Part shown: positions 1 to 58,422 of the stretch, piece after piece | Layout of the letters: each line of letters starts with the position of its first letter | Numbering within the stretch: position 1 is the stretch's first letter | Assembly (NCBI GenBank): GCA_030524705.1 | Contig: JAUNGD010000018.1 | Location: 1-58,422 of the forward strand | Reading direction: 5' to 3' | From: Lachnospiraceae bacterium | Lineage (GTDB): Bacteria; Bacillota; Clostridia; Lachnospirales; Lachnospiraceae | Length of the DNA stretch: 58,422 nucleotides | Notes under the pieces: model-generated | Databases searched by the model: none | What the model was told of the DNA's origin: nothing | The model's input: the letters and a program-made list of their open reading frames with translations, nothing else | Position numbers and translations under genes: made by a program

Positions 1-2114
1 TTGTTGGATTGCTGTTTCTTCAGGCGTATTGTGATCTGGCTTTGCCTGATTACACTTCCAAGATTGTAAATGAAGGAATTCAGCAGAAGGGAATCGAAGA
101 CGGTGTTCCTGAGAAGATGCGGGAAGAGACGGTGGAAAAGCTGAATCTCTTTCTTGATGAACAGCAGCAGGAATTGCTGCAGAAAAATTATGAAGTACAG
201 GATGGAACTTATGTACTGAAAAAAGGCGTGACAGCAGAAGAGCGGGAAGAGCTGGCTGACGCTTTGATAAAAGCGGAGATGATTGTGACAGCTTTTTCTC
301 AGGACAGCGAACAGATGCAGGCAGTCCGCGAGCAGATGCAGCTGCCGGAGGATGCGGATATTTTGTCCGTACTTTGCAGTCTTCCTGAGTTTATCCGCGG
401 TCAGGCCGTGACAAAAATAGAGGAAAATATCGGCGACATGCCGGAGACGATGGCAGAACAGTCCGCGATTCTTTTTGTCCAGCAGGAATATGCGGAGTTG
501 GGAGAGGATCTGGATCAGATGCAGATCCGGTATTTGATGCGGACAGGCGGAAGTATGCTGCTGGTCGCACTGCTGGCCATGGCGGCTTCAGTGTCTGTTA
601 CTTTTTGTTCGGCCCGGGTGGCGGCCCGTACGGCACATGACCTGAGAAATGATGTTTACCGTAAAGTAATCGGCTTTAACAGCGAAGAATTTAATAAGTT
701 TTCCACTGCGTCGCTGATTACCAGAAGTACCAACGATATTCAGCAGATTCAGATGCTGCTGGCCATGGGATTCCGGCTCATTTTGTATTCTCCGATTCTG
801 GGGATCGGCGGCGTCCTGAAAGTACTGAAGACGGATGTTTCCATGAGCTGGATCATTGCGTTGGCAGTGATACTGATTATGATGGTTATCTTTGTGCTGT
901 TTAAGGTTGCAATGCCCAAATTTACAAAACTGCAGACCTTAATCGATCGTCTGAATCTGGTGACGAGGGAGCTGCTGACCGGTATTATGGTCACGAGGGC
1001 CTTCAGCGCCGAGAAGCATGAGGAGGAACGATTTGAGTCGGCAAACCGGGATCTGACCAAAACAAACCTGTTTGTCAACCGGTGTATGACTTTTATGATG
1101 CCGCTGATGATGCTGATTATGAATGGCGTATCGGTTCTGATCATATATAAGGGCTCTTACGGCGTAGATGCCGGAACGCTGCAGGTCGGCGATATGATGG
1201 CATTTATCCAGTATGCAATGCAGATCATCATGTCCTTCCTGATGATTACCATGATGTCTATTATGATTCCCAGGGCAAATGTGGCGGCGAACCGTATTTA
1301 TGAGGTCTTGAGTACGGAGACCACGATTCATGATCCGAAGGAGCCGAAGACGCCGGATGCGGGAGTAAAAGGCATTGTAGAATTTGACCATGTATCCTTT
1401 GCATATCCAGATGCCGGAGAAAAGGTGCTTGAGGATATTTCGTTTAAGGCGGAAAAGGGCCAGACGGTGGCGTTTATCGGAAGTACCGGCAGCGGCAAGA
1501 GTACGCTGATTAATCTGATCCCGAGATTTTATGATGTGACAGAAGGGTCGGTAAGGGTCGACGGCGTAGATGTGCGGGATATGACGAAGAAGGATCTGTG
1601 CGGCAGACTTGGATACGTACCCCAGAAGAGTACCCTTTTCTCCGGTACCATCGACTCTAACATCCGCTACGGCAAAATGGATGCCACAGAGCAGGAGGTA
1701 AAGGCTGCTGCTGCCATTGCACAGGCAACGGATTTCATAGAAGCGAAGGATGAGCAGTATAATTCACCGATCGCCCAGGGAGGTACGAACGTATCCGGAG
1801 GCCAGAAGCAGAGGCTGTCTATTGCCCGGGCAATCGCAAAGCAGCCGGAGATACTGATCTTCGACGACAGCTTTTCCGCTTTGGACTACAAGACGGACGT
1901 TGCGCTCCGCCGGGCTTTGAAGGAGGCCACGAAGGAGACAACAACATTGATCGTAGCACAGAGAATCAGTACGATTCTTCACGCAGACCAGATTATTGTG
2001 CTGGATGAGGGCAGAATTGCAGGTAAGGGAACCCATGCAGAGCTGATGAAGAGCTGCGAGGTTTACCGGCAGATCGCCACATCTCAGTTGTCAGAGGAGG
2101 AATTGGCAGGATGA
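1..2114 (+). CDS. ABC exporter subunit A (permease-ATPase half transporter), 5' partial
   Basis: This is one half of a type IV (ABCB-like) exporter: a membrane domain fused to an ATPase domain. The reading frame is open to the window edge, so the first residues are missing. After TM1 comes an unusually long hydrophilic stretch of about 150 residues, Glu/Gln rich, before TM2; the loop normally has 20-40 residues. The ATPase domain carries Walker A GSTGSGKST, signature VSGGQKQR and Walker B ILIFDD. The catalytic Glu of Walker B is thus Asp, as in the degenerate subunit of heterodimeric exporters. The stop overlaps the next gene by 4 bases (ATGA), so the two are translationally coupled and probably form the transporter together. 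The substrate (drug, peptide or lipid) cannot be read from the sequence. Confidence 0.93.
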   Translation, partial: VGLLFLQAYCDLALPDYTSKIVNEGIQQKGIEDGVPEKMREETVEKLNLFLDEQQQELLQKNYEVQDGTYVLKKGVTAEEREELADALIKAEMIVTAFSQDSEQMQAVREQMQLPEDADILSVLCSLPEFIRGQAVTKIEENIGDMPETMAEQSAILFVQQEYAELGEDLDQMQIRYLMRTGGSMLLVALLAMAASVSVTFCSARVAARTAHDLRNDVYRKVIGFNSEEFNKFSTASLITRSTNDIQQIQMLLAMGFRLILYSPILGIGGVLKVLKTDVSMSWIIALAVILIMMVIFVLFKVAMPKFTKLQTLIDRLNLVTRELLTGIMVTRAFSAEKHEEERFESANRDLTKTNLFVNRCMTFMMPLMMLIMNGVSVLIIYKGSYGVDAGTLQVGDMMAFIQYAMQIIMSFLMITMMSIMIPRANVAANRIYEVLSTETTIHDPKEPKTPDAGVKGIVEFDHVSFAYPDAGEKVLEDISFKAEKGQTVAFIGSTGSGKSTLINLIPRFYDVTEGSVRVDGVDVRDMTKKDLCGRLGYVPQKSTLFSGTIDSNIRYGKMDATEQEVKAAAAIAQATDFIEAKDEQYNSPIAQGGTNVSGGQKQRLSIARAIAKQPEILIFDDSFSALDYKTDVALRRALKEATKETTTLIVAQRISTILHADQIIVLDEGRIAGKGTHAELMKSCEVYRQIATSQLSEEELAG

Positions 2115-3958
2115 GTGAGACAAGAACAGCAAGACGTCCTCATGGGCCGATGGGCGGTCCGGGGATGAGAGGCGGAGAGAAAGCAAAAGACTTTTCCGGC
2201 AGCATGAAAAAAATCTTTCGTTACATGGGTAAATATAAAATACGTATTCTGATGGTGGCAGTTTTTGCCGTGGCAGGTACGCTTTTCAATATCGTAGGGC
2301 CGAAGATCCTGGGAAAGGCGACGACGGAGCTGTTTAACGGCCTGATCGCCAAGATCGGCGGAACCGGCGGGATCAATTTCGGTAAAATAGGCCAGATCCT
2401 TCTGTCGGTAATGGGCCTGTATTTCTGCAGTGCGGCCTTCTCCTTTATGCAGGGCTTTATCATGACGGGGATTTCCAATGACGTGACGTACAGTCTCAGA
2501 AAGGATATTTCCCAGAAGATCAACCGTCTTCCGCTGAAATATTTTGAGAGCAAAACTACAGGCGAGGTGCTCTCCCGGGTGACGAACGATGTGGATACGC
2601 TTCAGACGAGTCTGAACCAGAGCCTTACGCAGCTGATTACCTCCACGACGACTCTGATTGGCGTGTTTATCATGATGCTCAGCATCAACGTCTGGATGAC
2701 GCTGGCCGCGCTGGTGATCCTGCCGGTATCCATGACGATTATTGGAACGGTCATGAAGCGTTCCCAGAAATTTTTCCGGGGCCAGCAGAAATATCTCGGT
2801 GAGGTAAACGGCCAGATCGAGGAGATTTACGGAGGTCATAACGTTGTCCGGGTATTTAATAAAGAAAATGATGTGGTAGACGAGTTTGAAAAAGTCAATC
2901 AAAAGCTGTATAATACAGCTTGGAAGTCACAATTTTTCTCAGGTATCATGATGCCGATTATGCAGTTTATCGGTAATCTGGGCTACGTAATGGTGGCGAT
3001 CCTGGGAGGCTTCATGGTTATCAAAAATGCTATTGAGGTCGGAGATATCCAGTCCTTCTTCCAGTATATCCGTAATTTCACCCAGCCGATCCAGCAGATC
3101 GCCCAGGTGACGAACATGCTGCAGTCTACGGCTGCTGCATCCGAGCGGATTTTTGAATTCCTGGAAGAGAAGGAAGAGGATCAGACTGTTCCAAATCCGG
3201 TGGACATTGCAAATCTGCGTGGAAATGTTGAGTTTGAGCATGTAAAATTCGGCTATGATCCAGAGCAGGCCATCATCCATGATTTCTCTGCGGATATTAA
3301 GGACGGTCAGAAGATCGCCATTGTTGGGCCGACGGGAGCCGGTAAGACGACCATGGTGAAGCTATTGATGCGGTTCTACGATGTAAATTCTGGCAGCATC
3401 AAGATTGATGGCCACAATGTCCGGGATTTCAACCGCAGCAATCTCCGGGAGATGTTCGGTATGGTACTTCAGGATACATGGCTGTTTTCCGGCACGATCA
3501 TGGAGAATATCCGGTACGGCAGACTGGATGCCACCGATGAGGAGGTCATCGCAGCGGCAAAGGCGGCTCACGTGCACAAATTTATCATGCAGCAGCCGGG
3601 AGGCTATCAGATGGTGCTGAATGAGGAGACGAACAATGTTTCCCAGGGCCAGAAGCAGCTTCTGACCATTGCCCGGGCGATCCTGGCGGACAACAGGATC
3701 CTGATTCTCGACGAGGCGACCTCTTCTGTCGATACGAGAACGGAAACGCAGATTCAGGAGGCAATGGATGCTTTGATGAAGGGCAGAACCAGCTTTATCA
3801 TTGCCCACAGATTGTCTACGATCCGCGATGCAGATCTGATCCTCGTTATGAAGGACGGAGACATTATTGAGCAGGGTAACCACGAGGAACTGATGAGGGC
3901 TGGCGGCTTCTATGCGGGACTGTATAACAGCCAGTTCGAGAAAGCGGAGGCGATTTAA
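2111..3958 (+). CDS. ABC exporter subunit B (permease-ATPase half transporter)
   Basis: 615 aa, the partner of the preceding half transporter. A Gly/Arg-rich cytoplasmic N-terminus precedes six predicted membrane segments and a complete ATPase domain. Walker A is GPTGAGKTT, Walker B is ILILDEATSSVD with the catalytic Glu intact, and the signature is the degenerate VSQGQKQ instead of LSGGQ. Together with the Asp in subunit A this gives one degenerate and one catalytic ATP site. That arrangement is well known in heterodimeric exporters of the BmrCD/TM287-288 type. The ATG overlaps the upstream stop. The export direction follows from the family; the substrate is unknown. Confidence 0.94.
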   Translation: MSETRTARRPHGPMGGPGMRGGEKAKDFSGSMKKIFRYMGKYKIRILMVAVFAVAGTLFNIVGPKILGKATTELFNGLIAKIGGTGGINFGKIGQILLSVMGLYFCSAAFSFMQGFIMTGISNDVTYSLRKDISQKINRLPLKYFESKTTGEVLSRVTNDVDTLQTSLNQSLTQLITSTTTLIGVFIMMLSINVWMTLAALVILPVSMTIIGTVMKRSQKFFRGQQKYLGEVNGQIEEIYGGHNVVRVFNKENDVVDEFEKVNQKLYNTAWKSQFFSGIMMPIMQFIGNLGYVMVAILGGFMVIKNAIEVGDIQSFFQYIRNFTQPIQQIAQVTNMLQSTAAASERIFEFLEEKEEDQTVPNPVDIANLRGNVEFEHVKFGYDPEQAIIHDFSADIKDGQKIAIVGPTGAGKTTMVKLLMRFYDVNSGSIKIDGHNVRDFNRSNLREMFGMVLQDTWLFSGTIMENIRYGRLDATDEEVIAAAKAAHVHKFIMQQPGGYQMVLNEETNNVSQGQKQLLTIARAILADNRILILDEATSSVDTRTETQIQEAMDALMKGRTSFIIAHRLSTIRDADLILVMKDGDIIEQGNHEELMRAGGFYAGLYNSQFEKAEAI

Positions 3959-3959
3959 A

Positions 3960-4565
3960 GTGAAGTATAATATTATTGCGATCGAGCGTGAATATGCGTC
4001 CGGCGGAAACGAGATTGGAGAGAGAATAGCGAGAAGGCTGGATATCCCCTGCTACGGCCAGGAGGTGCTGAACCGGGCGGCGGAGCTGATGCACACAGTA
4101 CCGGAGCGGCTTCTGCACCTGGAGGAGACTACCTCCAACAGTCTGCTGTATTCTTTGGGAATGGCGGCCAAGGTGATGACGGGAGAGCGGGACGGGCTAT
4201 CCGAGGAGGGCGCCCTGTATGTGACCGAGGAGCGTGTCATCAAGGATATGGCTTTGCAGGGACCCTGCGTGATCGTGGGAAGGTGCGCCGGCTGTATCCT
4301 TCAGGACCGCGGCGACGTCCTGCGGGTGTTTATCCACGCAGACCGGGAATTCCGCAGGAAGCGTGCTGTGGAAAATTATGGGATTTCCGAGGAGATTGCG
4401 GACAATACATTAAAACGATACGACCGCAGACGTTCCAATTTCTACCGTGCAAATACGGGCAGAGCCTGGGATGACAAGAAGGGCTATCATCTTGTGCTGG
4501 ACAGCTCCGCGATTGGAATAGAGCAGTGCGTGCGTACGATCTGCAATGTGGCAGAGGGAAAATAG
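3960..4565 (+). CDS. cytidylate-kinase-like protein
   Basis: 201 aa from a GTG one base after the upstream stop, preceded by GCGGAGG 9 bases away; the in-frame ATG further upstream lies inside the exporter gene and is not used. The N-terminus has an (I)xxExxSGGNxIGxxIARRL pattern, which matches the atypical P-loop of the Cytidylate_kin2 family. A conserved GPCVIVGRCAG block and the RR-rich C-terminal half (KRYDRRRSNFYR) also fit. True cytidylate kinases phosphorylate CMP; members of this branch often stand beside transporters and their substrate is not established. It is probably cotranscribed with the exporter and ends at the terminator at 4581. Confidence 0.85.
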   Translation: MKYNIIAIEREYASGGNEIGERIARRLDIPCYGQEVLNRAAELMHTVPERLLHLEETTSNSLLYSLGMAAKVMTGERDGLSEEGALYVTEERVIKDMALQGPCVIVGRCAGCILQDRGDVLRVFIHADREFRRKRAVENYGISEEIADNTLKRYDRRRSNFYRANTGRAWDDKKGYHLVLDSSAIGIEQCVRTICNVAEGK

Positions 4566-4580
4566 AGAAGGAATGAAGGA

Positions 4581-4606
4581 GGCTCCTGCGGATGCAGGGG
4601 CCTTTT
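4581..4606 (+). terminator. intrinsic terminator after exporter operon
   Basis: A 9-bp stem (4581-4589 with 4594-4602, one G-U pair), a GGAT loop, then TTTT. It closes the ABC exporter/kinase operon. Confidence 0.75.
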
Positions 4607-4646
4607 ACAGTTAAAAACGTTATCTTTTCCTTAATATATGCGGCCT

Positions 4647-4673
4647 TTGTTGTAAATAAAAAGTATCTATGAT
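4647..4673 (+). promoter_or_regulatory. candidate promoter for secreted repeat protein
   Basis: TTGTTG (4647-4652) and TATGAT (4668-4673) are separated by 15 bases, shorter than ideal, in an AT-rich patch directly upstream of a strong RBS. Weak call. Confidence 0.35.
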
Positions 4674-4707
4674 ATTATTTATTATAAATATTATATGGAG
4701 GTGTTTT

Positions 4708-6474
4708 ATGAGCAGATTTAAGATATTTTCCACAAGGACGGCGGCGGCAGTTTTATCCGCAGCGATGATGCTCCAGGGAACGGCAATGGCGGCTCCGCTG
4801 GATGAGCTGAGTGAGGTTTTGGAAAATCAGCAGGAGCTGAAGGCAGATTCTTTATTGGAGGAGACACTTGGATGGTCTGAGCTGAAGGAAGCGATGGGGG
4901 ACAATGGCCTGCAAATTCAGTTAAAGACCGGCTTTGATCCGCAGACTGCGGCGGCGCTGGGAGAAGAGCTTCTGGAAAAGGGATACGGGGCTTTGAGCCT
5001 GCAGATTGATAAGAAGCTGGAAAAGTGGCTTCTGGGAGCCAGTCTTGGCTCTGAGGAGGATTCACTTCTGGATATCAGCCTTTACGGGGATACACAGCAG
5101 CTTGCGCTGTCTCTGCCGCAGTTTTATGCAGGCGCTTTGGCATTGAAGGCGGGGAATTTTAAAGAGCAGCTTCTGAATTCTGACCTGGCGGTGATTCTGG
5201 GAATCACAGAGGAAGATGCATCGCAGATACCGGAATTCGATATGAGCTTTTATCCAGAGGAAGACAGTCTGGATGAGATTACCGGAGTGTTCGGCGGCAT
5301 GAAGGAACGGCTGGAGGATAAGGCCGAAGAGATGAAGGAGGATTTTCAGGTAGAAAAGACGGAGTCCGGGGATATGACCACATACGCTGTCACGGTTGAT
5401 ACGGCGGATGTCATGGATATATACGAGATTGTTTTTGAGGAATATATTTCCCTCTTTACAAATTCGGGGCTGGCTTTCTCAGTGACAGATCTGAGTGAGA
5501 TGAACGCAGATCTTGACCAGATGCTGTCTGAGATGGAATCTCTGCTGGGAGAGTCCATTACAATGGATTTTGATGTCAGAGACGGCCTGCTGGAGAAGAT
5601 CAGCTATGATCTGTATATAGATACTGCTGCTCTGGAGCAGGAGGAGGAGACCATTGAGACAAGTGTTATAGAAGAGATTGCGGCAAAAGCGGGAGAGGCG
5701 TCGGATGCAGTGCCATCACAGAGCAAGGCAGCGGACGAGAACGCCGCGGGGGAGATCACAGCAGAGAGCGGAGCAGCGGATGAGAATGCCGCGGATGAGA
5801 CAGCAGCAGAGAGCGGAGTAATGGATGTGAACGCCGCAGAGGAGACTGCAGCTGCAGAACCGATCATGCAGGTGGAGGGAAGCTTCCGAGGATACGTTTC
5901 CTATGAGATCATCTATACTGACCCGGCGCAGCCGGCAAAGGGCTTTGAGATTAGAGTCAAGGCAGAAGATGAGAACAGTGCGGAGCAGGCAGTGATTTTG
6001 ATGAATTATGCGACAGAGACGGAGGGAACGACAGAGACCTCCACGCTTTCTCTTGATCTTCAGGAGAATGATGAAAGCATTTATTCCGGTACGCTGTATA
6101 CAGCTTCCTTCGATTCGGCTACCGGAGACCTGGATGCAGTATTTTCTATTGTAAATGAAGACAGCGCTGTGGGGCTGAAGCTTGACGGTACGTTTACGGA
6201 GATCGAAAAGGGAAAGAGCTTTGTACTGAACGTCGACGAGCTTTCCATGACGGCTGACGGAGAAAAGGCCGGATTGAACGCAGAGGTACGGGTAAGCGCG
6301 GATCCGGGCGAGATCGCTGCACCGGCAGATTCCAGAGTAGTTCTGGAGCTGACCCAGGGCGGACTTCTGGATCTGGTGAATGAGATTTCCGCAAATGCGC
6401 AGGCATGGAGCGCGCAGTTTGAGCCGGAGCTTGAGACAGAGCTTGAGAATCTGGAATCAGAGGTAATCGGATGA
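4708..6474 (+). CDS. secreted protein with Ala/Glu-rich tandem repeat, function unknown
   Basis: 588 aa from the ATG that follows GGAGG at 4697-4701; the ORF is open 13 codons further up but without an RBS. Residues 1-28 form a signal peptide (positive N-terminus, hydrophobic core, AMAAP cleavage region). The mature part is acidic and rich in Leu/Glu, with no domain I recognise; its long alternating amphipathic segments resemble LolA/LppX-like or DUF-type secreted proteins, but I cannot assign it. Residues 341-385 are three imperfect copies of a 15-residue Ala/Glu repeat (DNA 5728-5862). No lipobox or sortase motif is seen. The stop overlaps the start of the aldo/keto reductase by 4 bases. 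Confidence 0.88.
   Translation: MSRFKIFSTRTAAAVLSAAMMLQGTAMAAPLDELSEVLENQQELKADSLLEETLGWSELKEAMGDNGLQIQLKTGFDPQTAAALGEELLEKGYGALSLQIDKKLEKWLLGASLGSEEDSLLDISLYGDTQQLALSLPQFYAGALALKAGNFKEQLLNSDLAVILGITEEDASQIPEFDMSFYPEEDSLDEITGVFGGMKERLEDKAEEMKEDFQVEKTESGDMTTYAVTVDTADVMDIYEIVFEEYISLFTNSGLAFSVTDLSEMNADLDQMLSEMESLLGESITMDFDVRDGLLEKISYDLYIDTAALEQEEETIETSVIEEIAAKAGEASDAVPSQSKAADENAAGEITAESGAADENAADETAAESGVMDVNAAEETAAAEPIMQVEGSFRGYVSYEIIYTDPAQPAKGFEIRVKAEDENSAEQAVILMNYATETEGTTETSTLSLDLQENDESIYSGTLYTASFDSATGDLDAVFSIVNEDSAVGLKLDGTFTEIEKGKSFVLNVDELSMTADGEKAGLNAEVRVSADPGEIAAPADSRVVLELTQGGLLDLVNEISANAQAWSAQFEPELETELENLESEVIG
5728..5862 (+). repeat. 45-bp in-frame tandem repeat, 3 imperfect copies
   Basis: Units 5728-5772, 5773-5817 and 5818-5862 encode AADENAAGEITAESG and two diverged copies. 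The array keeps the frame and forms a flexible acidic linker. Confidence 0.85.
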
Positions 6475-7316
6475 AAATAGAAAAAACAATCAAACTGAAC
6501 AATGGAATTCACATGGATCGGATCGGCCTGGGATGCTGGGAAAGCCACGGGCCGGAGGCCGTTGAGGCGATCTGCTGTGCGCTGGACGCGGGGTACCGCC
6601 GGATTGATACGGCAATGTACTACAAGAATGAGACGGACGTGGCAGAGGGCATCAAAAGGGGCGGCGTAGACCGCAGGGATTTATTTGTTGCAACAAAAAT
6701 CTGGTACGAGGATATGTGCGAAGGACGGCAGGAGGAGACCTTTTACCGCAGCCTCGAAAATCTGGGGCTGGATTACGTAGATATGTATTATCTGCACTGG
6801 CCCATCGGAGAGGTGACGCAGTCCTGGCGGGTGCTGGAGCGTTTGTACGAGGCCGGAAAGATCCGTGCTATCAGCATCTGCAATTTCCAGAAGCTGCATC
6901 TGGAAAAGCTGCTGCTGAAGGCAAATGTCTGCCCGGCGGTCAACCAGATCGAGAGCAATCCGCGTTTCCAGCAAAATGAGATCGTGGAATTCTGCCACCG
7001 AGAGGGAATTGTGCCCGAGGCCTGGGGCCCTTTGGGGAAGGGCCGGGATCTTGCGCTTCCCCAGCTTCAGGAGCTGGCTTTGAAATATGAGAAGTCACCT
7101 GCACAGATCATTCTGCGCTGGCATCTTCAGAGAGGGCTGACGGTGATTCCGAAGTCGGTTCATGAAGAACGGATCCGCCAGAATCAGGATATTTTTGATT
7201 TTGAATTAGAAGCAGGGGACATGGAGGCGATCAATGCGCTGGATACCGGACTTTCTCAGCGCACGCCGCCGGCGCCGTACCATTATGATGCGGTGAGTGA
7301 AGGAACAGTCTTTTAA
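6471..7316 (+). CDS. aldo/keto reductase
   Basis: 281 aa, NAD(P)H-dependent oxidoreductase with a TIM-barrel fold, typical length for the AKR family. The catalytic tetrad is visible: Asp46 and Tyr51 in DTAMYYKNE, Lys76 in ATKIW, His109 in YLHWP. The cofactor end has PKSVHEERIRQN. The family reduces aldehydes and ketones such as 2,5-diketogluconate or methylglyoxal; the physiological substrate is unknown. The ATG overlaps the upstream stop (ATGA). The pairing with a secreted repeat protein is odd and gives no functional hint. The gene ends at a terminator shared with the convergent btuD. Confidence 0.95.
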   Translation: MKIEKTIKLNNGIHMDRIGLGCWESHGPEAVEAICCALDAGYRRIDTAMYYKNETDVAEGIKRGGVDRRDLFVATKIWYEDMCEGRQEETFYRSLENLGLDYVDMYYLHWPIGEVTQSWRVLERLYEAGKIRAISICNFQKLHLEKLLLKANVCPAVNQIESNPRFQQNEIVEFCHREGIVPEAWGPLGKGRDLALPQLQELALKYEKSPAQIILRWHLQRGLTVIPKSVHEERIRQNQDIFDFELEAGDMEAINALDTGLSQRTPPAPYHYDAVSEGTVF

Positions 7317-7343
7317 ACGGAAAAAATATTACAGTATAAAAAC

Positions 7344-7371
7344 TCCCGGCTGCTAAGGCCGGGAATTTTTT
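7344..7371. terminator. bidirectional terminator between convergent genes
   Basis: TCCCGGC (7344-7350) pairs with GCCGGGA (7358-7364), flanked by A-rich sequence on one side and TTTTTT on the other. It can serve both the reductase (plus) and btuD (minus). Confidence 0.8.
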
Positions 7372-8161
7372 ATGAATCCTTTGCAATTTCTCTCTGGATA
7401 TGAAGCGGATGATACGTAATGTTGATCATTCCGTATTTGTCCCTGCTGATGGATGCGTCCACCTCGTACAGGTCTTTTATGAGCTCTTCTGTAATCACTT
7501 CCTCCGGCGTACCGCTTGCCACGATCTGTCCGGCCTTGAGAGCGTAAATTTTGTCGCAGTAGGCCGCTGCGATATTCAGATCGTGGAAGGCCCCGATCAC
7601 CATGATTCCCAGATTCTTGACAATATCGAGAAGCTGAAGCTGGTATTTGATGTCAAGATGATTCGTCGGCTCGTCCAGGATGAGGCTTTCTGTCTTCTGA
7701 GCAAGCGCGCGGGCCAGAATGATACGCTGCTGCTCTCCGCCGGAAAGCGTGGAAAACACACGTCCGCGGTAATTCTGCATTCCGACTTTTTTCAGACATT
7801 CCTCCACGATCCGGTAATCCTCTGGATTGTCACGTTCCATTGTCTTTTTATGAGGGGCACGTCCCATCAGTACGATTTCCTCGATGGAAAATTCAAAATT
7901 GTAGTAGTTGTGCTGGGATACTACCGCAAGCCTTTTCGCCGTTTCCTTTACCCGGTATTGATCCAGGCTCTTCCCGTCCATCATCACGACGCCGCCCGTG
8001 GGCTTTAATACCCGGTAGATGCATTTGAGCAGCGTGCTCTTTCCGCTGCCGTTCGGCCCGATGATTCCGATAAACTCCTTATTCGAAACATTGAGGCTGA
8101 TTCCCTTCAGGATCTGATTGCCGCTCAGCTCCATTTTCACATTTGAGGCCGCTATATTCAT
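7370..8161 (-). CDS. btuD: corrinoid ABC transporter, ATP-binding protein
   Basis: 263 aa, cytoplasmic ATPase of a type II importer (FecE/BtuD family). Walker A is GPNGSGKST at residues 35-43, signature LSGGEQQR about residue 145, Walker B SLILDEPTNHLD. The start has GGAGG upstream and overlaps the permease stop by 4 bases. By sequence alone it could serve iron-siderophore, haem or B12; the cobalamin riboswitch in front of the operon points to cobalamin or a related corrinoid. Confidence 0.88.
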   Translation of the reverse strand: MNIAASNVKMELSGNQILKGISLNVSNKEFIGIIGPNGSGKSTLLKCIYRVLKPTGGVVMMDGKSLDQYRVKETAKRLAVVSQHNYYNFEFSIEEIVLMGRAPHKKTMERDNPEDYRIVEECLKKVGMQNYRGRVFSTLSGGEQQRIILARALAQKTESLILDEPTNHLDIKYQLQLLDIVKNLGIMVIGAFHDLNIAAAYCDKIYALKAGQIVASGTPEEVITEELIKDLYEVDASISRDKYGMINITYHPLHIQREIAKDS

Positions 8162-9243
8162 GAACGTTCACCTCCAAAACCGTAGGATCTCTTCACCAGA
8201 AGATAGATAAAGCAGGGAGCGCCGATCATGGATACGAGAATGCCGATTGGCACTTCCGTCTTGGGGATAATGACCCTGCAGGCCACGTCCGCCCAGATCA
8301 GGAAAATGGACCCGGACAGGGCGGAGATCGGAAGCAGGCGCTTGTGATCCGTGCCGAAAAACATCCGCACGACATGGGGAATGATGAGTCCCACAAAGCC
8401 GATGATGCCCGCGGAATATACGACAAAGCCGATCACGATGGAGGATACCACAAGGTATAGCTGGCGGTATCTGTGCAGGTCTGTTCCCAGGGTGATGGAC
8501 ACCTCGTCCCCCAGCAGCATCATGTTTAATATGCGGTACTGGCTGCAAAAGAACAGGGTGGCCAGGAACACGCAGGGAAGGATCACCACGATATTTTCCC
8601 ATTTTGCGCCGGCCATGCTGCCCATGAGCCAGAAGGTCACAGTCTGGATTCCGTTTTTTTCACCTGCAATAAAAACAATAAAATTCGAAAATGCGCTGCA
8701 TACGGAGCTTAATGCTGTACCGGCCAGCAGCAGGCGGATTGAGTTTGCCCTGCCGCCGATATTGGCCGTCATCTGAACCAGCAGTGAGATGCAAAAAGCG
8801 CCGATAAAAGCACAGATTCCGATGGCATTGGAGCCCAGCAGGGCGTTCACGCCGAAGAAAATGGCGACGGTGGCTCCCAGGGACGCCCCGGAGGATATAC
8901 CGAGCACATAAGGGTCGGCCAGCGGATTCTTCACAATGGCCTGCATGACAACGCCTGCGACGGCCAGCCCCATTCCCACGCCGGTAGCCAGCAGGATCCG
9001 GGGCAGGCGGATGAACCATACAATATCTGACATGGCCCCCGTGCCGTAAATCTCTGGGTCTCCTACGCCAAAAATCTTGTACAGGATGACGCGGTAAACG
9101 TCGGTCACGGACAGATCCACAGAGCCGATGGTGACTGCCGTCAGAATCGACAGGATCAGTACGCCAATCAGAAGGATGATGGCCAAAACATAAACCGGTT
9201 TTCCGTGAAAAACACCGTTTTTAAAATCTGGTTTTCGTTTCAT
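8158..9243 (-). CDS. btuC: corrinoid ABC transporter, FecCD-family permease
   Basis: 361 aa integral membrane protein with about ten hydrophobic segments, typical length of the FecCD family. Characteristic blocks include RLPRILLATGVGMGLAVAG, NPLADPYVLGISSGASLGA and the C-terminal GFVGLIIPHVVRM. It forms the channel of the importer as a homodimer. The ATG has only a weak Shine-Dalgarno (AAG-rich), and translation may depend partly on btuF 44 bases upstream. The specificity call rests on the riboswitch. Confidence 0.9.
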   Translation of the reverse strand: MKRKPDFKNGVFHGKPVYVLAIILLIGVLILSILTAVTIGSVDLSVTDVYRVILYKIFGVGDPEIYGTGAMSDIVWFIRLPRILLATGVGMGLAVAGVVMQAIVKNPLADPYVLGISSGASLGATVAIFFGVNALLGSNAIGICAFIGAFCISLLVQMTANIGGRANSIRLLLAGTALSSVCSAFSNFIVFIAGEKNGIQTVTFWLMGSMAGAKWENIVVILPCVFLATLFFCSQYRILNMMLLGDEVSITLGTDLHRYRQLYLVVSSIVIGFVVYSAGIIGFVGLIIPHVVRMFFGTDHKRLLPISALSGSIFLIWADVACRVIIPKTEVPIGILVSMIGAPCFIYLLVKRSYGFGGERS

Positions 9244-9287
9244 TTTTCTGTTTGTTCTATCTTATGCTTGCCTTCTGTTATTTTGTT

Positions 9288-10298
9288 TTATTCGTACAGA
9301 TCTGGATACAGAGCGGTGGCGAAGGTCATGATTCCGTCGTAGGTTCTGATACCGCTGCAGTAAATTTGGGAAAGGTTGATGGAAAATACCTTGCCGTTCT
9401 GAACTGCGGAAAGGCTTGCGTAAGCGGGATCCTCTGTGATGTCGGCCACCGCCTCCTCACCTGTTTTGAATCCGTCATAATCAACCATGAAAAGTACGTC
9501 CGGGTCTGCTGCGATCAAGTCCTCTGCGCCTACATTTTCGCTGTTTTCAGCGCCGAGCTTCAGCTCTGCTCCCAGGGATTCCGGGATATTGCCGCCCAAG
9601 GTTTCTGTTCCGTATACGCGGAAGGAGTCGCCCTCGTTCTCCAGGACGGCTACGGTGAGGGGCGTCTGGTCTGTAGTAAATTCCTTTACCTTGTCGATCT
9701 CGCTCTGCATTTCGTCCACGATGGCCTGTGCCTCGTCCTCACAGTCAAAGATTGCGCCGAGGTTCAGAATATCCTGGAATTCGTATTCCATTTTTCTTGG
9801 GAATTCAGAAGCCGGCCCCATACATGCGCTGTTCAGGGACATGTAAGTATTGCAGCCTCTTTCATGCCAGAAATCGACGTCGGAAAGTCTGTCATCTGCG
9901 AAACTGGAATACCATGCCGCGATGAAGTCCGGCTCCAGAGCAACGGCGTCTTCCTTTCCCACCAGGCCGTCTACGTAGTCGAGTTTGTCAAAATCGTCCT
10001 TAAATTCATCCTTTACCTCTCCGTCAAGGCCGCAGGCCAGGACGATCTTGTCTGACAGACCCAGCTTCAGCATAGCCTCCACGTTGGAATTTCCGTATGC
10101 GATGACTCGTTCAGGGGCTTTTTCGAAGGTGATTTCAATGGGCTCCTGATTGTGGTTGTAGGTTGTGATGGTGACCGGATAATGACTTTCTGCGGCTGCC
10201 TCTGTAACTGCCTCGGTGGATGCCTCTTCAGCAAATACGGCGGTTCCCAGTCCAAGCGCCATGACGCCGGCTAATAATACTGCTGTAAGTTTTTTCAT
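9288..10298 (-). CDS. btuF: corrinoid ABC transporter, substrate-binding protein
   Basis: 336 aa. The N-terminus is a signal peptide with an apparent signal peptidase I site (TAVFAEEA) followed by a Ser/Glu/Ala linker. The rest is a helical-backbone binding protein (PBP type III, as BtuF/FhuD): PERVIAYGNSNVEAML near residue 62 and a YDGIMTFATALYP end. There is no lipobox Cys, which is unusual for a binding protein in a Gram-positive cell, where most are lipoproteins. The RBS is GGAG before the ATG. It is the first gene behind the cobalamin riboswitch and its terminator, so synthesis should fall when B12 is plentiful. Confidence 0.88.
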   Translation of the reverse strand: MKKLTAVLLAGVMALGLGTAVFAEEASTEAVTEAAAESHYPVTITTYNHNQEPIEITFEKAPERVIAYGNSNVEAMLKLGLSDKIVLACGLDGEVKDEFKDDFDKLDYVDGLVGKEDAVALEPDFIAAWYSSFADDRLSDVDFWHERGCNTYMSLNSACMGPASEFPRKMEYEFQDILNLGAIFDCEDEAQAIVDEMQSEIDKVKEFTTDQTPLTVAVLENEGDSFRVYGTETLGGNIPESLGAELKLGAENSENVGAEDLIAADPDVLFMVDYDGFKTGEEAVADITEDPAYASLSAVQNGKVFSINLSQIYCSGIRTYDGIMTFATALYPDLYE

Positions 10299-10333
10299 TG
10301 TGTTCTCCTTTCAAATCTCCTGTTTTTTTGCAG

Positions 10334-10357
10334 AAAAAAACCTCCGGCTTTCGGAGG
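10334..10357 (-). terminator. riboswitch-controlled terminator in btuF leader
   Basis: On the minus strand CCTCCG (10357-10352) pairs with CGGAGG (10346-10341), then seven U (10340-10334). A GCGGAGG segment just past the aptamer (10501-10507 region) can pair with the CCTCCG arm and act as antiterminator. That is the expected logic of a transcriptional cobalamin switch. Confidence 0.8.
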
Positions 10358-10522
10358 AATTTTACAGAGACTGCTATTTGCTGCGAGGCCTTGCTGCAAG
10401 ATTTGAACGGATATTCTGGCCTCTACCCGGATCCGCAGCATAATATATCCTGGAAATAGCTTTGGCAAAACGGTGTGATACCGATGAACCTGACCCGTCC
10501 TCCGCAGGCGGCCTATAGAAAA

Positions 10523-10670
10523 CAGGCAGGTCTTCCGACTCATGTGTCATCGCTTTTTACGCCTTCCCGGAATGCTCCAGTGGCATTGTAAAAAACTCTT
10601 CATTTACGGCAACGGGAATTGTGCAGGACTTTCACCTGACTTCCCTTTTAAACAGCGGATGCTGTACCTG
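10523..10670 (-). ncRNA. cobalamin riboswitch aptamer
   Basis: Read on the minus strand the region holds the ordered cobalamin-riboswitch signatures: AAAAGGGAA, GGTGAAAGTCC (10636-10626), CACA..CCCG, the B12 box GCCACTG (10584-10578), GGGAAGGC, and GAGTCGGAAGACCTGCCTG near the 3' end. The closing stem can be CAGG (10670-10667) with CCTG (10526-10523). It lies between the promoter at 10725-10753 and btuF. The family binds adenosylcobalamin or related corrinoids. Confidence 0.96.
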
Positions 10671-10724
10671 AATTCTTTTTGCTTTTTGTATTTTTTACTT
10701 GCGTGGTTTTTTCTGCCAAAATAT

Positions 10725-10753
10725 ATTATAACATTTAACAAATATTTTTACAA
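10725..10753 (-). promoter_or_regulatory. promoter of the riboswitch-btuFCD operon
   Basis: On the minus strand TTGTAA (10753-10748), a 17-base spacer and a perfect TATAAT (10730-10725). It sits about 55 bases upstream of the aptamer in an AT-rich stretch. Confidence 0.8.
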
Positions 10754-10787
10754 TATGATATTGTTTTCCATCTTCCTGATATCCGAT

Positions 10788-10863
10788 GTAAATTCCACTG
10801 TTTGCTGTAAATGCCGTTATCCGCCGTAAATGCCGTTATCCATCGCGAATTCCGCTATCCGCC
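10788..10863. repeat. 19-bp tandem repeat at the 3' end of the PBP gene
   Basis: Four head-to-tail units with consensus GTAAATGCCGTTATCCGCC start at 10788, 10807, 10826 and 10845. Units 2 and 3 differ only at the last bases. The array runs into the stop codon and last codons of the penicillin-binding protein gene (10855), whose final residues NYGG come from repeat-like sequence. The rest of 10671-10854 holds only the btuF promoter; I see no terminator for the PBP gene there. Confidence 0.85.
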
Positions 10864-13599
10864 GTAATTGCTGATCAGACGGTTCATCAGATCATCCAGG
10901 GAGTTTGTTTCCGTCTGGAGGGTTTCGCTTTCCTGGGAGGAGTCCGTTTCTGTCTCATCTGTCTCATCCGGCGGCGTTTCCGACTCGGAGGGGGAAAGCT
11001 CTGGGATGGAGGGCTCTGTTTCCGGCGGTTGGGCGGATTCTGAATCGGTTTCACTTTCGCTTTCCGTTTCTGTGCTTTCAAAAATGTCGGGATAGATGAC
11101 AATAGGCTCTGTTTCCGGCTGCGGCTCATGAAGCGGGCATTCTTCCTTTGGCTCCGTGCCCTTTGCAAAGTATTCCGTGTAGGTTTCCGGGCAGCCTCCC
11201 GGGACGGCGGTCAGATGGGATTCTCTGCAAAGCGTGACGGGCTGCACGGTGTCCGGCCTGGAAAATTCGGCGGCGGGAAGTCCGGCGTGGATCCGGTTCA
11301 TGATGGCGGACCAAAGTATTTTGTTGTAAACGTGGTACGTGGAGGCCAGGGGAAGCTCCTGGTTGTTGTCGTATCCGCCCCAGACGCAGCACGTATAATA
11401 GGGTGTATATCCTGCAAACCAAATATCCTTATAATTAGAGGTTGTTCCCGTTTTTCCGGCAACGGGCTGGGACGCTGCCGAGATGCTCCCGTAGGCGGTT
11501 CCCTGGGGAGACGAAACCACGTCTCTCATGGCGTCGGTCAGGAGAAAGGCGGTTTCCGGTGAGATCACCTGCCGGGCAGCCGTCTTTGCTGAGGCAGGCT
11601 CGGAGGAAGCATTTTCCTGCGCGTTGGACTCTTTTTTATCCGCCGAATAGTCGATCAGTACCTCTCCGTGGCGGTCAAGGATTTTGGTAAAAAATCTGGG
11701 AGGGATATACGCTCCGCCGTTGGCGATAGCCGCATATGCGCCGCACAGCTCCAGGTTTGAAACGCCCTGGGTGATGCCGCCCAGCGCCAGCGGCTGGACA
11801 ATGTCGGAGGAAATATTGCCGTCGGCTTCGTAGGACTCATACAGGCTGGAGATACCAAACTTTTCCGCGTAGTCAAATCCGACTCTGGGGGTGATTTCCG
11901 TAATGCATTTTACGGCAATGACATTGATGGAGCGCAGAATGGCCTCCCGGATCGTCACAGTGCCGGAATAATCGGTGATATCCCAGTTGCTGACCGGCGT
12001 TCCGTCTTCGTAATTGTACCGCTCGTTTTTGTAGGTGTCCGCCAGCGTCTTGCCGAAGGCGTCGATGGCCGGAGCGTAGGCGGTCAGGATCTTGAAGGTG
12101 GAGCCAGGCTGCCGCAGCGTTTCCGTGGCGCGGTTCAGAGTAAGACTGGCAGTTTTTTCGCCGCGGCCTCCGACGATGGCCCGGACGTAGCCGGTTTTCT
12201 GATCCATCAGGACAACGGAGGCCTGGGGCTGGGGCGACAGAGAAAGCCGTTCCCCCAGAAGCGTAAGGCCGCTTTCAGCGGGCGAATTGCTGTCGGCAGA
12301 AGAACCACTTTCAGAGACAGGATCGGATGCTCCTTCGGATTCCGTACCAGACATTTCGTCAAAAATAGATGCCCGGAACAGGTCTGCATACTGCTGTGCT
12401 TCTTCCTGTGATGCACAGAGCAGGTCAAAGGAAGGGTTTACTGTCTTTCGGATGTAGCTGCGGAGGGACTCAGAGCCATAATGGGTGACGAGGCCGTTTG
12501 CGTCTGATACGCTTAAGGCGTAGTCGACGCCGTATTCTGTACCCTCCGGGAAATTGGCCGGGTTGAGGAATTCCTCATCGCATATTTTCTGAGCCTCCTG
12601 ATCCTGGGCGGAAAAAATACGTAAGCCCCCGGAAAAGACAGCTCGGTATGCCTGGTCGGAGGTATAGCCCTTTTCTTCCATCAGGACATCTATGACCTGG
12701 TCGATCAGGGCGTCCTCGTAATAAGAGTAGACAGATTCCTCCTCGTACATGTCGTTGTATGTCTGGATACGGGAGTATACGTCGTCCTCCAGAGCCGCCT
12801 GGCGTTCTTCCTCTGAAATATAGCCCTGGTTTTGCATATAAGTGAGAATTGTTTTCTGGCGTTTCTGATTTGACGCTGCGTTTGTGATGGGATTGTAGCC
12901 CGAGGGATTCTGGGGAATGGCGGCCAGCACCGCCGATTCTGCCAGGGAAAGCTCCGAGACATCCTTTCCGAAATACCGTCTGGACGCGGACTGGACGCCG
13001 TAGCATCCGGCTCCCAGATTGATGGTGTTCAGATAGTCTTCCAGGATTTCATTTTTTGATATCCGGTCCTCCAGCTGAAGCGCCAGATATTGCTCCTGGA
13101 TCTTGCGGCGGAAACGGTCGGCAAAGGAATTTTCCTGTGTCCATTCGGTAAATACGTTATTTTTGATGAGCTGCTGCGTGATCGTGCTGGCTCCCTCCGA
13201 GAAGGAACCGCTGGTGACGCCGCTCCAGAAGGCCCGGAGGATTCCCCGGACATCAATGCCCCCATGTTCATAAAAGCGCTCATCCTCGATGGCGATGACA
13301 GCTTTTTGCAGGGAGTCCGGAATTTGATCCAGGGTGACGATGTCGCGGTTGGAGGAAGCCAGGGTCAGCTTACGCAGATAATTGCCCTCCTCATCGCAGA
13401 TGTAGGTGGCTGATTCTGTGGGAGATACCGTGATCAGGTCAATATCCGGCGCGGCGGCGATCAGATACCCTATGATTCCGAAAAACAGCAGAATAACTGC
13501 TGCCAGCGCAATGGCTGTATATAGAAAAATCCGTTTCCACGGGACAGACCGGGCTGCGGAAGGATCGTTGTTTTGTTTTGAATCTGATCTCTGATGCAT
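10855..13599 (-). CDS. class A penicillin-binding protein (PBP1A-like glycosyltransferase/transpeptidase)
   Basis: 914 aa from the ATG preceded by AAGGAGG; the longer ORF start lacks an RBS. A cytoplasmic tail precedes one TM helix (about 23-48). The glycosyltransferase domain has catalytic Glu105 in EDERFYEHGG and the second block GASTITQQLIKN. The transpeptidase domain has Ser500 in PGSTFK, SIN at 557-559 and KTG at 716-718. It polymerises and crosslinks peptidoglycan outside the membrane. A Ser/Glu-rich insert lies at about 418-444, and the last ~95 residues form a very acidic Ser/Glu/Thr/Pro tail. The 3' end meets the 19-bp repeat array. It is divergent from yigZ. Confidence 0.96.
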   Translation of the reverse strand: MHQRSDSKQNNDPSAARSVPWKRIFLYTAIALAAVILLFFGIIGYLIAAAPDIDLITVSPTESATYICDEEGNYLRKLTLASSNRDIVTLDQIPDSLQKAVIAIEDERFYEHGGIDVRGILRAFWSGVTSGSFSEGASTITQQLIKNNVFTEWTQENSFADRFRRKIQEQYLALQLEDRISKNEILEDYLNTINLGAGCYGVQSASRRYFGKDVSELSLAESAVLAAIPQNPSGYNPITNAASNQKRQKTILTYMQNQGYISEEERQAALEDDVYSRIQTYNDMYEEESVYSYYEDALIDQVIDVLMEEKGYTSDQAYRAVFSGGLRIFSAQDQEAQKICDEEFLNPANFPEGTEYGVDYALSVSDANGLVTHYGSESLRSYIRKTVNPSFDLLCASQEEAQQYADLFRASIFDEMSGTESEGASDPVSESGSSADSNSPAESGLTLLGERLSLSPQPQASVVLMDQKTGYVRAIVGGRGEKTASLTLNRATETLRQPGSTFKILTAYAPAIDAFGKTLADTYKNERYNYEDGTPVSNWDITDYSGTVTIREAILRSINVIAVKCITEITPRVGFDYAEKFGISSLYESYEADGNISSDIVQPLALGGITQGVSNLELCGAYAAIANGGAYIPPRFFTKILDRHGEVLIDYSADKKESNAQENASSEPASAKTAARQVISPETAFLLTDAMRDVVSSPQGTAYGSISAASQPVAGKTGTTSNYKDIWFAGYTPYYTCCVWGGYDNNQELPLASTYHVYNKILWSAIMNRIHAGLPAAEFSRPDTVQPVTLCRESHLTAVPGGCPETYTEYFAKGTEPKEECPLHEPQPETEPIVIYPDIFESTETESESETDSESAQPPETEPSIPELSPSESETPPDETDETETDSSQESETLQTETNSLDDLMNRLISNYGG

Positions 13600-13660
13600 A
13601 GGAACCAGCCTCCTTACTTTTTGGATTTTATTATTCCGTGGTATGGATTTTTTATACTTC

Positions 13661-13689
13661 TTTACAAAAAGCCGTATTTTTGTTACTAT
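13661..13689 (+). promoter_or_regulatory. promoter of the yigZ-murI-ywiB operon
   Basis: TTTACA (13661-13666), 17-base spacer, TACTAT (13684-13689), in the divergent gap with the PBP gene. Confidence 0.65.
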
Positions 13690-13710
13690 CAAAGAAAATA
13701 GATCGGGGAA

Positions 13711-13738
13711 CCACGGGTATGCTGCCTGTGGCATTTTT
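13711..13738 (+). promoter_or_regulatory. leader hairpin with T-run upstream of yigZ
   Basis: A 9-bp stem (13711-13719 with 13723-13731, two G-U pairs), TGC loop, then CATTTTT. It lies between promoter and start codon and could act as an attenuator; no aptamer is recognisable. Confidence 0.4.
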
Positions 13739-13765
13739 AAAGTCTTTATTTAAGGATGAAAGAGA

Positions 13766-14413
13766 ATGAAACAAATGAGAATTGTCTACAAAGGCGGTGA
13801 AGGAGAGCTGGTGGAGAAGAAATCGCGGTTTATCGCGACAGTAGTTCCGGTGAACAGTGAGGAGGAGGCTCTGGAATTTATCGCGGCCATGAAAAAGAAA
13901 TATTGGAATGCGACGCACAATTGTTTCGCCTTCGTAGTAGGTGAAAACTATGAAATCCAGCGCTGCAGCGACGACGGGGAGCCCCAGGGAACAGCAGGGC
14001 GGCCGATGCTGGATGTGCTGCTTGGGGAAGAGATACATAACGCTGCTGTGGTAGTGACTCGTTACTTTGGCGGTACGCTGCTGGGCACCGGAGGTTTGGT
14101 GCGGGCGTATTCAAAGGCAGTGCAGGAGGGCTTGAAGGGCAGTACCGTGATCGAAAAAAAGGTTGGAGCTCTGCTGCGTATCCGTACGGATTATAATGGC
14201 ATTGGAAAGATTCAGTATCTTCTGGGTCAGAGGGGGCTGACAGTGACAGATTCGGAATATACTGATATTGTTGTTGTGGAAACTCTGGTGCCGGAGGATC
14301 AGAGAAAAGAGCTGCGGGAGGCCGTGACAGAGGCCACCAACGGCAGGGCAGAATTTCTGGCTGAGGATGAGGTCTGCTTTGCATTTCTGGAGGGAGAACC
14401 ACTGATTTTTTGA
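13766..14413 (+). CDS. yigZ: YigZ/IMPACT family protein
   Basis: 215 aa, the usual length of the family. The N-terminal UPF0029 domain shows VEKKSRFIA, ATHNCFAFVVG, SDDGEPQGTAGRPML and TRYFGGTLLGTGGLVRAY, all diagnostic. A C-terminal DUF1949-type ferredoxin-like domain follows (FLAEDEVCFAF). The family is linked to translation and nucleotide/RNA binding in other organisms, but its biochemical activity is not settled. An RBS-like AAGGATGAAAGAGA precedes the ATG. It leads a probable operon with murI. Confidence 0.95.
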   Translation: MKQMRIVYKGGEGELVEKKSRFIATVVPVNSEEEALEFIAAMKKKYWNATHNCFAFVVGENYEIQRCSDDGEPQGTAGRPMLDVLLGEEIHNAAVVVTRYFGGTLLGTGGLVRAYSKAVQEGLKGSTVIEKKVGALLRIRTDYNGIGKIQYLLGQRGLTVTDSEYTDIVVVETLVPEDQRKELREAVTEATNGRAEFLAEDEVCFAFLEGEPLIF

Positions 14414-14488
14414 GCAGAGGTTGTGAAACAGGAGTTGGAGCCTGAGAATCCGGTTTCATGACAGTTACAATATGTAAGAAAGGAAATT

Positions 14489-15334
14489 ATGACAGATATG
14501 TGCAGGGAAAACGGCAGCCTGTATGAAGCGCCGATCGGAGTGTTTGATTCCGGCGTCGGCGGTCTTACGGTGGCGAGAGAGATTATGAGAAATCTTCCGA
14601 ATGAACGTATTGTTTATTTTGGAGATACGGCCCGGGTGCCATATGGAAGTAAATCAAAGGATACAATTATCCGTTTTTCAAAACAGATTATCCGGTTTCT
14701 TCAGACGCAGAATGTCAAAGCAATCGTGATCGCCTGTAATACGGCCAGCGCGCTTGCTCTGGAGGAGGTAGAAAAGGAACTGGATATTCCGATCATCGGC
14801 GTGGTGAAGCCCGGAGCGCGGGTGGCCGCAGGGGTGACAAAAAACGGCCGGATCGGAGTGATCGGTACGGAGAGTACCATCAATAGCCATATGTACAAAC
14901 AGTTGATCCAGGAGTATAATCCAGACATAGCCGTGTATGGCAGGCCGTGTCCGCTGTTTGTTCCTTTGGTGGAAGAAGGATGGCTGAAGGATTCTGTGAC
15001 AGAAGAGGTTGCGAAGCGGTACCTGAAGGATCTGCTGGAGCAGGATATTGATACACTGATTCTGGGCTGTACGCACTATCCGCTGCTGCGTTCTCTTATT
15101 GGTAAAATTGTGGGAGAGCAGGTGCATCTTGTGAACCCGGCTTATGAGACTGCCAAGGAGCTGGAAAGGCTGTTGGAGCGGGAGGGCATCGCGAATCCGG
15201 GAGAAAAGGCGCCGGGAAAGGAGCCCTACCGCTTCTTTGTCAGTGATGCGGCGGATAAATTCAAGAATTTTGCAAATTCGATTCTTCCGTATGATATTGA
15301 AACGACCCGGAAAATCAACATCGAGGAGTATTGA
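14489..15334 (+). CDS. murI: glutamate racemase
   Basis: 281 aa. Converts L- to D-glutamate for peptidoglycan precursors in the cytoplasm. Diagnostic blocks are GVFDSGVGGLTVAREI, YFGDTARVPYG, IACNTASA with catalytic Cys83, and GCTHYPLL with the second catalytic Cys194. An AAAGGAAATT RBS lies before the ATG. No separate promoter is evident, so it probably reads from the yigZ promoter. The ywiB-like gene begins 5 bases after its stop. Confidence 0.97.
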   Translation: MTDMCRENGSLYEAPIGVFDSGVGGLTVAREIMRNLPNERIVYFGDTARVPYGSKSKDTIIRFSKQIIRFLQTQNVKAIVIACNTASALALEEVEKELDIPIIGVVKPGARVAAGVTKNGRIGVIGTESTINSHMYKQLIQEYNPDIAVYGRPCPLFVPLVEEGWLKDSVTEEVAKRYLKDLLEQDIDTLILGCTHYPLLRSLIGKIVGEQVHLVNPAYETAKELERLLEREGIANPGEKAPGKEPYRFFVSDAADKFKNFANSILPYDIETTRKINIEEY

Positions 15335-15339
15335 TCATT

Positions 15340-15789
15340 ATGACCGAGGATATTTTAATCAGTGTGAAGGGATTACATACGCTGGACAATGAAGAAGAGG
15401 ACCAGGAAATAGAAGTATTTTCAGCCGGAAAGTATTACTTCAGAAACGGCAGGCATTATATTTTGTATGAAGAGCAGGCGGAAGACAACGGAGAGCTTAT
15501 AAAAAACAGGATTACTCTGAAGGATGGCTGCATGGAGGTACAGAAAAAAGGGCCGGTCAATTCCAAAATGGTTTTTGAACAGGATAAGAAAAATTCCAGC
15601 TGGTATAACACGCCCTTCGGCAATCTGATGGCCGGAACGACGGTTACGGATATGAGTGTGACGGAGGAAGAGGATCTGATCGATATCCGTGTAAGCTATG
15701 AGCTGGAGGTAAATTATGAGCGTGTTGCCAACTGTAATATACAGATCAAGGTGATGGCAAAAGACAGCGGGCTGTTCAGCCTGCGGTGA
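15340..15789 (+). CDS. YwiB-like DUF1934 beta-barrel protein
   Basis: 149 aa from the ATG at 15340, which has GAGGAG 11 bases upstream; a TTG at 15331 is too close to that RBS. The sequence is rich in beta strands and ends INIQIKV-like, matching DUF1934 (YwiB) proteins, small lipocalin-like barrels of unknown ligand: YFRNGRHYILYEE, ITLKDGCMEVQKKG, FGNLMAGTTVTDM. In other Firmicutes it is likewise found near murI or argS. The function is unknown. Confidence 0.88.
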   Translation: MTEDILISVKGLHTLDNEEEDQEIEVFSAGKYYFRNGRHYILYEEQAEDNGELIKNRITLKDGCMEVQKKGPVNSKMVFEQDKKNSSWYNTPFGNLMAGTTVTDMSVTEEEDLIDIRVSYELEVNYERVANCNIQIKVMAKDSGLFSLR

Positions 15790-15810
15790 AAAAGTCCATT
15801 CGAAGATAAA

Positions 15811-15847
15811 AAATGCCGTATCGGATGTTCAAACCGATACGGCATTT
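15811..15847. terminator. bidirectional terminator between convergent genes
   Basis: A 14-bp perfect stem (15811-15824 with 15834-15847), nine-base loop, T-tract on plus and A-tract on the other side. It ends the murI operon and the minus-strand membrane protein gene. Confidence 0.92.
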
Positions 15848-15851
15848 TTTA

Positions 15852-16310
15852 TTATGATTTTTTCCTGGAAAACTTTTCTTTTGTTCTTGCCCAAAAGCTT
15901 TTTTTCTTTGGTACGGTTTCCAGCGGTCCGCGGACACCTCTGACTTCCATAATATAGATACCGCTGACCACGGCTTTGACTTCCCTCTTTACCGGAATAG
16001 TATCAAAGATCGCTGCATCGCTGACCAGAGTCATGATCCTCGGTCCGACCTTTGCTTTTACGATCGGAAGCTTGGACCGGCGCATCAGCTTCGGCGTCTG
16101 GTCAATGACCATCTGCGGCAGCCCGGATTCTTTGATGGGCAATCGTTTCTTATCTATAACCAGCATTGAGACGGTCTGCTTTGCAGCCTCCATCTGCTCC
16201 TGCTGTGCCATTTGCTTTTTCTGCATCCTGCGGCCGACGAAATAGAGGACGACAAGTGCAATGACGAGAATGATCAGTATAATAAGTAAAACTTTAAAAA
16301 AGGTTGACAT
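15852..16310 (-). CDS. membrane-anchored hypothetical protein
   Basis: 152 aa from the ATG with GGGGAGG upstream (the longer ORF start is unlikely). One TM helix at residues 4-24 (VLLIILIILVIALVVLYFVG), then a basic cytoplasmic domain with a short Gln-rich coiled segment and a conserved-looking core (VIDKKRLPIKESGLPQM, LVSDAAIFDTIPVKR), ending in a Lys/Arg-rich tail. I do not recognise the family. It is monocistronic, with its own strong promoter and terminator. Confidence 0.8.
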   Translation of the reverse strand: MSTFFKVLLIILIILVIALVVLYFVGRRMQKKQMAQQEQMEAAKQTVSMLVIDKKRLPIKESGLPQMVIDQTPKLMRRSKLPIVKAKVGPRIMTLVSDAAIFDTIPVKREVKAVVSGIYIMEVRGVRGPLETVPKKKSFWARTKEKFSRKKS

Positions 16311-16342
16311 ATGTACCTCCCCCTGCTCAGATTTCGAAATAC

Positions 16343-16371
16343 ATTCTATCATTCTTTACGAAATAGTTCAA
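16343..16371 (-). promoter_or_regulatory. promoter of the membrane protein gene
   Basis: On the minus strand TTGAAC (16371-16366), 17-base spacer, TAGAAT (16348-16343), 32 bases before the start codon. Confidence 0.75.
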
Positions 16372-16455
16372 GAAAATGTTTGTCTTTTTACGACACGAAA
16401 TATTTCAAAAAATGCAGAATGTTTCTTGCAGAGAAAAAGGTAATTAGATATACTG

Positions 16456-16485
16456 TTGATGGATTGGATAATAAAGGAATATAAT
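16456..16485 (+). promoter_or_regulatory. promoter of the envelope operon
   Basis: TTGATG (16456-16461), 18-base spacer, perfect TATAAT (16480-16485), 46 bases before the PBP start. Confidence 0.7.
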
Positions 16486-16531
16486 TCCTATAAAATTTAT
16501 TTAAATTGTATGATAAAAGGATGAGGGAGCT

Positions 16532-17929
16532 ATGAAAAAGAGCAGAATCATCGGACTTGTCCTGACTGCCGGCGCATGTATTGTTCTGGCGATCGCGGGG
16601 ACGCGTCTGGGGCAAAATTCTTCCTGCGCGATCGAGGATGCAGAGGGTAATTCTCTGGCGACGGTCAGCATAAAGCAGGGAGAGTATGTGCTGGACTGCG
16701 GGGAGGATGACTGGGCGTATGCGGATCTGGCTTTTCATGAGGCCTCGGGGATTCTGGCGGAGGAAAAACAACTGACCCGGGAGGAGGCGGAGCAGGAGCT
16801 GGTGCGAAGCGGCGTTACGGTGCGGACCTATTACCAGAAGGAGATTCAGGAGGATCTGACGGAAGCAATGAATACTTCGGGAGAAGTGGCGCTTTCTGAC
16901 TCGGCAGGAGCAGTCAGCGATACGGAGGGGAGGCTTTTGGCCTGCCGCAGTTTTTCTGTGAACCAAAATGGAAGAAACTATGTAACCTATCCTACCTGGG
17001 CGGGTTCCACAATGAAACCGCTTTGTGTCTATGGCCCGGCGCTGGAAGAAAATAAGATCTGCTGGTCGTCCATGGAAGAGGATTCCCCCTGTATGCAGGT
17101 AAAAAACGAGGCCGGGGAACTGGCAGACTGGCCGGTAAATACCGTAGAATATACGTATAGTATGAAAACAATGGCTCAGGCCTTAAAGGAATCAAACAAT
17201 GCGATAGCGGTAAAGACTTTGAAAAATTTGGGAGTGGCAGATGCGTTGGACTGGATGCAGGAGAGATTTCATTATACTGTGGACGAAGAGAGACGCAGAC
17301 TGGAGGAAGAGGGCGAAGACCAGATTCTGGGCAATGTGGCGTTGGGGTACCTGGAGGCCGGCGTGACGGTGGAGCAGATGCTTGAAAATTATCAGGTATT
17401 TGTCTCAGGAGGTATGCGCCGGACCCTCCGGGCAGTAGATTACATAGAGGATAAAGACGGCGTCCGGAGGACGGAGCCGGATATGCCGCAGCAGATTTTT
17501 TCTGAGGATACCGCATATATTGTGAACCGCATGCTAAAAGGCGTGGTGGAGAATGGCGGAACCGGAGAGGCTGCGGCGCTGGAAGGGGTGGATCTGTGTG
17601 GTAAGACCGGTACCAGCAGTGATTACAGGGACAATTGGTTCATAGGTATTACGCCGCAGTATCTTTGCTGCGTGTGGTACAATTGCGAGACGGAAGAGGC
17701 GCATGCCGGAAATGAGGCTGTTGCGGTATGCCGGGAGGTGATAAGCCGTCTGCCGGATCAGACAGGACTTGAGTTTGTGTGTCCGGCGGAAGTGGAGGAA
17801 ATCGCTTACTGTACCAGGACAGGCCTCCGCGCGGGAGAATATTGCGCGGAAACTGCGGTGGGATATTATAAAAAGGGTAGTTTTACGCAGGAATGTAATT
17901 GTCAGCCTGTGTTAACTATAAAGAAATAA
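16532..17929 (+). CDS. transpeptidase-only penicillin-binding protein
   Basis: 465 aa. One N-terminal TM anchor (residues 6-24) leads into a short unique domain and a PBP transpeptidase domain. Its motifs are SxxK (Ser159, AGSTMK), SxN (221-223) and KTG (358-360, CGKTGTSSDYRDNWFIG). The transpeptidase sequence is most like the class A type (the KTGTSSDYRDxWFxGxTP block), yet the glycosyltransferase domain is absent. The protein is also Cys rich outside the membrane, including near the C-terminus (CTRTGLRAGEYC, ECNC). It probably crosslinks or trims peptidoglycan. The BspA-like gene follows after 21 bases, suggesting a joint surface function. Confidence 0.9.
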   Translation: MKKSRIIGLVLTAGACIVLAIAGTRLGQNSSCAIEDAEGNSLATVSIKQGEYVLDCGEDDWAYADLAFHEASGILAEEKQLTREEAEQELVRSGVTVRTYYQKEIQEDLTEAMNTSGEVALSDSAGAVSDTEGRLLACRSFSVNQNGRNYVTYPTWAGSTMKPLCVYGPALEENKICWSSMEEDSPCMQVKNEAGELADWPVNTVEYTYSMKTMAQALKESNNAIAVKTLKNLGVADALDWMQERFHYTVDEERRRLEEEGEDQILGNVALGYLEAGVTVEQMLENYQVFVSGGMRRTLRAVDYIEDKDGVRRTEPDMPQQIFSEDTAYIVNRMLKGVVENGGTGEAAALEGVDLCGKTGTSSDYRDNWFIGITPQYLCCVWYNCETEEAHAGNEAVAVCREVISRLPDQTGLEFVCPAEVEEIAYCTRTGLRAGEYCAETAVGYYKKGSFTQECNCQPVLTIKK

Positions 17930-17950
17930 AAAACAAAAAGGAGGAGAAAG

Positions 17951-20863
17951 ATGACAAACATTGAAAAGAAAGCATGTGCATTTTTGATGGCCTGCTTCAT
18001 GTGTGTCTCTGTGATCGTACCGTCATTTGCTGAGACGGCATACGCGGAAGAGATCACAGTAGAGCCGGAAGAAGATGCGGCAGCTTCTCTGCTAACGTCT
18101 GATGCTCAGGGACAGGATGAAATATCCGACCTGTCGGAGCCTGTTATTTTGCCGGCTTCCGATGAAGGAACTGCAGCAGAAGGCAGTATGCCGGCCGCAG
18201 CGGATGGAATTATTATTGAGGATATCCTTGTTGAAGGCCCGGAGAATGCAGAAATTGAGAATCCATCGACAGAAGGGACGGCGGCAGAGCCTGAAGAACT
18301 CTCGACGGAGGGTGAAGAGACAGAATCCGAAGCTTCATCAACGGAGGCGTTGACAGAGGGCGTGGAGGCAGAGTCTGAAGAACTCTCAACGGAGTTGGCT
18401 CTGGAAGAAGAAGATTTTCTGACGGTAGAAGAGGTGGAGGAAACGATAGCCGCCGGCGCAGAACCTCTGGCCGGAGACTGGAGCTACCAGGTCGTCGATG
18501 AAAGTAAGAAAACAGCAAGGATCACCGGCTACGCAGGAACGGCAGCGGTGCTTGAGATTCCGTCTGTGATCACAGTGCCGTCAGGGGGAACTGCCGGCGC
18601 AGACACAGATGAGGTGAATTACACGGTAGTTCAGATCGGCCAAGAAGCCTTTGCAAATAATACGGCTCTGACAGGAGTGACGATTCCGTCTACGGTTACG
18701 GCGCTTCAGTATGGTGCTTTTGCAAAATGCAGCAGCCTCAGAAATGTATCCTTTGCAGCAGACAGCGAACTTCAGACCATCGAAGGAACGGCATTTCAGT
18801 ATGATGCAGCTCTGGAGAGCTTTACCTGCCCGGCAGGAGTGAAGCTGATCGGAGATTGTGCGTTTGCGGGCACCAAGGGCCTGGCAGAGGTGGCGCTGAA
18901 TGACGCTCTGGAGGAGATCGGTGTTATGGCCTTTACAAATTCAGGGGTGCAGAGCATCAGGATCCCGAACAAGGTAAAAGCGATCCGGCAATCTACTTTT
19001 GCAGGATGTACGGAGCTGTCTGCGGTGACGCTGGGAAGCGGTATACAGGAAATTGAGGAAAGCGCGTTTGGCAGATGCGGAAAGCTCACTGAAATTACAC
19101 TTCCTGATGGGCTGCTTTCTATCGGAAAAAGCGCATTTTATTCCTGTGGACTGCGGTCAATTGATATCCCGGACTCCGTAACTTCTATTGATGTCTATGC
19201 CTTCTGGCAGTGTACAGCTTTGGCAAATGTCAGGATCGGAAACGGACTTACGTACGTGGCCAACAGCGCCTTCAGGAATACGGGTCTGCAGAATCTTGCA
19301 ATCGGAAATAAGGTAAAGAAGATTGATAATTTTGCATTTGCGGAAAATCAATCCATAACAAGCGTAGTGATTCCGGATAATGTAACGGATCTTCAGTACA
19401 AATCCTTTGTCAACTGCTCAAATCTGGCGTCCATTACGCTTCCGGATACGATCGAGCATCTGTTCGGCGAGGACTTCCACGGAACCGCATGGTACAACAG
19501 CCAGCCGGAAGGAGAAGTATATCTTGGAAAAGCGTTTTATTATTATAAAGGCGCTATGCCGGCAAACACAACGCTGACGATAAGGGAAGGAACCAGATGT
19601 ATTGCGGGATACTCCTGTGCGGATCAGGCAAATCTGACATCGGTGATATTGCCGGAGGGGCTGATCAGTATCGGAGACGCAGCCTTCCTGAGGACCGGCT
19701 TAAAGAGCCTGTATATTCCTGCCTCTGTTGTTCAGATTGAACCGGTGGCGGTCGGTTATACATCGGGCAGTCAGAGACCGGCGGGTACCTACAGCGTTGG
19801 CGGATGCCAGGTAGATCCGGAATTCGTGATTTATGGCTATGAGGGAACTACGGCGCAGGCCTATGCGAACAGCAACGGCATCCAGTTTGTGGCTATGAAC
19901 AGAGATATCGCCGGATGCAGTATCTCGGGCGTCCTGGAATCCTATGTGTATACAGGTTCGGAGATCACACCGGAGATTTCTGTGACAAACAATGGGATAC
20001 CGGTTTCAGCAGATAATTACACGGTATCCTACAAGAATAACATAGAGGCGGGGATCGCCACAGTGACAGTTACAGGTAAAGGCATTTTGACGGGAACTGC
20101 GGCAGTGAACTTTGCGATTACGGCAGCTCCGATTACCCAGTGTACGATCGAGGGACTTTCTGATCGCTTTGATTATACGGGAAAGACGATCAAACCGGCT
20201 GTTACGGTAAAGCTTGGTTCTGTCACCGTACCTTCCACGAATTATACGGTTACCTATAAGAACAACAAAAAGGTAGGAAAGGCGACTGCAACGATCACGG
20301 GGCAGGGCGCGCTTTCCGGCAGCGTCACGATAAACTTTGTCATTCAGCCCAAGATTACCCTGAAGAAGACTTCATACAGTAAAACGACAGGTTCAGCCTC
20401 CTTTAATCTGAATGCGAAGGCCAGCGGAAAGGCTGTACTGAAATACAGCAGCAGCAACAAAAAGGTCGCTACGGTAAGCAGTAAAGGTGTTGTGACGATC
20501 AAGGGCGCCGGCAAGGCAGTGATTACGGTAAGTGCTACACTCAGTAAGATCAAGGCTACAAAGAGTATTAATCTTACGGTGAAGCCTGCGAAAATGGCGG
20601 CTCCTAAGCTGACAGCGAAGAAGAAAACCATGACGGTATCCTGGAAGAAGGCTTCCGGTATCACCGGATACCAGATTCAGTATTCCACCAGCAAGAAATT
20701 TACAGAGTCTACGACAAAGACAGTGACTGTAAAAAAGGCTTCCCAGGTGAAAAAGAGTATCAAAGGTCTGGCGGCAAAAACGTATTATGTCCGTATCCGT
20801 GCCTATGGAAGAGACAGTATGACGGGATCATGGAGCAAGACCGCAAAGGTAAAAGTAAAATAA
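17951..20863 (+). CDS. BspA-like leucine-rich-repeat surface protein
   Basis: 970 aa with GGAGGAGA before the ATG. A signal peptide (1-32) is followed by an acidic Glu/Ser/Thr-rich repeat-like linker (about 35-165). Next come LRR_5/BspA leucine-rich repeats (about 205-620; units such as FANNTALTGVTIPSTVTAL and AFAGCTELSAVTLG). Two Ig-like modules follow (about 655-725 and 728-800, each with NYTVxYKNN and a VTGxGxLxG turn). A BIG2-type domain (about 802-880) and a fibronectin type III-like domain (about 881-970) end the protein. No LPXTG, SLH or choline-binding motif is present, so attachment is unclear. BspA family proteins bind host or microbial surfaces. Confidence 0.9.
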   Translation: MTNIEKKACAFLMACFMCVSVIVPSFAETAYAEEITVEPEEDAAASLLTSDAQGQDEISDLSEPVILPASDEGTAAEGSMPAAADGIIIEDILVEGPENAEIENPSTEGTAAEPEELSTEGEETESEASSTEALTEGVEAESEELSTELALEEEDFLTVEEVEETIAAGAEPLAGDWSYQVVDESKKTARITGYAGTAAVLEIPSVITVPSGGTAGADTDEVNYTVVQIGQEAFANNTALTGVTIPSTVTALQYGAFAKCSSLRNVSFAADSELQTIEGTAFQYDAALESFTCPAGVKLIGDCAFAGTKGLAEVALNDALEEIGVMAFTNSGVQSIRIPNKVKAIRQSTFAGCTELSAVTLGSGIQEIEESAFGRCGKLTEITLPDGLLSIGKSAFYSCGLRSIDIPDSVTSIDVYAFWQCTALANVRIGNGLTYVANSAFRNTGLQNLAIGNKVKKIDNFAFAENQSITSVVIPDNVTDLQYKSFVNCSNLASITLPDTIEHLFGEDFHGTAWYNSQPEGEVYLGKAFYYYKGAMPANTTLTIREGTRCIAGYSCADQANLTSVILPEGLISIGDAAFLRTGLKSLYIPASVVQIEPVAVGYTSGSQRPAGTYSVGGCQVDPEFVIYGYEGTTAQAYANSNGIQFVAMNRDIAGCSISGVLESYVYTGSEITPEISVTNNGIPVSADNYTVSYKNNIEAGIATVTVTGKGILTGTAAVNFAITAAPITQCTIEGLSDRFDYTGKTIKPAVTVKLGSVTVPSTNYTVTYKNNKKVGKATATITGQGALSGSVTINFVIQPKITLKKTSYSKTTGSASFNLNAKASGKAVLKYSSSNKKVATVSSKGVVTIKGAGKAVITVSATLSKIKATKSINLTVKPAKMAAPKLTAKKKTMTVSWKKASGITGYQIQYSTSKKFTESTTKTVTVKKASQVKKSIKGLAAKTYYVRIRAYGRDSMTGSWSKTAKVKVK

Positions 20864-20883
20864 GAGGAGCATAAAAATTTGAC

Positions 20884-22602
20884 ATGAAGTCTGCCGAAAA
20901 AAAATCATCCAATCAAATAGAGTTCTGGTTTTTAGCCGGGAGTCTGATCCTGGCTCTGACAATGGCAGGCGGATACCTCCAGCCATCGGCGGCCCTGCTT
21001 GTCCTTTTGCTGGGGGCTGCTTTGGTGACGGCGATCTGGAGGAGCAGGATGGTTGTGCTGTCCTGTGACCTTCATGCCGTTACCTTTGCGGTATTCACTC
21101 TGATGTATCTGATTACGGCAGTGTGGGCGGTGGATCGTGGAATGGCGCTGACAGGTTTTATCCATTTCCTGCCGGTGTTCTTCTTTTACGCCCTGCTTTG
21201 CCGGAGCATAAATGCAAAAGAAAGGCTGATCGACCTGCTTCCCCTTCTCGGGAGCTTGATGACACTGTTTTCCTTTCTTATGATGCAGTTTCCGGTATTT
21301 CGCGATTATGTCAGCGTGGCAAACCGTCTTTCCGGATTTTTTCAGTATCCGAATACGTACGCATTATTTATGCTGGTCTGCCTGATTATTGCGGCGTACC
21401 GCCTGCAGCGGGAGCGGTTGGACTGGATGGACATAGTCTACTGCGGGGCAGCCGTTTTCGGTATCTATATGAGCGGAAGCAGGATTACGTTCCTGCTTTT
21501 ACTGGGAGTACTTCTGTTTTTTGCCCTGCAGAGCCGGAAAATCCGAAGGATCATACTTCCCCTGGCAGTGATATTGCTGATCGTGGTAATCGTGCTGGGC
21601 ATAGTGGGTATTACGGGAAATCTGCCCGGGCGGTTGTTTGATCTGTCCCTGCATTCCAGTACGCTGCTGGGCCGTCTTCTCTATGCACAGGACGCCTGGA
21701 AGCTGATCTGGAGCCATCTTTTCGGAAGTGGGTATTATGGGTATTATTTTCTTCAGACGGAGATCCAGACAGGAGTATATTCTGTGGTGAACGTCCATAA
21801 TGAGCTGCTTCAGATGATGCTGGATATCGGTATAATACCGGCTCTGCTGTTTTATGGAACGATGCTCGTTACAATTTGCAGGAAGCAGGTGCCGGCAAGA
21901 GACCGTTTGGCGGTGGCGGTGATCCTCCTCCACAGTCTGTTGGATTATGATTTTCAGTTTCTTTCTATCTGTTTTGTGCTGATCCTGTTTCTGGATCTGC
22001 AGAATGTGAAGGAGTATCCGATTTCCATGCTGACCAAGATTGTTTCTGCTGCAGCGTTTGCGGCGGTGGTGTTCGGCGCGGCGCGGATCGGTATGTCAGA
22101 ACTGATGATGATGAATGGCCAATATGAAAAGGCCGTACAGCTTTACGACGGAAATACGCTGGCAAAGATGTATTGTCTGACAGAGCTGGAGGATCCGGAG
22201 GAGCTGGAGGAAATGGCATCATCGATCGTGAACGTCAATCAGCACGTACCTCTGGCTTACCATGCACTGGCCCAGTCGGCATTGTCTGAAGGCAAAATAG
22301 CGGATTACCTGAAATACAAAGACCGGGCGCTGGAACTGGCGCCGTACGACGCAGATGCTTACACGGATTATCTGGATGCTTTATCCTACTGTTTTGATCT
22401 GTATGTAAGTAAAGGGGAAAAAGAAAGTGCCGGAATCTGTGTGCAGAGGGCTCAGAAGGTGCCGGAAATGCTGGAGCAGCTGAAGGAAAAAACGAGCTGG
22501 CTCGGGTGGCAGATCAATGATGCGCCTCAGGTAACGCTTCCCTGGGAATACCAGAAGCTGATCGAAACGATGCAGCAGGAATATGATATGTATAACCAAT
22601 AG
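20884..22602 (+). CDS. O-antigen ligase/polymerase-like membrane protein with TPR-like tail
   Basis: 572 aa. Ten to twelve hydrophobic segments cover residues 15-400, with the large loop and VNVHNELLQMMLDIGIIPA motif typical of the Wzy_C/O-antigen ligase superfamily. The His in VNVHNE and an Arg-rich loop (NRLSGFFQYPNTYA) are the usual functional residues. The last ~165 residues are soluble and helical, with TPR-like periodicity (MNGQYEKAVQLYDGN, YHALAQSALSEGKIADYL). The family transfers or polymerises lipid-linked glycans outside the membrane. Translation starts 21 bases after the BspA-like gene behind GAGGAG. A glycosylation or surface-polymer partner role for that protein is inference. Confidence 0.85.
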   Translation: MKSAEKKSSNQIEFWFLAGSLILALTMAGGYLQPSAALLVLLLGAALVTAIWRSRMVVLSCDLHAVTFAVFTLMYLITAVWAVDRGMALTGFIHFLPVFFFYALLCRSINAKERLIDLLPLLGSLMTLFSFLMMQFPVFRDYVSVANRLSGFFQYPNTYALFMLVCLIIAAYRLQRERLDWMDIVYCGAAVFGIYMSGSRITFLLLLGVLLFFALQSRKIRRIILPLAVILLIVVIVLGIVGITGNLPGRLFDLSLHSSTLLGRLLYAQDAWKLIWSHLFGSGYYGYYFLQTEIQTGVYSVVNVHNELLQMMLDIGIIPALLFYGTMLVTICRKQVPARDRLAVAVILLHSLLDYDFQFLSICFVLILFLDLQNVKEYPISMLTKIVSAAAFAAVVFGAARIGMSELMMMNGQYEKAVQLYDGNTLAKMYCLTELEDPEELEEMASSIVNVNQHVPLAYHALAQSALSEGKIADYLKYKDRALELAPYDADAYTDYLDALSYCFDLYVSKGEKESAGICVQRAQKVPEMLEQLKEKTSWLGWQINDAPQVTLPWEYQKLIETMQQEYDMYNQ

Positions 22603-22625
22603 AGATGCTGCGGCATCTCTTTTTT
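22601..22625 (+). terminator. intrinsic terminator overlapping the stop codon
   Basis: AGAGATGC (22601-22608) pairs with GCATCTCT (22613-22620), followed by six T. The stem uses the last two bases of the stop codon and ends the envelope operon. Confidence 0.85.
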
Positions 22626-22645
22626 CTTAAAAATTTATTTTTCTG

Positions 22646-22673
22646 TGGCAAAAGAAATCAGATATGGTATACT
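22646..22673 (+). promoter_or_regulatory. promoter of the secreted PPIase gene
   Basis: TGGCAA (22646-22651), 16-base spacer, TATACT (22668-22673). The implied transcript start near 22680 excludes the upstream in-frame ATG at 22664 and supports the ATG at 22718. Confidence 0.55.
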
Positions 22674-22717
22674 TTATGTCTATGAGGGAGAATTTAAATA
22701 CAGAGAGGATGGAAGCG

Positions 22718-23938
22718 ATGAGAAGAAAAAATTTGATGACAGCGATCATGTGTACATTCTGTCTGGCAGCAGCGTCTGTTTTGCCAATGACTGTTATGGC
22801 GGAGGAGACGGAGCTGACGACGGAGGCTCCTGCAGAGGAGGAAGGGACAGAAGATACTGATACAGAAACAGAGGAGACAGAGCTTACTTTGGAGCGGCCG
22901 GATTATACGGCGTCTGATTATGTGACTCTGGGTGAATACAAAGGACTTTGCGTAGGCCTTGATCTTCTGAAAGTGACGGAAGAAGACATTGATGAGGATA
23001 TACGTTCCAGTATGCAGCAGGCAGATATGTTGGAGACGCTGACAGAGGGTACGGTTCAGGAAGGAGATACCGCCAATATTGATTATGAAGGCAAGCTCAA
23101 TGGCGATGCTTTTGACGGAGGAACGGCGAAAGGAACGGATCTTGTGATCGGCTCAGGAATGTTTATTCCGGGATTTGAAGAAGGGCTGATCGGTGTGGCA
23201 GTCGGCGATACAGTGGATCTGACGCTGACTTTCCCGGAAAGCTATGGGAACCAGGAGCTGGCAGGGCAGGAGACCGTATTTACTGTGACGGTAAATGAGA
23301 TCAAACGGGTTCCGGAGCTGACAGATGAGAATGCCAGCGTACTTTCGGATGGAGCGTATACGGATGCAGCATCCTACAGAGAGTCCGTTCGGGCGGCTCT
23401 CGAAGAAGATAAGGAAAGCCAGAAGGACTATATTGTTAAAAATGAGCTGATGCGTCAGGTGACGGAGACCTCCAGGATCAATGATTATCCGCAGGAGATG
23501 GTGGATTTCGGCGTGGCAAGTATGGAGGCCAACTATAAGCAGGAAGCGGAAAATTACAACATGGAATATGTGGATTTTCTCTCTGTTTGTTTCGGACTGA
23601 CGGAGGATGAGTTCCGGGAGCAGGCGGCAGAATATACGAAGCAGCTGATGCAGCAGGAGATGATCCTGAAAGCGATAGCGGAAACAGAGGGAATTGAGAT
23701 CAGCGACGAGGAATATGCGGCAGGCTGCGAACGTTATCTGGCGGACGAGGAATATGAGACACCGGAGGAACTGGAGGCTGCTTATGGGGAGACGCTCATC
23801 CGCATTAGTCTTTTACAGGAAAAAACGCTGGATTTCCTGGCAGAAAACGCCGTGATCGAGGAAGAGACAGAGTCTGAAGCAGAAACGGCTGATTCTGCTG
23901 CGGAGGCACCTGCGGAAGCCGGAACAGAGGCAGAGTAA
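22718..23938 (+). CDS. secreted trigger-factor-like FKBP peptidyl-prolyl isomerase
   Basis: 406 aa. A signal peptide (1-28) and an acidic Thr/Glu linker precede an FKBP domain (about 115-200: GDTANIDYEGKLNGDAFDGG, GSGMFIPGFEEGLIG). A trigger-factor C-terminal chaperone domain (about 205-375) and an Ala/Glu tail follow. Compared with cytosolic trigger factor, the N-terminal ribosome-binding domain is replaced by the export signal. It is thus likely to fold exported proteins at the membrane-wall interface. No lipobox is present. It is monocistronic, between two terminators. Confidence 0.9.
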   Translation: MRRKNLMTAIMCTFCLAAASVLPMTVMAEETELTTEAPAEEEGTEDTDTETEETELTLERPDYTASDYVTLGEYKGLCVGLDLLKVTEEDIDEDIRSSMQQADMLETLTEGTVQEGDTANIDYEGKLNGDAFDGGTAKGTDLVIGSGMFIPGFEEGLIGVAVGDTVDLTLTFPESYGNQELAGQETVFTVTVNEIKRVPELTDENASVLSDGAYTDAASYRESVRAALEEDKESQKDYIVKNELMRQVTETSRINDYPQEMVDFGVASMEANYKQEAENYNMEYVDFLSVCFGLTEDEFREQAAEYTKQLMQQEMILKAIAETEGIEISDEEYAAGCERYLADEEYETPEELEAAYGETLIRISLLQEKTLDFLAENAVIEEETESEAETADSAAEAPAEAGTEAE

Positions 23939-23948
23939 GAAAAAGAAA

Positions 23949-24009
23949 AGCTGTTGCAGAGCCGTGCGCCTTATCTGAGGGCCGGTATGGTTTTGCGGCA
24001 GCTTTGTTT
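23949..24009 (+). terminator. terminator-like hairpin after the PPIase gene
   Basis: AGCTGTTGCA (23949-23958) pairs with TGCGGCAGCT (23994-24003, two G-U pairs) around a long GC-rich loop, followed by TTGTTTT. Confidence 0.6.
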
Positions 24010-24116
24010 TATCAGGTGATTTTGTGAAATATACGGCGGTTCCGGAAACAGGTTATCAGAGAGTAGTAATTCTGATCTGTACCTGCCTATTTGTGTGAAA
24101 GGAAAGGAGAAACCAT

Positions 24117-25010
24117 ATGAAAAAAGCGGGAATGATTTTGGAAGGCGGCGGCCAGCGCGGGATATTTACAAGCGGAGTGCTGGATTATCTGATGGGACAA
24201 AAGCTGACGGTTCCCTATGTGATCGGCGTATCAGCCGGGGCCTGCAATGCCGTGGATTACGTTTCAGGGCAGATTCTGCGGACAAAGGAATGTATGCTGG
24301 ATGCACAGCTTGACTATGAGCTGTACGGCGTACGCACAATGCTGAAGACAAAATATTTTATGAACATGGATCTGATCTTTGACCAGTTTCCGAACCATGA
24401 CTATCCCTTCGATTTCAAGGCGTATGTGAAATCTCCGACGCGCTGTCTTCTGACGGTGACAAACTGTCTGACGGGCAGGGCAGAATTCATTGAGGAATAT
24501 AAGGATCCTGAGCGGATGATGGCGGCCTGCCGCGCCTCCTCCAGCCTGCCCTTTGCATCTCCTATGGTGGAGGTCGACGGGGTGCCGATGCTGGATGGCG
24601 GGATTGCGGATTCAGTTCCGGTCAGAAAGGCGATTGCGGATGGGTTTGATTACAACATCGTGATTCTCACCAGGGGAAAAGGATATTACAAAAAAGAAAG
24701 CAGCCCCTCCACGGAAAAGCTGGCCCGGCTTTATTACCGCAAATATCCGAAGCTGGCCCGGGCGCTGATGCTGCGTAACGATGTGTACAACCGGCAGATG
24801 GATCTGATCCGGCGGCTGGAGGAGAAAGGAAGGGTATTCGTGATCCGCCCGGAGGTTCCCTGTGTCAGCAGGACAGAGCGTGATCTGGAAAAGCTGGAGG
24901 ACTTTTACTGGCATGGCTACGAGATCGGTGAAAAGGTGTATCCTGCGCTGAAGGAATGGATGGCGCAAAGAGAAGAGTGTGTCAGCAGAAAACGCCTGCT
25001 GATACGCTGA
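24117..25010 (+). CDS. patatin-like phospholipase
   Basis: 297 aa with AAAGGAGA before the ATG. It has the patatin catalytic dyad: oxyanion loop GGGQRG (10-14), nucleophile Ser39 in GVSAG and Asp160 in LDGG. No signal peptide is seen, so it is probably cytoplasmic. The C-terminal third (RRLEEKGRVFVIRPE) resembles the YjjU/RssA branch common in Firmicutes. The substrate is probably a phospholipid or lysophospholipid acyl ester. A short TCAGCAG/CTGCTGA inverted repeat overlaps its 3' end (24982-25002) without a T-run. Confidence 0.93.
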   Translation: MKKAGMILEGGGQRGIFTSGVLDYLMGQKLTVPYVIGVSAGACNAVDYVSGQILRTKECMLDAQLDYELYGVRTMLKTKYFMNMDLIFDQFPNHDYPFDFKAYVKSPTRCLLTVTNCLTGRAEFIEEYKDPERMMAACRASSSLPFASPMVEVDGVPMLDGGIADSVPVRKAIADGFDYNIVILTRGKGYYKKESSPSTEKLARLYYRKYPKLARALMLRNDVYNRQMDLIRRLEEKGRVFVIRPEVPCVSRTERDLEKLEDFYWHGYEIGEKVYPALKEWMAQREECVSRKRLLIR

Positions 25011-25106
25011 CAGGCAGAGAAAATAACAGCCAGCGTATCAAACGATGATATGAATCAGCAGACGGCAGAAAGCGCTCACCAATGTATCAGCAGGCGCCGG
25101 AAAGTA

Positions 25107-25598
25107 TTATCCGAGAAACATTGTCCTGCATAGCTGTGCGCCGGATTCTGTGCGGAAAATATTTTTTAGCGCGGCTTCCACTGCGGGAACGGAAACTCCG
25201 TCTTCATAAAGATTTACAAGAAAATCAGCTTCCAACAGGATGCGGTAATCCATTCCATCCACATTGGTATACGTGTGGTGATGGGCGATGAGATAGCAGA
25301 TACGTTCGGTGTCTGCCGCTTCAAAGCCAAGCCCCGCCAGCATTTCTCTGGCCGGGGCCGGGCCCTCCTGCTCCTGCAGCTTTCCACCGTGACTGCCGTA
25401 TTTTTCATCGGCGGGTTTGATTCCGATGTCGTGTACCAGAGCTGCGGCTTCCAGAACAAATTGTGTATGTTGGTCCAGTCCTTCTTCCATTCCGATCATC
25501 TGGGCGAAACGGTGTACCTTTATAAAATGCTGAATCTGTTTTGGCGCACCGCTGTAGTAGGTTATCATTTTCTGTGTTAATTCCTGAAGCTTGTCCAT
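25107..25598 (-). CDS. HD-domain phosphohydrolase
   Basis: 163 aa from the ATG that follows GGAGAGGG; the longer ORF start has no RBS and lies in the promoter. The metal-binding HD signature is H56-D57 in LVHDIG, with the upstream His in FIKVHRF (H29), HHH at 106-108 and D125 in LLEADF. This is the compact HDIG layout of small nucleotide or phosphate-ester hydrolases. The substrate is unknown. It is convergent with the patatin gene; 25011-25106 holds no gene and no clear terminator. Confidence 0.88.
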   Translation of the reverse strand: MDKLQELTQKMITYYSGAPKQIQHFIKVHRFAQMIGMEEGLDQHTQFVLEAAALVHDIGIKPADEKYGSHGGKLQEQEGPAPAREMLAGLGFEAADTERICYLIAHHHTYTNVDGMDYRILLEADFLVNLYEDGVSVPAVEAALKNIFRTESGAQLCRTMFLG

Positions 25599-25647
25599 GT
25601 TTCCCTCTCCATTTTGACGTTTTATTTTATGTATTGATTCTGAATCC

Positions 25648-25676
25648 ATATTATGCAATATGAACTGCGATGTCAA
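25648..25676 (-). promoter_or_regulatory. promoter of the HD hydrolase gene
   Basis: On the minus strand a perfect TTGACA (25676-25671), 17-base spacer, TAATAT (25653-25648). Confidence 0.8.
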
Positions 25677-25754
25677 CAAAATGGATGCGGAAGCAGTAAA
25701 TGAAATGATCTGCGAATAAAAACCAGGTCTATTTTGAAAAGACGGAATTCAGTC

Positions 25755-25783
25755 TTGTAACGAATCTGCGGACAGTGTATATT
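25755..25783 (+). promoter_or_regulatory. promoter of the KdpDE-like pair
   Basis: TTGTAA (25755-25760), 17-base spacer, TATATT (25778-25783), 24 bases before the kinase start. It is divergent from the HD gene promoter. Confidence 0.7.
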
Positions 25784-25807
25784 GAAATTCAGAACAGGAG
25801 GGAGAAA

Positions 25808-26923
25808 ATGACGAAGGAACGGTTGATTTATATGATTCGCACGGCTGCGGTCCTGCTGGCGGCTTTTTTGCTCTCCATTCTGTTGAATTATGCCGGAATC
25901 GCAAGAGAGAATATTTTGATGCTGTTTATTGTGGGTGTACTGGCGGTGGCCTACTGCACTCGGGGCTACTGGTACGGGATCGCTGCGTCGCTGGCCAGTA
26001 TGCTGATTTTCAATTATCTGTTTACAGAGCCGTTTCAAAATTTTGCGATCTCTGATCCGAATGATGTGGTTACAATAGCTTTTTTCTTGCTGTCGGCTTT
26101 GATTTCTACGAACCTGACGGTGCGTTTTCAGAAGCAGATGGAGGTGGCGAGGGAAAATGAACAGCTCGCCAGAGCGCTTGCCCGGGAGCAGGAGCAGATT
26201 CAGTTTGCCATGGAAAAGGAGCAGATGCGGAGCGGGCTTCTGCGCAGTATTTCCCACGATCTTCGCACGCCCCTCACAGGGATCGCCGGAGCCAGCGCTC
26301 TGATCCTGGAGAACGGGCGGCAGCTTGACCGGGAGAGTATCATCAGTCTGGCGAAGGATATCAATGATCAGTCGGATTGGCTGATCCAGCTGGTGGAAAA
26401 TATTCTGAATATGACGAAGATTGATACGGGAAATCTTGTGATCGAAAAGAGCCCGGAGGCAGTGGAGGACATTATCAGCAATGCGGTGGCCCATATAAAG
26501 GGACGCAGGGAGAACAGAGAGATTAAAACGGCGGTGTCAGACGATGTATTTATCGTGCCGATGGACGGAAGGATGATGGTACAGGTGTTGGGAAATCTTC
26601 TGGACAATGCCATCAAGCATACGAAGGAAGACGGGAAGATTACGGTGAGCGTCTGCAAAGAGGGAGGTATGGTCTGGTTCACAGTAGAGGATGACGGGAC
26701 GGGGATTGACGAGAGTGTGAAGGACTGTCTTTTTGAAGAATTCACGACCTTCCGGCCCCGCGGGCAGGACACGGGAAAGGGCATCGGACTTGGCCTCGCT
26801 ATCTGCCGCGCCATTGTGACGGCGCACGGAGGAACGATCCGGGGCGAGAACCGGGAGGAAGGCGGCGCGCGTTTTGTATTTGGCCTTCCGGGAGATATCC
26901 CGCAGAATGGCGGGCAGAGCTGA
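25808..26923 (+). CDS. sensor histidine kinase, KdpD C-terminal type
   Basis: 371 aa from the ATG preceded by CAGGAGGGAGAA. Four TM helices (about 12-105) form a DUF4118 sensor like that in KdpD. HisKA follows with His150 (SISHDLRTPL), then HATPase with N box NLLDNAIKHT, G1 EDDGTGID and G2 GKGIGLGLA. The N-terminal KdpD sensor and universal-stress domains of full KdpD (~900 aa) are missing, and no kdpFABC or trk gene is nearby. It signals to the response regulator at 26961; the stimulus is unknown, and potassium or envelope stress is only suggested by family. Confidence 0.92.
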   Translation: MTKERLIYMIRTAAVLLAAFLLSILLNYAGIARENILMLFIVGVLAVAYCTRGYWYGIAASLASMLIFNYLFTEPFQNFAISDPNDVVTIAFFLLSALISTNLTVRFQKQMEVARENEQLARALAREQEQIQFAMEKEQMRSGLLRSISHDLRTPLTGIAGASALILENGRQLDRESIISLAKDINDQSDWLIQLVENILNMTKIDTGNLVIEKSPEAVEDIISNAVAHIKGRRENREIKTAVSDDVFIVPMDGRMMVQVLGNLLDNAIKHTKEDGKITVSVCKEGGMVWFTVEDDGTGIDESVKDCLFEEFTTFRPRGQDTGKGIGLGLAICRAIVTAHGGTIRGENREEGGARFVFGLPGDIPQNGGQS

Positions 26924-26960
26924 TAAAATGTGGATAAGCTACAGAAAAGGAGAAAGCATT

Positions 26961-27656
26961 GTGGAAAAGAAGGCCTCTGTATTGATTATAGAAGACGACA
27001 GATACATCTCAAATTTTATTTGCATGAGTCTGAAGCAGGAGGGATACCGCTATCTGAAGGCAGCCACCGGAGAGGAGGCACTGCGTCTGTGCTATGAAGA
27101 AAATCCTGATGTTATTATTCTGGATCTGGGACTTCCAGACGTGGATGGGATTGAGGTGATCGAGCACATCCGAAGCCATTGCGAAAGGCCGATTATTGTA
27201 GTGTCAGCGAGGCAGGAGGAGAGTGAAAAGATCAAAGCTCTGGATATGGGAGCCGACGATTACGTGGTAAAGCCGTTTTATATGGGAGAGCTGCTGGCCC
27301 GGATCCGTGTGGCGATGCGAAAGTCAGAAAAGGCTGTCCAGATGGAGATGACGCAGACGTTTCAGCGGGATTATCTGAAAATTGATTTTATGAACCGCGC
27401 TGTGTATGTGGAGGAGAAAAAAATACATCTGACTCCCATAGAATATAAGCTGCTGGCGCTTCTTGTGGCCAACCGCGGCAAGGTGCTGACACACAATCAG
27501 ATCTTAAGCAGGATCTGGGGCAGCACGGAAAGCGGAGACGCCAACAGTCTGAGAGTATTTATGGCGACCTTGCGCCGGAAAATTGAAAAGGATACCACGA
27601 ATCCCCGTTTCATTGTAACGGAAGTGGGAGTAGGGTACCGCTTTGCGGAAAGATGA
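26961..27656 (+). CDS. OmpR/KdpE-family response regulator
   Basis: 231 aa from a GTG with AAAGGAGA 7 bases upstream; the earlier ATG codons lie in or just after the kinase gene without an RBS. The receiver has ED pair 11-12, phosphoacceptor Asp55 (IILDLGLPD), Ser/Thr in VVSAR and Lys in VVKPF. The C-terminal winged helix ends GVGYRFAER. It is paired with the kinase 37 bases upstream. DNA targets are unknown; no kdp operon follows, and 12 bases after the stop the opposing MATE gene ends. Confidence 0.93.
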   Translation: MEKKASVLIIEDDRYISNFICMSLKQEGYRYLKAATGEEALRLCYEENPDVIILDLGLPDVDGIEVIEHIRSHCERPIIVVSARQEESEKIKALDMGADDYVVKPFYMGELLARIRVAMRKSEKAVQMEMTQTFQRDYLKIDFMNRAVYVEEKKIHLTPIEYKLLALLVANRGKVLTHNQILSRIWGSTESGDANSLRVFMATLRRKIEKDTTNPRFIVTEVGVGYRFAER

Positions 27657-27668
27657 CAGCGTGACCGG

Positions 27669-29030
27669 CTATGCCTTCTGCCATTTGCCTCTGACATAGT
27701 GCAGCGAAAAGCAGATACCCCGGAACAGCCAGTCGATCTCCATGGCGATCCAGACTCCGAAGACGCCCCAGCTCAGGTACACGCCCAGCAGGAAGCTGAA
27801 TCCGATTCGGAAGATCCACATAGACAGGATTGACAGCACCATCGTGTATTTTACGTCGGAGGAAGCCCGCAGGACATTGGGCAGCGTGAAGGAAAGTGGC
27901 CAGATAGTGCTGGCGCCGACGGTATGCGCCAGCATGATTTTTGTGGTATAATCGGCGGCTTCCGGCGACAGATGGTACAGCCGGATCAGATACGGGAGCG
28001 CCAGAAGAACGATACAGCAGACTGCCAGGATCGCGGCGTATGTGATGGCCATCAGTTTTTTGGTATAGTAGCGTGCCTGTGTAAAATCGCTTGCCCCTGC
28101 GCACTGGGAGACTACGGTCAGTACGGCGAAGCCCATAGCTGTACCGGGAAGTATTTCAAACATGGCAATGTTGTTGCTGACAGCGTTTGCGGCGATGGAG
28201 GCCGTACCGAAGCTGGATACGATGCTGAGCACCAGGATTTTTCCGAGCTGGAACATACTATTTTCCAGGCCGTTCGGGATACCGATGCCCAGGATTTTTT
28301 TCAGGAGAGAAAAATCAAAGTGAAACGAAAACGGCAGCGGAATATGTACGGCCTTTTTCTGGTTTGTCAGCATTTTCAGGATCACGACGGCAGCGACAAT
28401 ACGGGAAACGAGGGTTGGGATCGCTGCGCCTGCAACGCCCATATTGAGTCCGAAGATAAGGATGGCGTTGCCCGCCAGGTTGATGCCGTTCATGACCAGG
28501 GACATATACATGGCGGTCTTGGAATCTCCCATAGAACGGAAAATTGCAGCTCCGGCATTGTACAGTGCGATGAACGGGATGGATGCGGTCACGATCAGAA
28601 GATAGGTGTTGCAGTTTGTCATGACCTCTTCGGTGATCTGCCCGAATACTACGTGCAGGATAAAGGGCTTGAACAGATAGGTGATCGCCATGACTGCGGT
28701 GGAAAATACGGCTGTAAAAAGAATAAGCTGATTGGCCGCCCGGCAGGCTACCTCCGGCTCCTTCCGGCCGATCTGCTGACCGCAGATGACAGCGCCTCCG
28801 GTGCCGAGGGCCGCGAACAGGTTGATCAGCAGGATGAAAATACTGTCTGCCAGAGAGACGGCGGAGACGGCGGATTCTCCCGCACTCGCCACCATGATGG
28901 AGTCCGCCATGCCTACGGTGATCGCCAGTACCTGCTCCAGGATCAGGGGAATGATCAGCTTCTTCAGGTCATTGTTGCTGAAAAAATAGCCGCTTGTATC
29001 CGTTTTTGATTTTTTGATGAAAGAACCCAT
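27669..29030 (-). CDS. MATE family efflux transporter
   Basis: 453 aa from the ATG with AAGAGGT upstream, 12 predicted TM helices in two similar halves, the normal length for MATE (NorM/DinF) exporters. Typical blocks are PLILEQVLAITVGMADSIMV, GTGGAVICGQQIGR and the second-half GIPNGLENSMFQLGK. The family exports cationic drugs or metabolites using Na+ or H+ gradients. Substrate unknown. It is convergent with the response regulator with no room for a separate terminator. Confidence 0.94.
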   Translation of the reverse strand: MGSFIKKSKTDTSGYFFSNNDLKKLIIPLILEQVLAITVGMADSIMVASAGESAVSAVSLADSIFILLINLFAALGTGGAVICGQQIGRKEPEVACRAANQLILFTAVFSTAVMAITYLFKPFILHVVFGQITEEVMTNCNTYLLIVTASIPFIALYNAGAAIFRSMGDSKTAMYMSLVMNGINLAGNAILIFGLNMGVAGAAIPTLVSRIVAAVVILKMLTNQKKAVHIPLPFSFHFDFSLLKKILGIGIPNGLENSMFQLGKILVLSIVSSFGTASIAANAVSNNIAMFEILPGTAMGFAVLTVVSQCAGASDFTQARYYTKKLMAITYAAILAVCCIVLLALPYLIRLYHLSPEAADYTTKIMLAHTVGASTIWPLSFTLPNVLRASSDVKYTMVLSILSMWIFRIGFSFLLGVYLSWGVFGVWIAMEIDWLFRGICFSLHYVRGKWQKA

Positions 29031-29141
29031 TTTAAAAACCTCTTTTATAAAATGAAAGAATAATTTATACCGCAATTTTTAATTATAATCCTTTTTACGG
29101 GAAAAACAAGAAGAGAATTTGATAGACGAGGAGAATACGCT

Positions 29142-29375
29142 ATGATAAACCCGATGAAAATGATGCAGTATAAGGAAATGGTAGAACGCTTCAAGAGAAG
29201 CCATGCGAAGGTGGAGCCTTTTTTTCGCGCTGCAATGAACAGCCTTCAGGAAGGCAGCATTATCGAGATGCGGGTGACGAATCCCAACGGACAGGAGCTG
29301 CGCTCCAACATTCGGGTGAATGCTGAGGACATGCAGCTCCTGAAAGAGATCAATGAATTTGGAAAAACACAGTAG
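29142..29375 (+). CDS. 77-aa hypothetical protein
   Basis: Start ATG with GAGGAG 10 bases upstream. It is basic at the N-terminus and then beta rich (IIEMRVTNPNGQELRSNIRV), ending in an amphipathic helix. There are no TM, signal or Cys motifs. The clear RBS, codon use like the neighbours and a TATAAT at 29084-29089 support a real gene. I do not recognise the family. Confidence 0.75.
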   Translation: MINPMKMMQYKEMVERFKRSHAKVEPFFRAAMNSLQEGSIIEMRVTNPNGQELRSNIRVNAEDMQLLKEINEFGKTQ

Positions 29376-29421
29376 CTGATGCGCTACGGGATTCCTGCCA
29401 TCCTGCAAAGCCTCTGCCATG

Positions 29422-30975
29422 CTACGGGATTCTTGTGGCCCATTCCTGGCAGTTCCATACCTCATTTACCACATCCCGGTAAAATTCCGGTTCATGGCAG
29501 ATCAGCAGGATCGTTCCCTTGTATTCCTGGAGGGCGCGTTTTAGCTCCGCTTTGGCCTCGACGTCCAGGTGATTCGTAGGCTCGTCCAGCAGCAGAATGT
29601 TTGTCTCCCGGTTCAGGATCTTGCAGAGGCGTACTTTTGCCTGCTCGCCGCCGCTCAATACCCGTACCTGGCTTTCGATGTGCTTTGTGGTGAGTCCGCA
29701 TTTTGCCAGGGCTGAGCGGACCTGATACTGGGTATAGGAGGGAAAGTCCTGCCAGATTTCTTCGATGCAGGTGGTGCTGTTGTCTGTGGAAGCCTCTTGC
29801 TCAAAGTATCCGATGTACTGATAGTCGCCCAGCTGCACGGAGCCAGAGTAGGGCGGGATCAGTCCCAGGATACTTTTCAGAAGCGTGGTTTTGCCGATGC
29901 CGTTGGCTCCGGTCAGAGCAACGCGCTGTCCGCGTTCCATGCGGATATTCAGAGGCTTTGAGAGCGGTTCGTCGTATCCGATGACGAGGTCGGAGGTCTC
30001 GAAAATCATCTTTCCCGAGGTGCGGGCCGTCAGGAAATGAAATTCCGGCTTCGGTTTTTCACGGGCCAGCTCGATTACATCCATTTTGTCCAGCTTTTTC
30101 TGTCTTGCCATGGCCATATTCCGGGTGGCTACCCGGGCCTTATTTCTGGCAACAAAATCCTTCAGCTCGTTGATTTCCTGCTGCTGGCGGTTGTAGGCCG
30201 CCTCAAGCTGGGATTTTTTCATTGCGTAGACCTCCTGGAATTTATCGTAATCTCCGGGATAGCGGTCCAGGGACTGGTTTTCCATGTGGTAGATCAGGTT
30301 GATGACGCTGTTCAAAAACGGAATATCGTGAGAAATCAGGATAAATGCGTTTTCGTATTCTGTCAGATAGCGTTTCAGCCATTCAATATGCTGTTCGTCC
30401 AGATAGTTGGTGGGCTCGTCCAGCAGAAGGATGTCCGGCTTTTCCAGCAGCAGCTTGGCCATCAGAACCTTGGTGCGCTGTCCGCCGGAGAGCTCGGTGA
30501 CGTCCCGCTCCAGACCAATATCGGAAAGACCCAGTGCCCGGGCGATCTCCTCCACCTTTGCGTCAATCATATAAAAATCATGCTGCTCCAGAAGCTCCTG
30601 GTATGTGCCGGTCTCCTCCAGCAGATATTCCATCTCCTCCGGGGAGGCCTCCCCCATTTTCTCAAACATCTGGTTCATGGTCTCTTCCATTTCGAAGAGA
30701 AATCCGAAGGCGGATTTCAGAACGTCCCGGATCGTCATGCCCTTTTCCAGAACGGCGTGCTGATCCAGGTAGCCCACCCGGACATTTTTGGCCCACTCAA
30801 CGGTACCCTCATCCGGCGTCAGCTTGCCGGTAATAATATTCATAAAGGTAGATTTTCCCTCTCCGTTGGCGCCGATCAGGCCGATGTGCTCCCCCTTCAG
30901 CAGGCGGAAAGAGACGTTATCGAAAATCGCCCGGTCGCCGAAACCGTGGCTCAGATTTTTTACATTTAAGATCAT
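29422..30975 (-). CDS. ABC-F family ATPase
   Basis: 517 aa, soluble, two ABC domains with no membrane domain. Domain 1: Walker A GANGEGKST (35-43), LSGGQRTK, LLLDEPTNYLD. Domain 2: GANGIGKTT, LSGGEQAK, LLLDEPTNHLD. A linker of about 80 helical residues lies between (QLEAAYNRQQQEINELKDF), the ribosome-probing P-site region of ABC-F. Members act on stalled ribosomes or protect them from antibiotics; this one's role is not decidable here. The RBS is AAGGAG. A 12-bp direct repeat (29383-29394 and 29421-29432) spans its stop codon. Confidence 0.94.
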   Translation of the reverse strand: MILNVKNLSHGFGDRAIFDNVSFRLLKGEHIGLIGANGEGKSTFMNIITGKLTPDEGTVEWAKNVRVGYLDQHAVLEKGMTIRDVLKSAFGFLFEMEETMNQMFEKMGEASPEEMEYLLEETGTYQELLEQHDFYMIDAKVEEIARALGLSDIGLERDVTELSGGQRTKVLMAKLLLEKPDILLLDEPTNYLDEQHIEWLKRYLTEYENAFILISHDIPFLNSVINLIYHMENQSLDRYPGDYDKFQEVYAMKKSQLEAAYNRQQQEINELKDFVARNKARVATRNMAMARQKKLDKMDVIELAREKPKPEFHFLTARTSGKMIFETSDLVIGYDEPLSKPLNIRMERGQRVALTGANGIGKTTLLKSILGLIPPYSGSVQLGDYQYIGYFEQEASTDNSTTCIEEIWQDFPSYTQYQVRSALAKCGLTTKHIESQVRVLSGGEQAKVRLCKILNRETNILLLDEPTNHLDVEAKAELKRALQEYKGTILLICHEPEFYRDVVNEVWNCQEWATRIP

Positions 30976-31051
30976 GGCTTCTCCTTTGCTTGCAGTACTT
31001 GCCGGAGCACAGTTTATTTGATAAAATGGCTCACAGGCGGATTCCTACAAG

Positions 31052-31081
31052 AGTATAATGGAAAAGGCCGGAGAATGTCAA
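31052..31081 (-). promoter_or_regulatory. promoter of the ABC-F gene
   Basis: On the minus strand a perfect TTGACA (31081-31076), 18-base spacer, TATACT (31057-31052), leaving a leader of about 70 bases. Confidence 0.75.
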
Positions 31082-31084
31082 ATT

Positions 31085-31180
31085 GATATTTGCAAGGGCC
31101 AGGTCTGCGATATTTGCAGAGGATAAATCCGTAATATTTGCAAAGGATAAGTCTGTGATATTTACAGAGGTCAGGTCTAC
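31085..31180. repeat. 24-bp tandem repeat, 4 copies
   Basis: Units start at 31085, 31109, 31133 and 31157, each beginning (g/a)ATATTT(g/a)CA and ending TCTG(c/t) or similar. The array lies directly upstream of the ABC-F promoter and before the GNAT gene. Its period is a multiple of 3 and it is stop-free on both strands (minus reading ANITDLSF-like octads), but no RBS or conserved start supports a protein. Confidence 0.85.
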
Positions 31181-31227
31181 AGCATGTATGGAATGGCAAA
31201 TTATGGGATATGGAACGGAGCTTTTAT

Positions 31228-31716
31228 ATGGAAGTAATGATACGACAGGCAAAAATGGAGGAGGCAAAGGAGCTGGCGGCCATCGAAGCGGCCTGCTTTC
31301 CGGCGGCGGAAGCGGCCTCCGAGCAGGAGATCAGCGAACGGATGCATGCATTTTTAGAAAACTTTCTGGTGGCGGAGCTGGATGGGAAAATCGTAGGATT
31401 TATAGACGGCGGGACGACGGATCAGCCGTATTTGCCGGACGAGCTGTACCACGATATAACGCTGCACAAGCCGGAGGGGGATTATCAGACGGTCTTCGGG
31501 CTAGACGTATTGCCAGAATACCGGCGCGGCGGGATTGCGGGACGGCTTTTGGACGGCCTGGTGCAGCTTTCCCGGGAGCAGGGCAAAAAGGGCGTGGTTC
31601 TGACCTGCAAGGAGCATTTGATTCATTATTATGAAAACCATGGCTTTGTGAAATACGGCCTGGCGGATTCCTGCCACGGAGGAGCAACGTGGTACGACAT
31701 GCGGAATCTGTTTTAA
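31228..31716 (+). CDS. GNAT family N-acetyltransferase
   Basis: 162 aa from the ATG with CGGAG 7 bases upstream; the ORF is open 6 codons further. The acetyl-CoA loop is RRGGIAGRLL at about residue 100, within the motif DVLPEYRRGG. ENHGF (motif B) follows about 30 residues later. The acceptor (amine, peptide or antibiotic) is unknown. It lies between the 24-bp array and the TPP riboswitch promoter. Confidence 0.88.
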   Translation: MEVMIRQAKMEEAKELAAIEAACFPAAEAASEQEISERMHAFLENFLVAELDGKIVGFIDGGTTDQPYLPDELYHDITLHKPEGDYQTVFGLDVLPEYRRGGIAGRLLDGLVQLSREQGKKGVVLTCKEHLIHYYENHGFVKYGLADSCHGGATWYDMRNLF

Positions 31717-31724
31717 AATTCCTC

Positions 31725-31753
31725 TTGTAGATGGAATGGGATTGTAGTATACT
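31725..31753 (+). promoter_or_regulatory. promoter of the TPP riboswitch-thiXYZ operon
   Basis: TTGTAG (31725-31730), 17-base spacer, TATACT (31748-31753); transcription would start at about 31760, exactly at the aptamer. Confidence 0.8.
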
Positions 31754-31760
31754 CAAATTT

Positions 31761-31855
31761 GAAAACGGGGAGGCTGCTGAGGCCTGAGAGTAAACCGAAC
31801 GGTTTTGACCCTTAGAACCTGATACAGATAATACTGGCGAAGGAAAATACGTTTC
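31761..31855 (+). ncRNA. TPP (thi-box) riboswitch
   Basis: The ordered thi-box blocks are present: GGGGAGGCTGCTGAGGCCTGAGA, ACCCTTAGAACCTGAT as TGACCCTTAGAACCTGAT, and GATAATACTGGCGAAGGAAA. P1 can form between GAAAACG (31761) and CGTTTC (31850-31855). Binding of thiamin pyrophosphate should shut off the downstream transporter. Confidence 0.97.
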
Positions 31856-31887
31856 AGAGGTGCGGGAGGACGCACGGTCTGTTTTTT
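31855..31887 (+). terminator. TPP riboswitch terminator 1
   Basis: CAGA..GTGCG pairs with CGCAC..TCTG (31855-31864 with 31871-31881), followed by six T (31882-31887). Confidence 0.6.
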
Positions 31888-31893
31888 GTTTTG

Positions 31894-31921
31894 ATGCCAG
31901 CATTATTGCCTGGCATTTTTT
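31894..31921 (+). terminator. TPP riboswitch terminator 2
   Basis: ATGCCAG (31894-31900) pairs with CTGGCAT (31910-31916), loop of nine bases, then a T-run. It gives a second termination point before thiX. Confidence 0.75.
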
Positions 31922-31990
31922 GTGTGCAGGAGAGAAATTGTCACGCGAAAACGTGAAAGCTCTTAAAAAACAGATAAGGAGCCTGATGAT

Positions 31991-32755
31991 ATGAAAAAGC
32001 TTTCAAATGCGGCGCCGGTGCTGGTGATCCTGGCGCTTCTGGCGATTTGGGAGATCGTGGTACAGCTCATGGGGATTCCGCTGTATGTGCTTCCGGCCCC
32101 CAGCGACATGATAAAAACCTTTGTGACGGAGCTTCCGGTGCTGCTGAGGCATGCCGGCGTGACGGTCATGGAGGCTCTGGCGGGAATGGGTATTTCCTTC
32201 GTGATAGGCATTGGGATCGGCGTTTTGATCGACGCGATGCCCACATTCAAAAAATGCATTTATCCGATCCTTGTGGTGACGCAGACCGTACCGGTGATCG
32301 TGCTTGCCCCTATCTTCATTATTTATATGGGGTTCGGATATGCGCCGAAGATACTGACGGTGGTGCTGATGTGCTTTTTTCCCATTGTGGTCAGCTTCAG
32401 CGACGGGCTGGGGGAGATGGATGCGGGGTATCTGAATCTTGTGCGTACTTACGGGGGTTCCCGGTTTCAATTGTACCGGATCGTCAAAATTCCTTCTGCG
32501 ATGATCTCGCTGCTGTCGGGGCTTAAGGTGGCCGCCACCTACAGCATCAGCGGAGCCGTCGTGGGAGAATGGATCGCTTCTCAGAGCGGGCTGGGCTATT
32601 ATCTGATCCGGGCCAAGAACGGCTATATGCTGGACAAGGTATTTGCCTGTGTCCTGATGATCATATTACTGAGCCTGATGATGAACGGGCTGGTAAAGCT
32701 TTTTGGATATGCGGTTTTGCCGTCTGCAAGAAAACGAAAGGAGAGTAGGCTATGA
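31991..32755 (+). CDS. thiX: thiamin-precursor ABC transporter permease
   Basis: 254 aa, six TM helices, BPD_transp_1 family (SsuC/ThiX type) with the EAA loop motif GLGEMDAGYLNLVRTYGGSR-like region. AAGGAG lies 9 bases before the ATG. It is the first gene after the TPP riboswitch; with the following NMT1-type binding protein it matches ThiXYZ, which imports hydroxymethyl- or formylamino-pyrimidine. The exact ligand is inferred. Confidence 0.88.
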   Translation: MKKLSNAAPVLVILALLAIWEIVVQLMGIPLYVLPAPSDMIKTFVTELPVLLRHAGVTVMEALAGMGISFVIGIGIGVLIDAMPTFKKCIYPILVVTQTVPVIVLAPIFIIYMGFGYAPKILTVVLMCFFPIVVSFSDGLGEMDAGYLNLVRTYGGSRFQLYRIVKIPSAMISLLSGLKVAATYSISGAVVGEWIASQSGLGYYLIRAKNGYMLDKVFACVLMIILLSLMMNGLVKLFGYAVLPSARKRKESRL

Positions 32756-33747
32756 AAAACGGATGGAAAAAGGGCGCGGCAGTCATGATGGCCGCGGCTG
32801 TGGCAATGAGTATGGGGGCCGCTGCCGGCGCGAAGGAGAGCGGCGGGCTCAAAAAAGTAACGGTGATTCTGGATTATGTGCCGAATACGAATCATACCGG
32901 AATGTATGTGGCTCTGGACAAGGGCTATTATGAGGAGGAGGGCCTCGACGTTGAGATCATAGAGCCCACGGACGGAGCCACGGCCACCCTGGTGGCGCAG
33001 CAGAAGGGAACCTTCGGGATCAGCTATCAGGAGGACGTGACGATTGCGCTGACCGCGGAGGATCCGCTGCCGGTCAAGGCGGTGGCGGCGGTTATTCAGC
33101 ACAATACCTCCGGCTTTGTCAGCCTGGCGGACAGCGGGATCGAATCTCCGGCGGATTTTGAGGGCAAGACGTATGCCGGATGGGGCGGCCCGGGAGAAGC
33201 TGCGGTGCTGGAGGCCTGCATGACCCAGGCGGGAGTTGATTTTTCGAAGCTCAATATGGTGATTTCCGACGGAAGCGGATTTGAAGCTCTGGGAAAAAGC
33301 TGCGACCTGATGTGGTTCTTTGAGGGATGGGACAGCGTAATTGCAGAAATGAACGGCTGCGAGCTGAACTATATGGAATGCCGCGAGCTGGACGAGCGCC
33401 TTGACTATTACACGCCGGTGATCATTGCCAGCGATGCGGTGTTGGAATCCGACCCAGAGATGGTTTCCGCCTTCCTGCGGGCAACGGAAAAGGGATACGC
33501 GGATACGATCGCGGATCCGGATGCTGCGGCGGAGATTCTTTCCTCCCATGCGCCGGATTACGACATCGAAATGCTGAAAATGTCCCAGGAATATCTGGCG
33601 GGCAAATTTATGGAGGATACGGAGGTATGGGGCATGATGAAGGATGAGGTATGGGACAATTACTCCTCCTTCCTTCAGGAATACGGCGTCATCGAAGAGG
33701 CTCTTCCGGCCTCCGAGTGTTATACAAATGAGTTTTTGCCGCAGTAG
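32752..33747 (+). CDS. thiY: thiamin-precursor ABC transporter substrate-binding protein (NMT1/THI5-like)
   Basis: 331 aa; the start overlaps the permease stop by 4 bases. Signal peptide (about 1-27) with signal peptidase I-like AAAGAKES and no lipobox Cys. The NMT1 domain opens VTVILDYVPNTNHTGMYVAL, the pyrimidine-binding block of ThiY, with DGATATLVAQQKG and FGISYQEDV. It captures the pyrimidine precursor outside the membrane. Like btuF it lacks the lipid anchor expected in a Gram-positive. Confidence 0.9.
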   Translation: MKNGWKKGAAVMMAAAVAMSMGAAAGAKESGGLKKVTVILDYVPNTNHTGMYVALDKGYYEEEGLDVEIIEPTDGATATLVAQQKGTFGISYQEDVTIALTAEDPLPVKAVAAVIQHNTSGFVSLADSGIESPADFEGKTYAGWGGPGEAAVLEACMTQAGVDFSKLNMVISDGSGFEALGKSCDLMWFFEGWDSVIAEMNGCELNYMECRELDERLDYYTPVIIASDAVLESDPEMVSAFLRATEKGYADTIADPDAAAEILSSHAPDYDIEMLKMSQEYLAGKFMEDTEVWGMMKDEVWDNYSSFLQEYGVIEEALPASECYTNEFLPQ

Positions 33748-33803
33748 AAAAATAAAAGCTGCAGCGCTAGTGAAAAAAATAAAAACAGCAGCGCTAGCCA
33801 AGA
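33748..33803 (+). repeat. short direct repeat between thiY and thiZ
   Basis: Two copies of an A-rich segment ending in GCAGCGCTAG follow each other in the 70-base gap. They separate two genes of one operon. Confidence 0.6.
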
Positions 33804-33817
33804 GATAGAGGTAATGT

Positions 33818-34549
33818 ATGAGACTGGATGTGAATAATCTGAATTTTTCCTACGCGGACAAGACGGTGCTGCGTGATCTTTCCTTCCGGGCGGAGGACGG
33901 GGAATTTATCAGTATTCTGGGCCCCTCCGGCTGCGGAAAATCCACGCTTCTGAATGTGCTGGCCGGGATCCTGCAGCCTCAAGGCGGCCAGGTCCTGATT
34001 GACGGGAAGGAGATACGGGGAGTCAGCGGCCAGTTTGCATACATGCCGCAGAATGACCTTTTGTTTCCCTGGAAGACAATTCTGGACAATGTGTGTCTGT
34101 ACGGAGAGATTCATCACAGGAAGGATGAGATGAAGGCGGAGGCAAAAGCGCAGATGGCCCGTTTTGGACTGGAGGGCTGCGAAAATAAGTATCCGGGAGA
34201 ACTGTCCGGGGGCATGCGGCAGCGGGCGGCATTTCTGCGGACGACGCTGTGCGACGCCGGGATTTTTCTGCTGGACGAGCCCTTCGGCGCGCTGGACGTC
34301 ATCACCCGGGGGGATATGCAGGACTGGCTGCGGGAGCTGTGCAGCAATCTGAAACGGACGATCCTTCTGGTGACTCATGATACGGACGAGGCGATCTACC
34401 TCTCCGACCGGATCTTGATTCTCGGGGAGCCGGGAGAGGGGATCCGGCAGGAAATTCGGATACAGGAGGGAAACCGCACCCGGGAATGGCTGTACGAGCA
34501 GGGCGGTCTCAGGGCGCGTATTCACAGGATTATCAAGCAAAACGGCTGA
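33818..34549 (+). CDS. thiZ: thiamin-precursor ABC transporter ATP-binding protein
   Basis: 243 aa. Walker A GPSGCGKST (35-43), signature LSGGMRQR (about 128-135), Walker B IFLLDEPFGALD, H loop LLVTHDTDEA; the SsuB/ThiZ/TauB type. Upstream GAGG fits the ATG. It completes the importer and is under the same TPP riboswitch; the neighbouring repeats leave a 70-base gap from thiY. Confidence 0.9.
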   Translation: MRLDVNNLNFSYADKTVLRDLSFRAEDGEFISILGPSGCGKSTLLNVLAGILQPQGGQVLIDGKEIRGVSGQFAYMPQNDLLFPWKTILDNVCLYGEIHHRKDEMKAEAKAQMARFGLEGCENKYPGELSGGMRQRAAFLRTTLCDAGIFLLDEPFGALDVITRGDMQDWLRELCSNLKRTILLVTHDTDEAIYLSDRILILGEPGEGIRQEIRIQEGNRTREWLYEQGGLRARIHRIIKQNG

Positions 34550-34573
34550 AAAATAAAATCTTTCTAAAGCCTA

Positions 34574-34601
34574 TTGACTTATTCGGATTTTGTAATAGAA
34601 T
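34574..34601 (+). promoter_or_regulatory. promoter upstream of lon
   Basis: TTGACT (34574-34579), 16-base spacer, TAGAAT (34596-34601). Transcription would start about 34608, some 100 bases before lon. Confidence 0.65.
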
Positions 34602-34613
34602 GAGACTAGGAAT

Positions 34614-34658
34614 AGCAGTTTGAAAGGATAAATCTGGAATTTCGAACTGTTATTTTTT
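34614..34658 (+). terminator. leader terminator/attenuator hairpin of lon
   Basis: AGCAGTTTGAAA (34614-34625) pairs with TTTCGAACTGTT (34640-34651, two G-U pairs), followed by T6 at 34653-34658. It lies after the promoter and before the CIRCE operator, so read-through is needed for lon. It may alternatively end the thiXYZ transcript. Confidence 0.65.
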
Positions 34659-34667
34659 ACAAAGCAA

Positions 34668-34694
34668 TTAGCACTCGACCTGAATGAGTGCTGA
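34668..34694 (+). promoter_or_regulatory. CIRCE operator (HrcA binding site)
   Basis: TTAGCACTC-N9-GAGTGCTGA, 8 of 9 bases in the second arm match the consensus inverted repeat TTAGCACTC-N9-GAGTGCTAA. It lies 17 bases before the lon start, next to the RBS. CIRCE is the HrcA heat-shock operator. Confidence 0.93.
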
Positions 34695-34710
34695 CAGAAG
34701 AGGTGATGTT

Positions 34711-36978
34711 ATGATTATCATACCGATTCACGATATGATTTTATTACCGGGAGTTAGTTTTTATTTTAAAAAAGAGACATACTATCATTGGAGCCCGGAG
34801 CAGGCGAAGCCGGGAGACGATATTTTGTTTCTGCTCCAGCGGGAATCTAAGGAGATTGAGGATTCCCCCGCAGAAAATTTTTATCCGATAGGGTTTTCCG
34901 CCGAGCTGGTTCATATAGATTCAGAAGGGCTTGTTCAGATGAAGGTTCGGAACAGGGTTGACGTTTCGGACATTGAAAATGAAAACGGCGTGCTTTCAGC
35001 TTCTGCCGCGGTACGGCCTGAGATCGAGGACATTTCGGAGGAAGAGCTGAAACGCAGATTTGAACGTGTCCGCGGGGCGTATCTTCAGTTTGTCCAGAAT
35101 TTCCAGTGGGGCGTATGGGCGAGAAATATCATTCTCCGGTGGAGCAGCCTGGAGGAAATGATCTGTTCCTCCGCAGGCTATTTGAATCTTCCATGGCCGG
35201 ATAAGTATGCGATCATGGCGGAGGATTCGCTGGAGAAGCGGAGCGAGATGATCGAGCACGCGATTTACAGCTTTATCGAGGAAAGCAAGGTGGCGGAGGA
35301 GGCCCAGGAAGCGCAGCAGGAGAGCCATGAGCAGACGTACCGGGAAGCAGCGATCAGGAAGCAGCTTGGTTTCCTGCAGAAGCAGCTGGAGGAGATGCAT
35401 CCTGAGAATGTGTCGGATATTCGGATGTTTGAGGAAAAGCTGGAGGCCTCCGGCATGAACGAGACCGCCAGGAAAGAGGCGGATAAGGTGCTGAACCGCA
35501 TGAAGCAGGAGGGCAAGGAGGGTCATGAGTACGGGATGCTGTATGATTACCTCGATTTTGTGACAAGCCTTTCCTGGAAGAAGGAGGCGGTGCCGGAGAT
35601 TGATCTGACAAAGGCCCAGGCGGTGCTGGATGCGGATCATTACGGGATGGAGCGGGTGAAGGAGCGCATCATACAGCAGATCGCGGTGATGGCCCTGAAT
35701 CAGAAGCAGTCCGGCTCCATTTTACTTTTCGTGGGCGCTCCCGGCACCGGAAAGACGAGTATCGGACAGAGCATTGCCCGGGCGCTGGACCGGAAATACG
35801 TGCGGATCAGTCTCGGAGGTATCCGGGATGAGGCTGAGATCCGGGGACACCGCAGGACATATATAGGAGCCATGCCGGGGCGTATCATGGAGGGAATGAA
35901 GCGAAGCGGCACATCAAATCCGGTCATGGTGCTGGACGAGGTGGATAAGCTTGCAAAGGATTACGGCGGAGATCCGGCCAGCGCATTGCTGGAGGTGCTG
36001 GACCCGGAACAGAACGGGACCTTTACGGACCATTATATGAATGTTCCTTATGATCTTTCGGACGTCCTGTTTGTCTGCACGGCCAATACTGTCGATACGA
36101 TACCGGAGCCTCTGCTGAACCGGATGGAGGTGATCCAGTTCCCGGGATACACGGCTCTTGAGAAAATGCAGATTGCTAAAAAACATCTGCTGCCGAAGGT
36201 TATGGAGGACACCGGTATCCGTCCCCGGACCCTGAAGGTGACGGATGAGGCGCTCCGCCGGATCATCGACGAATACACGATGGAATCAGGTGTGCGGGGG
36301 CTGAAAAAGCAGATCGGTACGCTGTGCAGATATGCGGCGGTGAAGCTGGTAAAGGGCGAGCAGAAGAGCGTTACGGTAAGCGCAAAGCGTCTGCCGGATT
36401 ATCTTGGCAGCCAGCGCACGTATCACGATAAAAAGATCGAAGAGGCGGTTCCGGGAGTAGTGACCGGACTGGCCTGGACCAGCGCCGGAGGAGAGATCCT
36501 GTTTGTGGAGTCAAGGCTGATTCCGGGCAGCGGCAATCTGATTATTACGGGACAGCTTGGCGACGTCATGAAGGAGTCGGTACAGATCGCGGTCAGCCTG
36601 GTGAAGGCCTTGTACCCGGAGGAGGCCGGGAAGCTGAAGGAGAATGACTTGCACATTCATGTGCCCGCGGGAGCTGTTCCGAAGGACGGCCCCTCCGCCG
36701 GGATCACGATTGTCACGGCTCTGGTCTCCCTGCTGACGGAGCGAAGCGTCAGCACGGAGCTTGCCATGACCGGGGAGATTTCCCTGAGAGGCAGCGTCCT
36801 TCCCATCGGAGGGCTCCCGGAAAAGCTGATGGCGGCGCAGCGGGCAGGAATTACCCGGGTGCTGATTCCGGCTGACAACGCGGCAGACCTGAAGGAGGTC
36901 GCAGAGGAAGTGAAGAAGAAGCTGAAAATCATTCCGGTAAAGAGGATGACAGACGTATTGGAGATCGCTTTTTCCTGA
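34711..36978 (+). CDS. lon: ATP-dependent protease Lon
   Basis: 755 aa from the ATG behind AGAGGTGAT; the in-frame ATG at 34684 lies inside the CIRCE site. An N-terminal substrate domain (LAN; 1-190) and a helical region lead to an AAA+ domain with Walker A GAPGTGKT near 342. The C-terminal protease has the Ser662/Lys705 dyad (PKDGPSAG, GGLPEK). Lon degrades misfolded and regulatory proteins. The LAN domain is somewhat shorter and diverged compared with E. coli Lon (784 aa). Heat-shock control by HrcA is predicted from the CIRCE site. ftsH follows after 97 bases. Confidence 0.96.
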   Translation: MIIIPIHDMILLPGVSFYFKKETYYHWSPEQAKPGDDILFLLQRESKEIEDSPAENFYPIGFSAELVHIDSEGLVQMKVRNRVDVSDIENENGVLSASAAVRPEIEDISEEELKRRFERVRGAYLQFVQNFQWGVWARNIILRWSSLEEMICSSAGYLNLPWPDKYAIMAEDSLEKRSEMIEHAIYSFIEESKVAEEAQEAQQESHEQTYREAAIRKQLGFLQKQLEEMHPENVSDIRMFEEKLEASGMNETARKEADKVLNRMKQEGKEGHEYGMLYDYLDFVTSLSWKKEAVPEIDLTKAQAVLDADHYGMERVKERIIQQIAVMALNQKQSGSILLFVGAPGTGKTSIGQSIARALDRKYVRISLGGIRDEAEIRGHRRTYIGAMPGRIMEGMKRSGTSNPVMVLDEVDKLAKDYGGDPASALLEVLDPEQNGTFTDHYMNVPYDLSDVLFVCTANTVDTIPEPLLNRMEVIQFPGYTALEKMQIAKKHLLPKVMEDTGIRPRTLKVTDEALRRIIDEYTMESGVRGLKKQIGTLCRYAAVKLVKGEQKSVTVSAKRLPDYLGSQRTYHDKKIEEAVPGVVTGLAWTSAGGEILFVESRLIPGSGNLIITGQLGDVMKESVQIAVSLVKALYPEEAGKLKENDLHIHVPAGAVPKDGPSAGITIVTALVSLLTERSVSTELAMTGEISLRGSVLPIGGLPEKLMAAQRAGITRVLIPADNAADLKEVAEEVKKKLKIIPVKRMTDVLEIAFS

Positions 36979-37011
36979 GACAATTGGAGCCTGCTTTTTC
37001 CGGTGCAGCGC

Positions 37012-37040
37012 TTGAGAGAACGCTCTGCAGCGGATATTAT
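37012..37040 (+). promoter_or_regulatory. candidate promoter of ftsH
   Basis: TTGAGA (37012-37017), 17-base spacer, TATTAT (37035-37040), 35 bases before the start. Confidence 0.55.
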
Positions 37041-37075
37041 AATATTGAAGGGACAGAAAGAAAGGAGGGGGTTAA

Positions 37076-38887
37076 ATGAATGAAATCAAAAAACCCAGAA
37101 AATCTTTGGCATTTTATTATACGATAGGTTTGATCGTAATTTTCCTGATCAATTTTCTGGCGATTCCATATATGGAACAGCGCCGGGTGAAGCAGGTGGA
37201 TTACGGCACCTTTATGTCGATGACGGAGAACCGGGAGATCGGTCAGGTAGAGATACAGGACAATCAGATTCTGTTTACCGATAAGGCGGGAGACCAGATT
37301 TACAAGACCGGGAAAATGGATGACCCGAATCTTGTGGAGCGTCTGCATGCCTCCGGCGCGGAGTTCGCCAGTGAGATCGTAGAGGAGCCATCGCTTCTCA
37401 TGAGCATTCTGATGTCCTGGGTGCTTCCGATGGTGATATTTATACTCATCGGCCAGATGCTGACAAAGAAGCTTATGAACAAGGCCGGCGGCGGGAATTC
37501 CATGATGTTCAACATGGGAAAAAGCAACGCCAAGGTGTATGTGAAATCCTCCGAGGGCATTCGATTTGCGGACGTGGCCGGAGAGGATGAGGCGAAGGAG
37601 AACCTGACGGAGATCGTCGATTATCTGCATACTCCGGGCAAATACAAAGAGATCGGAGCCTCCATGCCGAAGGGCATTCTGCTGGTGGGCCCTCCTGGAA
37701 CGGGTAAAACGATGCTGGCAAAGGCTGTGGCCGGAGAAGCAAACGTGCCGTTTTTCTCTATGTCCGGCTCGGAGTTTGTAGAAATGTTTGTTGGTATGGG
37801 TGCATCCAAGGTTCGGGATTTGTTCAAGCAGGCAAAGGAAAAGGCCCCGTGTATCGTTTTTATTGATGAGATCGACGCCATCGGCAAGAAGCGTGACGGA
37901 CAGATCGGCGGCAACGATGAGCGTGAGCAGACGCTGAACCAGCTTCTGACAGAAATGGACGGATTTGAGGGCAACAACGGCGTGATTATTCTGGCAGCGA
38001 CGAACCGGCCGGAATCCCTGGATCCTGCGCTTACCCGTCCGGGCCGGTTTGACCGCCGGGTTCCGGTGGAGCTTCCTGACCTGAAGGGCCGGGAGGAGAT
38101 TCTTAAGGTGCATGCGAAGAAAATCAAGATCGCAGACAACGTGGATTTCAATAAGATTGCCCGGATGGCCTCGGGAGCCTCGGGAGCAGAGCTGGCCAAT
38201 ATTGTGAACGAGGCGGCGCTGCGGGCAGTGCGGGACGGAAGAAAATTTGCTACTCAGGCCGATATGGAGGAGAGCATTGAGGTCGTTATCGCGGGCTATC
38301 AGAAGAAAAATGCGATCCTGACGACGCAGGAGAAGCTGATTGTCGCTTATCATGAGATCGGTCACGCCCTGGTGGCTGCGAAGCAGACGAATTCGGCTCC
38401 GGTTCAGAAAATCACGATTATTCCGAGAACCTCCGGTGCGCTGGGATACACGATGCAGGTGGAGGAGGGCAACCACTATCTGATGTCAAAGGAAGAGATT
38501 GAGAATAAGATTGCCACGTATACCGGAGGCCGGGCGGCAGAGGAAGTGATTTTCGGCTCCGTGACCACAGGCGCATCCAACGACATTGAGCAGGCAACGA
38601 AGCTTGCCCGGGCCATGATTACCCGGTACGGCATGAGCAAGGACTTTGACATGGTGGCTCTGGAAACTGTCAACAACCAGTATCTCGGCGGAGACGCTTC
38701 TCTCGTATGCTCGGCGGAGACCCAGACGGAGATCGACCGGCAGGTGGTGGAGCTGGTGAAGAAGCAGCATCAGAAGGCGGTGCAGATTCTTCTGGAGAAC
38801 CGTGATAAGCTGGATGAGCTGTCGCAATTCCTGTACGATCGGGAGACAATCACCGGCGAAGAATTTATGAATATTCTGAACAATTAG
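37076..38887 (+). CDS. ftsH: ATP-dependent zinc metalloprotease FtsH
   Basis: 603 aa. AAAGGAGGGGG precedes the ATG. Two TM helices (about 12-32 and 103-125) frame a short extracytoplasmic segment. AAA+ domain with Walker A GPPGTGKT (205-212), [10 protein letters not shown] and [24 protein letters not shown]. The zinc site is HEIGH (426-430), where most FtsH have HEAGH. It is a hexameric quality-control protease for membrane and cytosolic proteins. The pairing with lon makes a proteolysis locus. A second ftsH probably exists elsewhere in the genome (inference: the usual hpt-ftsH context is absent here). Confidence 0.96.
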
Positions 38888-38888
38888 C

Positions 38889-39005
38889 GGCAATAATGTA
38901 TAGTATAAATGTAAGTCCTGCTGGCAATAATGTATAGTATAAATGTAAGTCCTGCCGGCAATAAAGTATAGCATAAACGGAAGCCCTGCCGGCAGTAAAG
39001 TGCAG
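38889..39005. repeat. 34-bp tandem repeat, about 3.4 copies
   Basis: Units start at 38889, 38923, 38957 and 38991 (partial). The first two are nearly identical; later ones diverge. Each unit carries TATAGTATAAA and ends CCTGC(t/c). The array fills the first part of the 271-base gap after ftsH; the remainder holds only the promoter of the HPr-like gene. Confidence 0.9.
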
Positions 39006-39094
39006 AATCCGCCCGGATTTTTATTGTCAGAATACAGGGCATGTGATACGGCAAAATGAATAAAAAAACAGAATAAAAATCATCAATTTGTCGA

Positions 39095-39124
39095 TTTACA
39101 GATAATAAGAAGATAAGATATAAT
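39095..39124 (+). promoter_or_regulatory. promoter of the HPr-like gene
   Basis: TTTACA (39095-39100), 18-base spacer, perfect TATAAT (39119-39124). Confidence 0.75.
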
Positions 39125-39158
39125 GATACAAAATTTCATTTCAAGAAAGGAGAAGAGT

Positions 39159-39389
39159 ATGCAGCAGGTATATGTCAAATTTAACAGTGCAGATCAAGTT
39201 AGCCAGTTTGTTAATCAGATTGACCGGTTCGATGTTGATTTTGACCTGGGCTCAGGTCGCAGAACCGTGGATGCAAAATCTATAATGGGGATTCTCGCCT
39301 TGGATTTATCACAACCACTGCAGCTTAGATATGATTCCGAAGATTCAAGAATCAGAGAAAGAATCAGTCCATTTTTAATTGAAGTGTAA
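39159..39389 (+). CDS. Crh-like HPr protein lacking the active-site His
   Basis: 76 aa from the ATG with AAAGGAGA 7 bases upstream. The regulatory Ser region of HPr is intact: VDAKSIMGILALDLS, with Ser41 equal to HPr Ser46. The region that should hold the phosphotransfer motif GxHARPA is replaced by NSADQVSQFVNQ, with no His at all. It thus cannot carry PTS phosphate but may be phosphorylated on Ser by HPr kinase. That is the logic of Bacillus Crh, a catabolite repression co-regulator. The C-terminus is short and diverged. Confidence 0.85.
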   Translation: MQQVYVKFNSADQVSQFVNQIDRFDVDFDLGSGRRTVDAKSIMGILALDLSQPLQLRYDSEDSRIRERISPFLIEV

Positions 39390-39428
39390 TTTTAGCCGGC
39401 GGATGCCGGCACAGAGTATCGGACGCAG

Positions 39429-39461
39429 GAGGAGCTGCTTTGGCAGCTTCTCTACTTTTTT
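39429..39461 (+). terminator. terminator after the HPr-like gene
   Basis: GAGGAGCTGC (39429-39438) pairs with GCAGCTTCTC (39443-39452), TTTG loop, then TACTTTTTT. A separate GCCGGC hairpin at 39395-39410 without a T-run precedes it. Confidence 0.8.
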
Positions 39462-39557
39462 GCCGTGTGTCCAGCGAAGCTGGACCACACTTGCCGGAAA
39501 AGCAGTGCACGAAAGTATTTTATCAGTGAGAAAAGGTTTGGAAAGGAAATTGCGGCG

Positions 39558-40052
39558 ATGAAAATACGGAAAGCAGAGTTAAAAGACTTGCAGGAGCTTT
39601 TGGATATTTACAATTATGAGGTACAAAACGGCGTGGCGACCCTGGATCTGGAGCCGAAAAGCCTGGAGGAGTGGCGGCAGTGGTTCAATGCGCACAATGT
39701 GGAGAATCATCCGCTGTATGTCGCGGAGGCAGTGGGGCGCGTGGCAGGATACGTCAGCCTGTCCTCCTACAGGGCAAAGGAAGCCTATAGATCCACGGTG
39801 GAGCTTTCTGTTTACATAGGGCCGGATTACCGCAGGAGGGGGATCGCTTCTGCGCTGATGGAATTTATTTTAGAAGAAGCGAGAAGAGACAGCAGTATTC
39901 ACAATGTAGTCTCCGTCATCACCAGCGGCAATGAGGCAAGCCGCCGGCTGCACGATAAATTCGGCTTTACTTACTGCGGGACAATCCCCGAGGTGGGGGT
40001 GAAGTTTGGGCGGAAACTCAGTATAGATAATTACAGCCTGCTGGTATCCTAG
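39558..40052 (+). CDS. GNAT acetyltransferase, phosphinothricin-acetyltransferase type
   Basis: 164 aa from the ATG with AAAGGA about 11 bases upstream; 31 upstream in-frame codons run into the preceding terminator and are not used. MKIRKAELKDLQELLDIYN opens the fold, ELSVYIGPDYRRRGIASALM holds the CoA loop, and LHDKFGFTYCG is motif B; overall the PAT/MnaT subfamily. It acetylates small amines such as methionine sulfone or phosphinothricin analogues in relatives. It is monocistronic, ending at a terminator shared with the ATP-grasp operon. Confidence 0.93.
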   Translation: MKIRKAELKDLQELLDIYNYEVQNGVATLDLEPKSLEEWRQWFNAHNVENHPLYVAEAVGRVAGYVSLSSYRAKEAYRSTVELSVYIGPDYRRRGIASALMEFILEEARRDSSIHNVVSVITSGNEASRRLHDKFGFTYCGTIPEVGVKFGRKLSIDNYSLLVS

Positions 40053-40068
40053 AAAGACGGCAAAAAAT

Positions 40069-40109
40069 AACTGCACGCGTCAATGACCTTTTTCATTCGG
40101 CGTGCAGTT
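40069..40109. terminator. bidirectional terminator between convergent genes
   Basis: AACTGCACGC (40069-40078) pairs perfectly with GCGTGCAGTT (40100-40109). AAAAAATA on the left gives the U-run for the minus-strand operon; GTATTT follows on plus. Confidence 0.8.
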
Positions 40110-40120
40110 GTATTTATAGA

Positions 40121-41317
40121 CTATTCATTACATTTCAAAATATCATTATAGAAATCATTCATCTCTTTCTGTGAGCTGAACACCGCCACATACATCTGAT
40201 TTCCCATTGCACCGGAGAGCACATCAGGAATCCGTTCCATCATTTTCATATTCTTGCCGTATTTTTCAATGATGTCCGTATGGCTCATGGCGAAATCCTT
40301 TCCATCCCGGCGTCCGGCAAATGCACAGTAGGCGTGTTTTCCAATGGGCATGGTGGAGCGGTCGAATGCGATCATGTCCGCCCAGATCTTGTAAACGTCG
40401 GTGCTGTGAGCAAAGTCGATCATGTCGGGGGTGACGCCGCCGCTGGGCCGCATGTTTACCTCCAGGGCTACCAGATCGCCCTTTTTGCCGAGACCCTCCT
40501 GATCCTTCAGGAGACGGAAAAACTCAAAGTGTACGAAACGGCTCTTTACCCCGAAGCTCTTTACAGTGGCGCGTCCGGCTGCCCGGGTATCCTCCGGCAG
40601 CTTTTTCAGGATATAGAAAATGGAGTTGTCAGATTTGTTGACAATGTCCATAATGGACATCGGCGTGATGTTGCCGGTCTCGAACATCGGCTCTCCGTTG
40701 GAGTCAATGATGGCGTCGTAGGAGTTGACCTCTCCGTTTACGAACTCTTCCATAATATAGGAGGTGTCCGGCCATTTTACATCATAGAACTGCTTCATCT
40801 GTTCTTCATTTTCGATTTTGAAGGTGTGGGACGCGCCTACGCCGTTGTCCGGCTTGGCCACCACCGGATAACCGACCTTTTCGGCAAAGGCCAGACCGTT
40901 TTCCAGGGTATCCACCATATGGTAGCGGGCCACCGGAATGCCGGCTTTTTTATAAAATTCCTTCATTTTGGATTTGAATTTCACATGCGGAATATCGGAT
41001 ACCTGGAAGCCCGAGGTGATGTTGAAATCGGTGCGGAGCTTTGCGTCGCGCTCCAGCCAGTATTCGTTGTTGGACTCCAGCCAGTCGATCCGGCCGTGCT
41101 TGAAGATGAAAAATGCAACGGCGCGGTATACCTCGTCTTCGTTTTCAAGGTTGCTGACCTTGTAGTATTCGTTCAGGCTTTCTTTTAAATTGTCGCTCAG
41201 CTCGTCGTAGGGCTGATCGCCGATTCCCAGTACGTTCAGGCCGTTCTTTTTCAGCTCACGGCAGAACATCCAGTAGTTTGTGGGAAAATTCGGTGAGATA
41301 AAGATAAAATTTTTCAT
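40121..41317 (-). CDS. ATP-grasp domain protein
   Basis: 398 aa, cytoplasmic. Residues ~110-320 form an ATP-grasp fold: the substrate-binding Lys loop GYPVVAKPDNGVGASHTF, YIMEEFVNGE as the adenine-contact strand, and ALEVNMRPSGG with the Glu-x-Asn metal ligands. An N-terminal preATP-grasp domain (FIFISPNFPTNYW) precedes it. The family ligates a carboxylate to an amine, alcohol or thiol. The substrate is not known; the two downstream-coded hydrolases in the same operon suggest a small acyl- or peptide-like product. It is last in the minus-strand operon. Confidence 0.9.
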   Translation of the reverse strand: MKNFIFISPNFPTNYWMFCRELKKNGLNVLGIGDQPYDELSDNLKESLNEYYKVSNLENEDEVYRAVAFFIFKHGRIDWLESNNEYWLERDAKLRTDFNITSGFQVSDIPHVKFKSKMKEFYKKAGIPVARYHMVDTLENGLAFAEKVGYPVVAKPDNGVGASHTFKIENEEQMKQFYDVKWPDTSYIMEEFVNGEVNSYDAIIDSNGEPMFETGNITPMSIMDIVNKSDNSIFYILKKLPEDTRAAGRATVKSFGVKSRFVHFEFFRLLKDQEGLGKKGDLVALEVNMRPSGGVTPDMIDFAHSTDVYKIWADMIAFDRSTMPIGKHAYCAFAGRRDGKDFAMSHTDIIEKYGKNMKMMERIPDVLSGAMGNQMYVAVFSSQKEMNDFYNDILKCNE

Positions 41318-41347
41318 GATAGCTCCCTCTTTCTTTGGTATTAAATT

Positions 41348-42106
41348 TTATTGCTGATCCAACAGGTACGGAAGAAAATATTCTACCTGTGAATACCACC
41401 AGCACCAGTCATGACAGCAGTCGTAGCCCCAGTAATCCACCCAGGCGTGGATGCCCTTCTGGGCCAGCACGGTATCGAGCTGCCTTGTATAATCCGGCAT
41501 CTCCCAGGGGCCCTGTCCCACACAGATCACGGCCTTTTTCAGATTGTAAAGCTCTATGTACGGGTGATCCTCCGGCATTCCTCCGAGATAATGGATCGGA
41601 GAGTTGTTGTATATGAGATCGTCCATATAGCTGCCGAAGCCGTATTCTGCCGTATAAAGCCCGCTTAAGGCCAGCAGACGGTCAAACAGATCCGGCCTGC
41701 GGAAATAAAGATTCGCCGCGTGGGTAGCGCCAAGGCTGCAGCCGAAGGCCATAATACCGGGATATCCTGTCCAACCGTTGCGCTCGTTGACCATCCACCG
41801 CATAAACGGCACCATTTCATCCGTAATATAGCGGATCCACTGCTCGTAGCGCTCTATGCGCCAGCGCGGGTCCCCTCCGGCGTTCGACCAGGTTTCGCGG
41901 TCCATGGTGTCAATGGAGAATACCATGACATCACCGGTCTCCAGCCAGGGCGCCCACACATCAATCATCTGATAATTTTCAAAATCAAAAAATCGTCCGT
42001 CCTGGCAGGGGATGAACAGGACGGGCCGTCCTGCATGGCCGTAAACCTTACATTCCATGTCCAGGCCCAGCGCCGGGCTGTACTGCTTAAAATACTGGAT
42101 CTCCAT
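41348..42106 (-). CDS. alpha/beta-hydrolase (esterase family) 1
   Basis: 252 aa from the ATG with GGAGG 11 bases upstream; the longer ORF start is inside the preceding gene. Nucleophile elbow GCSLG (Ser124), likely Asp in the 190-220 region and His near WGYDCCHDWCWW at the C-terminus, giving the esterase D/Fes-like triad. No signal peptide. It sits between hydrolase 2 and the ATP-grasp gene, 19 and 30 bases from them, so the three are one operon. The substrate is unknown. The Trp/Cys-rich end is unusual. Confidence 0.85.
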   Translation of the reverse strand: MEIQYFKQYSPALGLDMECKVYGHAGRPVLFIPCQDGRFFDFENYQMIDVWAPWLETGDVMVFSIDTMDRETWSNAGGDPRWRIERYEQWIRYITDEMVPFMRWMVNERNGWTGYPGIMAFGCSLGATHAANLYFRRPDLFDRLLALSGLYTAEYGFGSYMDDLIYNNSPIHYLGGMPEDHPYIELYNLKKAVICVGQGPWEMPDYTRQLDTVLAQKGIHAWVDYWGYDCCHDWCWWYSQVEYFLPYLLDQQ

Positions 42107-42125
42107 ATGATATTTCCTCCTATTT

Positions 42126-42881
42126 TTAAGAAAACAGCGTTCCCATGAAGAACGGGATCTGCTGCTCCCAGCACGCTTCGCAATGGGTTCCGCCCGGAAC
42201 AATGCGGCTTTCCAGGAGCACGCCCTTTTCCATCAGCGCCGCCGTAAGCCTTGCGAACTGCCGGCGCATGGATGCACGGTCTGCCATTTCCAGCTCGCCG
42301 TAGTCCATATATACGACGGTATTTTCCAGCCTGGAGCTGCGCACCAGCCGTTCCAGCCGCTCCGGCGCAACCCAGATCGAGGGGGAAAGAGCCGCTGCCC
42401 GGGAAAAATAAGCGTTGTATTCCAGAACCGCGTACAGGCTCATCAGGCCCCCCATGGAGCTGCCTGCGATAAAGGTGTGCTCCCGATCCGGCAGGGTGCG
42501 GTACCGCTGGTCGATCCGCTTTTTGAATGTACGCACCATCCAGTCCATGGTGGTCTTGCCCCGGCCCTCGATTTTTCCGAAACCGGCCTCGGAAAAATTG
42601 TAGGGAGAATATTCCTTCAGCCGTCCGTGATCCGGGCTGTGGTTGCATTCTATCGCGGCAATAATCATCTGAGTATTTGTATAGTCCATGTATTCTTTCA
42701 TGCCCCAGCATTTGCCGTAGGTAGCGTCTGAGTCAAAAAATACATTGTGTCCGTCAAACATGTAAAGAACCGGATAGCGTCTTTCCGGATCATAGCTGTA
42801 AGAGTCCGGCAAGTAGATATAAACGCCGCGTTCTTCACTTCCTGTCAGCTCGGGAATGGTAATGTTCCATTTCTCTACCAT
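42126..42881 (-). CDS. alpha/beta-hydrolase (enterochelin-esterase-like) 2
   Basis: 251 aa from the ATG 5 bases after GGAGG; the ORF is open 4 codons further. The fold signature is YIYLPDSYSYDPERRYPVLYMFDG, typical of the Fes/IroE/esterase D family. The nucleophile is Ser142 in GSSMGG and the His is probably in GGTHCEACW near the C-terminus. No signal peptide, so cytoplasmic. It is the first gene of the operon. Siderophore ester hydrolysis is known in the family, but nothing here ties it to iron. Confidence 0.88.
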   Translation of the reverse strand: MVEKWNITIPELTGSEERGVYIYLPDSYSYDPERRYPVLYMFDGHNVFFDSDATYGKCWGMKEYMDYTNTQMIIAAIECNHSPDHGRLKEYSPYNFSEAGFGKIEGRGKTTMDWMVRTFKKRIDQRYRTLPDREHTFIAGSSMGGLMSLYAVLEYNAYFSRAAALSPSIWVAPERLERLVRSSRLENTVVYMDYGELEMADRASMRRQFARLTAALMEKGVLLESRIVPGGTHCEACWEQQIPFFMGTLFS

Positions 42882-42913
42882 AATTGCCTCCAATCTATTT
42901 CCTTTACCACGTT

Positions 42914-42942
42914 ACTATAGCATAAGGCATCGTAAATAGCAA
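42914..42942 (-). promoter_or_regulatory. promoter of the hydrolase/ATP-grasp operon
   Basis: On the minus strand TTGCTA (42942-42937), 17-base spacer, TATAGT (42919-42914), in the gap divergent to the two-component genes. Confidence 0.7.
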
Positions 42943-42991
42943 TTTTAATCTTTAAAATATGTCTTTTGGATATAAAAAGGATATATTGTCG

Positions 42992-43000
42992 TGGTATGAT
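42992..43000 (+). promoter_or_regulatory. extended -10 promoter of the response regulator
   Basis: TGGTATGAT at 42992-43000, an extended -10 (TGn plus TATGAT); no good -35 at 17 bases. The in-frame ATG at 42959 lies upstream of this site and cannot be the start from it. Confidence 0.45.
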
Positions 43001-43087
43001 AATGACACAGAAGAGAGGAAACGAAAGAACAATGAAAATAAAGAAGGAATTCTGATTTTACGAAGAGAAAGACCGGGAGAAACGAAG

Positions 43088-43756
43088 ATGAAGCTGCTGA
43101 TTGTGGAGGATGACCGTCTGATGCAGGAGGTCATTGCAGACTATTTTGGGAGTAAGGGATGGGAGACGGAGGCGGCCGGAGACGGCGAGTTGGCGCTGGA
43201 AAAATGGGAGCAGGAGCATTTTCAGCTCGTGCTGCTGGATGTGATGATGCCGGGAATGAACGGCTTTACCGTTTGCAGAAAAATACGGGAGCGCAGCGAT
43301 GTACCGGTCATCTTTATCACGGCCCGGGCCATGGAGGAGGATGAGCTGCACGGCTATTCCCTGGGAGCGGACGATTACGTGACAAAGCCGTTTTCCCTGC
43401 CGGTGCTGTACGCAAAGGCCATGGCGCTTATGGGGCGCGTCCGGGGAGATGCCCCTCACCGGAGAATACGCTGCGGCTGCATCGAGGCAGACGTGAGGAC
43501 CCATGAGGTGTGGGTCCGGGGCGAGCGCTGCATTCTTCCGCCCATCGAATATGGAATGCTGCTGTTTTTTATGGAGAATCCCAATCGGGTGTTTGGCCGG
43601 GAGCAGCTTCTGATCCGCTTCTGGGGATATGATTTTGAGGGAAACGAGAGGATTGTTGACAACCATATCAAAAAGCTGCGAAAAGCCTTGGGGGATTGCG
43701 GCGGGATGATACAAACGGTGAGAAAAGCCGGTTATCGAATGGCGGTGGTAAAATGA
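43088..43756 (+). CDS. OmpR-family response regulator
   Basis: 222 aa from the ATG preceded by GGGAGA; 43 in-frame upstream codons overlap the promoter. Receiver with acidic pair ED (7-8), Asp51 (LLDVMMPG), FITAR and VTKPF; winged helix with WGYDFEGNERIVDNHIKKLRKAL and GYRM end. It overlaps the kinase gene by 4 bases (ATGA), so the two are a coupled two-component system. The divergent hydrolase/ATP-grasp operon is a candidate target by position only. Confidence 0.94.
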   Translation: MKLLIVEDDRLMQEVIADYFGSKGWETEAAGDGELALEKWEQEHFQLVLLDVMMPGMNGFTVCRKIRERSDVPVIFITARAMEEDELHGYSLGADDYVTKPFSLPVLYAKAMALMGRVRGDAPHRRIRCGCIEADVRTHEVWVRGERCILPPIEYGMLLFFMENPNRVFGREQLLIRFWGYDFEGNERIVDNHIKKLRKALGDCGGMIQTVRKAGYRMAVVK

Positions 43757-45690
43757 AAAAGAAAAGAAAAAAGAGATTTGTGCTCCCGATTGCCGGAGGC
43801 TTTCTGGCGTCGTATTTTGTGATTATGATACTGGCTACCTTTCTGGTAAAAGAAAAGTTTATGGAGGATTTTGCCCGGAATTACGAGACAAGACTTGGGC
43901 GGATGATACAGGATATAGGCGAATTTGAGCAGGGGCTCCAGAGGCTGGATGCATATTCCGGTGATCTGCGCACGACGCATTATCAGGCCTTGCTGGCGCA
44001 GGACCTGAATCTGGTCAGTACAAAGTATCAGCAGTTTTCAGGGGCAGTTTATGACAGCGGGGGAGAGCTGGTGGCAAAAAGTGAAAATAAGATAAGCCTG
44101 ACCGGAGGATTTGCCCGTAATGTAGGACAATATGAACTGGAATATCCGCTGGAGGAATTTCTGACCCCGGAGGAGATACTTACCCTGGCAAAGTACGCGG
44201 CGGAGGCCGAAAACGGTGCAGGATCGCAGAAGCCGGGACCGTACCGCATCAGCGTGATGGTAACAGAGACGGAGAAGCTGCAGGATACCGTTCAGGGAGA
44301 ATCAGCGGATCAGCGGGAGCTGCAGGATGCCGTTCAGGGAGAATCAGCGGATCAGCAGGAGCTTCAGAATACCAGTCAGAGAGAATCAGCGGATCAGCGG
44401 GAACTGCAGGATACCGTTCAGGACATATCTCAGGGTTGGGATTTGCAGCGTATCGTGGTTCAGAGGATCTCATGGGAGGCAGGAAACGGGGCCGGAGAGG
44501 AGGACCCGCTCACAGGCGCATATCATTCCTGGCAGGCGGAGGACGGGAAGGCTTACCAGCAGATGGACAGCGAGATCGTGTGGGAGTGGGAAAACCCGAA
44601 TATAAAGGGCAGCTCCCGGGCCGAGAGTATTCCGCTCAGTGTCTGGCAGTCCTTTCCCTATCTTTCACAGGGCTATGATTGCTGGCAGGAATGGACAGAA
44701 AACGCCTATCTGCATGATTTTCCACAAAAAATGGAGGAAGGGAAATGGAAAGACGGCACGGTGCTGTCCATGATAGGCGACGGCTTTTCTCCCAGGTTCG
44801 GCAGTATATACAAGCTGAATTTTGAATTATCCTCCGATGTGGAAAGCAGTGCGCGTCCCCGTTTGACTGTAGGCGGAGAAGGCGACAGGAGTTTGTCGGT
44901 GGTGCTTCTTTGCGACTCCCACCCCTGGCAGGCAGCGGCTGATTATATGCGGTATGCATATCTGGGCAGCTTCCTGTTCCTGCTTATCTGTATCGCGGTT
45001 ATCGTTCGGATGACCGAAAAAACGTACGAGAGGCGGGCGCTTTTGGAGGAGTCCCGGCGGGACTTTACAAACGCCATGGCTCATGAACTGAAGACTCCTC
45101 TGGGTATTATCCGTGGTATGGCCGAAAATCTGCAGGAGAATACGGCCCCGGAGAAAAAGGATTATTATATCAGGCATATTATCGGGCAGACGGAGGAGAT
45201 GGACCGCCTGGTGGCGGAGATGATTTATGTCTCGAAGCTGGACTCAGAGCAGTTTACCCTGAAAAAGGAACCGATACGATGGCGGGAACTGACGGAACAG
45301 CAAATAGAAAAATTAGCGCCTGTGATCGAGGAGAAAAAGCTGTGCATCCGGTACGTGGAGAAGGGAGAAACTAAAGATCAGGGCTATGACCTGGAGGGAG
45401 ACAGAAGCTGCCTGGAAAAGGCCGTCTGGAATCTGCTGTCGAACGCCGTGCACTGGTGTACTCCCGGGGGAACGGTTACGGTGACTCTGGAGAAAGGGCG
45501 GTGCAGCATTGAAAATGAAGGACCGCAGATCAGTGAGGAGGACCTGCCGCACATCTTCGAGATGTTTTATCACGGCAAGGACGGGAACCTGGGAATGGGG
45601 CTTTACCTGACGAAGCGGATCGCGGAAATGCACGGCATAAAGGCAGAGGTGGAAAATACGGACGCGGGAGTGAAAAGTGTAATTGGATAA
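43753..45690 (+). CDS. membrane sensor histidine kinase with repeat-bearing sensor domain
   Basis: 645 aa. TM1 (about 10-32), an extracytoplasmic sensor of about 370 residues, TM2 (about 401-420), then HisKA with His444 (AMAHELKTPLG) and HATPase (N box NLLSNAVHW, GxGxG as GMGLYL). The G1 box is weak (IENEGPQIS). The sensor holds three 14-residue Gln/Glu/Asp repeats at 176-217 and a fourth partial copy. No PAS or HAMP domain is obvious. The sensed signal is unknown. It ends with a terminator. Confidence 0.92.
   Translation: MKKKRKKRFVLPIAGGFLASYFVIMILATFLVKEKFMEDFARNYETRLGRMIQDIGEFEQGLQRLDAYSGDLRTTHYQALLAQDLNLVSTKYQQFSGAVYDSGGELVAKSENKISLTGGFARNVGQYELEYPLEEFLTPEEILTLAKYAAEAENGAGSQKPGPYRISVMVTETEKLQDTVQGESADQRELQDAVQGESADQQELQNTSQRESADQRELQDTVQDISQGWDLQRIVVQRISWEAGNGAGEEDPLTGAYHSWQAEDGKAYQQMDSEIVWEWENPNIKGSSRAESIPLSVWQSFPYLSQGYDCWQEWTENAYLHDFPQKMEEGKWKDGTVLSMIGDGFSPRFGSIYKLNFELSSDVESSARPRLTVGGEGDRSLSVVLLCDSHPWQAAADYMRYAYLGSFLFLLICIAVIVRMTEKTYERRALLEESRRDFTNAMAHELKTPLGIIRGMAENLQENTAPEKKDYYIRHIIGQTEEMDRLVAEMIYVSKLDSEQFTLKKEPIRWRELTEQQIEKLAPVIEEKKLCIRYVEKGETKDQGYDLEGDRSCLEKAVWNLLSNAVHWCTPGGTVTVTLEKGRCSIENEGPQISEEDLPHIFEMFYHGKDGNLGMGLYLTKRIAEMHGIKAEVENTDAGVKSVIG
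44278..44427 (+). repeat. 42-bp in-frame tandem repeat in the kinase sensor domain
   Basis: Units 44278-44319, 44320-44361 and 44362-44403, then a partial copy, encode LQDTVQGESADQRE and variants. The unit is a multiple of 3, so copy number changes would keep the frame. Confidence 0.9.
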
Positions 45691-45696
45691 AGAAAT

Positions 45697-45727
45697 GCAG
45701 CCGGTAATTTGGACTGGCTGCTTTTTT
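45697..45727 (+). terminator. intrinsic terminator after the two-component genes
   Basis: GCAGCCGGT (45697-45705) pairs with ACTGGCTGC (45713-45721, one G-U), followed by six T. Confidence 0.9.
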
Positions 45728-45769
45728 ATGTTTTTCAGATAATATTAGGCGCTTCCTCATATAAAACAA

Positions 45770-45798
45770 TTGATTTTAGACAATTACAGTGATAATAT
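45770..45798 (+). promoter_or_regulatory. candidate promoter of the vWA-tubulin-GTPase cluster
   Basis: TTGATT (45770-45775), 17-base spacer, TAATAT (45793-45798). The 45728-45920 gap is markedly AT rich and holds other -10-like sequences (TATAAT at 45836), so the exact start is uncertain. Confidence 0.4.
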
Positions 45799-45921
45799 GT
45801 TTCATAGAATTGTATATTCTGCACGGGCTTATTTCTATAATAATTATTGAACTATTATATCCAGATACCCAGGATGCAGAAGGATAACTTTTTGTAAGAA
45901 ATACATTTAGAGGAGAGAGAA

Positions 45922-48468
45922 ATGGGAGTTGTGAGAAGAAAGAAAAAAATCGGCAGTTTAGTAGGGATTATGTGTCTGCTTCTTTGCCTGCTGAGAATTC
46001 CGGCGGCGGCAGAAAGCGCAAAAACTGACGAAACTCCGGTAGATTTTGTGCTGGTGCTGGATTGCTCCGGCTCTATGAACAGTACGGATCCGAACAAGCT
46101 GACGACGAGCGCGGCAAAAATGTTCGTCGATATGCTTCCGGCTGAGAATGCCAGATTATCGGTGGTGGCATTCGGAAACGATTACAGCGAGAACGGCACG
46201 GCGTACGATCTGAGCCGGATCGCGGATCTGCAGGAAGAAATGCAGTCCAATCCGCTGGGGAGAAATCAGGTCAGAGTTGCCAGGGACCTGCAGGATATCA
46301 CGGCCCAGGAAGAAAAAAATGCGGCAAAGGACTGTATTGACGCCGCAATGAGCGAAGACCTGGGCGGACAAAACAAGTATACCCCTCTGGGGTATGCACT
46401 GGAGGCCGCGTGCCAGGTGCTGGAGGACAACGGCACGGAGCCGGATTCTGCAGCGATCATTTTGATGAGTGACGGCCGTCTGAAGGGACAGTCAGAGAAT
46501 GACAGCTATGAGGAGGGCCTGAAGTCACACAGCGTTGACCGGGCGGTGGATAAGACCAGGGCAAAGGGCTGGCCGATCTACTGCATGGAGCTGAATATGG
46601 ATGAGCAGAACGGCAGCAGCGGCCAGTATGACTGCAAAAGGGCCGTCTATGAGATGCGTGAGCATATACCGGAGACGCCGGAGGAGCATGTGGAGCTGAG
46701 GAATGCAACGGATGCACAGACTGCTTTTGCCGACATTTTTTCCAAGTTCTTTGATGTGGAACCGGAAGCGGTGGAATCCATGGTGATCGAGAACGGCGAG
46801 TGCTCAAGAGAATTTGAGCTGGATGAGATGATTGCGGAGACCAATATTACCATGACAGGTACGGCGGAGGGACTGGAGCAGCTTCAGGATATTATGATCA
46901 CGGACTGCAACGGCCAGACGACTACATATACTTCCAGCGTAGTACAGCAAAACAGGATTGTTACGTTTGAAAAGCAGTATATTACGATCAAGCTAATGAC
47001 GCCCCAGGCTGGATTATGGAAGGTTACAGCGCATGGAACGGACGATGTGGAGATCGGCCTGTATGCGGTTTCCATACATGAGATGGATCTGCAGCTCACG
47101 GCGAATACGGCAGAGGAGGTTCTGGCAAAGGGAACGACACTGAATTTCACCGCTTCCTTTGTTTACCATGACAATCCTTACGTGTCGGCCACGATATACC
47201 AGCAGTATCCGGCGTCTCTGTGGGTGGAAGGCCCGGGCGGCGGCGTGGTTACGATGGCAGGCAGCGACCACGACTACAGCGCATCTTTTACCTTTGCACA
47301 GAGCGGCACTTATACGGTCAAGGCGTATGTGGACGATGCGAACCTGTTCCGAAACGGACGGAAGGAAAGCGGAGAGTACGTATTCAGCGTCGGCAACATT
47401 CCGACGGAAGCAACCTCGGAGACTATACCGCCGCAGACAACGAATGTCGGCGGTACCATTGAGCCCATCGACTGTTCAAAATATTTTACGAACGAAGACG
47501 GAGATCCGCTTACTTACTCCGTGAATTTTGACCAGGCTTCCGGAATCCAGGCGGCCATAGATGAAAACGGCGTGCTGACGCTGACGGCGGGGAATATAGC
47601 CGGAGAATTTGAGATCACGGTCGGAGCAAAGGATCCCATGATGGAGGCGCTGGCGGTGCAGACCTTCTTGCTGACGGCCGAGAATCAGCCAATGACATTG
47701 GCCGAGGGACTTGGCGATGGGAAAAAGGTCACAGTGGAGTTCGCGTACAATGCAGACTCTATCCCGGAATTCTTGCGTAAATTTGTCGGAGTTCCCTCCG
47801 AAGCAGAGCGGGACATTTTCTGGTCGGATTATTTTTCAGACCCGGATGGGACGCCCATCGATGTTCAGGTGACGGAGGAAGAGGGCAGCGACGCCATTGC
47901 AATGACTCTCAATGAGACCGGAATGCATGTCTCCGGCAGCAAAAAGGGAAGCGCGGTATACCGGGTAACGGCGGCGGACATCAGCGACAGCAGCATTTCC
48001 TTCACCCTGCTTTTCCAGGTAAAGTCTCTGGATGCCAAGGCGCTTTTATGGAAAAAGATCCGGATCCCTCTGTTCGCTGCAATTGGTGCGGTGATAGTTG
48101 TCATTATTATTCTGGCGGCCGTATTTGGAGGAAGGAAAATATACGGCATTTGGGACGTCAGCGGAAGCGGCTATTATGAGACAGACCGGAAACTGGGTTC
48201 GACGCGCTCCGGCAAAAAATCGAAATGTAAGCTGGATAATATTCTGGATGATCTGAATATTCCGAATGGTTTTGGCGCGGTGGAGCTGGCAGCCGGCAAC
48301 AATATCAACCAGAGCGTGATTTTGAGAAACCTGAGTAAGCTGGATTATATCAAATACGACGGCAACAGCCTTACGGATACCTCAAAAATCAAAAAGCTGG
48401 TGATCAACAATGGACAGAGCGTGACTCTGGAAAAGGACGGCATATCCGTGACTCTGGAAAGACATTGA
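45922..48468 (+). CDS. membrane-anchored vWA-domain protein
   Basis: 848 aa with AGAGGAGAGAG before the ATG. The signal peptide spans about 1-32. The vWA domain (about 40-290) has MIDAS DxSxS at D47-C-S49-G-S51, Thr in KYTPLGYALEA and Asp in ILMSDGRLKG, so metal-dependent ligand binding is plausible. Ig-like and cadherin/dystroglycan-like beta modules follow (about 400-700; SKYFTNEDGDPLTYSV, WSDYFSDPDGTPIDV). A single TM helix (about 714-738) leads to a ~110-residue cytoplasmic tail of unknown fold. It is the first gene of the cluster; the tubulin-like gene starts 120 bases on. Confidence 0.9.
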   Translation: MGVVRRKKKIGSLVGIMCLLLCLLRIPAAAESAKTDETPVDFVLVLDCSGSMNSTDPNKLTTSAAKMFVDMLPAENARLSVVAFGNDYSENGTAYDLSRIADLQEEMQSNPLGRNQVRVARDLQDITAQEEKNAAKDCIDAAMSEDLGGQNKYTPLGYALEAACQVLEDNGTEPDSAAIILMSDGRLKGQSENDSYEEGLKSHSVDRAVDKTRAKGWPIYCMELNMDEQNGSSGQYDCKRAVYEMREHIPETPEEHVELRNATDAQTAFADIFSKFFDVEPEAVESMVIENGECSREFELDEMIAETNITMTGTAEGLEQLQDIMITDCNGQTTTYTSSVVQQNRIVTFEKQYITIKLMTPQAGLWKVTAHGTDDVEIGLYAVSIHEMDLQLTANTAEEVLAKGTTLNFTASFVYHDNPYVSATIYQQYPASLWVEGPGGGVVTMAGSDHDYSASFTFAQSGTYTVKAYVDDANLFRNGRKESGEYVFSVGNIPTEATSETIPPQTTNVGGTIEPIDCSKYFTNEDGDPLTYSVNFDQASGIQAAIDENGVLTLTAGNIAGEFEITVGAKDPMMEALAVQTFLLTAENQPMTLAEGLGDGKKVTVEFAYNADSIPEFLRKFVGVPSEAERDIFWSDYFSDPDGTPIDVQVTEEEGSDAIAMTLNETGMHVSGSKKGSAVYRVTAADISDSSISFTLLFQVKSLDAKALLWKKIRIPLFAAIGAVIVVIIILAAVFGGRKIYGIWDVSGSGYYETDRKLGSTRSGKKSKCKLDNILDDLNIPNGFGAVELAAGNNINQSVILRNLSKLDYIKYDGNSLTDTSKIKKLVINNGQSVTLEKDGISVTLERH

Positions 48469-48588
48469 TGCCGTAAAGGACGGCCGGACAGAAGCGGATC
48501 GCCAGACAGAAAAGAACCGTTTGTACAGAAAAGGGACGTCAGACAGGGACGGACCGGAAAATAAATACAAGAAGTGGAGGAAAGAAAA

Positions 48589-51500
48589 ATGGCATTGGAA
48601 ATAAAACCCAGGGCTGATATGGAAAAGCTGCTTGACGTCGGCAAGGTGGATGTGGGGAACGGAACGTTGTTCGGCGTTTCAGAGCTTCGGAAGCCGCGGA
48701 AGGAAGGACTGACTCTGATTATCAGCACCGGCGGCAGCGGAATGTCGTCCATCAAGGAGGCCATGCGCATCGCGGACCAGAAGCTGGAGCTGGACTATAA
48801 GAACTATGTAAAATTCATCGTGGTGGATTCCTCCAGAGGAGAGATTGCAGCGGTAAAGAAAAGCGGTGTGACTACGCTGAATATTTCTTCTCCCGGCGCG
48901 CAGGCAAGGATGGAGCACAGTGTGAGGCCGACCTTCTTTAAACGGTTTATGCCGAAGGATTACGACATATCATTGATCAATGACGACGGCGCTTCCCAGG
49001 ACCGTACCACCGGGAAAATGAAGCTGTATGATACACAGGACGGAAGCACCAACGACACCCTGTTCCGGAAGCTGATTCAGGATCTGTTCAAGGGAGCGTG
49101 GGCCGGATACAAGAACCTTCCGGTGGATATCATGATCCTTTCCGGACTCAGCGGCGGAAACGGCAGCGGCACCTTTGTGGATCTGGCCGTTCAGGCCAAG
49201 GCGGCATGCCCGGACGCATCCAAGGTCAGGGTATACGGATATCTGATGCTTCCCGATACGGCGGAGCGCTTTGCAGATTCAGACAGCGCGAAGAGAAGCC
49301 TTTACCGCAACGCCTTTGCAGCTCTGAAGGAGCTGGAGAGCTATATGAGCATCAGCTTTAACGGAAAGCGCAAAGAGGTGATTCCTTCGACTCTGAAGGC
49401 GAATGAGGTCACGTTAAGCGCGATCAATCTTCCGTATGATTATCCGGTGCTGATTTCCGGGGACTATGACGACGCCGTTTCCATGATCGCAGAGACCATT
49501 GTGAATCTGGTGGCTGACAGCAACGGCGCTTTTGACCAGCGCGCCTTTTACAGCAATATACTGACTTACCGTGATATCGCCCTTTCCGCAGCGGAGATGA
49601 GCGACAGCGGCATCCTGAAGCAGAATGCGTGCCCGGAGGATTCCCATATGTACTGCGGCATCGGGTACGCGCACGCATCCATTCCGGAAAAGATCGTGAT
49701 TCCGAATATTGTAAGCAAGGTATGCGATAAGCTGTACGTACCGGAGCAGACCGCCGGCATCGGCGACGCGTCTACGGAGACCGCGTTCTGCTCCAAGACG
49801 AAGCATATCGGCAAGATTGATTTCGAAAAGCAGATCCGTATTTTGTTCGGCTTGGATACAAAGGCACAGCTGACGCCGAATTCCCTTTGGAAAAAGGTGG
49901 AGGACCTGCTTGAATCCTGCTGTATTCTTGGGGAGAACGACTGGGATGTTACGCTGAAGGATATTCAGAACGGAGAGGTAGGGGAATATCTGAGGGGCTT
50001 TAATGTAGAAAATACAAAGGTGGAGTCCATTGACCGGATGCTGGCGGAGCTGAAGAAGCTTTATGAAGCGTTCTGCACGGGTGCAGAATCTGTTATGAAG
50101 GTGTACGGTCCCCGGGGACTTCAGCATCTCTATGAGGGTGAGGGAGATGCTGATGCCACCGGCAAGAAAGAGGATTTTTCTGCTATTTCCATTAAGAGCA
50201 TGATGCAGTCCGTGGTGGACGGACTCAATAAGGTCGCTGGTACGCCGGGCAAGTATCCGGAGACCGGAGAAAAGGTAGGAATGTGGCAGCATATCAAGGG
50301 TGCTGTGGGCCTGAATAACAAGCTGGACGAATGGAAGGGCGAGGCGAAGAAAGCCGCTCAGCAGGATGTGTGCAGCAAGGTGGCGGCGGCTATGGGCGGC
50401 GTCAGCGGCGGCTGGAAGACCGAGTTCTCCGATAAGGTAGTCAATTTTGAAAAATGCAGCGAACGGTTCGCAGACGTCCTCGAGACATTGACCGATTATT
50501 ATTCCGGAGTCGGAAAGAGTCTGGATTCCGATGACTTCCAGGAGTTTTCCAAGTCTACGGGAGAAAGAAACGGCGTGAACCTCTGCTCCGACGCCTCAAT
50601 GTACAAGTGGGTCAAGGACCGCGTTGAGACTAAGGTGAACGGTATCAAAATCGCGAATGTGAAGGAAGCCCTGATCGAAGACTTCATGGCACACTCCGAT
50701 ATCTGGATCAGCGACGATCCCGGCAAGGCAAGAAGGCAGTACGACCTGATCATGAGCCAGTGCTGCGCCATCGGTAAATATGCATCTGCGAACAACGGAC
50801 TGAACCTGACCATTACGGATTATTTTGAGGAGCTTTTGAAGGATGTGCCGGAGGAATCCCAGGCGGTTGCAGTGAACAATGTGGTCGGCAGCATCATGGG
50901 CAGGCTGCTTCAGAGCAGTGCGCCGTCACTGGAGATGGCCCCGAGAAGCTACTGCCATATCAACCAGATCATTCTTGTTCCCCGGAGCCTGATCGTAGGG
51001 AAGTACGGGCCTCTGATTGAAGAAGCGTTCAAATCTTACCTTGGCCAGGAAGGAAGGGTGGCGATATCCTCCGTCGTAGAATCCATTGTATGCTACCAGG
51101 CGTCCGTGGCGAATCCGCTGAGCGGTCTGAAGGATCTGTCGTTGTGGGAGTCCGGCTATGAGGATGCGGCGACTACGACCATGCACCTGTGCAACGGCGA
51201 GCATGTGACACAGTACAATGAGCTGACCAAGAAGCAGACCGACGTGGAGATGAATGTTGTCAGCACAGAACCGATCTCGGCGGAGGATGATATGCTGGGC
51301 GGCACAGGCCTTAGCTGGCGCAATTATCCGTCCATTAATGTACTGAGGTACCAGGGAAATTTCCATTCAGATGAAAATACATCCGAAAGCAAGTACCGCA
51401 GGGATATTTTCAACAGAAAGATCGATTATGCATTGAAGGAAGGCATCATCGAATGTGAAAGAGACGGAAATATCTATAAATATTATGTAAACCTTATTCC

Positions 51501-52347
51501 GCAGGATTGGGGCAATCTCAGCGTCCGCGGTTATAGACAGAAGGAGGCAGGGCGGTTCAAGCGCGGAAAAGCGCTGTTTGAATACCTGAGTAACCAGAAT
51601 CCGCATTCGGAGCAGCAGTGGAGGTACCAGGCCGTTCTTACGGGTTCTCCGTTCTTTGGCGAGGCAGGCTTCGATTTCTCTGAAATTATTCGTCTGGAGC
51701 ACTGGACGCAGGAACGGATCAACAGGACGCACGACAGCTATATGAGACGTATCCTGAGAAAGAATACATATCTGTATCAGCAGCTGGAATATACGCTGTA
51801 CCGTTATTATGAGGTGCGCCGGGCTCTGGAGGAGATCGAGTCCGTATACGCTGCAACGTACCAGGCGCAGACCTTTGCAGAGCTGTTTGCGTACGGCGTG
51901 GTGAATGCGGATGAGGATGAATACGAATGGACCGTGAGGATCAATACCCGGGGCGGGAATATTGAGATCATGACCTTTGGCCGCAAGACCACGGCCAAGA
52001 TGGGAGGTTTTGAAAAAGGGCTGCTGGGCGACGGGCTGAAGCTTGCGATTGTTTACAACCGATTCAGAGAGCTTTTGGACCGGCAGGAAATAAAAATGGA
52101 TGAGCTTACTGAGCTGAAGAACGATCTGATTGACACAATGACAGACAAGGAGCTGGACCAGATGATCGATGCAAGGGTCGGAATACTGCAGAAATCACTG
52201 GAGAGCTATACCTCTTTGTATGGAAGGGCAAAGGATCCCATCGATGCAATGCTGGAGGCATACAAGCTGGACGATGACATGATCGACCCGGCGGAGCAGG
52301 TGCAGAAGTTCTATGAGGCAGTGCAGGAAGCAATCAATACAATCTAG
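48589..52347 (+). CDS. large tubulin/FtsZ-superfamily protein (Tubulin_2-like)
   Basis: 1252 aa from the ATG behind GTGGAGG. The N-terminal ~450 residues show the tubulin/FtsZ nucleotide-binding layout: T1-like LIISTGGSGMSSIKEA (43-58), an FIVVDSS strand (76-82), and a T4 signature SGGNGSGTFVDLA (188-200) in place of FtsZ GGGTGTG. The remaining ~800 residues are helical and unassigned, with a GTPase-superfamily-like C-terminal third rich in Tyr/Arg/Glu. No TM or signal. FtsZ has ~350 aa, so this is a much enlarged relative. I infer GTP binding and possible filament formation. It is the second gene of the cluster. Confidence 0.8.
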   Translation: MALEIKPRADMEKLLDVGKVDVGNGTLFGVSELRKPRKEGLTLIISTGGSGMSSIKEAMRIADQKLELDYKNYVKFIVVDSSRGEIAAVKKSGVTTLNISSPGAQARMEHSVRPTFFKRFMPKDYDISLINDDGASQDRTTGKMKLYDTQDGSTNDTLFRKLIQDLFKGAWAGYKNLPVDIMILSGLSGGNGSGTFVDLAVQAKAACPDASKVRVYGYLMLPDTAERFADSDSAKRSLYRNAFAALKELESYMSISFNGKRKEVIPSTLKANEVTLSAINLPYDYPVLISGDYDDAVSMIAETIVNLVADSNGAFDQRAFYSNILTYRDIALSAAEMSDSGILKQNACPEDSHMYCGIGYAHASIPEKIVIPNIVSKVCDKLYVPEQTAGIGDASTETAFCSKTKHIGKIDFEKQIRILFGLDTKAQLTPNSLWKKVEDLLESCCILGENDWDVTLKDIQNGEVGEYLRGFNVENTKVESIDRMLAELKKLYEAFCTGAESVMKVYGPRGLQHLYEGEGDADATGKKEDFSAISIKSMMQSVVDGLNKVAGTPGKYPETGEKVGMWQHIKGAVGLNNKLDEWKGEAKKAAQQDVCSKVAAAMGGVSGGWKTEFSDKVVNFEKCSERFADVLETLTDYYSGVGKSLDSDDFQEFSKSTGERNGVNLCSDASMYKWVKDRVETKVNGIKIANVKEALIEDFMAHSDIWISDDPGKARRQYDLIMSQCCAIGKYASANNGLNLTITDYFEELLKDVPEESQAVAVNNVVGSIMGRLLQSSAPSLEMAPRSYCHINQIILVPRSLIVGKYGPLIEEAFKSYLGQEGRVAISSVVESIVCYQASVANPLSGLKDLSLWESGYEDAATTTMHLCNGEHVTQYNELTKKQTDVEMNVVSTEPISAEDDMLGGTGLSWRNYPSINVLRYQGNFHSDENTSESKYRRDIFNRKIDYALKEGIIECERDGNIYKYYVNLIPQDWGNLSVRGYRQKEAGRFKRGKALFEYLSNQNPHSEQQWRYQAVLTGSPFFGEAGFDFSEIIRLEHWTQERINRTHDSYMRRILRKNTYLYQQLEYTLYRYYEVRRALEEIESVYAATYQAQTFAELFAYGVVNADEDEYEWTVRINTRGGNIEIMTFGRKTTAKMGGFEKGLLGDGLKLAIVYNRFRELLDRQEIKMDELTELKNDLIDTMTDKELDQMIDARVGILQKSLESYTSLYGRAKDPIDAMLEAYKLDDDMIDPAEQVQKFYEAVQEAINTI

Positions 52348-52356
52348 CGAAATGAG

Positions 52357-52385
52357 GGGGATATGGCAGAGCCTGCCGTATCCCC
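52357..52385 (+). promoter_or_regulatory. long hairpin between the tubulin-like gene and next gene
   Basis: GGGGATATGGCAG (52357-52369) pairs with CTGCCGTATCCCC (52373-52385, one G-U), AGC loop. No T-run follows, so it looks more like an mRNA processing or stability element than a terminator. Confidence 0.6.
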
Positions 52386-52419
52386 TATACAGTAAAAGCC
52401 GGAAAGGATTACGGAGAAA

Positions 52420-53898
52420 ATGCCAACATTACTGAATAATTTGGATACGCAGCCGGACGCGCTGGTGGTTTTTATTGACAATCAGATAAGACGGCAGGAA
52501 AATACGGCGTCTGAGTGGATGGAAAAGCTCTTCGACAGCCAGCAGTATCTCTACCTGAGAGAGAACGATATGACGGGAGAAGAGCTGTTCAAAAGGATCA
52601 GAGAAGAGATCTATGAGTGCAATGTGATCCTGCCGGACAGTCAGCGGATGGTTTTTTGCTATTATCTGGAATTAAGGGACCTTACGCAGGAGTGGGTGGA
52701 CTGTTTTTTTGAGCGGGCCAGGGAGCTGCAGCGGCTTCTCTCCATCGACAACATGTTTACACATCATCATATGATTTGTCTCAGCTATGAAAATGTAAAT
52801 CCCCTGGCAGAAGAAAAAAGCAGGATCATCGGTCTGCTGCAGCAGTTGGCTCAGTCCGGGCCCAGCATATCCCATGTGATATACATGCTGCATGTGACCG
52901 GATTTGAGACGCTGGACAGCCAGGAGCATGGGATGGTGCAGCTTCTGCATCTGGTGAGCCGAAGAGATTATTTCCGGGTCGCGAAGCCCATGGGAAATAA
53001 AACGTATCTGAAAATGCTCTGCTATGCGGATTATTATGAGGATCGGGCGGCCGCCTGCCAGCAAAGAATAAAAGAGCTGTCCGGGTGGCTGACGCAGGAG
53101 AACGACCCGGAGCTGTCAAGGCTCCTGGGGACGGTAAAGCTGTCACTGAATGCGCCGGTACAGGAGCTGAGGAAAGCAATCAGCGCCTTTCGCCGCAGGA
53201 TTCCCCTGTATCCGATCAGTGTGACGGATTTTCAGGGCAATCCGATCACCGGTTATCGGTCGCGGATCTCCGATAACAATCCGATTATTCAGCAGAGAAA
53301 AGAGGAATATATAAGCGATATAAAGAAAGCTCTGGCGGAGCGAGCAGATCTGAGCAATGCACGGAATATTCTCGAGGAGGAGTTCCATTACCCGGATTTC
53401 TGCCATTTGGAGAGTCTGATGGAGCAGGGGCTGCTGGAACAAAATGTTTTGGGAGGCATTGATAATAGGGACAATAACCCCGATATAGATTCTCTGGCCC
53501 GGGCAGTCTGCGGCCGCGTCAGATGCATGGCGGGATCCTTGATAGCGGTTCTGGAGGAAAAGAAAGAGGCCGTGGAAAAGGAACGCCGCAGCAATCAGCG
53601 GGAGCTGAAGCTGGCCGGAAAGTACCGTGATCTGTCAAATTGCTTTTCAAGGATCGAGGGGGACACCGGGTTTTCTCCTATTGCCGGTTATTTTCCGGAA
53701 AATGTAGAGCGGGTGGTCCTGATCAGCGGAAAATGCTTTAATGACTGGCTGCACCAGCAGTATGAGATCGCCGGAGTCACGCAGGCATATCGGTATCCGG
53801 AGATCGAGCCGTATGAGATTGTTGTGCTGAAGGAAGGCGACCTTTTGAATCTGGCGGAGGAAGACGCAAAAGAAAAGCTGGAAAGAATATTAAATTGA
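52420..53898 (+). CDS. hypothetical protein, vWA-tubulin-GTPase cluster component (492 aa)
   Basis: Start ATG behind ACGGAGAAA. Helical throughout, no signal, TM or nucleotide motif. Residues ~375-405 look coiled-coil (VLEEKKEAVEKERRSNQRE). The C-terminal ~90 residues are beta/alpha mixed (VERVVLISGKCFNDWLHQQ). I do not recognise the family. Position after the tubulin-like gene and four-gene colinearity suggest a cytoplasmic adaptor or regulator of that protein. The stop TGA overlaps a possible TTG start of the next gene. Confidence 0.8.
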   Translation: MPTLLNNLDTQPDALVVFIDNQIRRQENTASEWMEKLFDSQQYLYLRENDMTGEELFKRIREEIYECNVILPDSQRMVFCYYLELRDLTQEWVDCFFERARELQRLLSIDNMFTHHHMICLSYENVNPLAEEKSRIIGLLQQLAQSGPSISHVIYMLHVTGFETLDSQEHGMVQLLHLVSRRDYFRVAKPMGNKTYLKMLCYADYYEDRAAACQQRIKELSGWLTQENDPELSRLLGTVKLSLNAPVQELRKAISAFRRRIPLYPISVTDFQGNPITGYRSRISDNNPIIQQRKEEYISDIKKALAERADLSNARNILEEEFHYPDFCHLESLMEQGLLEQNVLGGIDNRDNNPDIDSLARAVCGRVRCMAGSLIAVLEEKKEAVEKERRSNQRELKLAGKYRDLSNCFSRIEGDTGFSPIAGYFPENVERVVLISGKCFNDWLHQQYEIAGVTQAYRYPEIEPYEIVVLKEGDLLNLAEEDAKEKLERILN

Positions 53899-53909
53899 GG
53901 TACGGTGAC

Positions 53910-54473
53910 ATGTTAAAAGACAGGATTGTGAGAACGGCCGCGGGCTTCCAGGTGCTTCGGGAAAAGAACGGGGAGGACAGGCAGCTCTATTACGGAGAGT
54001 TTTCGTTAAAGGACCGGAGGGATGCAGACATTCCGCTCCGGGAGATCCGGTACTGGGATCCGGCTGATGCCTATGAAACTCTGATAAAAAAGCCGAAATG
54101 CTATATTCTGGTGGTGGAAAAGGAAAACGGTGAGATCGTGGGAAGTCATCGTTTCTTCTTTTCGGTATCCCGGGGGAAGCCGACTCTGCGCATTTCCATC
54201 AAGCCAAAACGTAAATACGGGAAAAACGCTCACATGATCACGATCGAGTGGGTTGAATGCAATGCGGAATCGATCAACAGCCAGTACATATACCTGACGG
54301 ATCAGGACGGAGAAAAATACTATTTTCTGAAGGAGCTGATACAGCCCCTGGAGCCGGACGGCAAGAGGCTGATGGATCAGTACGTGTTTACGGTCCCGGA
54401 GGGCCATAAGCCGGAGGAATACTATGTGGAAGTGGATCCGCTGGTCCGGGAAAAATACAGTATTGAAGATTAG
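53910..54473 (+). CDS. hypothetical beta-rich protein, cluster component (187 aa)
   Basis: Start ATG at 53910 with GAGG 9 bases upstream; a TTG at 53895 overlapping the previous stop is possible and would add 5 residues. The predicted structure is mainly beta (LYYGEFSLKDRRDADIPLREIRYW, CYILVVEKENGEIVGSHRFFFSV, MITIEWVECNAES). No TM, signal or catalytic motif is seen. I do not recognise the family. It lies between the 492-aa protein and the GTPase, almost without gaps, so it is probably part of the same complex. Confidence 0.75.
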   Translation: MLKDRIVRTAAGFQVLREKNGEDRQLYYGEFSLKDRRDADIPLREIRYWDPADAYETLIKKPKCYILVVEKENGEIVGSHRFFFSVSRGKPTLRISIKPKRKYGKNAHMITIEWVECNAESINSQYIYLTDQDGEKYYFLKELIQPLEPDGKRLMDQYVFTVPEGHKPEEYYVEVDPLVREKYSIED

Positions 54474-54526
54474 TGTGCGGGATATGACCTTTGACATTCT
54501 GTACACGGCAACAGGTGGGAGAAAAA

Positions 54527-56437
54527 ATGATATACGATTATTATTGTGTAGATTGCGGAAGAAAATTTGGCGGGGAAGAGATCAATTTTGATCTGGCAGA
54601 GTTTCTCGGGCTGAGCGGCATCGGCAACAACAGTGTGGCCGAGAAACGGAACAAGCAGGCTGATGCGGAGCGTTCCGGGACATCCAAGGCCGATAGTAAC
54701 AGTGTGGTGGAGAGCAGGACGACACAGATCAGTGCGGAACGTCTGGCGGAGCTGGCGCAGTATTCCGGCGAAAAGCTGGTCCACGGGAAGCCCTGCAGGA
54801 TAGAAATTACGTTAAAAGAGCTTTTAGAGATCATGGGTGAAAATGCAGGCGGACAGAGAATGCGCAACCTGATGGAGAGCTATAAATTCGATGAGCTTGA
54901 CCGTGCGATTGACAGAGTATTTTCTACGAATGAAAATATCCGGGTCGCGGATCAGATGGTTCAGGCATATAAGACAGTGATGTACAATAAATTTTCCTAT
55001 ATGCTGCATGAGGAGGATGAGCCGAAAGACGAGGATAAGGCAAGGGAGGAACGGAATCTTACGGAAAATTACCATGCCTATTTCTGGGTGGAGCCGGAGT
55101 TTTTTGACGACGGCAGATCCGACAAGCTATATACCGTAAAATATTCGGAGGAGGAAAGGCCGGTCAATATGAGAACGCTTCAGGCTCCCACGAAAATCCG
55201 GGGCTACTGCCCGGTATGCGGAAAGGCAGTCCTTCACGGGGCCGGACGCTACCGCCATACGCTGGTGGGGCTGTTGGGGGCGCAGAGCGCCGGAAAGACC
55301 AGCGCGATCGTGGGACTGCTTTCTGAGATGCGGCAGTCCTTCCGGAGATTGGGGGTAAAGTATCCGGGCAACGCTCTCTGTGACAGCAGATATGCAGATC
55401 GTGAAGCAAATATGAGGCTCTACGAAAACGGCTGGGCGGTGCGCAAGACGAACGTTCAGACCAGCGCCGGAAGTTTTAATGCTTCTCTGCTGCTGGAGCC
55501 GGCCTCCGGCGGTCTTCCCCAGATTGTCACCTTTATCGACATTGCCGGGGAGCAGTGCTACAATCTGGAGACCCAGGAAATGAACCGCACGGCTCTGGAG
55601 GTGTACCCTCTGATCAACAGCTGCCATGTTTATCTGCTTTGCACGGTCATCGACGAGAAGGGCTACGGAAATGCGGAGGGTGAAGTGCAGTTCATTCCGC
55701 CGGATGCAGTGCTCCAGATCGCAAAGGGAATCTACCAGAATCTGAGGGAGCCGAAGAACGTGCCTCCGCTCTGCATCGTGACGACCAAGGCCGATATGGC
55801 GGCGAAGGCAGTGGCCGGCAGCTCATCGGACAATCCATTTATGGCGCTGAAGCCGGACCGGAGCTATCTGTACCGGGGACAGCTTGATCTGATGAAGCAG
55901 GTCTATGAGACGAAAAATGACCCGGATATCAGGGGGCCTCTGAAGTGGTGCTGTGATACGTATGACGAGCTGAAAAACACCACGTATATCTCCATGATCT
56001 CCTGCTCGGCGCTGGGGCGCATGGGAAAGAAATACGAGGGGGATATCGACAATATTGAGCCGTATATGAATGAAAACGGCGAGAAAGAACCCTTTGTAAA
56101 ACAGAGAATGGATATTCTTTGGAAATGGGTACTGCAGGTCATCGGCCTGACGGTCCTGGACGGAAGCAATTATAGGGTGCCGTATATTCCGGCGTACGGG
56201 GAAAGCTACAGCAGCGGAAGAAGCGGGGAAGAGAATTCCCGTGCGCGGCACAGAAAGCTGTACCGGTCATCGGAGGCTCTGAGCAGGATCGATGCGGTGA
56301 AAAAACTGTTTTTGAATCAGTCCGTTCTGGATAAAAGGATCAGTGACGCCTGGAACGACGATCTGACCCTGATCGAGAAGCTCCGGGGCATCACCCGGGA
56401 ACGCAAGGTTCAAAATTTGCTTGATGAGCTGGATTGA
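54527..56437 (+). CDS. zinc-ribbon P-loop GTPase (double-GTPase-like)
   Basis: 636 aa from the ATG behind GGTGGGAG; the TTG at 54491 is less likely. A split zinc ribbon has CVDC at 7-10 and CPVC at 228-231, separated by a ~215-residue insert that begins with a diverged 23-residue duplication (around 34-78). The GTPase core: P-loop GAQSAGKTS (251-259, Lys257), DIAGE (338-342) as the DxxG element, and TKAD at 420-423 as the NKxD element. No TM. It resembles the double-GTPase/DO-GTPase type linked to GAP1 proteins; that name is from family memory and needs a profile search. The next gene starts 25 bases on. Confidence 0.85.
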   Translation: MIYDYYCVDCGRKFGGEEINFDLAEFLGLSGIGNNSVAEKRNKQADAERSGTSKADSNSVVESRTTQISAERLAELAQYSGEKLVHGKPCRIEITLKELLEIMGENAGGQRMRNLMESYKFDELDRAIDRVFSTNENIRVADQMVQAYKTVMYNKFSYMLHEEDEPKDEDKAREERNLTENYHAYFWVEPEFFDDGRSDKLYTVKYSEEERPVNMRTLQAPTKIRGYCPVCGKAVLHGAGRYRHTLVGLLGAQSAGKTSAIVGLLSEMRQSFRRLGVKYPGNALCDSRYADREANMRLYENGWAVRKTNVQTSAGSFNASLLLEPASGGLPQIVTFIDIAGEQCYNLETQEMNRTALEVYPLINSCHVYLLCTVIDEKGYGNAEGEVQFIPPDAVLQIAKGIYQNLREPKNVPPLCIVTTKADMAAKAVAGSSSDNPFMALKPDRSYLYRGQLDLMKQVYETKNDPDIRGPLKWCCDTYDELKNTTYISMISCSALGRMGKKYEGDIDNIEPYMNENGEKEPFVKQRMDILWKWVLQVIGLTVLDGSNYRVPYIPAYGESYSSGRSGEENSRARHRKLYRSSEALSRIDAVKKLFLNQSVLDKRISDAWNDDLTLIEKLRGITRERKVQNLLDELD

Positions 56438-56462
56438 GCATCCGGCATTGAAGGGAGAGAAT

Positions 56463-58422
56463 ATGAAAAATCAGTATAGCTTTTTGACGAGGGCGGACGG
56501 AAAGCAGAACCAGCAGACGTTTGATGACCCGAATTTGAGGATATTCCTGAATGAGCAGCATGTGACGAATGAGCACAGGCTGAAAAATGATCTTATGGGC
56601 TTCTTTCTGTCTTCATGGTCCTTCTGCCGATCCTATCTTTTTATGAATTTCCGCTTCAGAAAGCAGGAATACACCACATATATGGGAAAGGATATCGGTG
56701 AGTTCATCCCGGTGTACGGAGTAAAGGGCGCCGTCGGTGGTTTGGCCCGGGATACAAAGTATGTCTCCCTTACCATGAGCGGAGAAGAGGATATACTGGG
56801 CGCCGGTTTTAATGAGTATATTTTTGGAATGCAGTATATCAGTGAGGCAGAGGCCCGGGATGAAACGGATCCGGCTGTTTTGCTGCGGCGAAAAGAAAAA
56901 AAGGTGGATTACACGATAGCTCCGGACCGCAGGCGGCTGGTGAGCAGGATACTGGAAAAGCTGTGGGAGGCCCAGGAGCAGGATCCTGCCACTCGGTTCA
57001 TCATCCTTCTGGAGGATGCGGAGAACCGTTCCATGGAGCTTCTGCGGGAATTGTATCTGCTGATACCGCAGAAGCTGCGGCTTCAGCTTGGATTTGAAAC
57101 GAATATCATTAAGGCTGATCTGGATGTAGTAAATCAGCACGGGCTGCCGATCCATATACTGACAATGGAACGGTCTGAGTACAGTGATATGAGCCGTCTT
57201 TACGGTTTTCCGATAGCGGTATTTGACGTGGAGCAGCAGGATCAGTATGCATATGATCCAGTAAGGCTGCGCACTCTGGAGCAGATGGCGGAGCACATGC
57301 AAAGGCCGATGACCTTCTGCCTGGGATACGCAGAAAAAAAGGTCATGGAGCAAAAAGAAATCCGGGGCTCTGATTTCTGTTTTTACCAGGAGATCCTGAA
57401 TATGTTGGGCACGCCGGAGCTTTACTGGTGGGAGAAAAAGACTTACTCCGGAATCGCTCAGCTGTACCGGGATTACTGCGAACAGGCAGAGCTGATGGCA
57501 GAACCGGTGCTGGAAAAGGAAGCGATCGGGTCATTTTATATGAATATAGTTCCGCAAAGTGGCCTTGCCTCTGAGATCGCAATGCTGGTGAAGAATCAGG
57601 ACGCTCCAAACAGAACGAAGTATCTGGACTTTCTGGAGCAGTGTCTGTATTACGGCAGGGAAATAGGCGCAGCGGAAGAGCTGATCACACTGCTGAAGGA
57701 GGAAAAAGAGACGGCTCTTGCTCAAGAGGAAGAGCGCGCCAGAAAAAAGGAACAGCAGATGCTGGAGGAGCAGCAGAAACGAGAACAGCAGGCGCAGGAG
57801 GAGCATCAGAAACAAAAACAGCAGGCGCTGCAGGAGCAGCAGGAAAAGCTGCAGCGGCGCTTTGAGGATGAAAAGCAGCAATGCGTTCTTGCACTTGAAA
57901 AGGAGCACACGGAAAAACAGCGGACGCTGGAGGAGGAGCGGGATTCCTGGAAGAAAGATTGTGACAAGCTCGAGGCTCTCAAAGCGGCTCTTGAACAGGA
58001 GAACCTGGAGCTGGAAGAGCAGCTCAGAAGGTATGAGGAAGAGGATGCTTTTCTTCAGATAAGATCTCTGGAGGATGAGCTGGCCGCGCAGAAAAATAAA
58101 TTAGAAGAGGCGAAGAAAGAGACGGGCAATGTTTCGAAGAGCCGGACTATTTTTCTCGCGACCACTGTTGTCCTGGCGATCATCGCAGCGGTGGGGATCG
58201 CGGCGGCTGTCATGTTTATGAAGTCAGCAAACACAGCAATACAGGACCGCACCTCCTATGAGTCGGAGCTGAAGGCTGCACAGGAGAAGAACGCAGAGCT
58301 GGATGAGAATGTGAAGGCGCTGGAAAGCGAACGGGATGAGGCCGTGAAGGCGCTGGAAGAGGCAAAGGAACCGGACACGACAGGCCAGACAGGAACGACA
58401 GACGGGACGGGAACATCAGGCC
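56463..58422 (+). CDS. GAP1-N-like coiled-coil membrane protein, 3' partial
   Basis: At least 653 aa; the frame is open to the window end. The start ATG has GGGAGAG 6 bases upstream. Residues 1-370 form a globular domain that resembles the GTPase-associated GAP1-N family: YSFLTRADGKQNQQTF at the N-terminus, FVLLED-like strand FIILLEDAENRSMELLRELY, and LGFETN. A coiled coil rich in Glu/Gln/Lys (about 400-555) and one TM helix (about 561-585, TIFLATTVVLAIIAAVGIAA) follow. An extracytoplasmic coiled region and a Thr/Gly-rich linker (TTGQTGTTDGTG) come after it. It probably anchors the cytoplasmic GTPase to the membrane. The domain call is from memory and unverified. Confidence 0.8.
   Translation, partial: MKNQYSFLTRADGKQNQQTFDDPNLRIFLNEQHVTNEHRLKNDLMGFFLSSWSFCRSYLFMNFRFRKQEYTTYMGKDIGEFIPVYGVKGAVGGLARDTKYVSLTMSGEEDILGAGFNEYIFGMQYISEAEARDETDPAVLLRRKEKKVDYTIAPDRRRLVSRILEKLWEAQEQDPATRFIILLEDAENRSMELLRELYLLIPQKLRLQLGFETNIIKADLDVVNQHGLPIHILTMERSEYSDMSRLYGFPIAVFDVEQQDQYAYDPVRLRTLEQMAEHMQRPMTFCLGYAEKKVMEQKEIRGSDFCFYQEILNMLGTPELYWWEKKTYSGIAQLYRDYCEQAELMAEPVLEKEAIGSFYMNIVPQSGLASEIAMLVKNQDAPNRTKYLDFLEQCLYYGREIGAAEELITLLKEEKETALAQEEERARKKEQQMLEEQQKREQQAQEEHQKQKQQALQEQQEKLQRRFEDEKQQCVLALEKEHTEKQRTLEEERDSWKKDCDKLEALKAALEQENLELEEQLRRYEEEDAFLQIRSLEDELAAQKNKLEEAKKETGNVSKSRTIFLATTVVLAIIAAVGIAAAVMFMKSANTAIQDRTSYESELKAAQEKNAELDENVKALESERDEAVKALEEAKEPDTTGQTGTTDGTGTSG

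Follow-up and report, generated by a model that had tools for sequence, protein, structure and literature searches.

Six colinear genes at the end of a 58,422-nucleotide stretch of Lachnospiraceae DNA (hereafter, the window) encode an exported vWA protein, a tubulin-like protein, two proteins of no recognised family, a zinc-ribbon GTPase and a GAP1-like protein. Because systems of this composition have been described in the literature and because the gene plan is shared with other loci, the finding is of a described kind: the locus almost certainly belongs to the known Tubulin_2/FtsZl1-vWA-DO-GTPase-GAP1 systems. The original prediction, made from the letters alone, had held that the vWA-tubulin unit matches no known system; this is contradicted by the available text of Makarova and Koonin (PMC2875224) and of Kaur et al. 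(PMC7159879). The tie that it proposed to the GAP1-type predicted conflict systems is supported, its GAP1 part being weak at the sequence level. Linked clusters of this type join a cytoskeletal protein, surface sensors and a GTPase switch; their conserved gene order and a probable GTP-dead partner of the tubulin offer concrete, testable parts.

The Cluster and Its Surroundings

The six ORFs were confirmed, all on the + strand and colinear between 45922 and 58422 (Table 1). The gaps from gene 1 to gene 6 are 105, 72, −4, 17 and −17 bases (the last becoming +25 if gene 6 starts at ATG 56463), so the predicted spacing of 120 bases or less is correct. The cluster had also been expected to continue beyond the window: the ORF of gene 6 is open at the contig end, and the cluster runs off this end because the window is an entire contig (G000:C88), which comes from an assembly of 3.87 Mb in 145 contigs that is 88.3% complete. 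On the other side, a terminator-like hairpin and weak promoter-like sites separate gene 1 from a histidine kinase gene, which makes it probable that the upstream kinase pair forms a unit of its own. In the terminator scan, which found 17 matches against 11.4 expected, this hairpin was the strongest on the + strand; shorter matches from the same scan also lie within genes.

Table 1. Features of the six-gene cluster and of the region immediately upstream.
Feature	Position	Strand	Basis and remarks
Terminator-like hairpin	45697..45721	+	9-pair stem, TTTTTT tail; 3' of the upstream histidine kinase, 5' of gene 1
Overlapping promoter-like matches	45783..45818	+	9 of 12; too weak to indicate function
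Gene 1, exported vWA protein, 848 aa	45922..48468	+	Pfam, hydropathy, DxSxS motif
Gene 2, Tubulin_2/FtsZl1-type protein, 1252 aa	48589..52347	+	PF13809, E 3.1e-30, over cut-off
Gene 3 (slot 3), 492 aa	52420..53898	+	No recognised family
Gene 4 (slot 4), 192 aa	53895..54473	+	No recognised family
Gene 5, DO-GTPase2-type GTPase	54527..56437	+	PF19993, motifs; ORF from TTG 54491
Gene 6, GAP1-like protein, coiled coil	56463..58421	+	Cut by contig end; ORF from TTG 56421

The G+C content of the cluster resembles that of its flanks. The flanking genes that were scanned include those for Lon, FtsH, PBPs, trigger factor and a two-component system, and their PADLOC matches, where scanned, fit AAA, protease or receiver domains. 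For the six proteins themselves, the best E value against PADLOC was only 0.043, and nothing came near a cut-off in NCBIfam (best E 0.0021, in the vWA region of gene 1). Searches of plasmids with genes 2 and 5 and of phages with gene 2 gave no match, and against PHROGs gene 2 gave a single weak match (E 2.6e-4) to a family whose function is not annotated. No effector enzyme was recognised in the window's cluster.

The Six Proteins

Gene 1 passes the cut-offs of the Pfam models VWA_2 (E 3.4e-6) and VWA; its matches to Hemicentin-GBD and PKD stay below theirs. Its vWA domain covers residues ~41–219, with the DxSxS motif at 47–51 (D47-x-S49-x-S51), and hydropathy gives an N-terminal hydrophobic segment (10), one predicted TM near 717 and a 113-aa cytoplasmic tail.

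Gene 2 would encode 1257 aa from GTG 48574 or 1252 aa from ATG 48589; the second start gives the length that had been predicted for a tubulin-superfamily protein, an assignment now borne out by the Tubulin_2 match. The motifs GGSG and SGGNGSGT lie at 53 and 193 (numbered from GTG 48574), and hydropathy predicts no TM. It is the sole Tubulin_2 match in its own assembly, and 8 of the 200 genomes searched in the family have a match (its own included), the others at 23–31% identity.

Genes 3 and 4 had been called unrecognised and remain so, Pfam giving nothing of note for either. The model of gene 3 (pLDDT 45) has an alpha/beta N-terminus (~13–163) followed mostly by long helices; it is compatible with a slot-3 protein of tubulin type but is not evidence for one. 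Matches to gene 3 were found in 2 of 299 genomes, the one outside its own genome being an SMC protein. The model of gene 4 (pLDDT 57) is all-beta, with a C-terminal part resembling Ig/FNIII domains.

Gene 5 encodes 648 aa from TTG 54491, and a purine-rich stretch precedes the alternative ATG 54527. Its match to DO-GTPase2 (PF19993; E 1.2e-4, 22.2 bits) is below the cut-off of 27, which its 44%-identical relative in locus L007 (see below) passes with 28.3 bits. The motifs are GAQSAGKTS at 263, DIAGE at 350 and TKAD at 432, with CxxC pairs at 19 and 240, before the P-loop. When gene 5 was used as the query, 4 of 60 relatives matched (its own genome included): G019, of the same genus, closely, and G026 and G045 weakly. 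By profile, its relatives occur in 2 of 47 genomes of the genus and 3 of 392 of the order, its own being included in both counts.

Gene 6 has one predicted TM near ORF residue 582 and a polar C-terminal extension. It matches GAP1-M with an E value of 0.0029 and 18.3 bits, below the cut-off of 24; its relative in L007 matches the same model, also below cut-off, with 17.3 bits, and Pfam reports GAP1-N2 for neither.

The motifs listed in the original prediction for the vWA, tubulin and GTPase proteins were all recovered. Its picture of two membrane-spanning proteins around a cytoplasmic tubulin and GTPase agrees with the hydropathy of genes 1 and 6, and its protein identities stand on Pfam matches and motifs, with the exception of GAP1, for which the sequence gives weak support.

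A Gene Order Shared with Other Loci

The nearest relative of the cluster is L007, on a 17.9-kb contig of G019, where a tubulin gene cut by the contig start is followed by homologues of genes 3–6 in the order of the window. The identities are 47% for the tubulin, 34% for gene 3, 44% for gene 4, 44% for the GTPase and 30% for the GAP1-like protein. Since L007 keeps genes 2–6 colinear, the six-gene arrangement is not due to chance; the L007 contig is cut before any vWA gene could appear. Its GAP1-like gene is followed by genes for a TM protein of 215 aa, an exported protein of 293 aa and a Ser/Thr kinase whose SH3 domains lie past its TM, from which, by analogy, a fair guess can be made as to what lies past the end of the window. 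The exported protein, used as a query, had no match in the window's own assembly. The kinase matches the PADLOC model mads_6 with an E value of 9.7e-46; other kinase models match it too, and the mads_6 match may show merely a kinase domain.

The original prediction had proposed looking for the same gene set in other genomes, and this check, when run, did not refute it: the genes occur together in the same order elsewhere. Of the 392 genomes of the order that were searched, 64 have a Tubulin_2 match at an E value of 0.001 (56 over the curated cut-off) and 63 a DO-GTPase2 match (41 over the curated cut-off); the second search missed the window's own gene 5. Both families are present in 34 genomes and lie on one contig in 23 of these, counts of linkage that are lower bounds because the assemblies are fragmentary. 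In all 23, the pair is on the same strand, with the GTPase 6.0–8.3 kb downstream of the tubulin. One of the 23 has a further GTPase on the opposite strand.

The comparison set consisted of 22 loci, namely 20 linked loci, L009 and L007. It covers 21 of the 23 linked genomes (L009 and L097–L116), leaving out G439:C15 and G556:C68; as 20 of the 22 loci were chosen for the linkage of tubulin and DO-GTPase2, this pair is there by selection, unlike the other slots. The vWA, tubulin, GTPase and GAP1 groups are single-linkage clusters (phmmer, E 1e-5), with Pfam run on a subset of their members. The ORF maps reveal a common plan, with variations: vWA, tubulin, slot 3, slot 4 and GTPase, followed in some of the loci by a GAP1-type gene. 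The window follows the same order.

A vWA-group gene is immediately upstream of the tubulin gene in 17 of the 22 loci, among which L099 and L111 have partial vWA genes and L113 has an intervening 91-aa ORF. It is found downstream of the tubulin instead in L100 and L101, its position in L115 is taken by a protein with two TM and no vWA match, and the contig is cut at this position in L007 and L109. A second vWA gene, encoding 4–6 predicted TM, lies between slot 3 and slot 4 in five loci (L009, L097, L098, L099 and L108); no multi-TM vWA gene lies between the tubulin and the GTPase in the window or in L007. In L009/L032, an exported and a multi-TM vWA protein occur together with a tubulin and with a DO-GTPase2 that passes its cut-off.

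Slots 3 and 4 are occupied in all 22 loci, by proteins of 510–808 aa and 178–257 aa, respectively; in L100 and L101, one additional gene precedes slot 3. Among the proteins that fill these slots elsewhere, those of L007 are the only ones to which genes 3 and 4 show a sequence link. The protein in the GAP1 slot matches GAP1-N2 and GAP1-M over cut-off in L097 (E 2.6e-43 and 2.3e-17) and in L098 (E 2.3e-38 and 1.1e-9), and GAP1-N2 in L114 (E 9.7e-7); GAP1-M matches below cut-off occur in the window, L007, L100, L109 and L114, and Pfam gave no GAP1 match for the slot proteins of L009 and L102. No GAP1-type gene directly follows the GTPase in nine of the 22 loci (L103–L107, L110–L112 and L116).

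A Tubulin Homologue in Slot 3 of Part of the Loci

No Pfam family passed its cut-off for the slot-3 proteins of the window, of L007 or of the six other loci scanned. In the profile comparison, the slot-3 proteins form groups A (nine members), B (four: L097, L098, L099 and L108) and C (two). Group B matches the 25 tubulins of these loci at a probability of 98.0% (E 1.8e-13, over 657 columns), in a colinear alignment that starts at the first strand. The controls remained low: 0.3% for the reversed profile, 0.0–3.5% for 15 column shuffles, 0.2% against the GTPases and 0.5% against the vWA proteins. When group B was cut into pieces, the only strong signal was that of the middle third (95.6%), the N-terminal piece giving 5–6% and the last 1.7%. 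Taken singly, groups A and C reach just 0.8% and 3.9% against the tubulins. The three groups are nonetheless interrelated at 88–96%, and the merged set matches the tubulins at 95.5%; against this set, the slot-3 protein of L114 reaches 94.3% and that of L102 only 28%. A motif scan found the GGxGSG-like loop in all 25 neighbouring tubulins and in none of the 23 slot-3 proteins. Variants of the loop occur in the tubulin of L108 and in one tubulin copy of L114.

The match of group B, the relatedness of the groups and the absence of the loop lead to the conclusion that, on the evidence of the profiles, slot 3 is a tubulin homologue, directly or via its group, in 16 of the 22 comparison loci, and that these homologues have probably lost GTP binding. 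For the slot-3 proteins of the window (0.2%), L007, L009, L109, L113 and L115, profile comparison gave no sequence link to the tubulin-related ones. The slot-3 homologue may correspond to one or other of the tubulin pair noted by Kaur et al., whose account of the tubulin theme, in the part available, does not mention the loss of the loop in a tubulin (PMC7159879). A broader proposal, which we find plausible rather than probable, is that slot 3 is always a dead paralogue beside a live tubulin and would act on the latter as a cap, seed or scaffold at the membrane, gene 3 of the window being an extreme form unrecognisable by sequence.

Comparison with Described Systems

According to the available text of Makarova and Koonin in 2010 (PMC2875224), FtsZl1 operons contain vWA proteins, diverged GTPases and kinases, and a role in membrane remodelling was proposed; an excerpt of PMC9871819 ties Tubulin_2 to the FtsZ-like proteins of these authors. 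The window has together the FtsZl1-type protein, the vWA protein with the DxSxS (MIDAS) motif and the diverged GTPase of these operons. Their frequent kinase partner is present in L007, and the window's contig ends before that point. The differences are that GAP1, slot-3 and slot-4 proteins are not named in the available part of that paper, and that the OmpA-type partners given there are not seen among the window's six genes.

A close likeness is also seen to the Firmicutes tubulin theme of Kaur et al. in 2020 (PMC7159879), which, in the sections available, comprises GAP1-N2 neighbourhoods with two tubulin and two vWA genes. One of their vWA proteins is fused to a YtkA domain and the other is multi-TM, the GAP1 protein has a polar C-terminal extension, an FNIII-repeat component is also counted, and zinc-ribbon GTPases are described for GAP1-N2 systems generally. 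The window shares with this theme the tubulin-domain protein (gene 2) and a DO-GTPase whose motifs include the Walker-B glutamate and N-terminal zinc ribbons (gene 5). Its vWA protein, with putative extra extracellular domains, and its GAP1-like protein, with a TM and a polar C-terminal extension, are candidate counterparts; L097, in which the order is the same, has a clear GAP1-N2. The window differs from the theme, as far as that text describes it, in that a single Tubulin_2 gene and a single vWA gene precede the contig end, in having no multi-TM vWA gene between the tubulin and the GTPase (a copy may lie past the contig end), and in that its GAP1 and GTPase are below the Pfam cut-offs and its slots 3 and 4 are strongly diverged. 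For gene 1, Pfam did not report the YtkA domain of the vWA fusion, the additional matches being those to Hemicentin-GBD and PKD. As for the second tubulin of the theme, which carries a C-terminal coiled coil, slot 3 is a tubulin homologue in part of the family, and gene 3 itself has no sequence link (0.2%, as given above).

The VMAP/MoxR-vWA ternary systems of the same source (PMC7159879, in part) were also considered, since they have a vWA component and a proposed threshold-switch logic. They differ in that Pfam found neither a MoxR AAA+ ATPase nor VMAP, nor any other AAA+ family, among the window's six proteins, the cluster being covered as far as the contig end.

How the System Might Work

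Searches of open PubMed Central listed no experimental work on a cluster of this type. A possible working, advanced tentatively as being somewhat less than probable, is the following. The vWA/Ig ectodomain would bind an extracellular ligand (wall, envelope or peptide), and its state would reach the cytoplasmic tail through the single TM helix of gene 1. The tubulin-like protein would pair with the slot-3 protein and assemble at the membrane in a GTP-dependent manner, at a threshold set by the zinc-ribbon GTPase and by the GAP1-like protein anchored in the membrane; the slot-4 protein, with its Ig/FNIII-like part, would perhaps serve as an adaptor or a variable sensor. The output might be that the membrane is remodelled, that an invader is contained or that the infected cell dies. 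Membership of the known systems, combined with this working, is in our judgement probably the best explanation of the locus as a whole.

The purpose of such a device could be defence, as predicted in the available text of Kaur et al. (PMC7159879): an invader sensed via the GTPase/GAP1 switch would cause the tubulins to assemble and so limit its spread, a reading that we regard as possible, if rather doubtful. It draws support from the patchy presence of the cluster, with relatives of the GTPase in so few genomes of the genus and the order, from the divergence of slots 3 and 4 and of GAP1, and from the mads_6 match of the L007 kinase, possibly just a kinase domain. It is weakened by the poor PADLOC scores of the six proteins, by the flanking genes named above, whose PADLOC matches, where scanned, fit the domains of their products, by the lack of a recognised effector enzyme in the window's cluster, and by a G+C content like that of the flanks together with the absence of plasmid matches for genes 2 and 5 and of a phage match for gene 2.

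The same proteins could instead form a machine for membrane remodelling or envelope maintenance that is independent of invaders, in line with Makarova and Koonin (PMC2875224, in the part available) and with the link between DO-GTPase and membrane stress in an excerpt of PMC11237479; this, too, we hold to be possible and on the doubtful side. Genes 1 and 6, with one predicted TM each (gene 1 with a signal-like segment besides), around a tubulin without TM would suit such a machine, as would the TM protein, the exported protein and the SH3-bearing kinase that follow the cluster in L007. However, the cluster is missing from most of the relatives searched, which argues against a general envelope function, and several of its parts are highly diverged. 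Patchy distribution and divergence lean towards defence over envelope maintenance; the membrane layout and the flanks (Lon, FtsH, PBPs and trigger factor) do not decide between them.

That the six genes are unrelated neighbours without a joint function, as the lack of a recognised family for genes 3 and 4 might suggest, is very improbable in view of their tight spacing, their conserved proteins and the plan that they share with 22 other loci.

Variation in tubulin and GTPase number

The number of tubulin and GTPase genes varies among the comparison loci that share the vWA-tubulin-slot 3-slot 4-GTPase plan. In one of these, L114, three Tubulin_2 genes lie in tandem within a single cluster, and in the shortest of their products, the motif scan found SGATGAG in place of GGTGSG at the tubulin GTP loop. 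In another, L105, there are two DO-GTPase clusters: one includes a tubulin but has no adjoining GAP1, and the other includes a gene of the GAP1 group. A further locus of this plan, L102, has a vWA-group gene outside the cluster, immediately upstream of the cluster's vWA gene and on the opposite strand, which suggests that, in some loci, a second vWA gene may sit elsewhere.

Tubulin_2 in other gene contexts

In L026, L027, and L028, which represent three genera, Tubulin_2 occurs in a different context with an identical gene order: a two-TM protein of 735-742 aa (with a weak vWA match in L026), a tubulin of about 1150 aa, a second two-TM protein of 655-681 aa, and a protein of more than 1100 aa with several TM segments. 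In L024, the Tubulin_2 gene is flanked by RF3 and a diacylglycerol-kinase-like gene, and neither vWA nor DO-GTPase was found in the five of its 15 ORFs scanned.

Other genes in the window

After the BspA-type gene come genes whose products resemble O-antigen ligase and trigger factor. The Lon-type and FtsH-type genes gave PADLOC matches to BrxL, IetA, and others, which fits with the common protease and AAA domains of these proteins.

Coordinates of features in the window and in the loci of other genomes
Feature	Location	Strand	Remarks
Tubulin_2 genes	L114 7932-16175	-	1131, 921, 663 aa
DO-GTPase clusters	L105 6508-20000		opposite strands, ~10 kb between
Tubulin_2 protein	L024 8021-10540	-	839 aa, E 1e-73
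Multi-TM protein, vWA group	L102 1098-2561	-	487 aa
HerA-type ATPase	L009 2348-5095	-	downstream of related cluster (another family)
Cobalamin riboswitch	window 10508-10686	-	107 bits
BspA-type leucine-rich-repeat protein	window 17951-20863	+	970 aa
TPP riboswitch	window 31756-31862	+	56.2 bits, slightly above gathering score 54.3
Lon-type and FtsH-type proteases	window 34684-38887	+	adjacent genes
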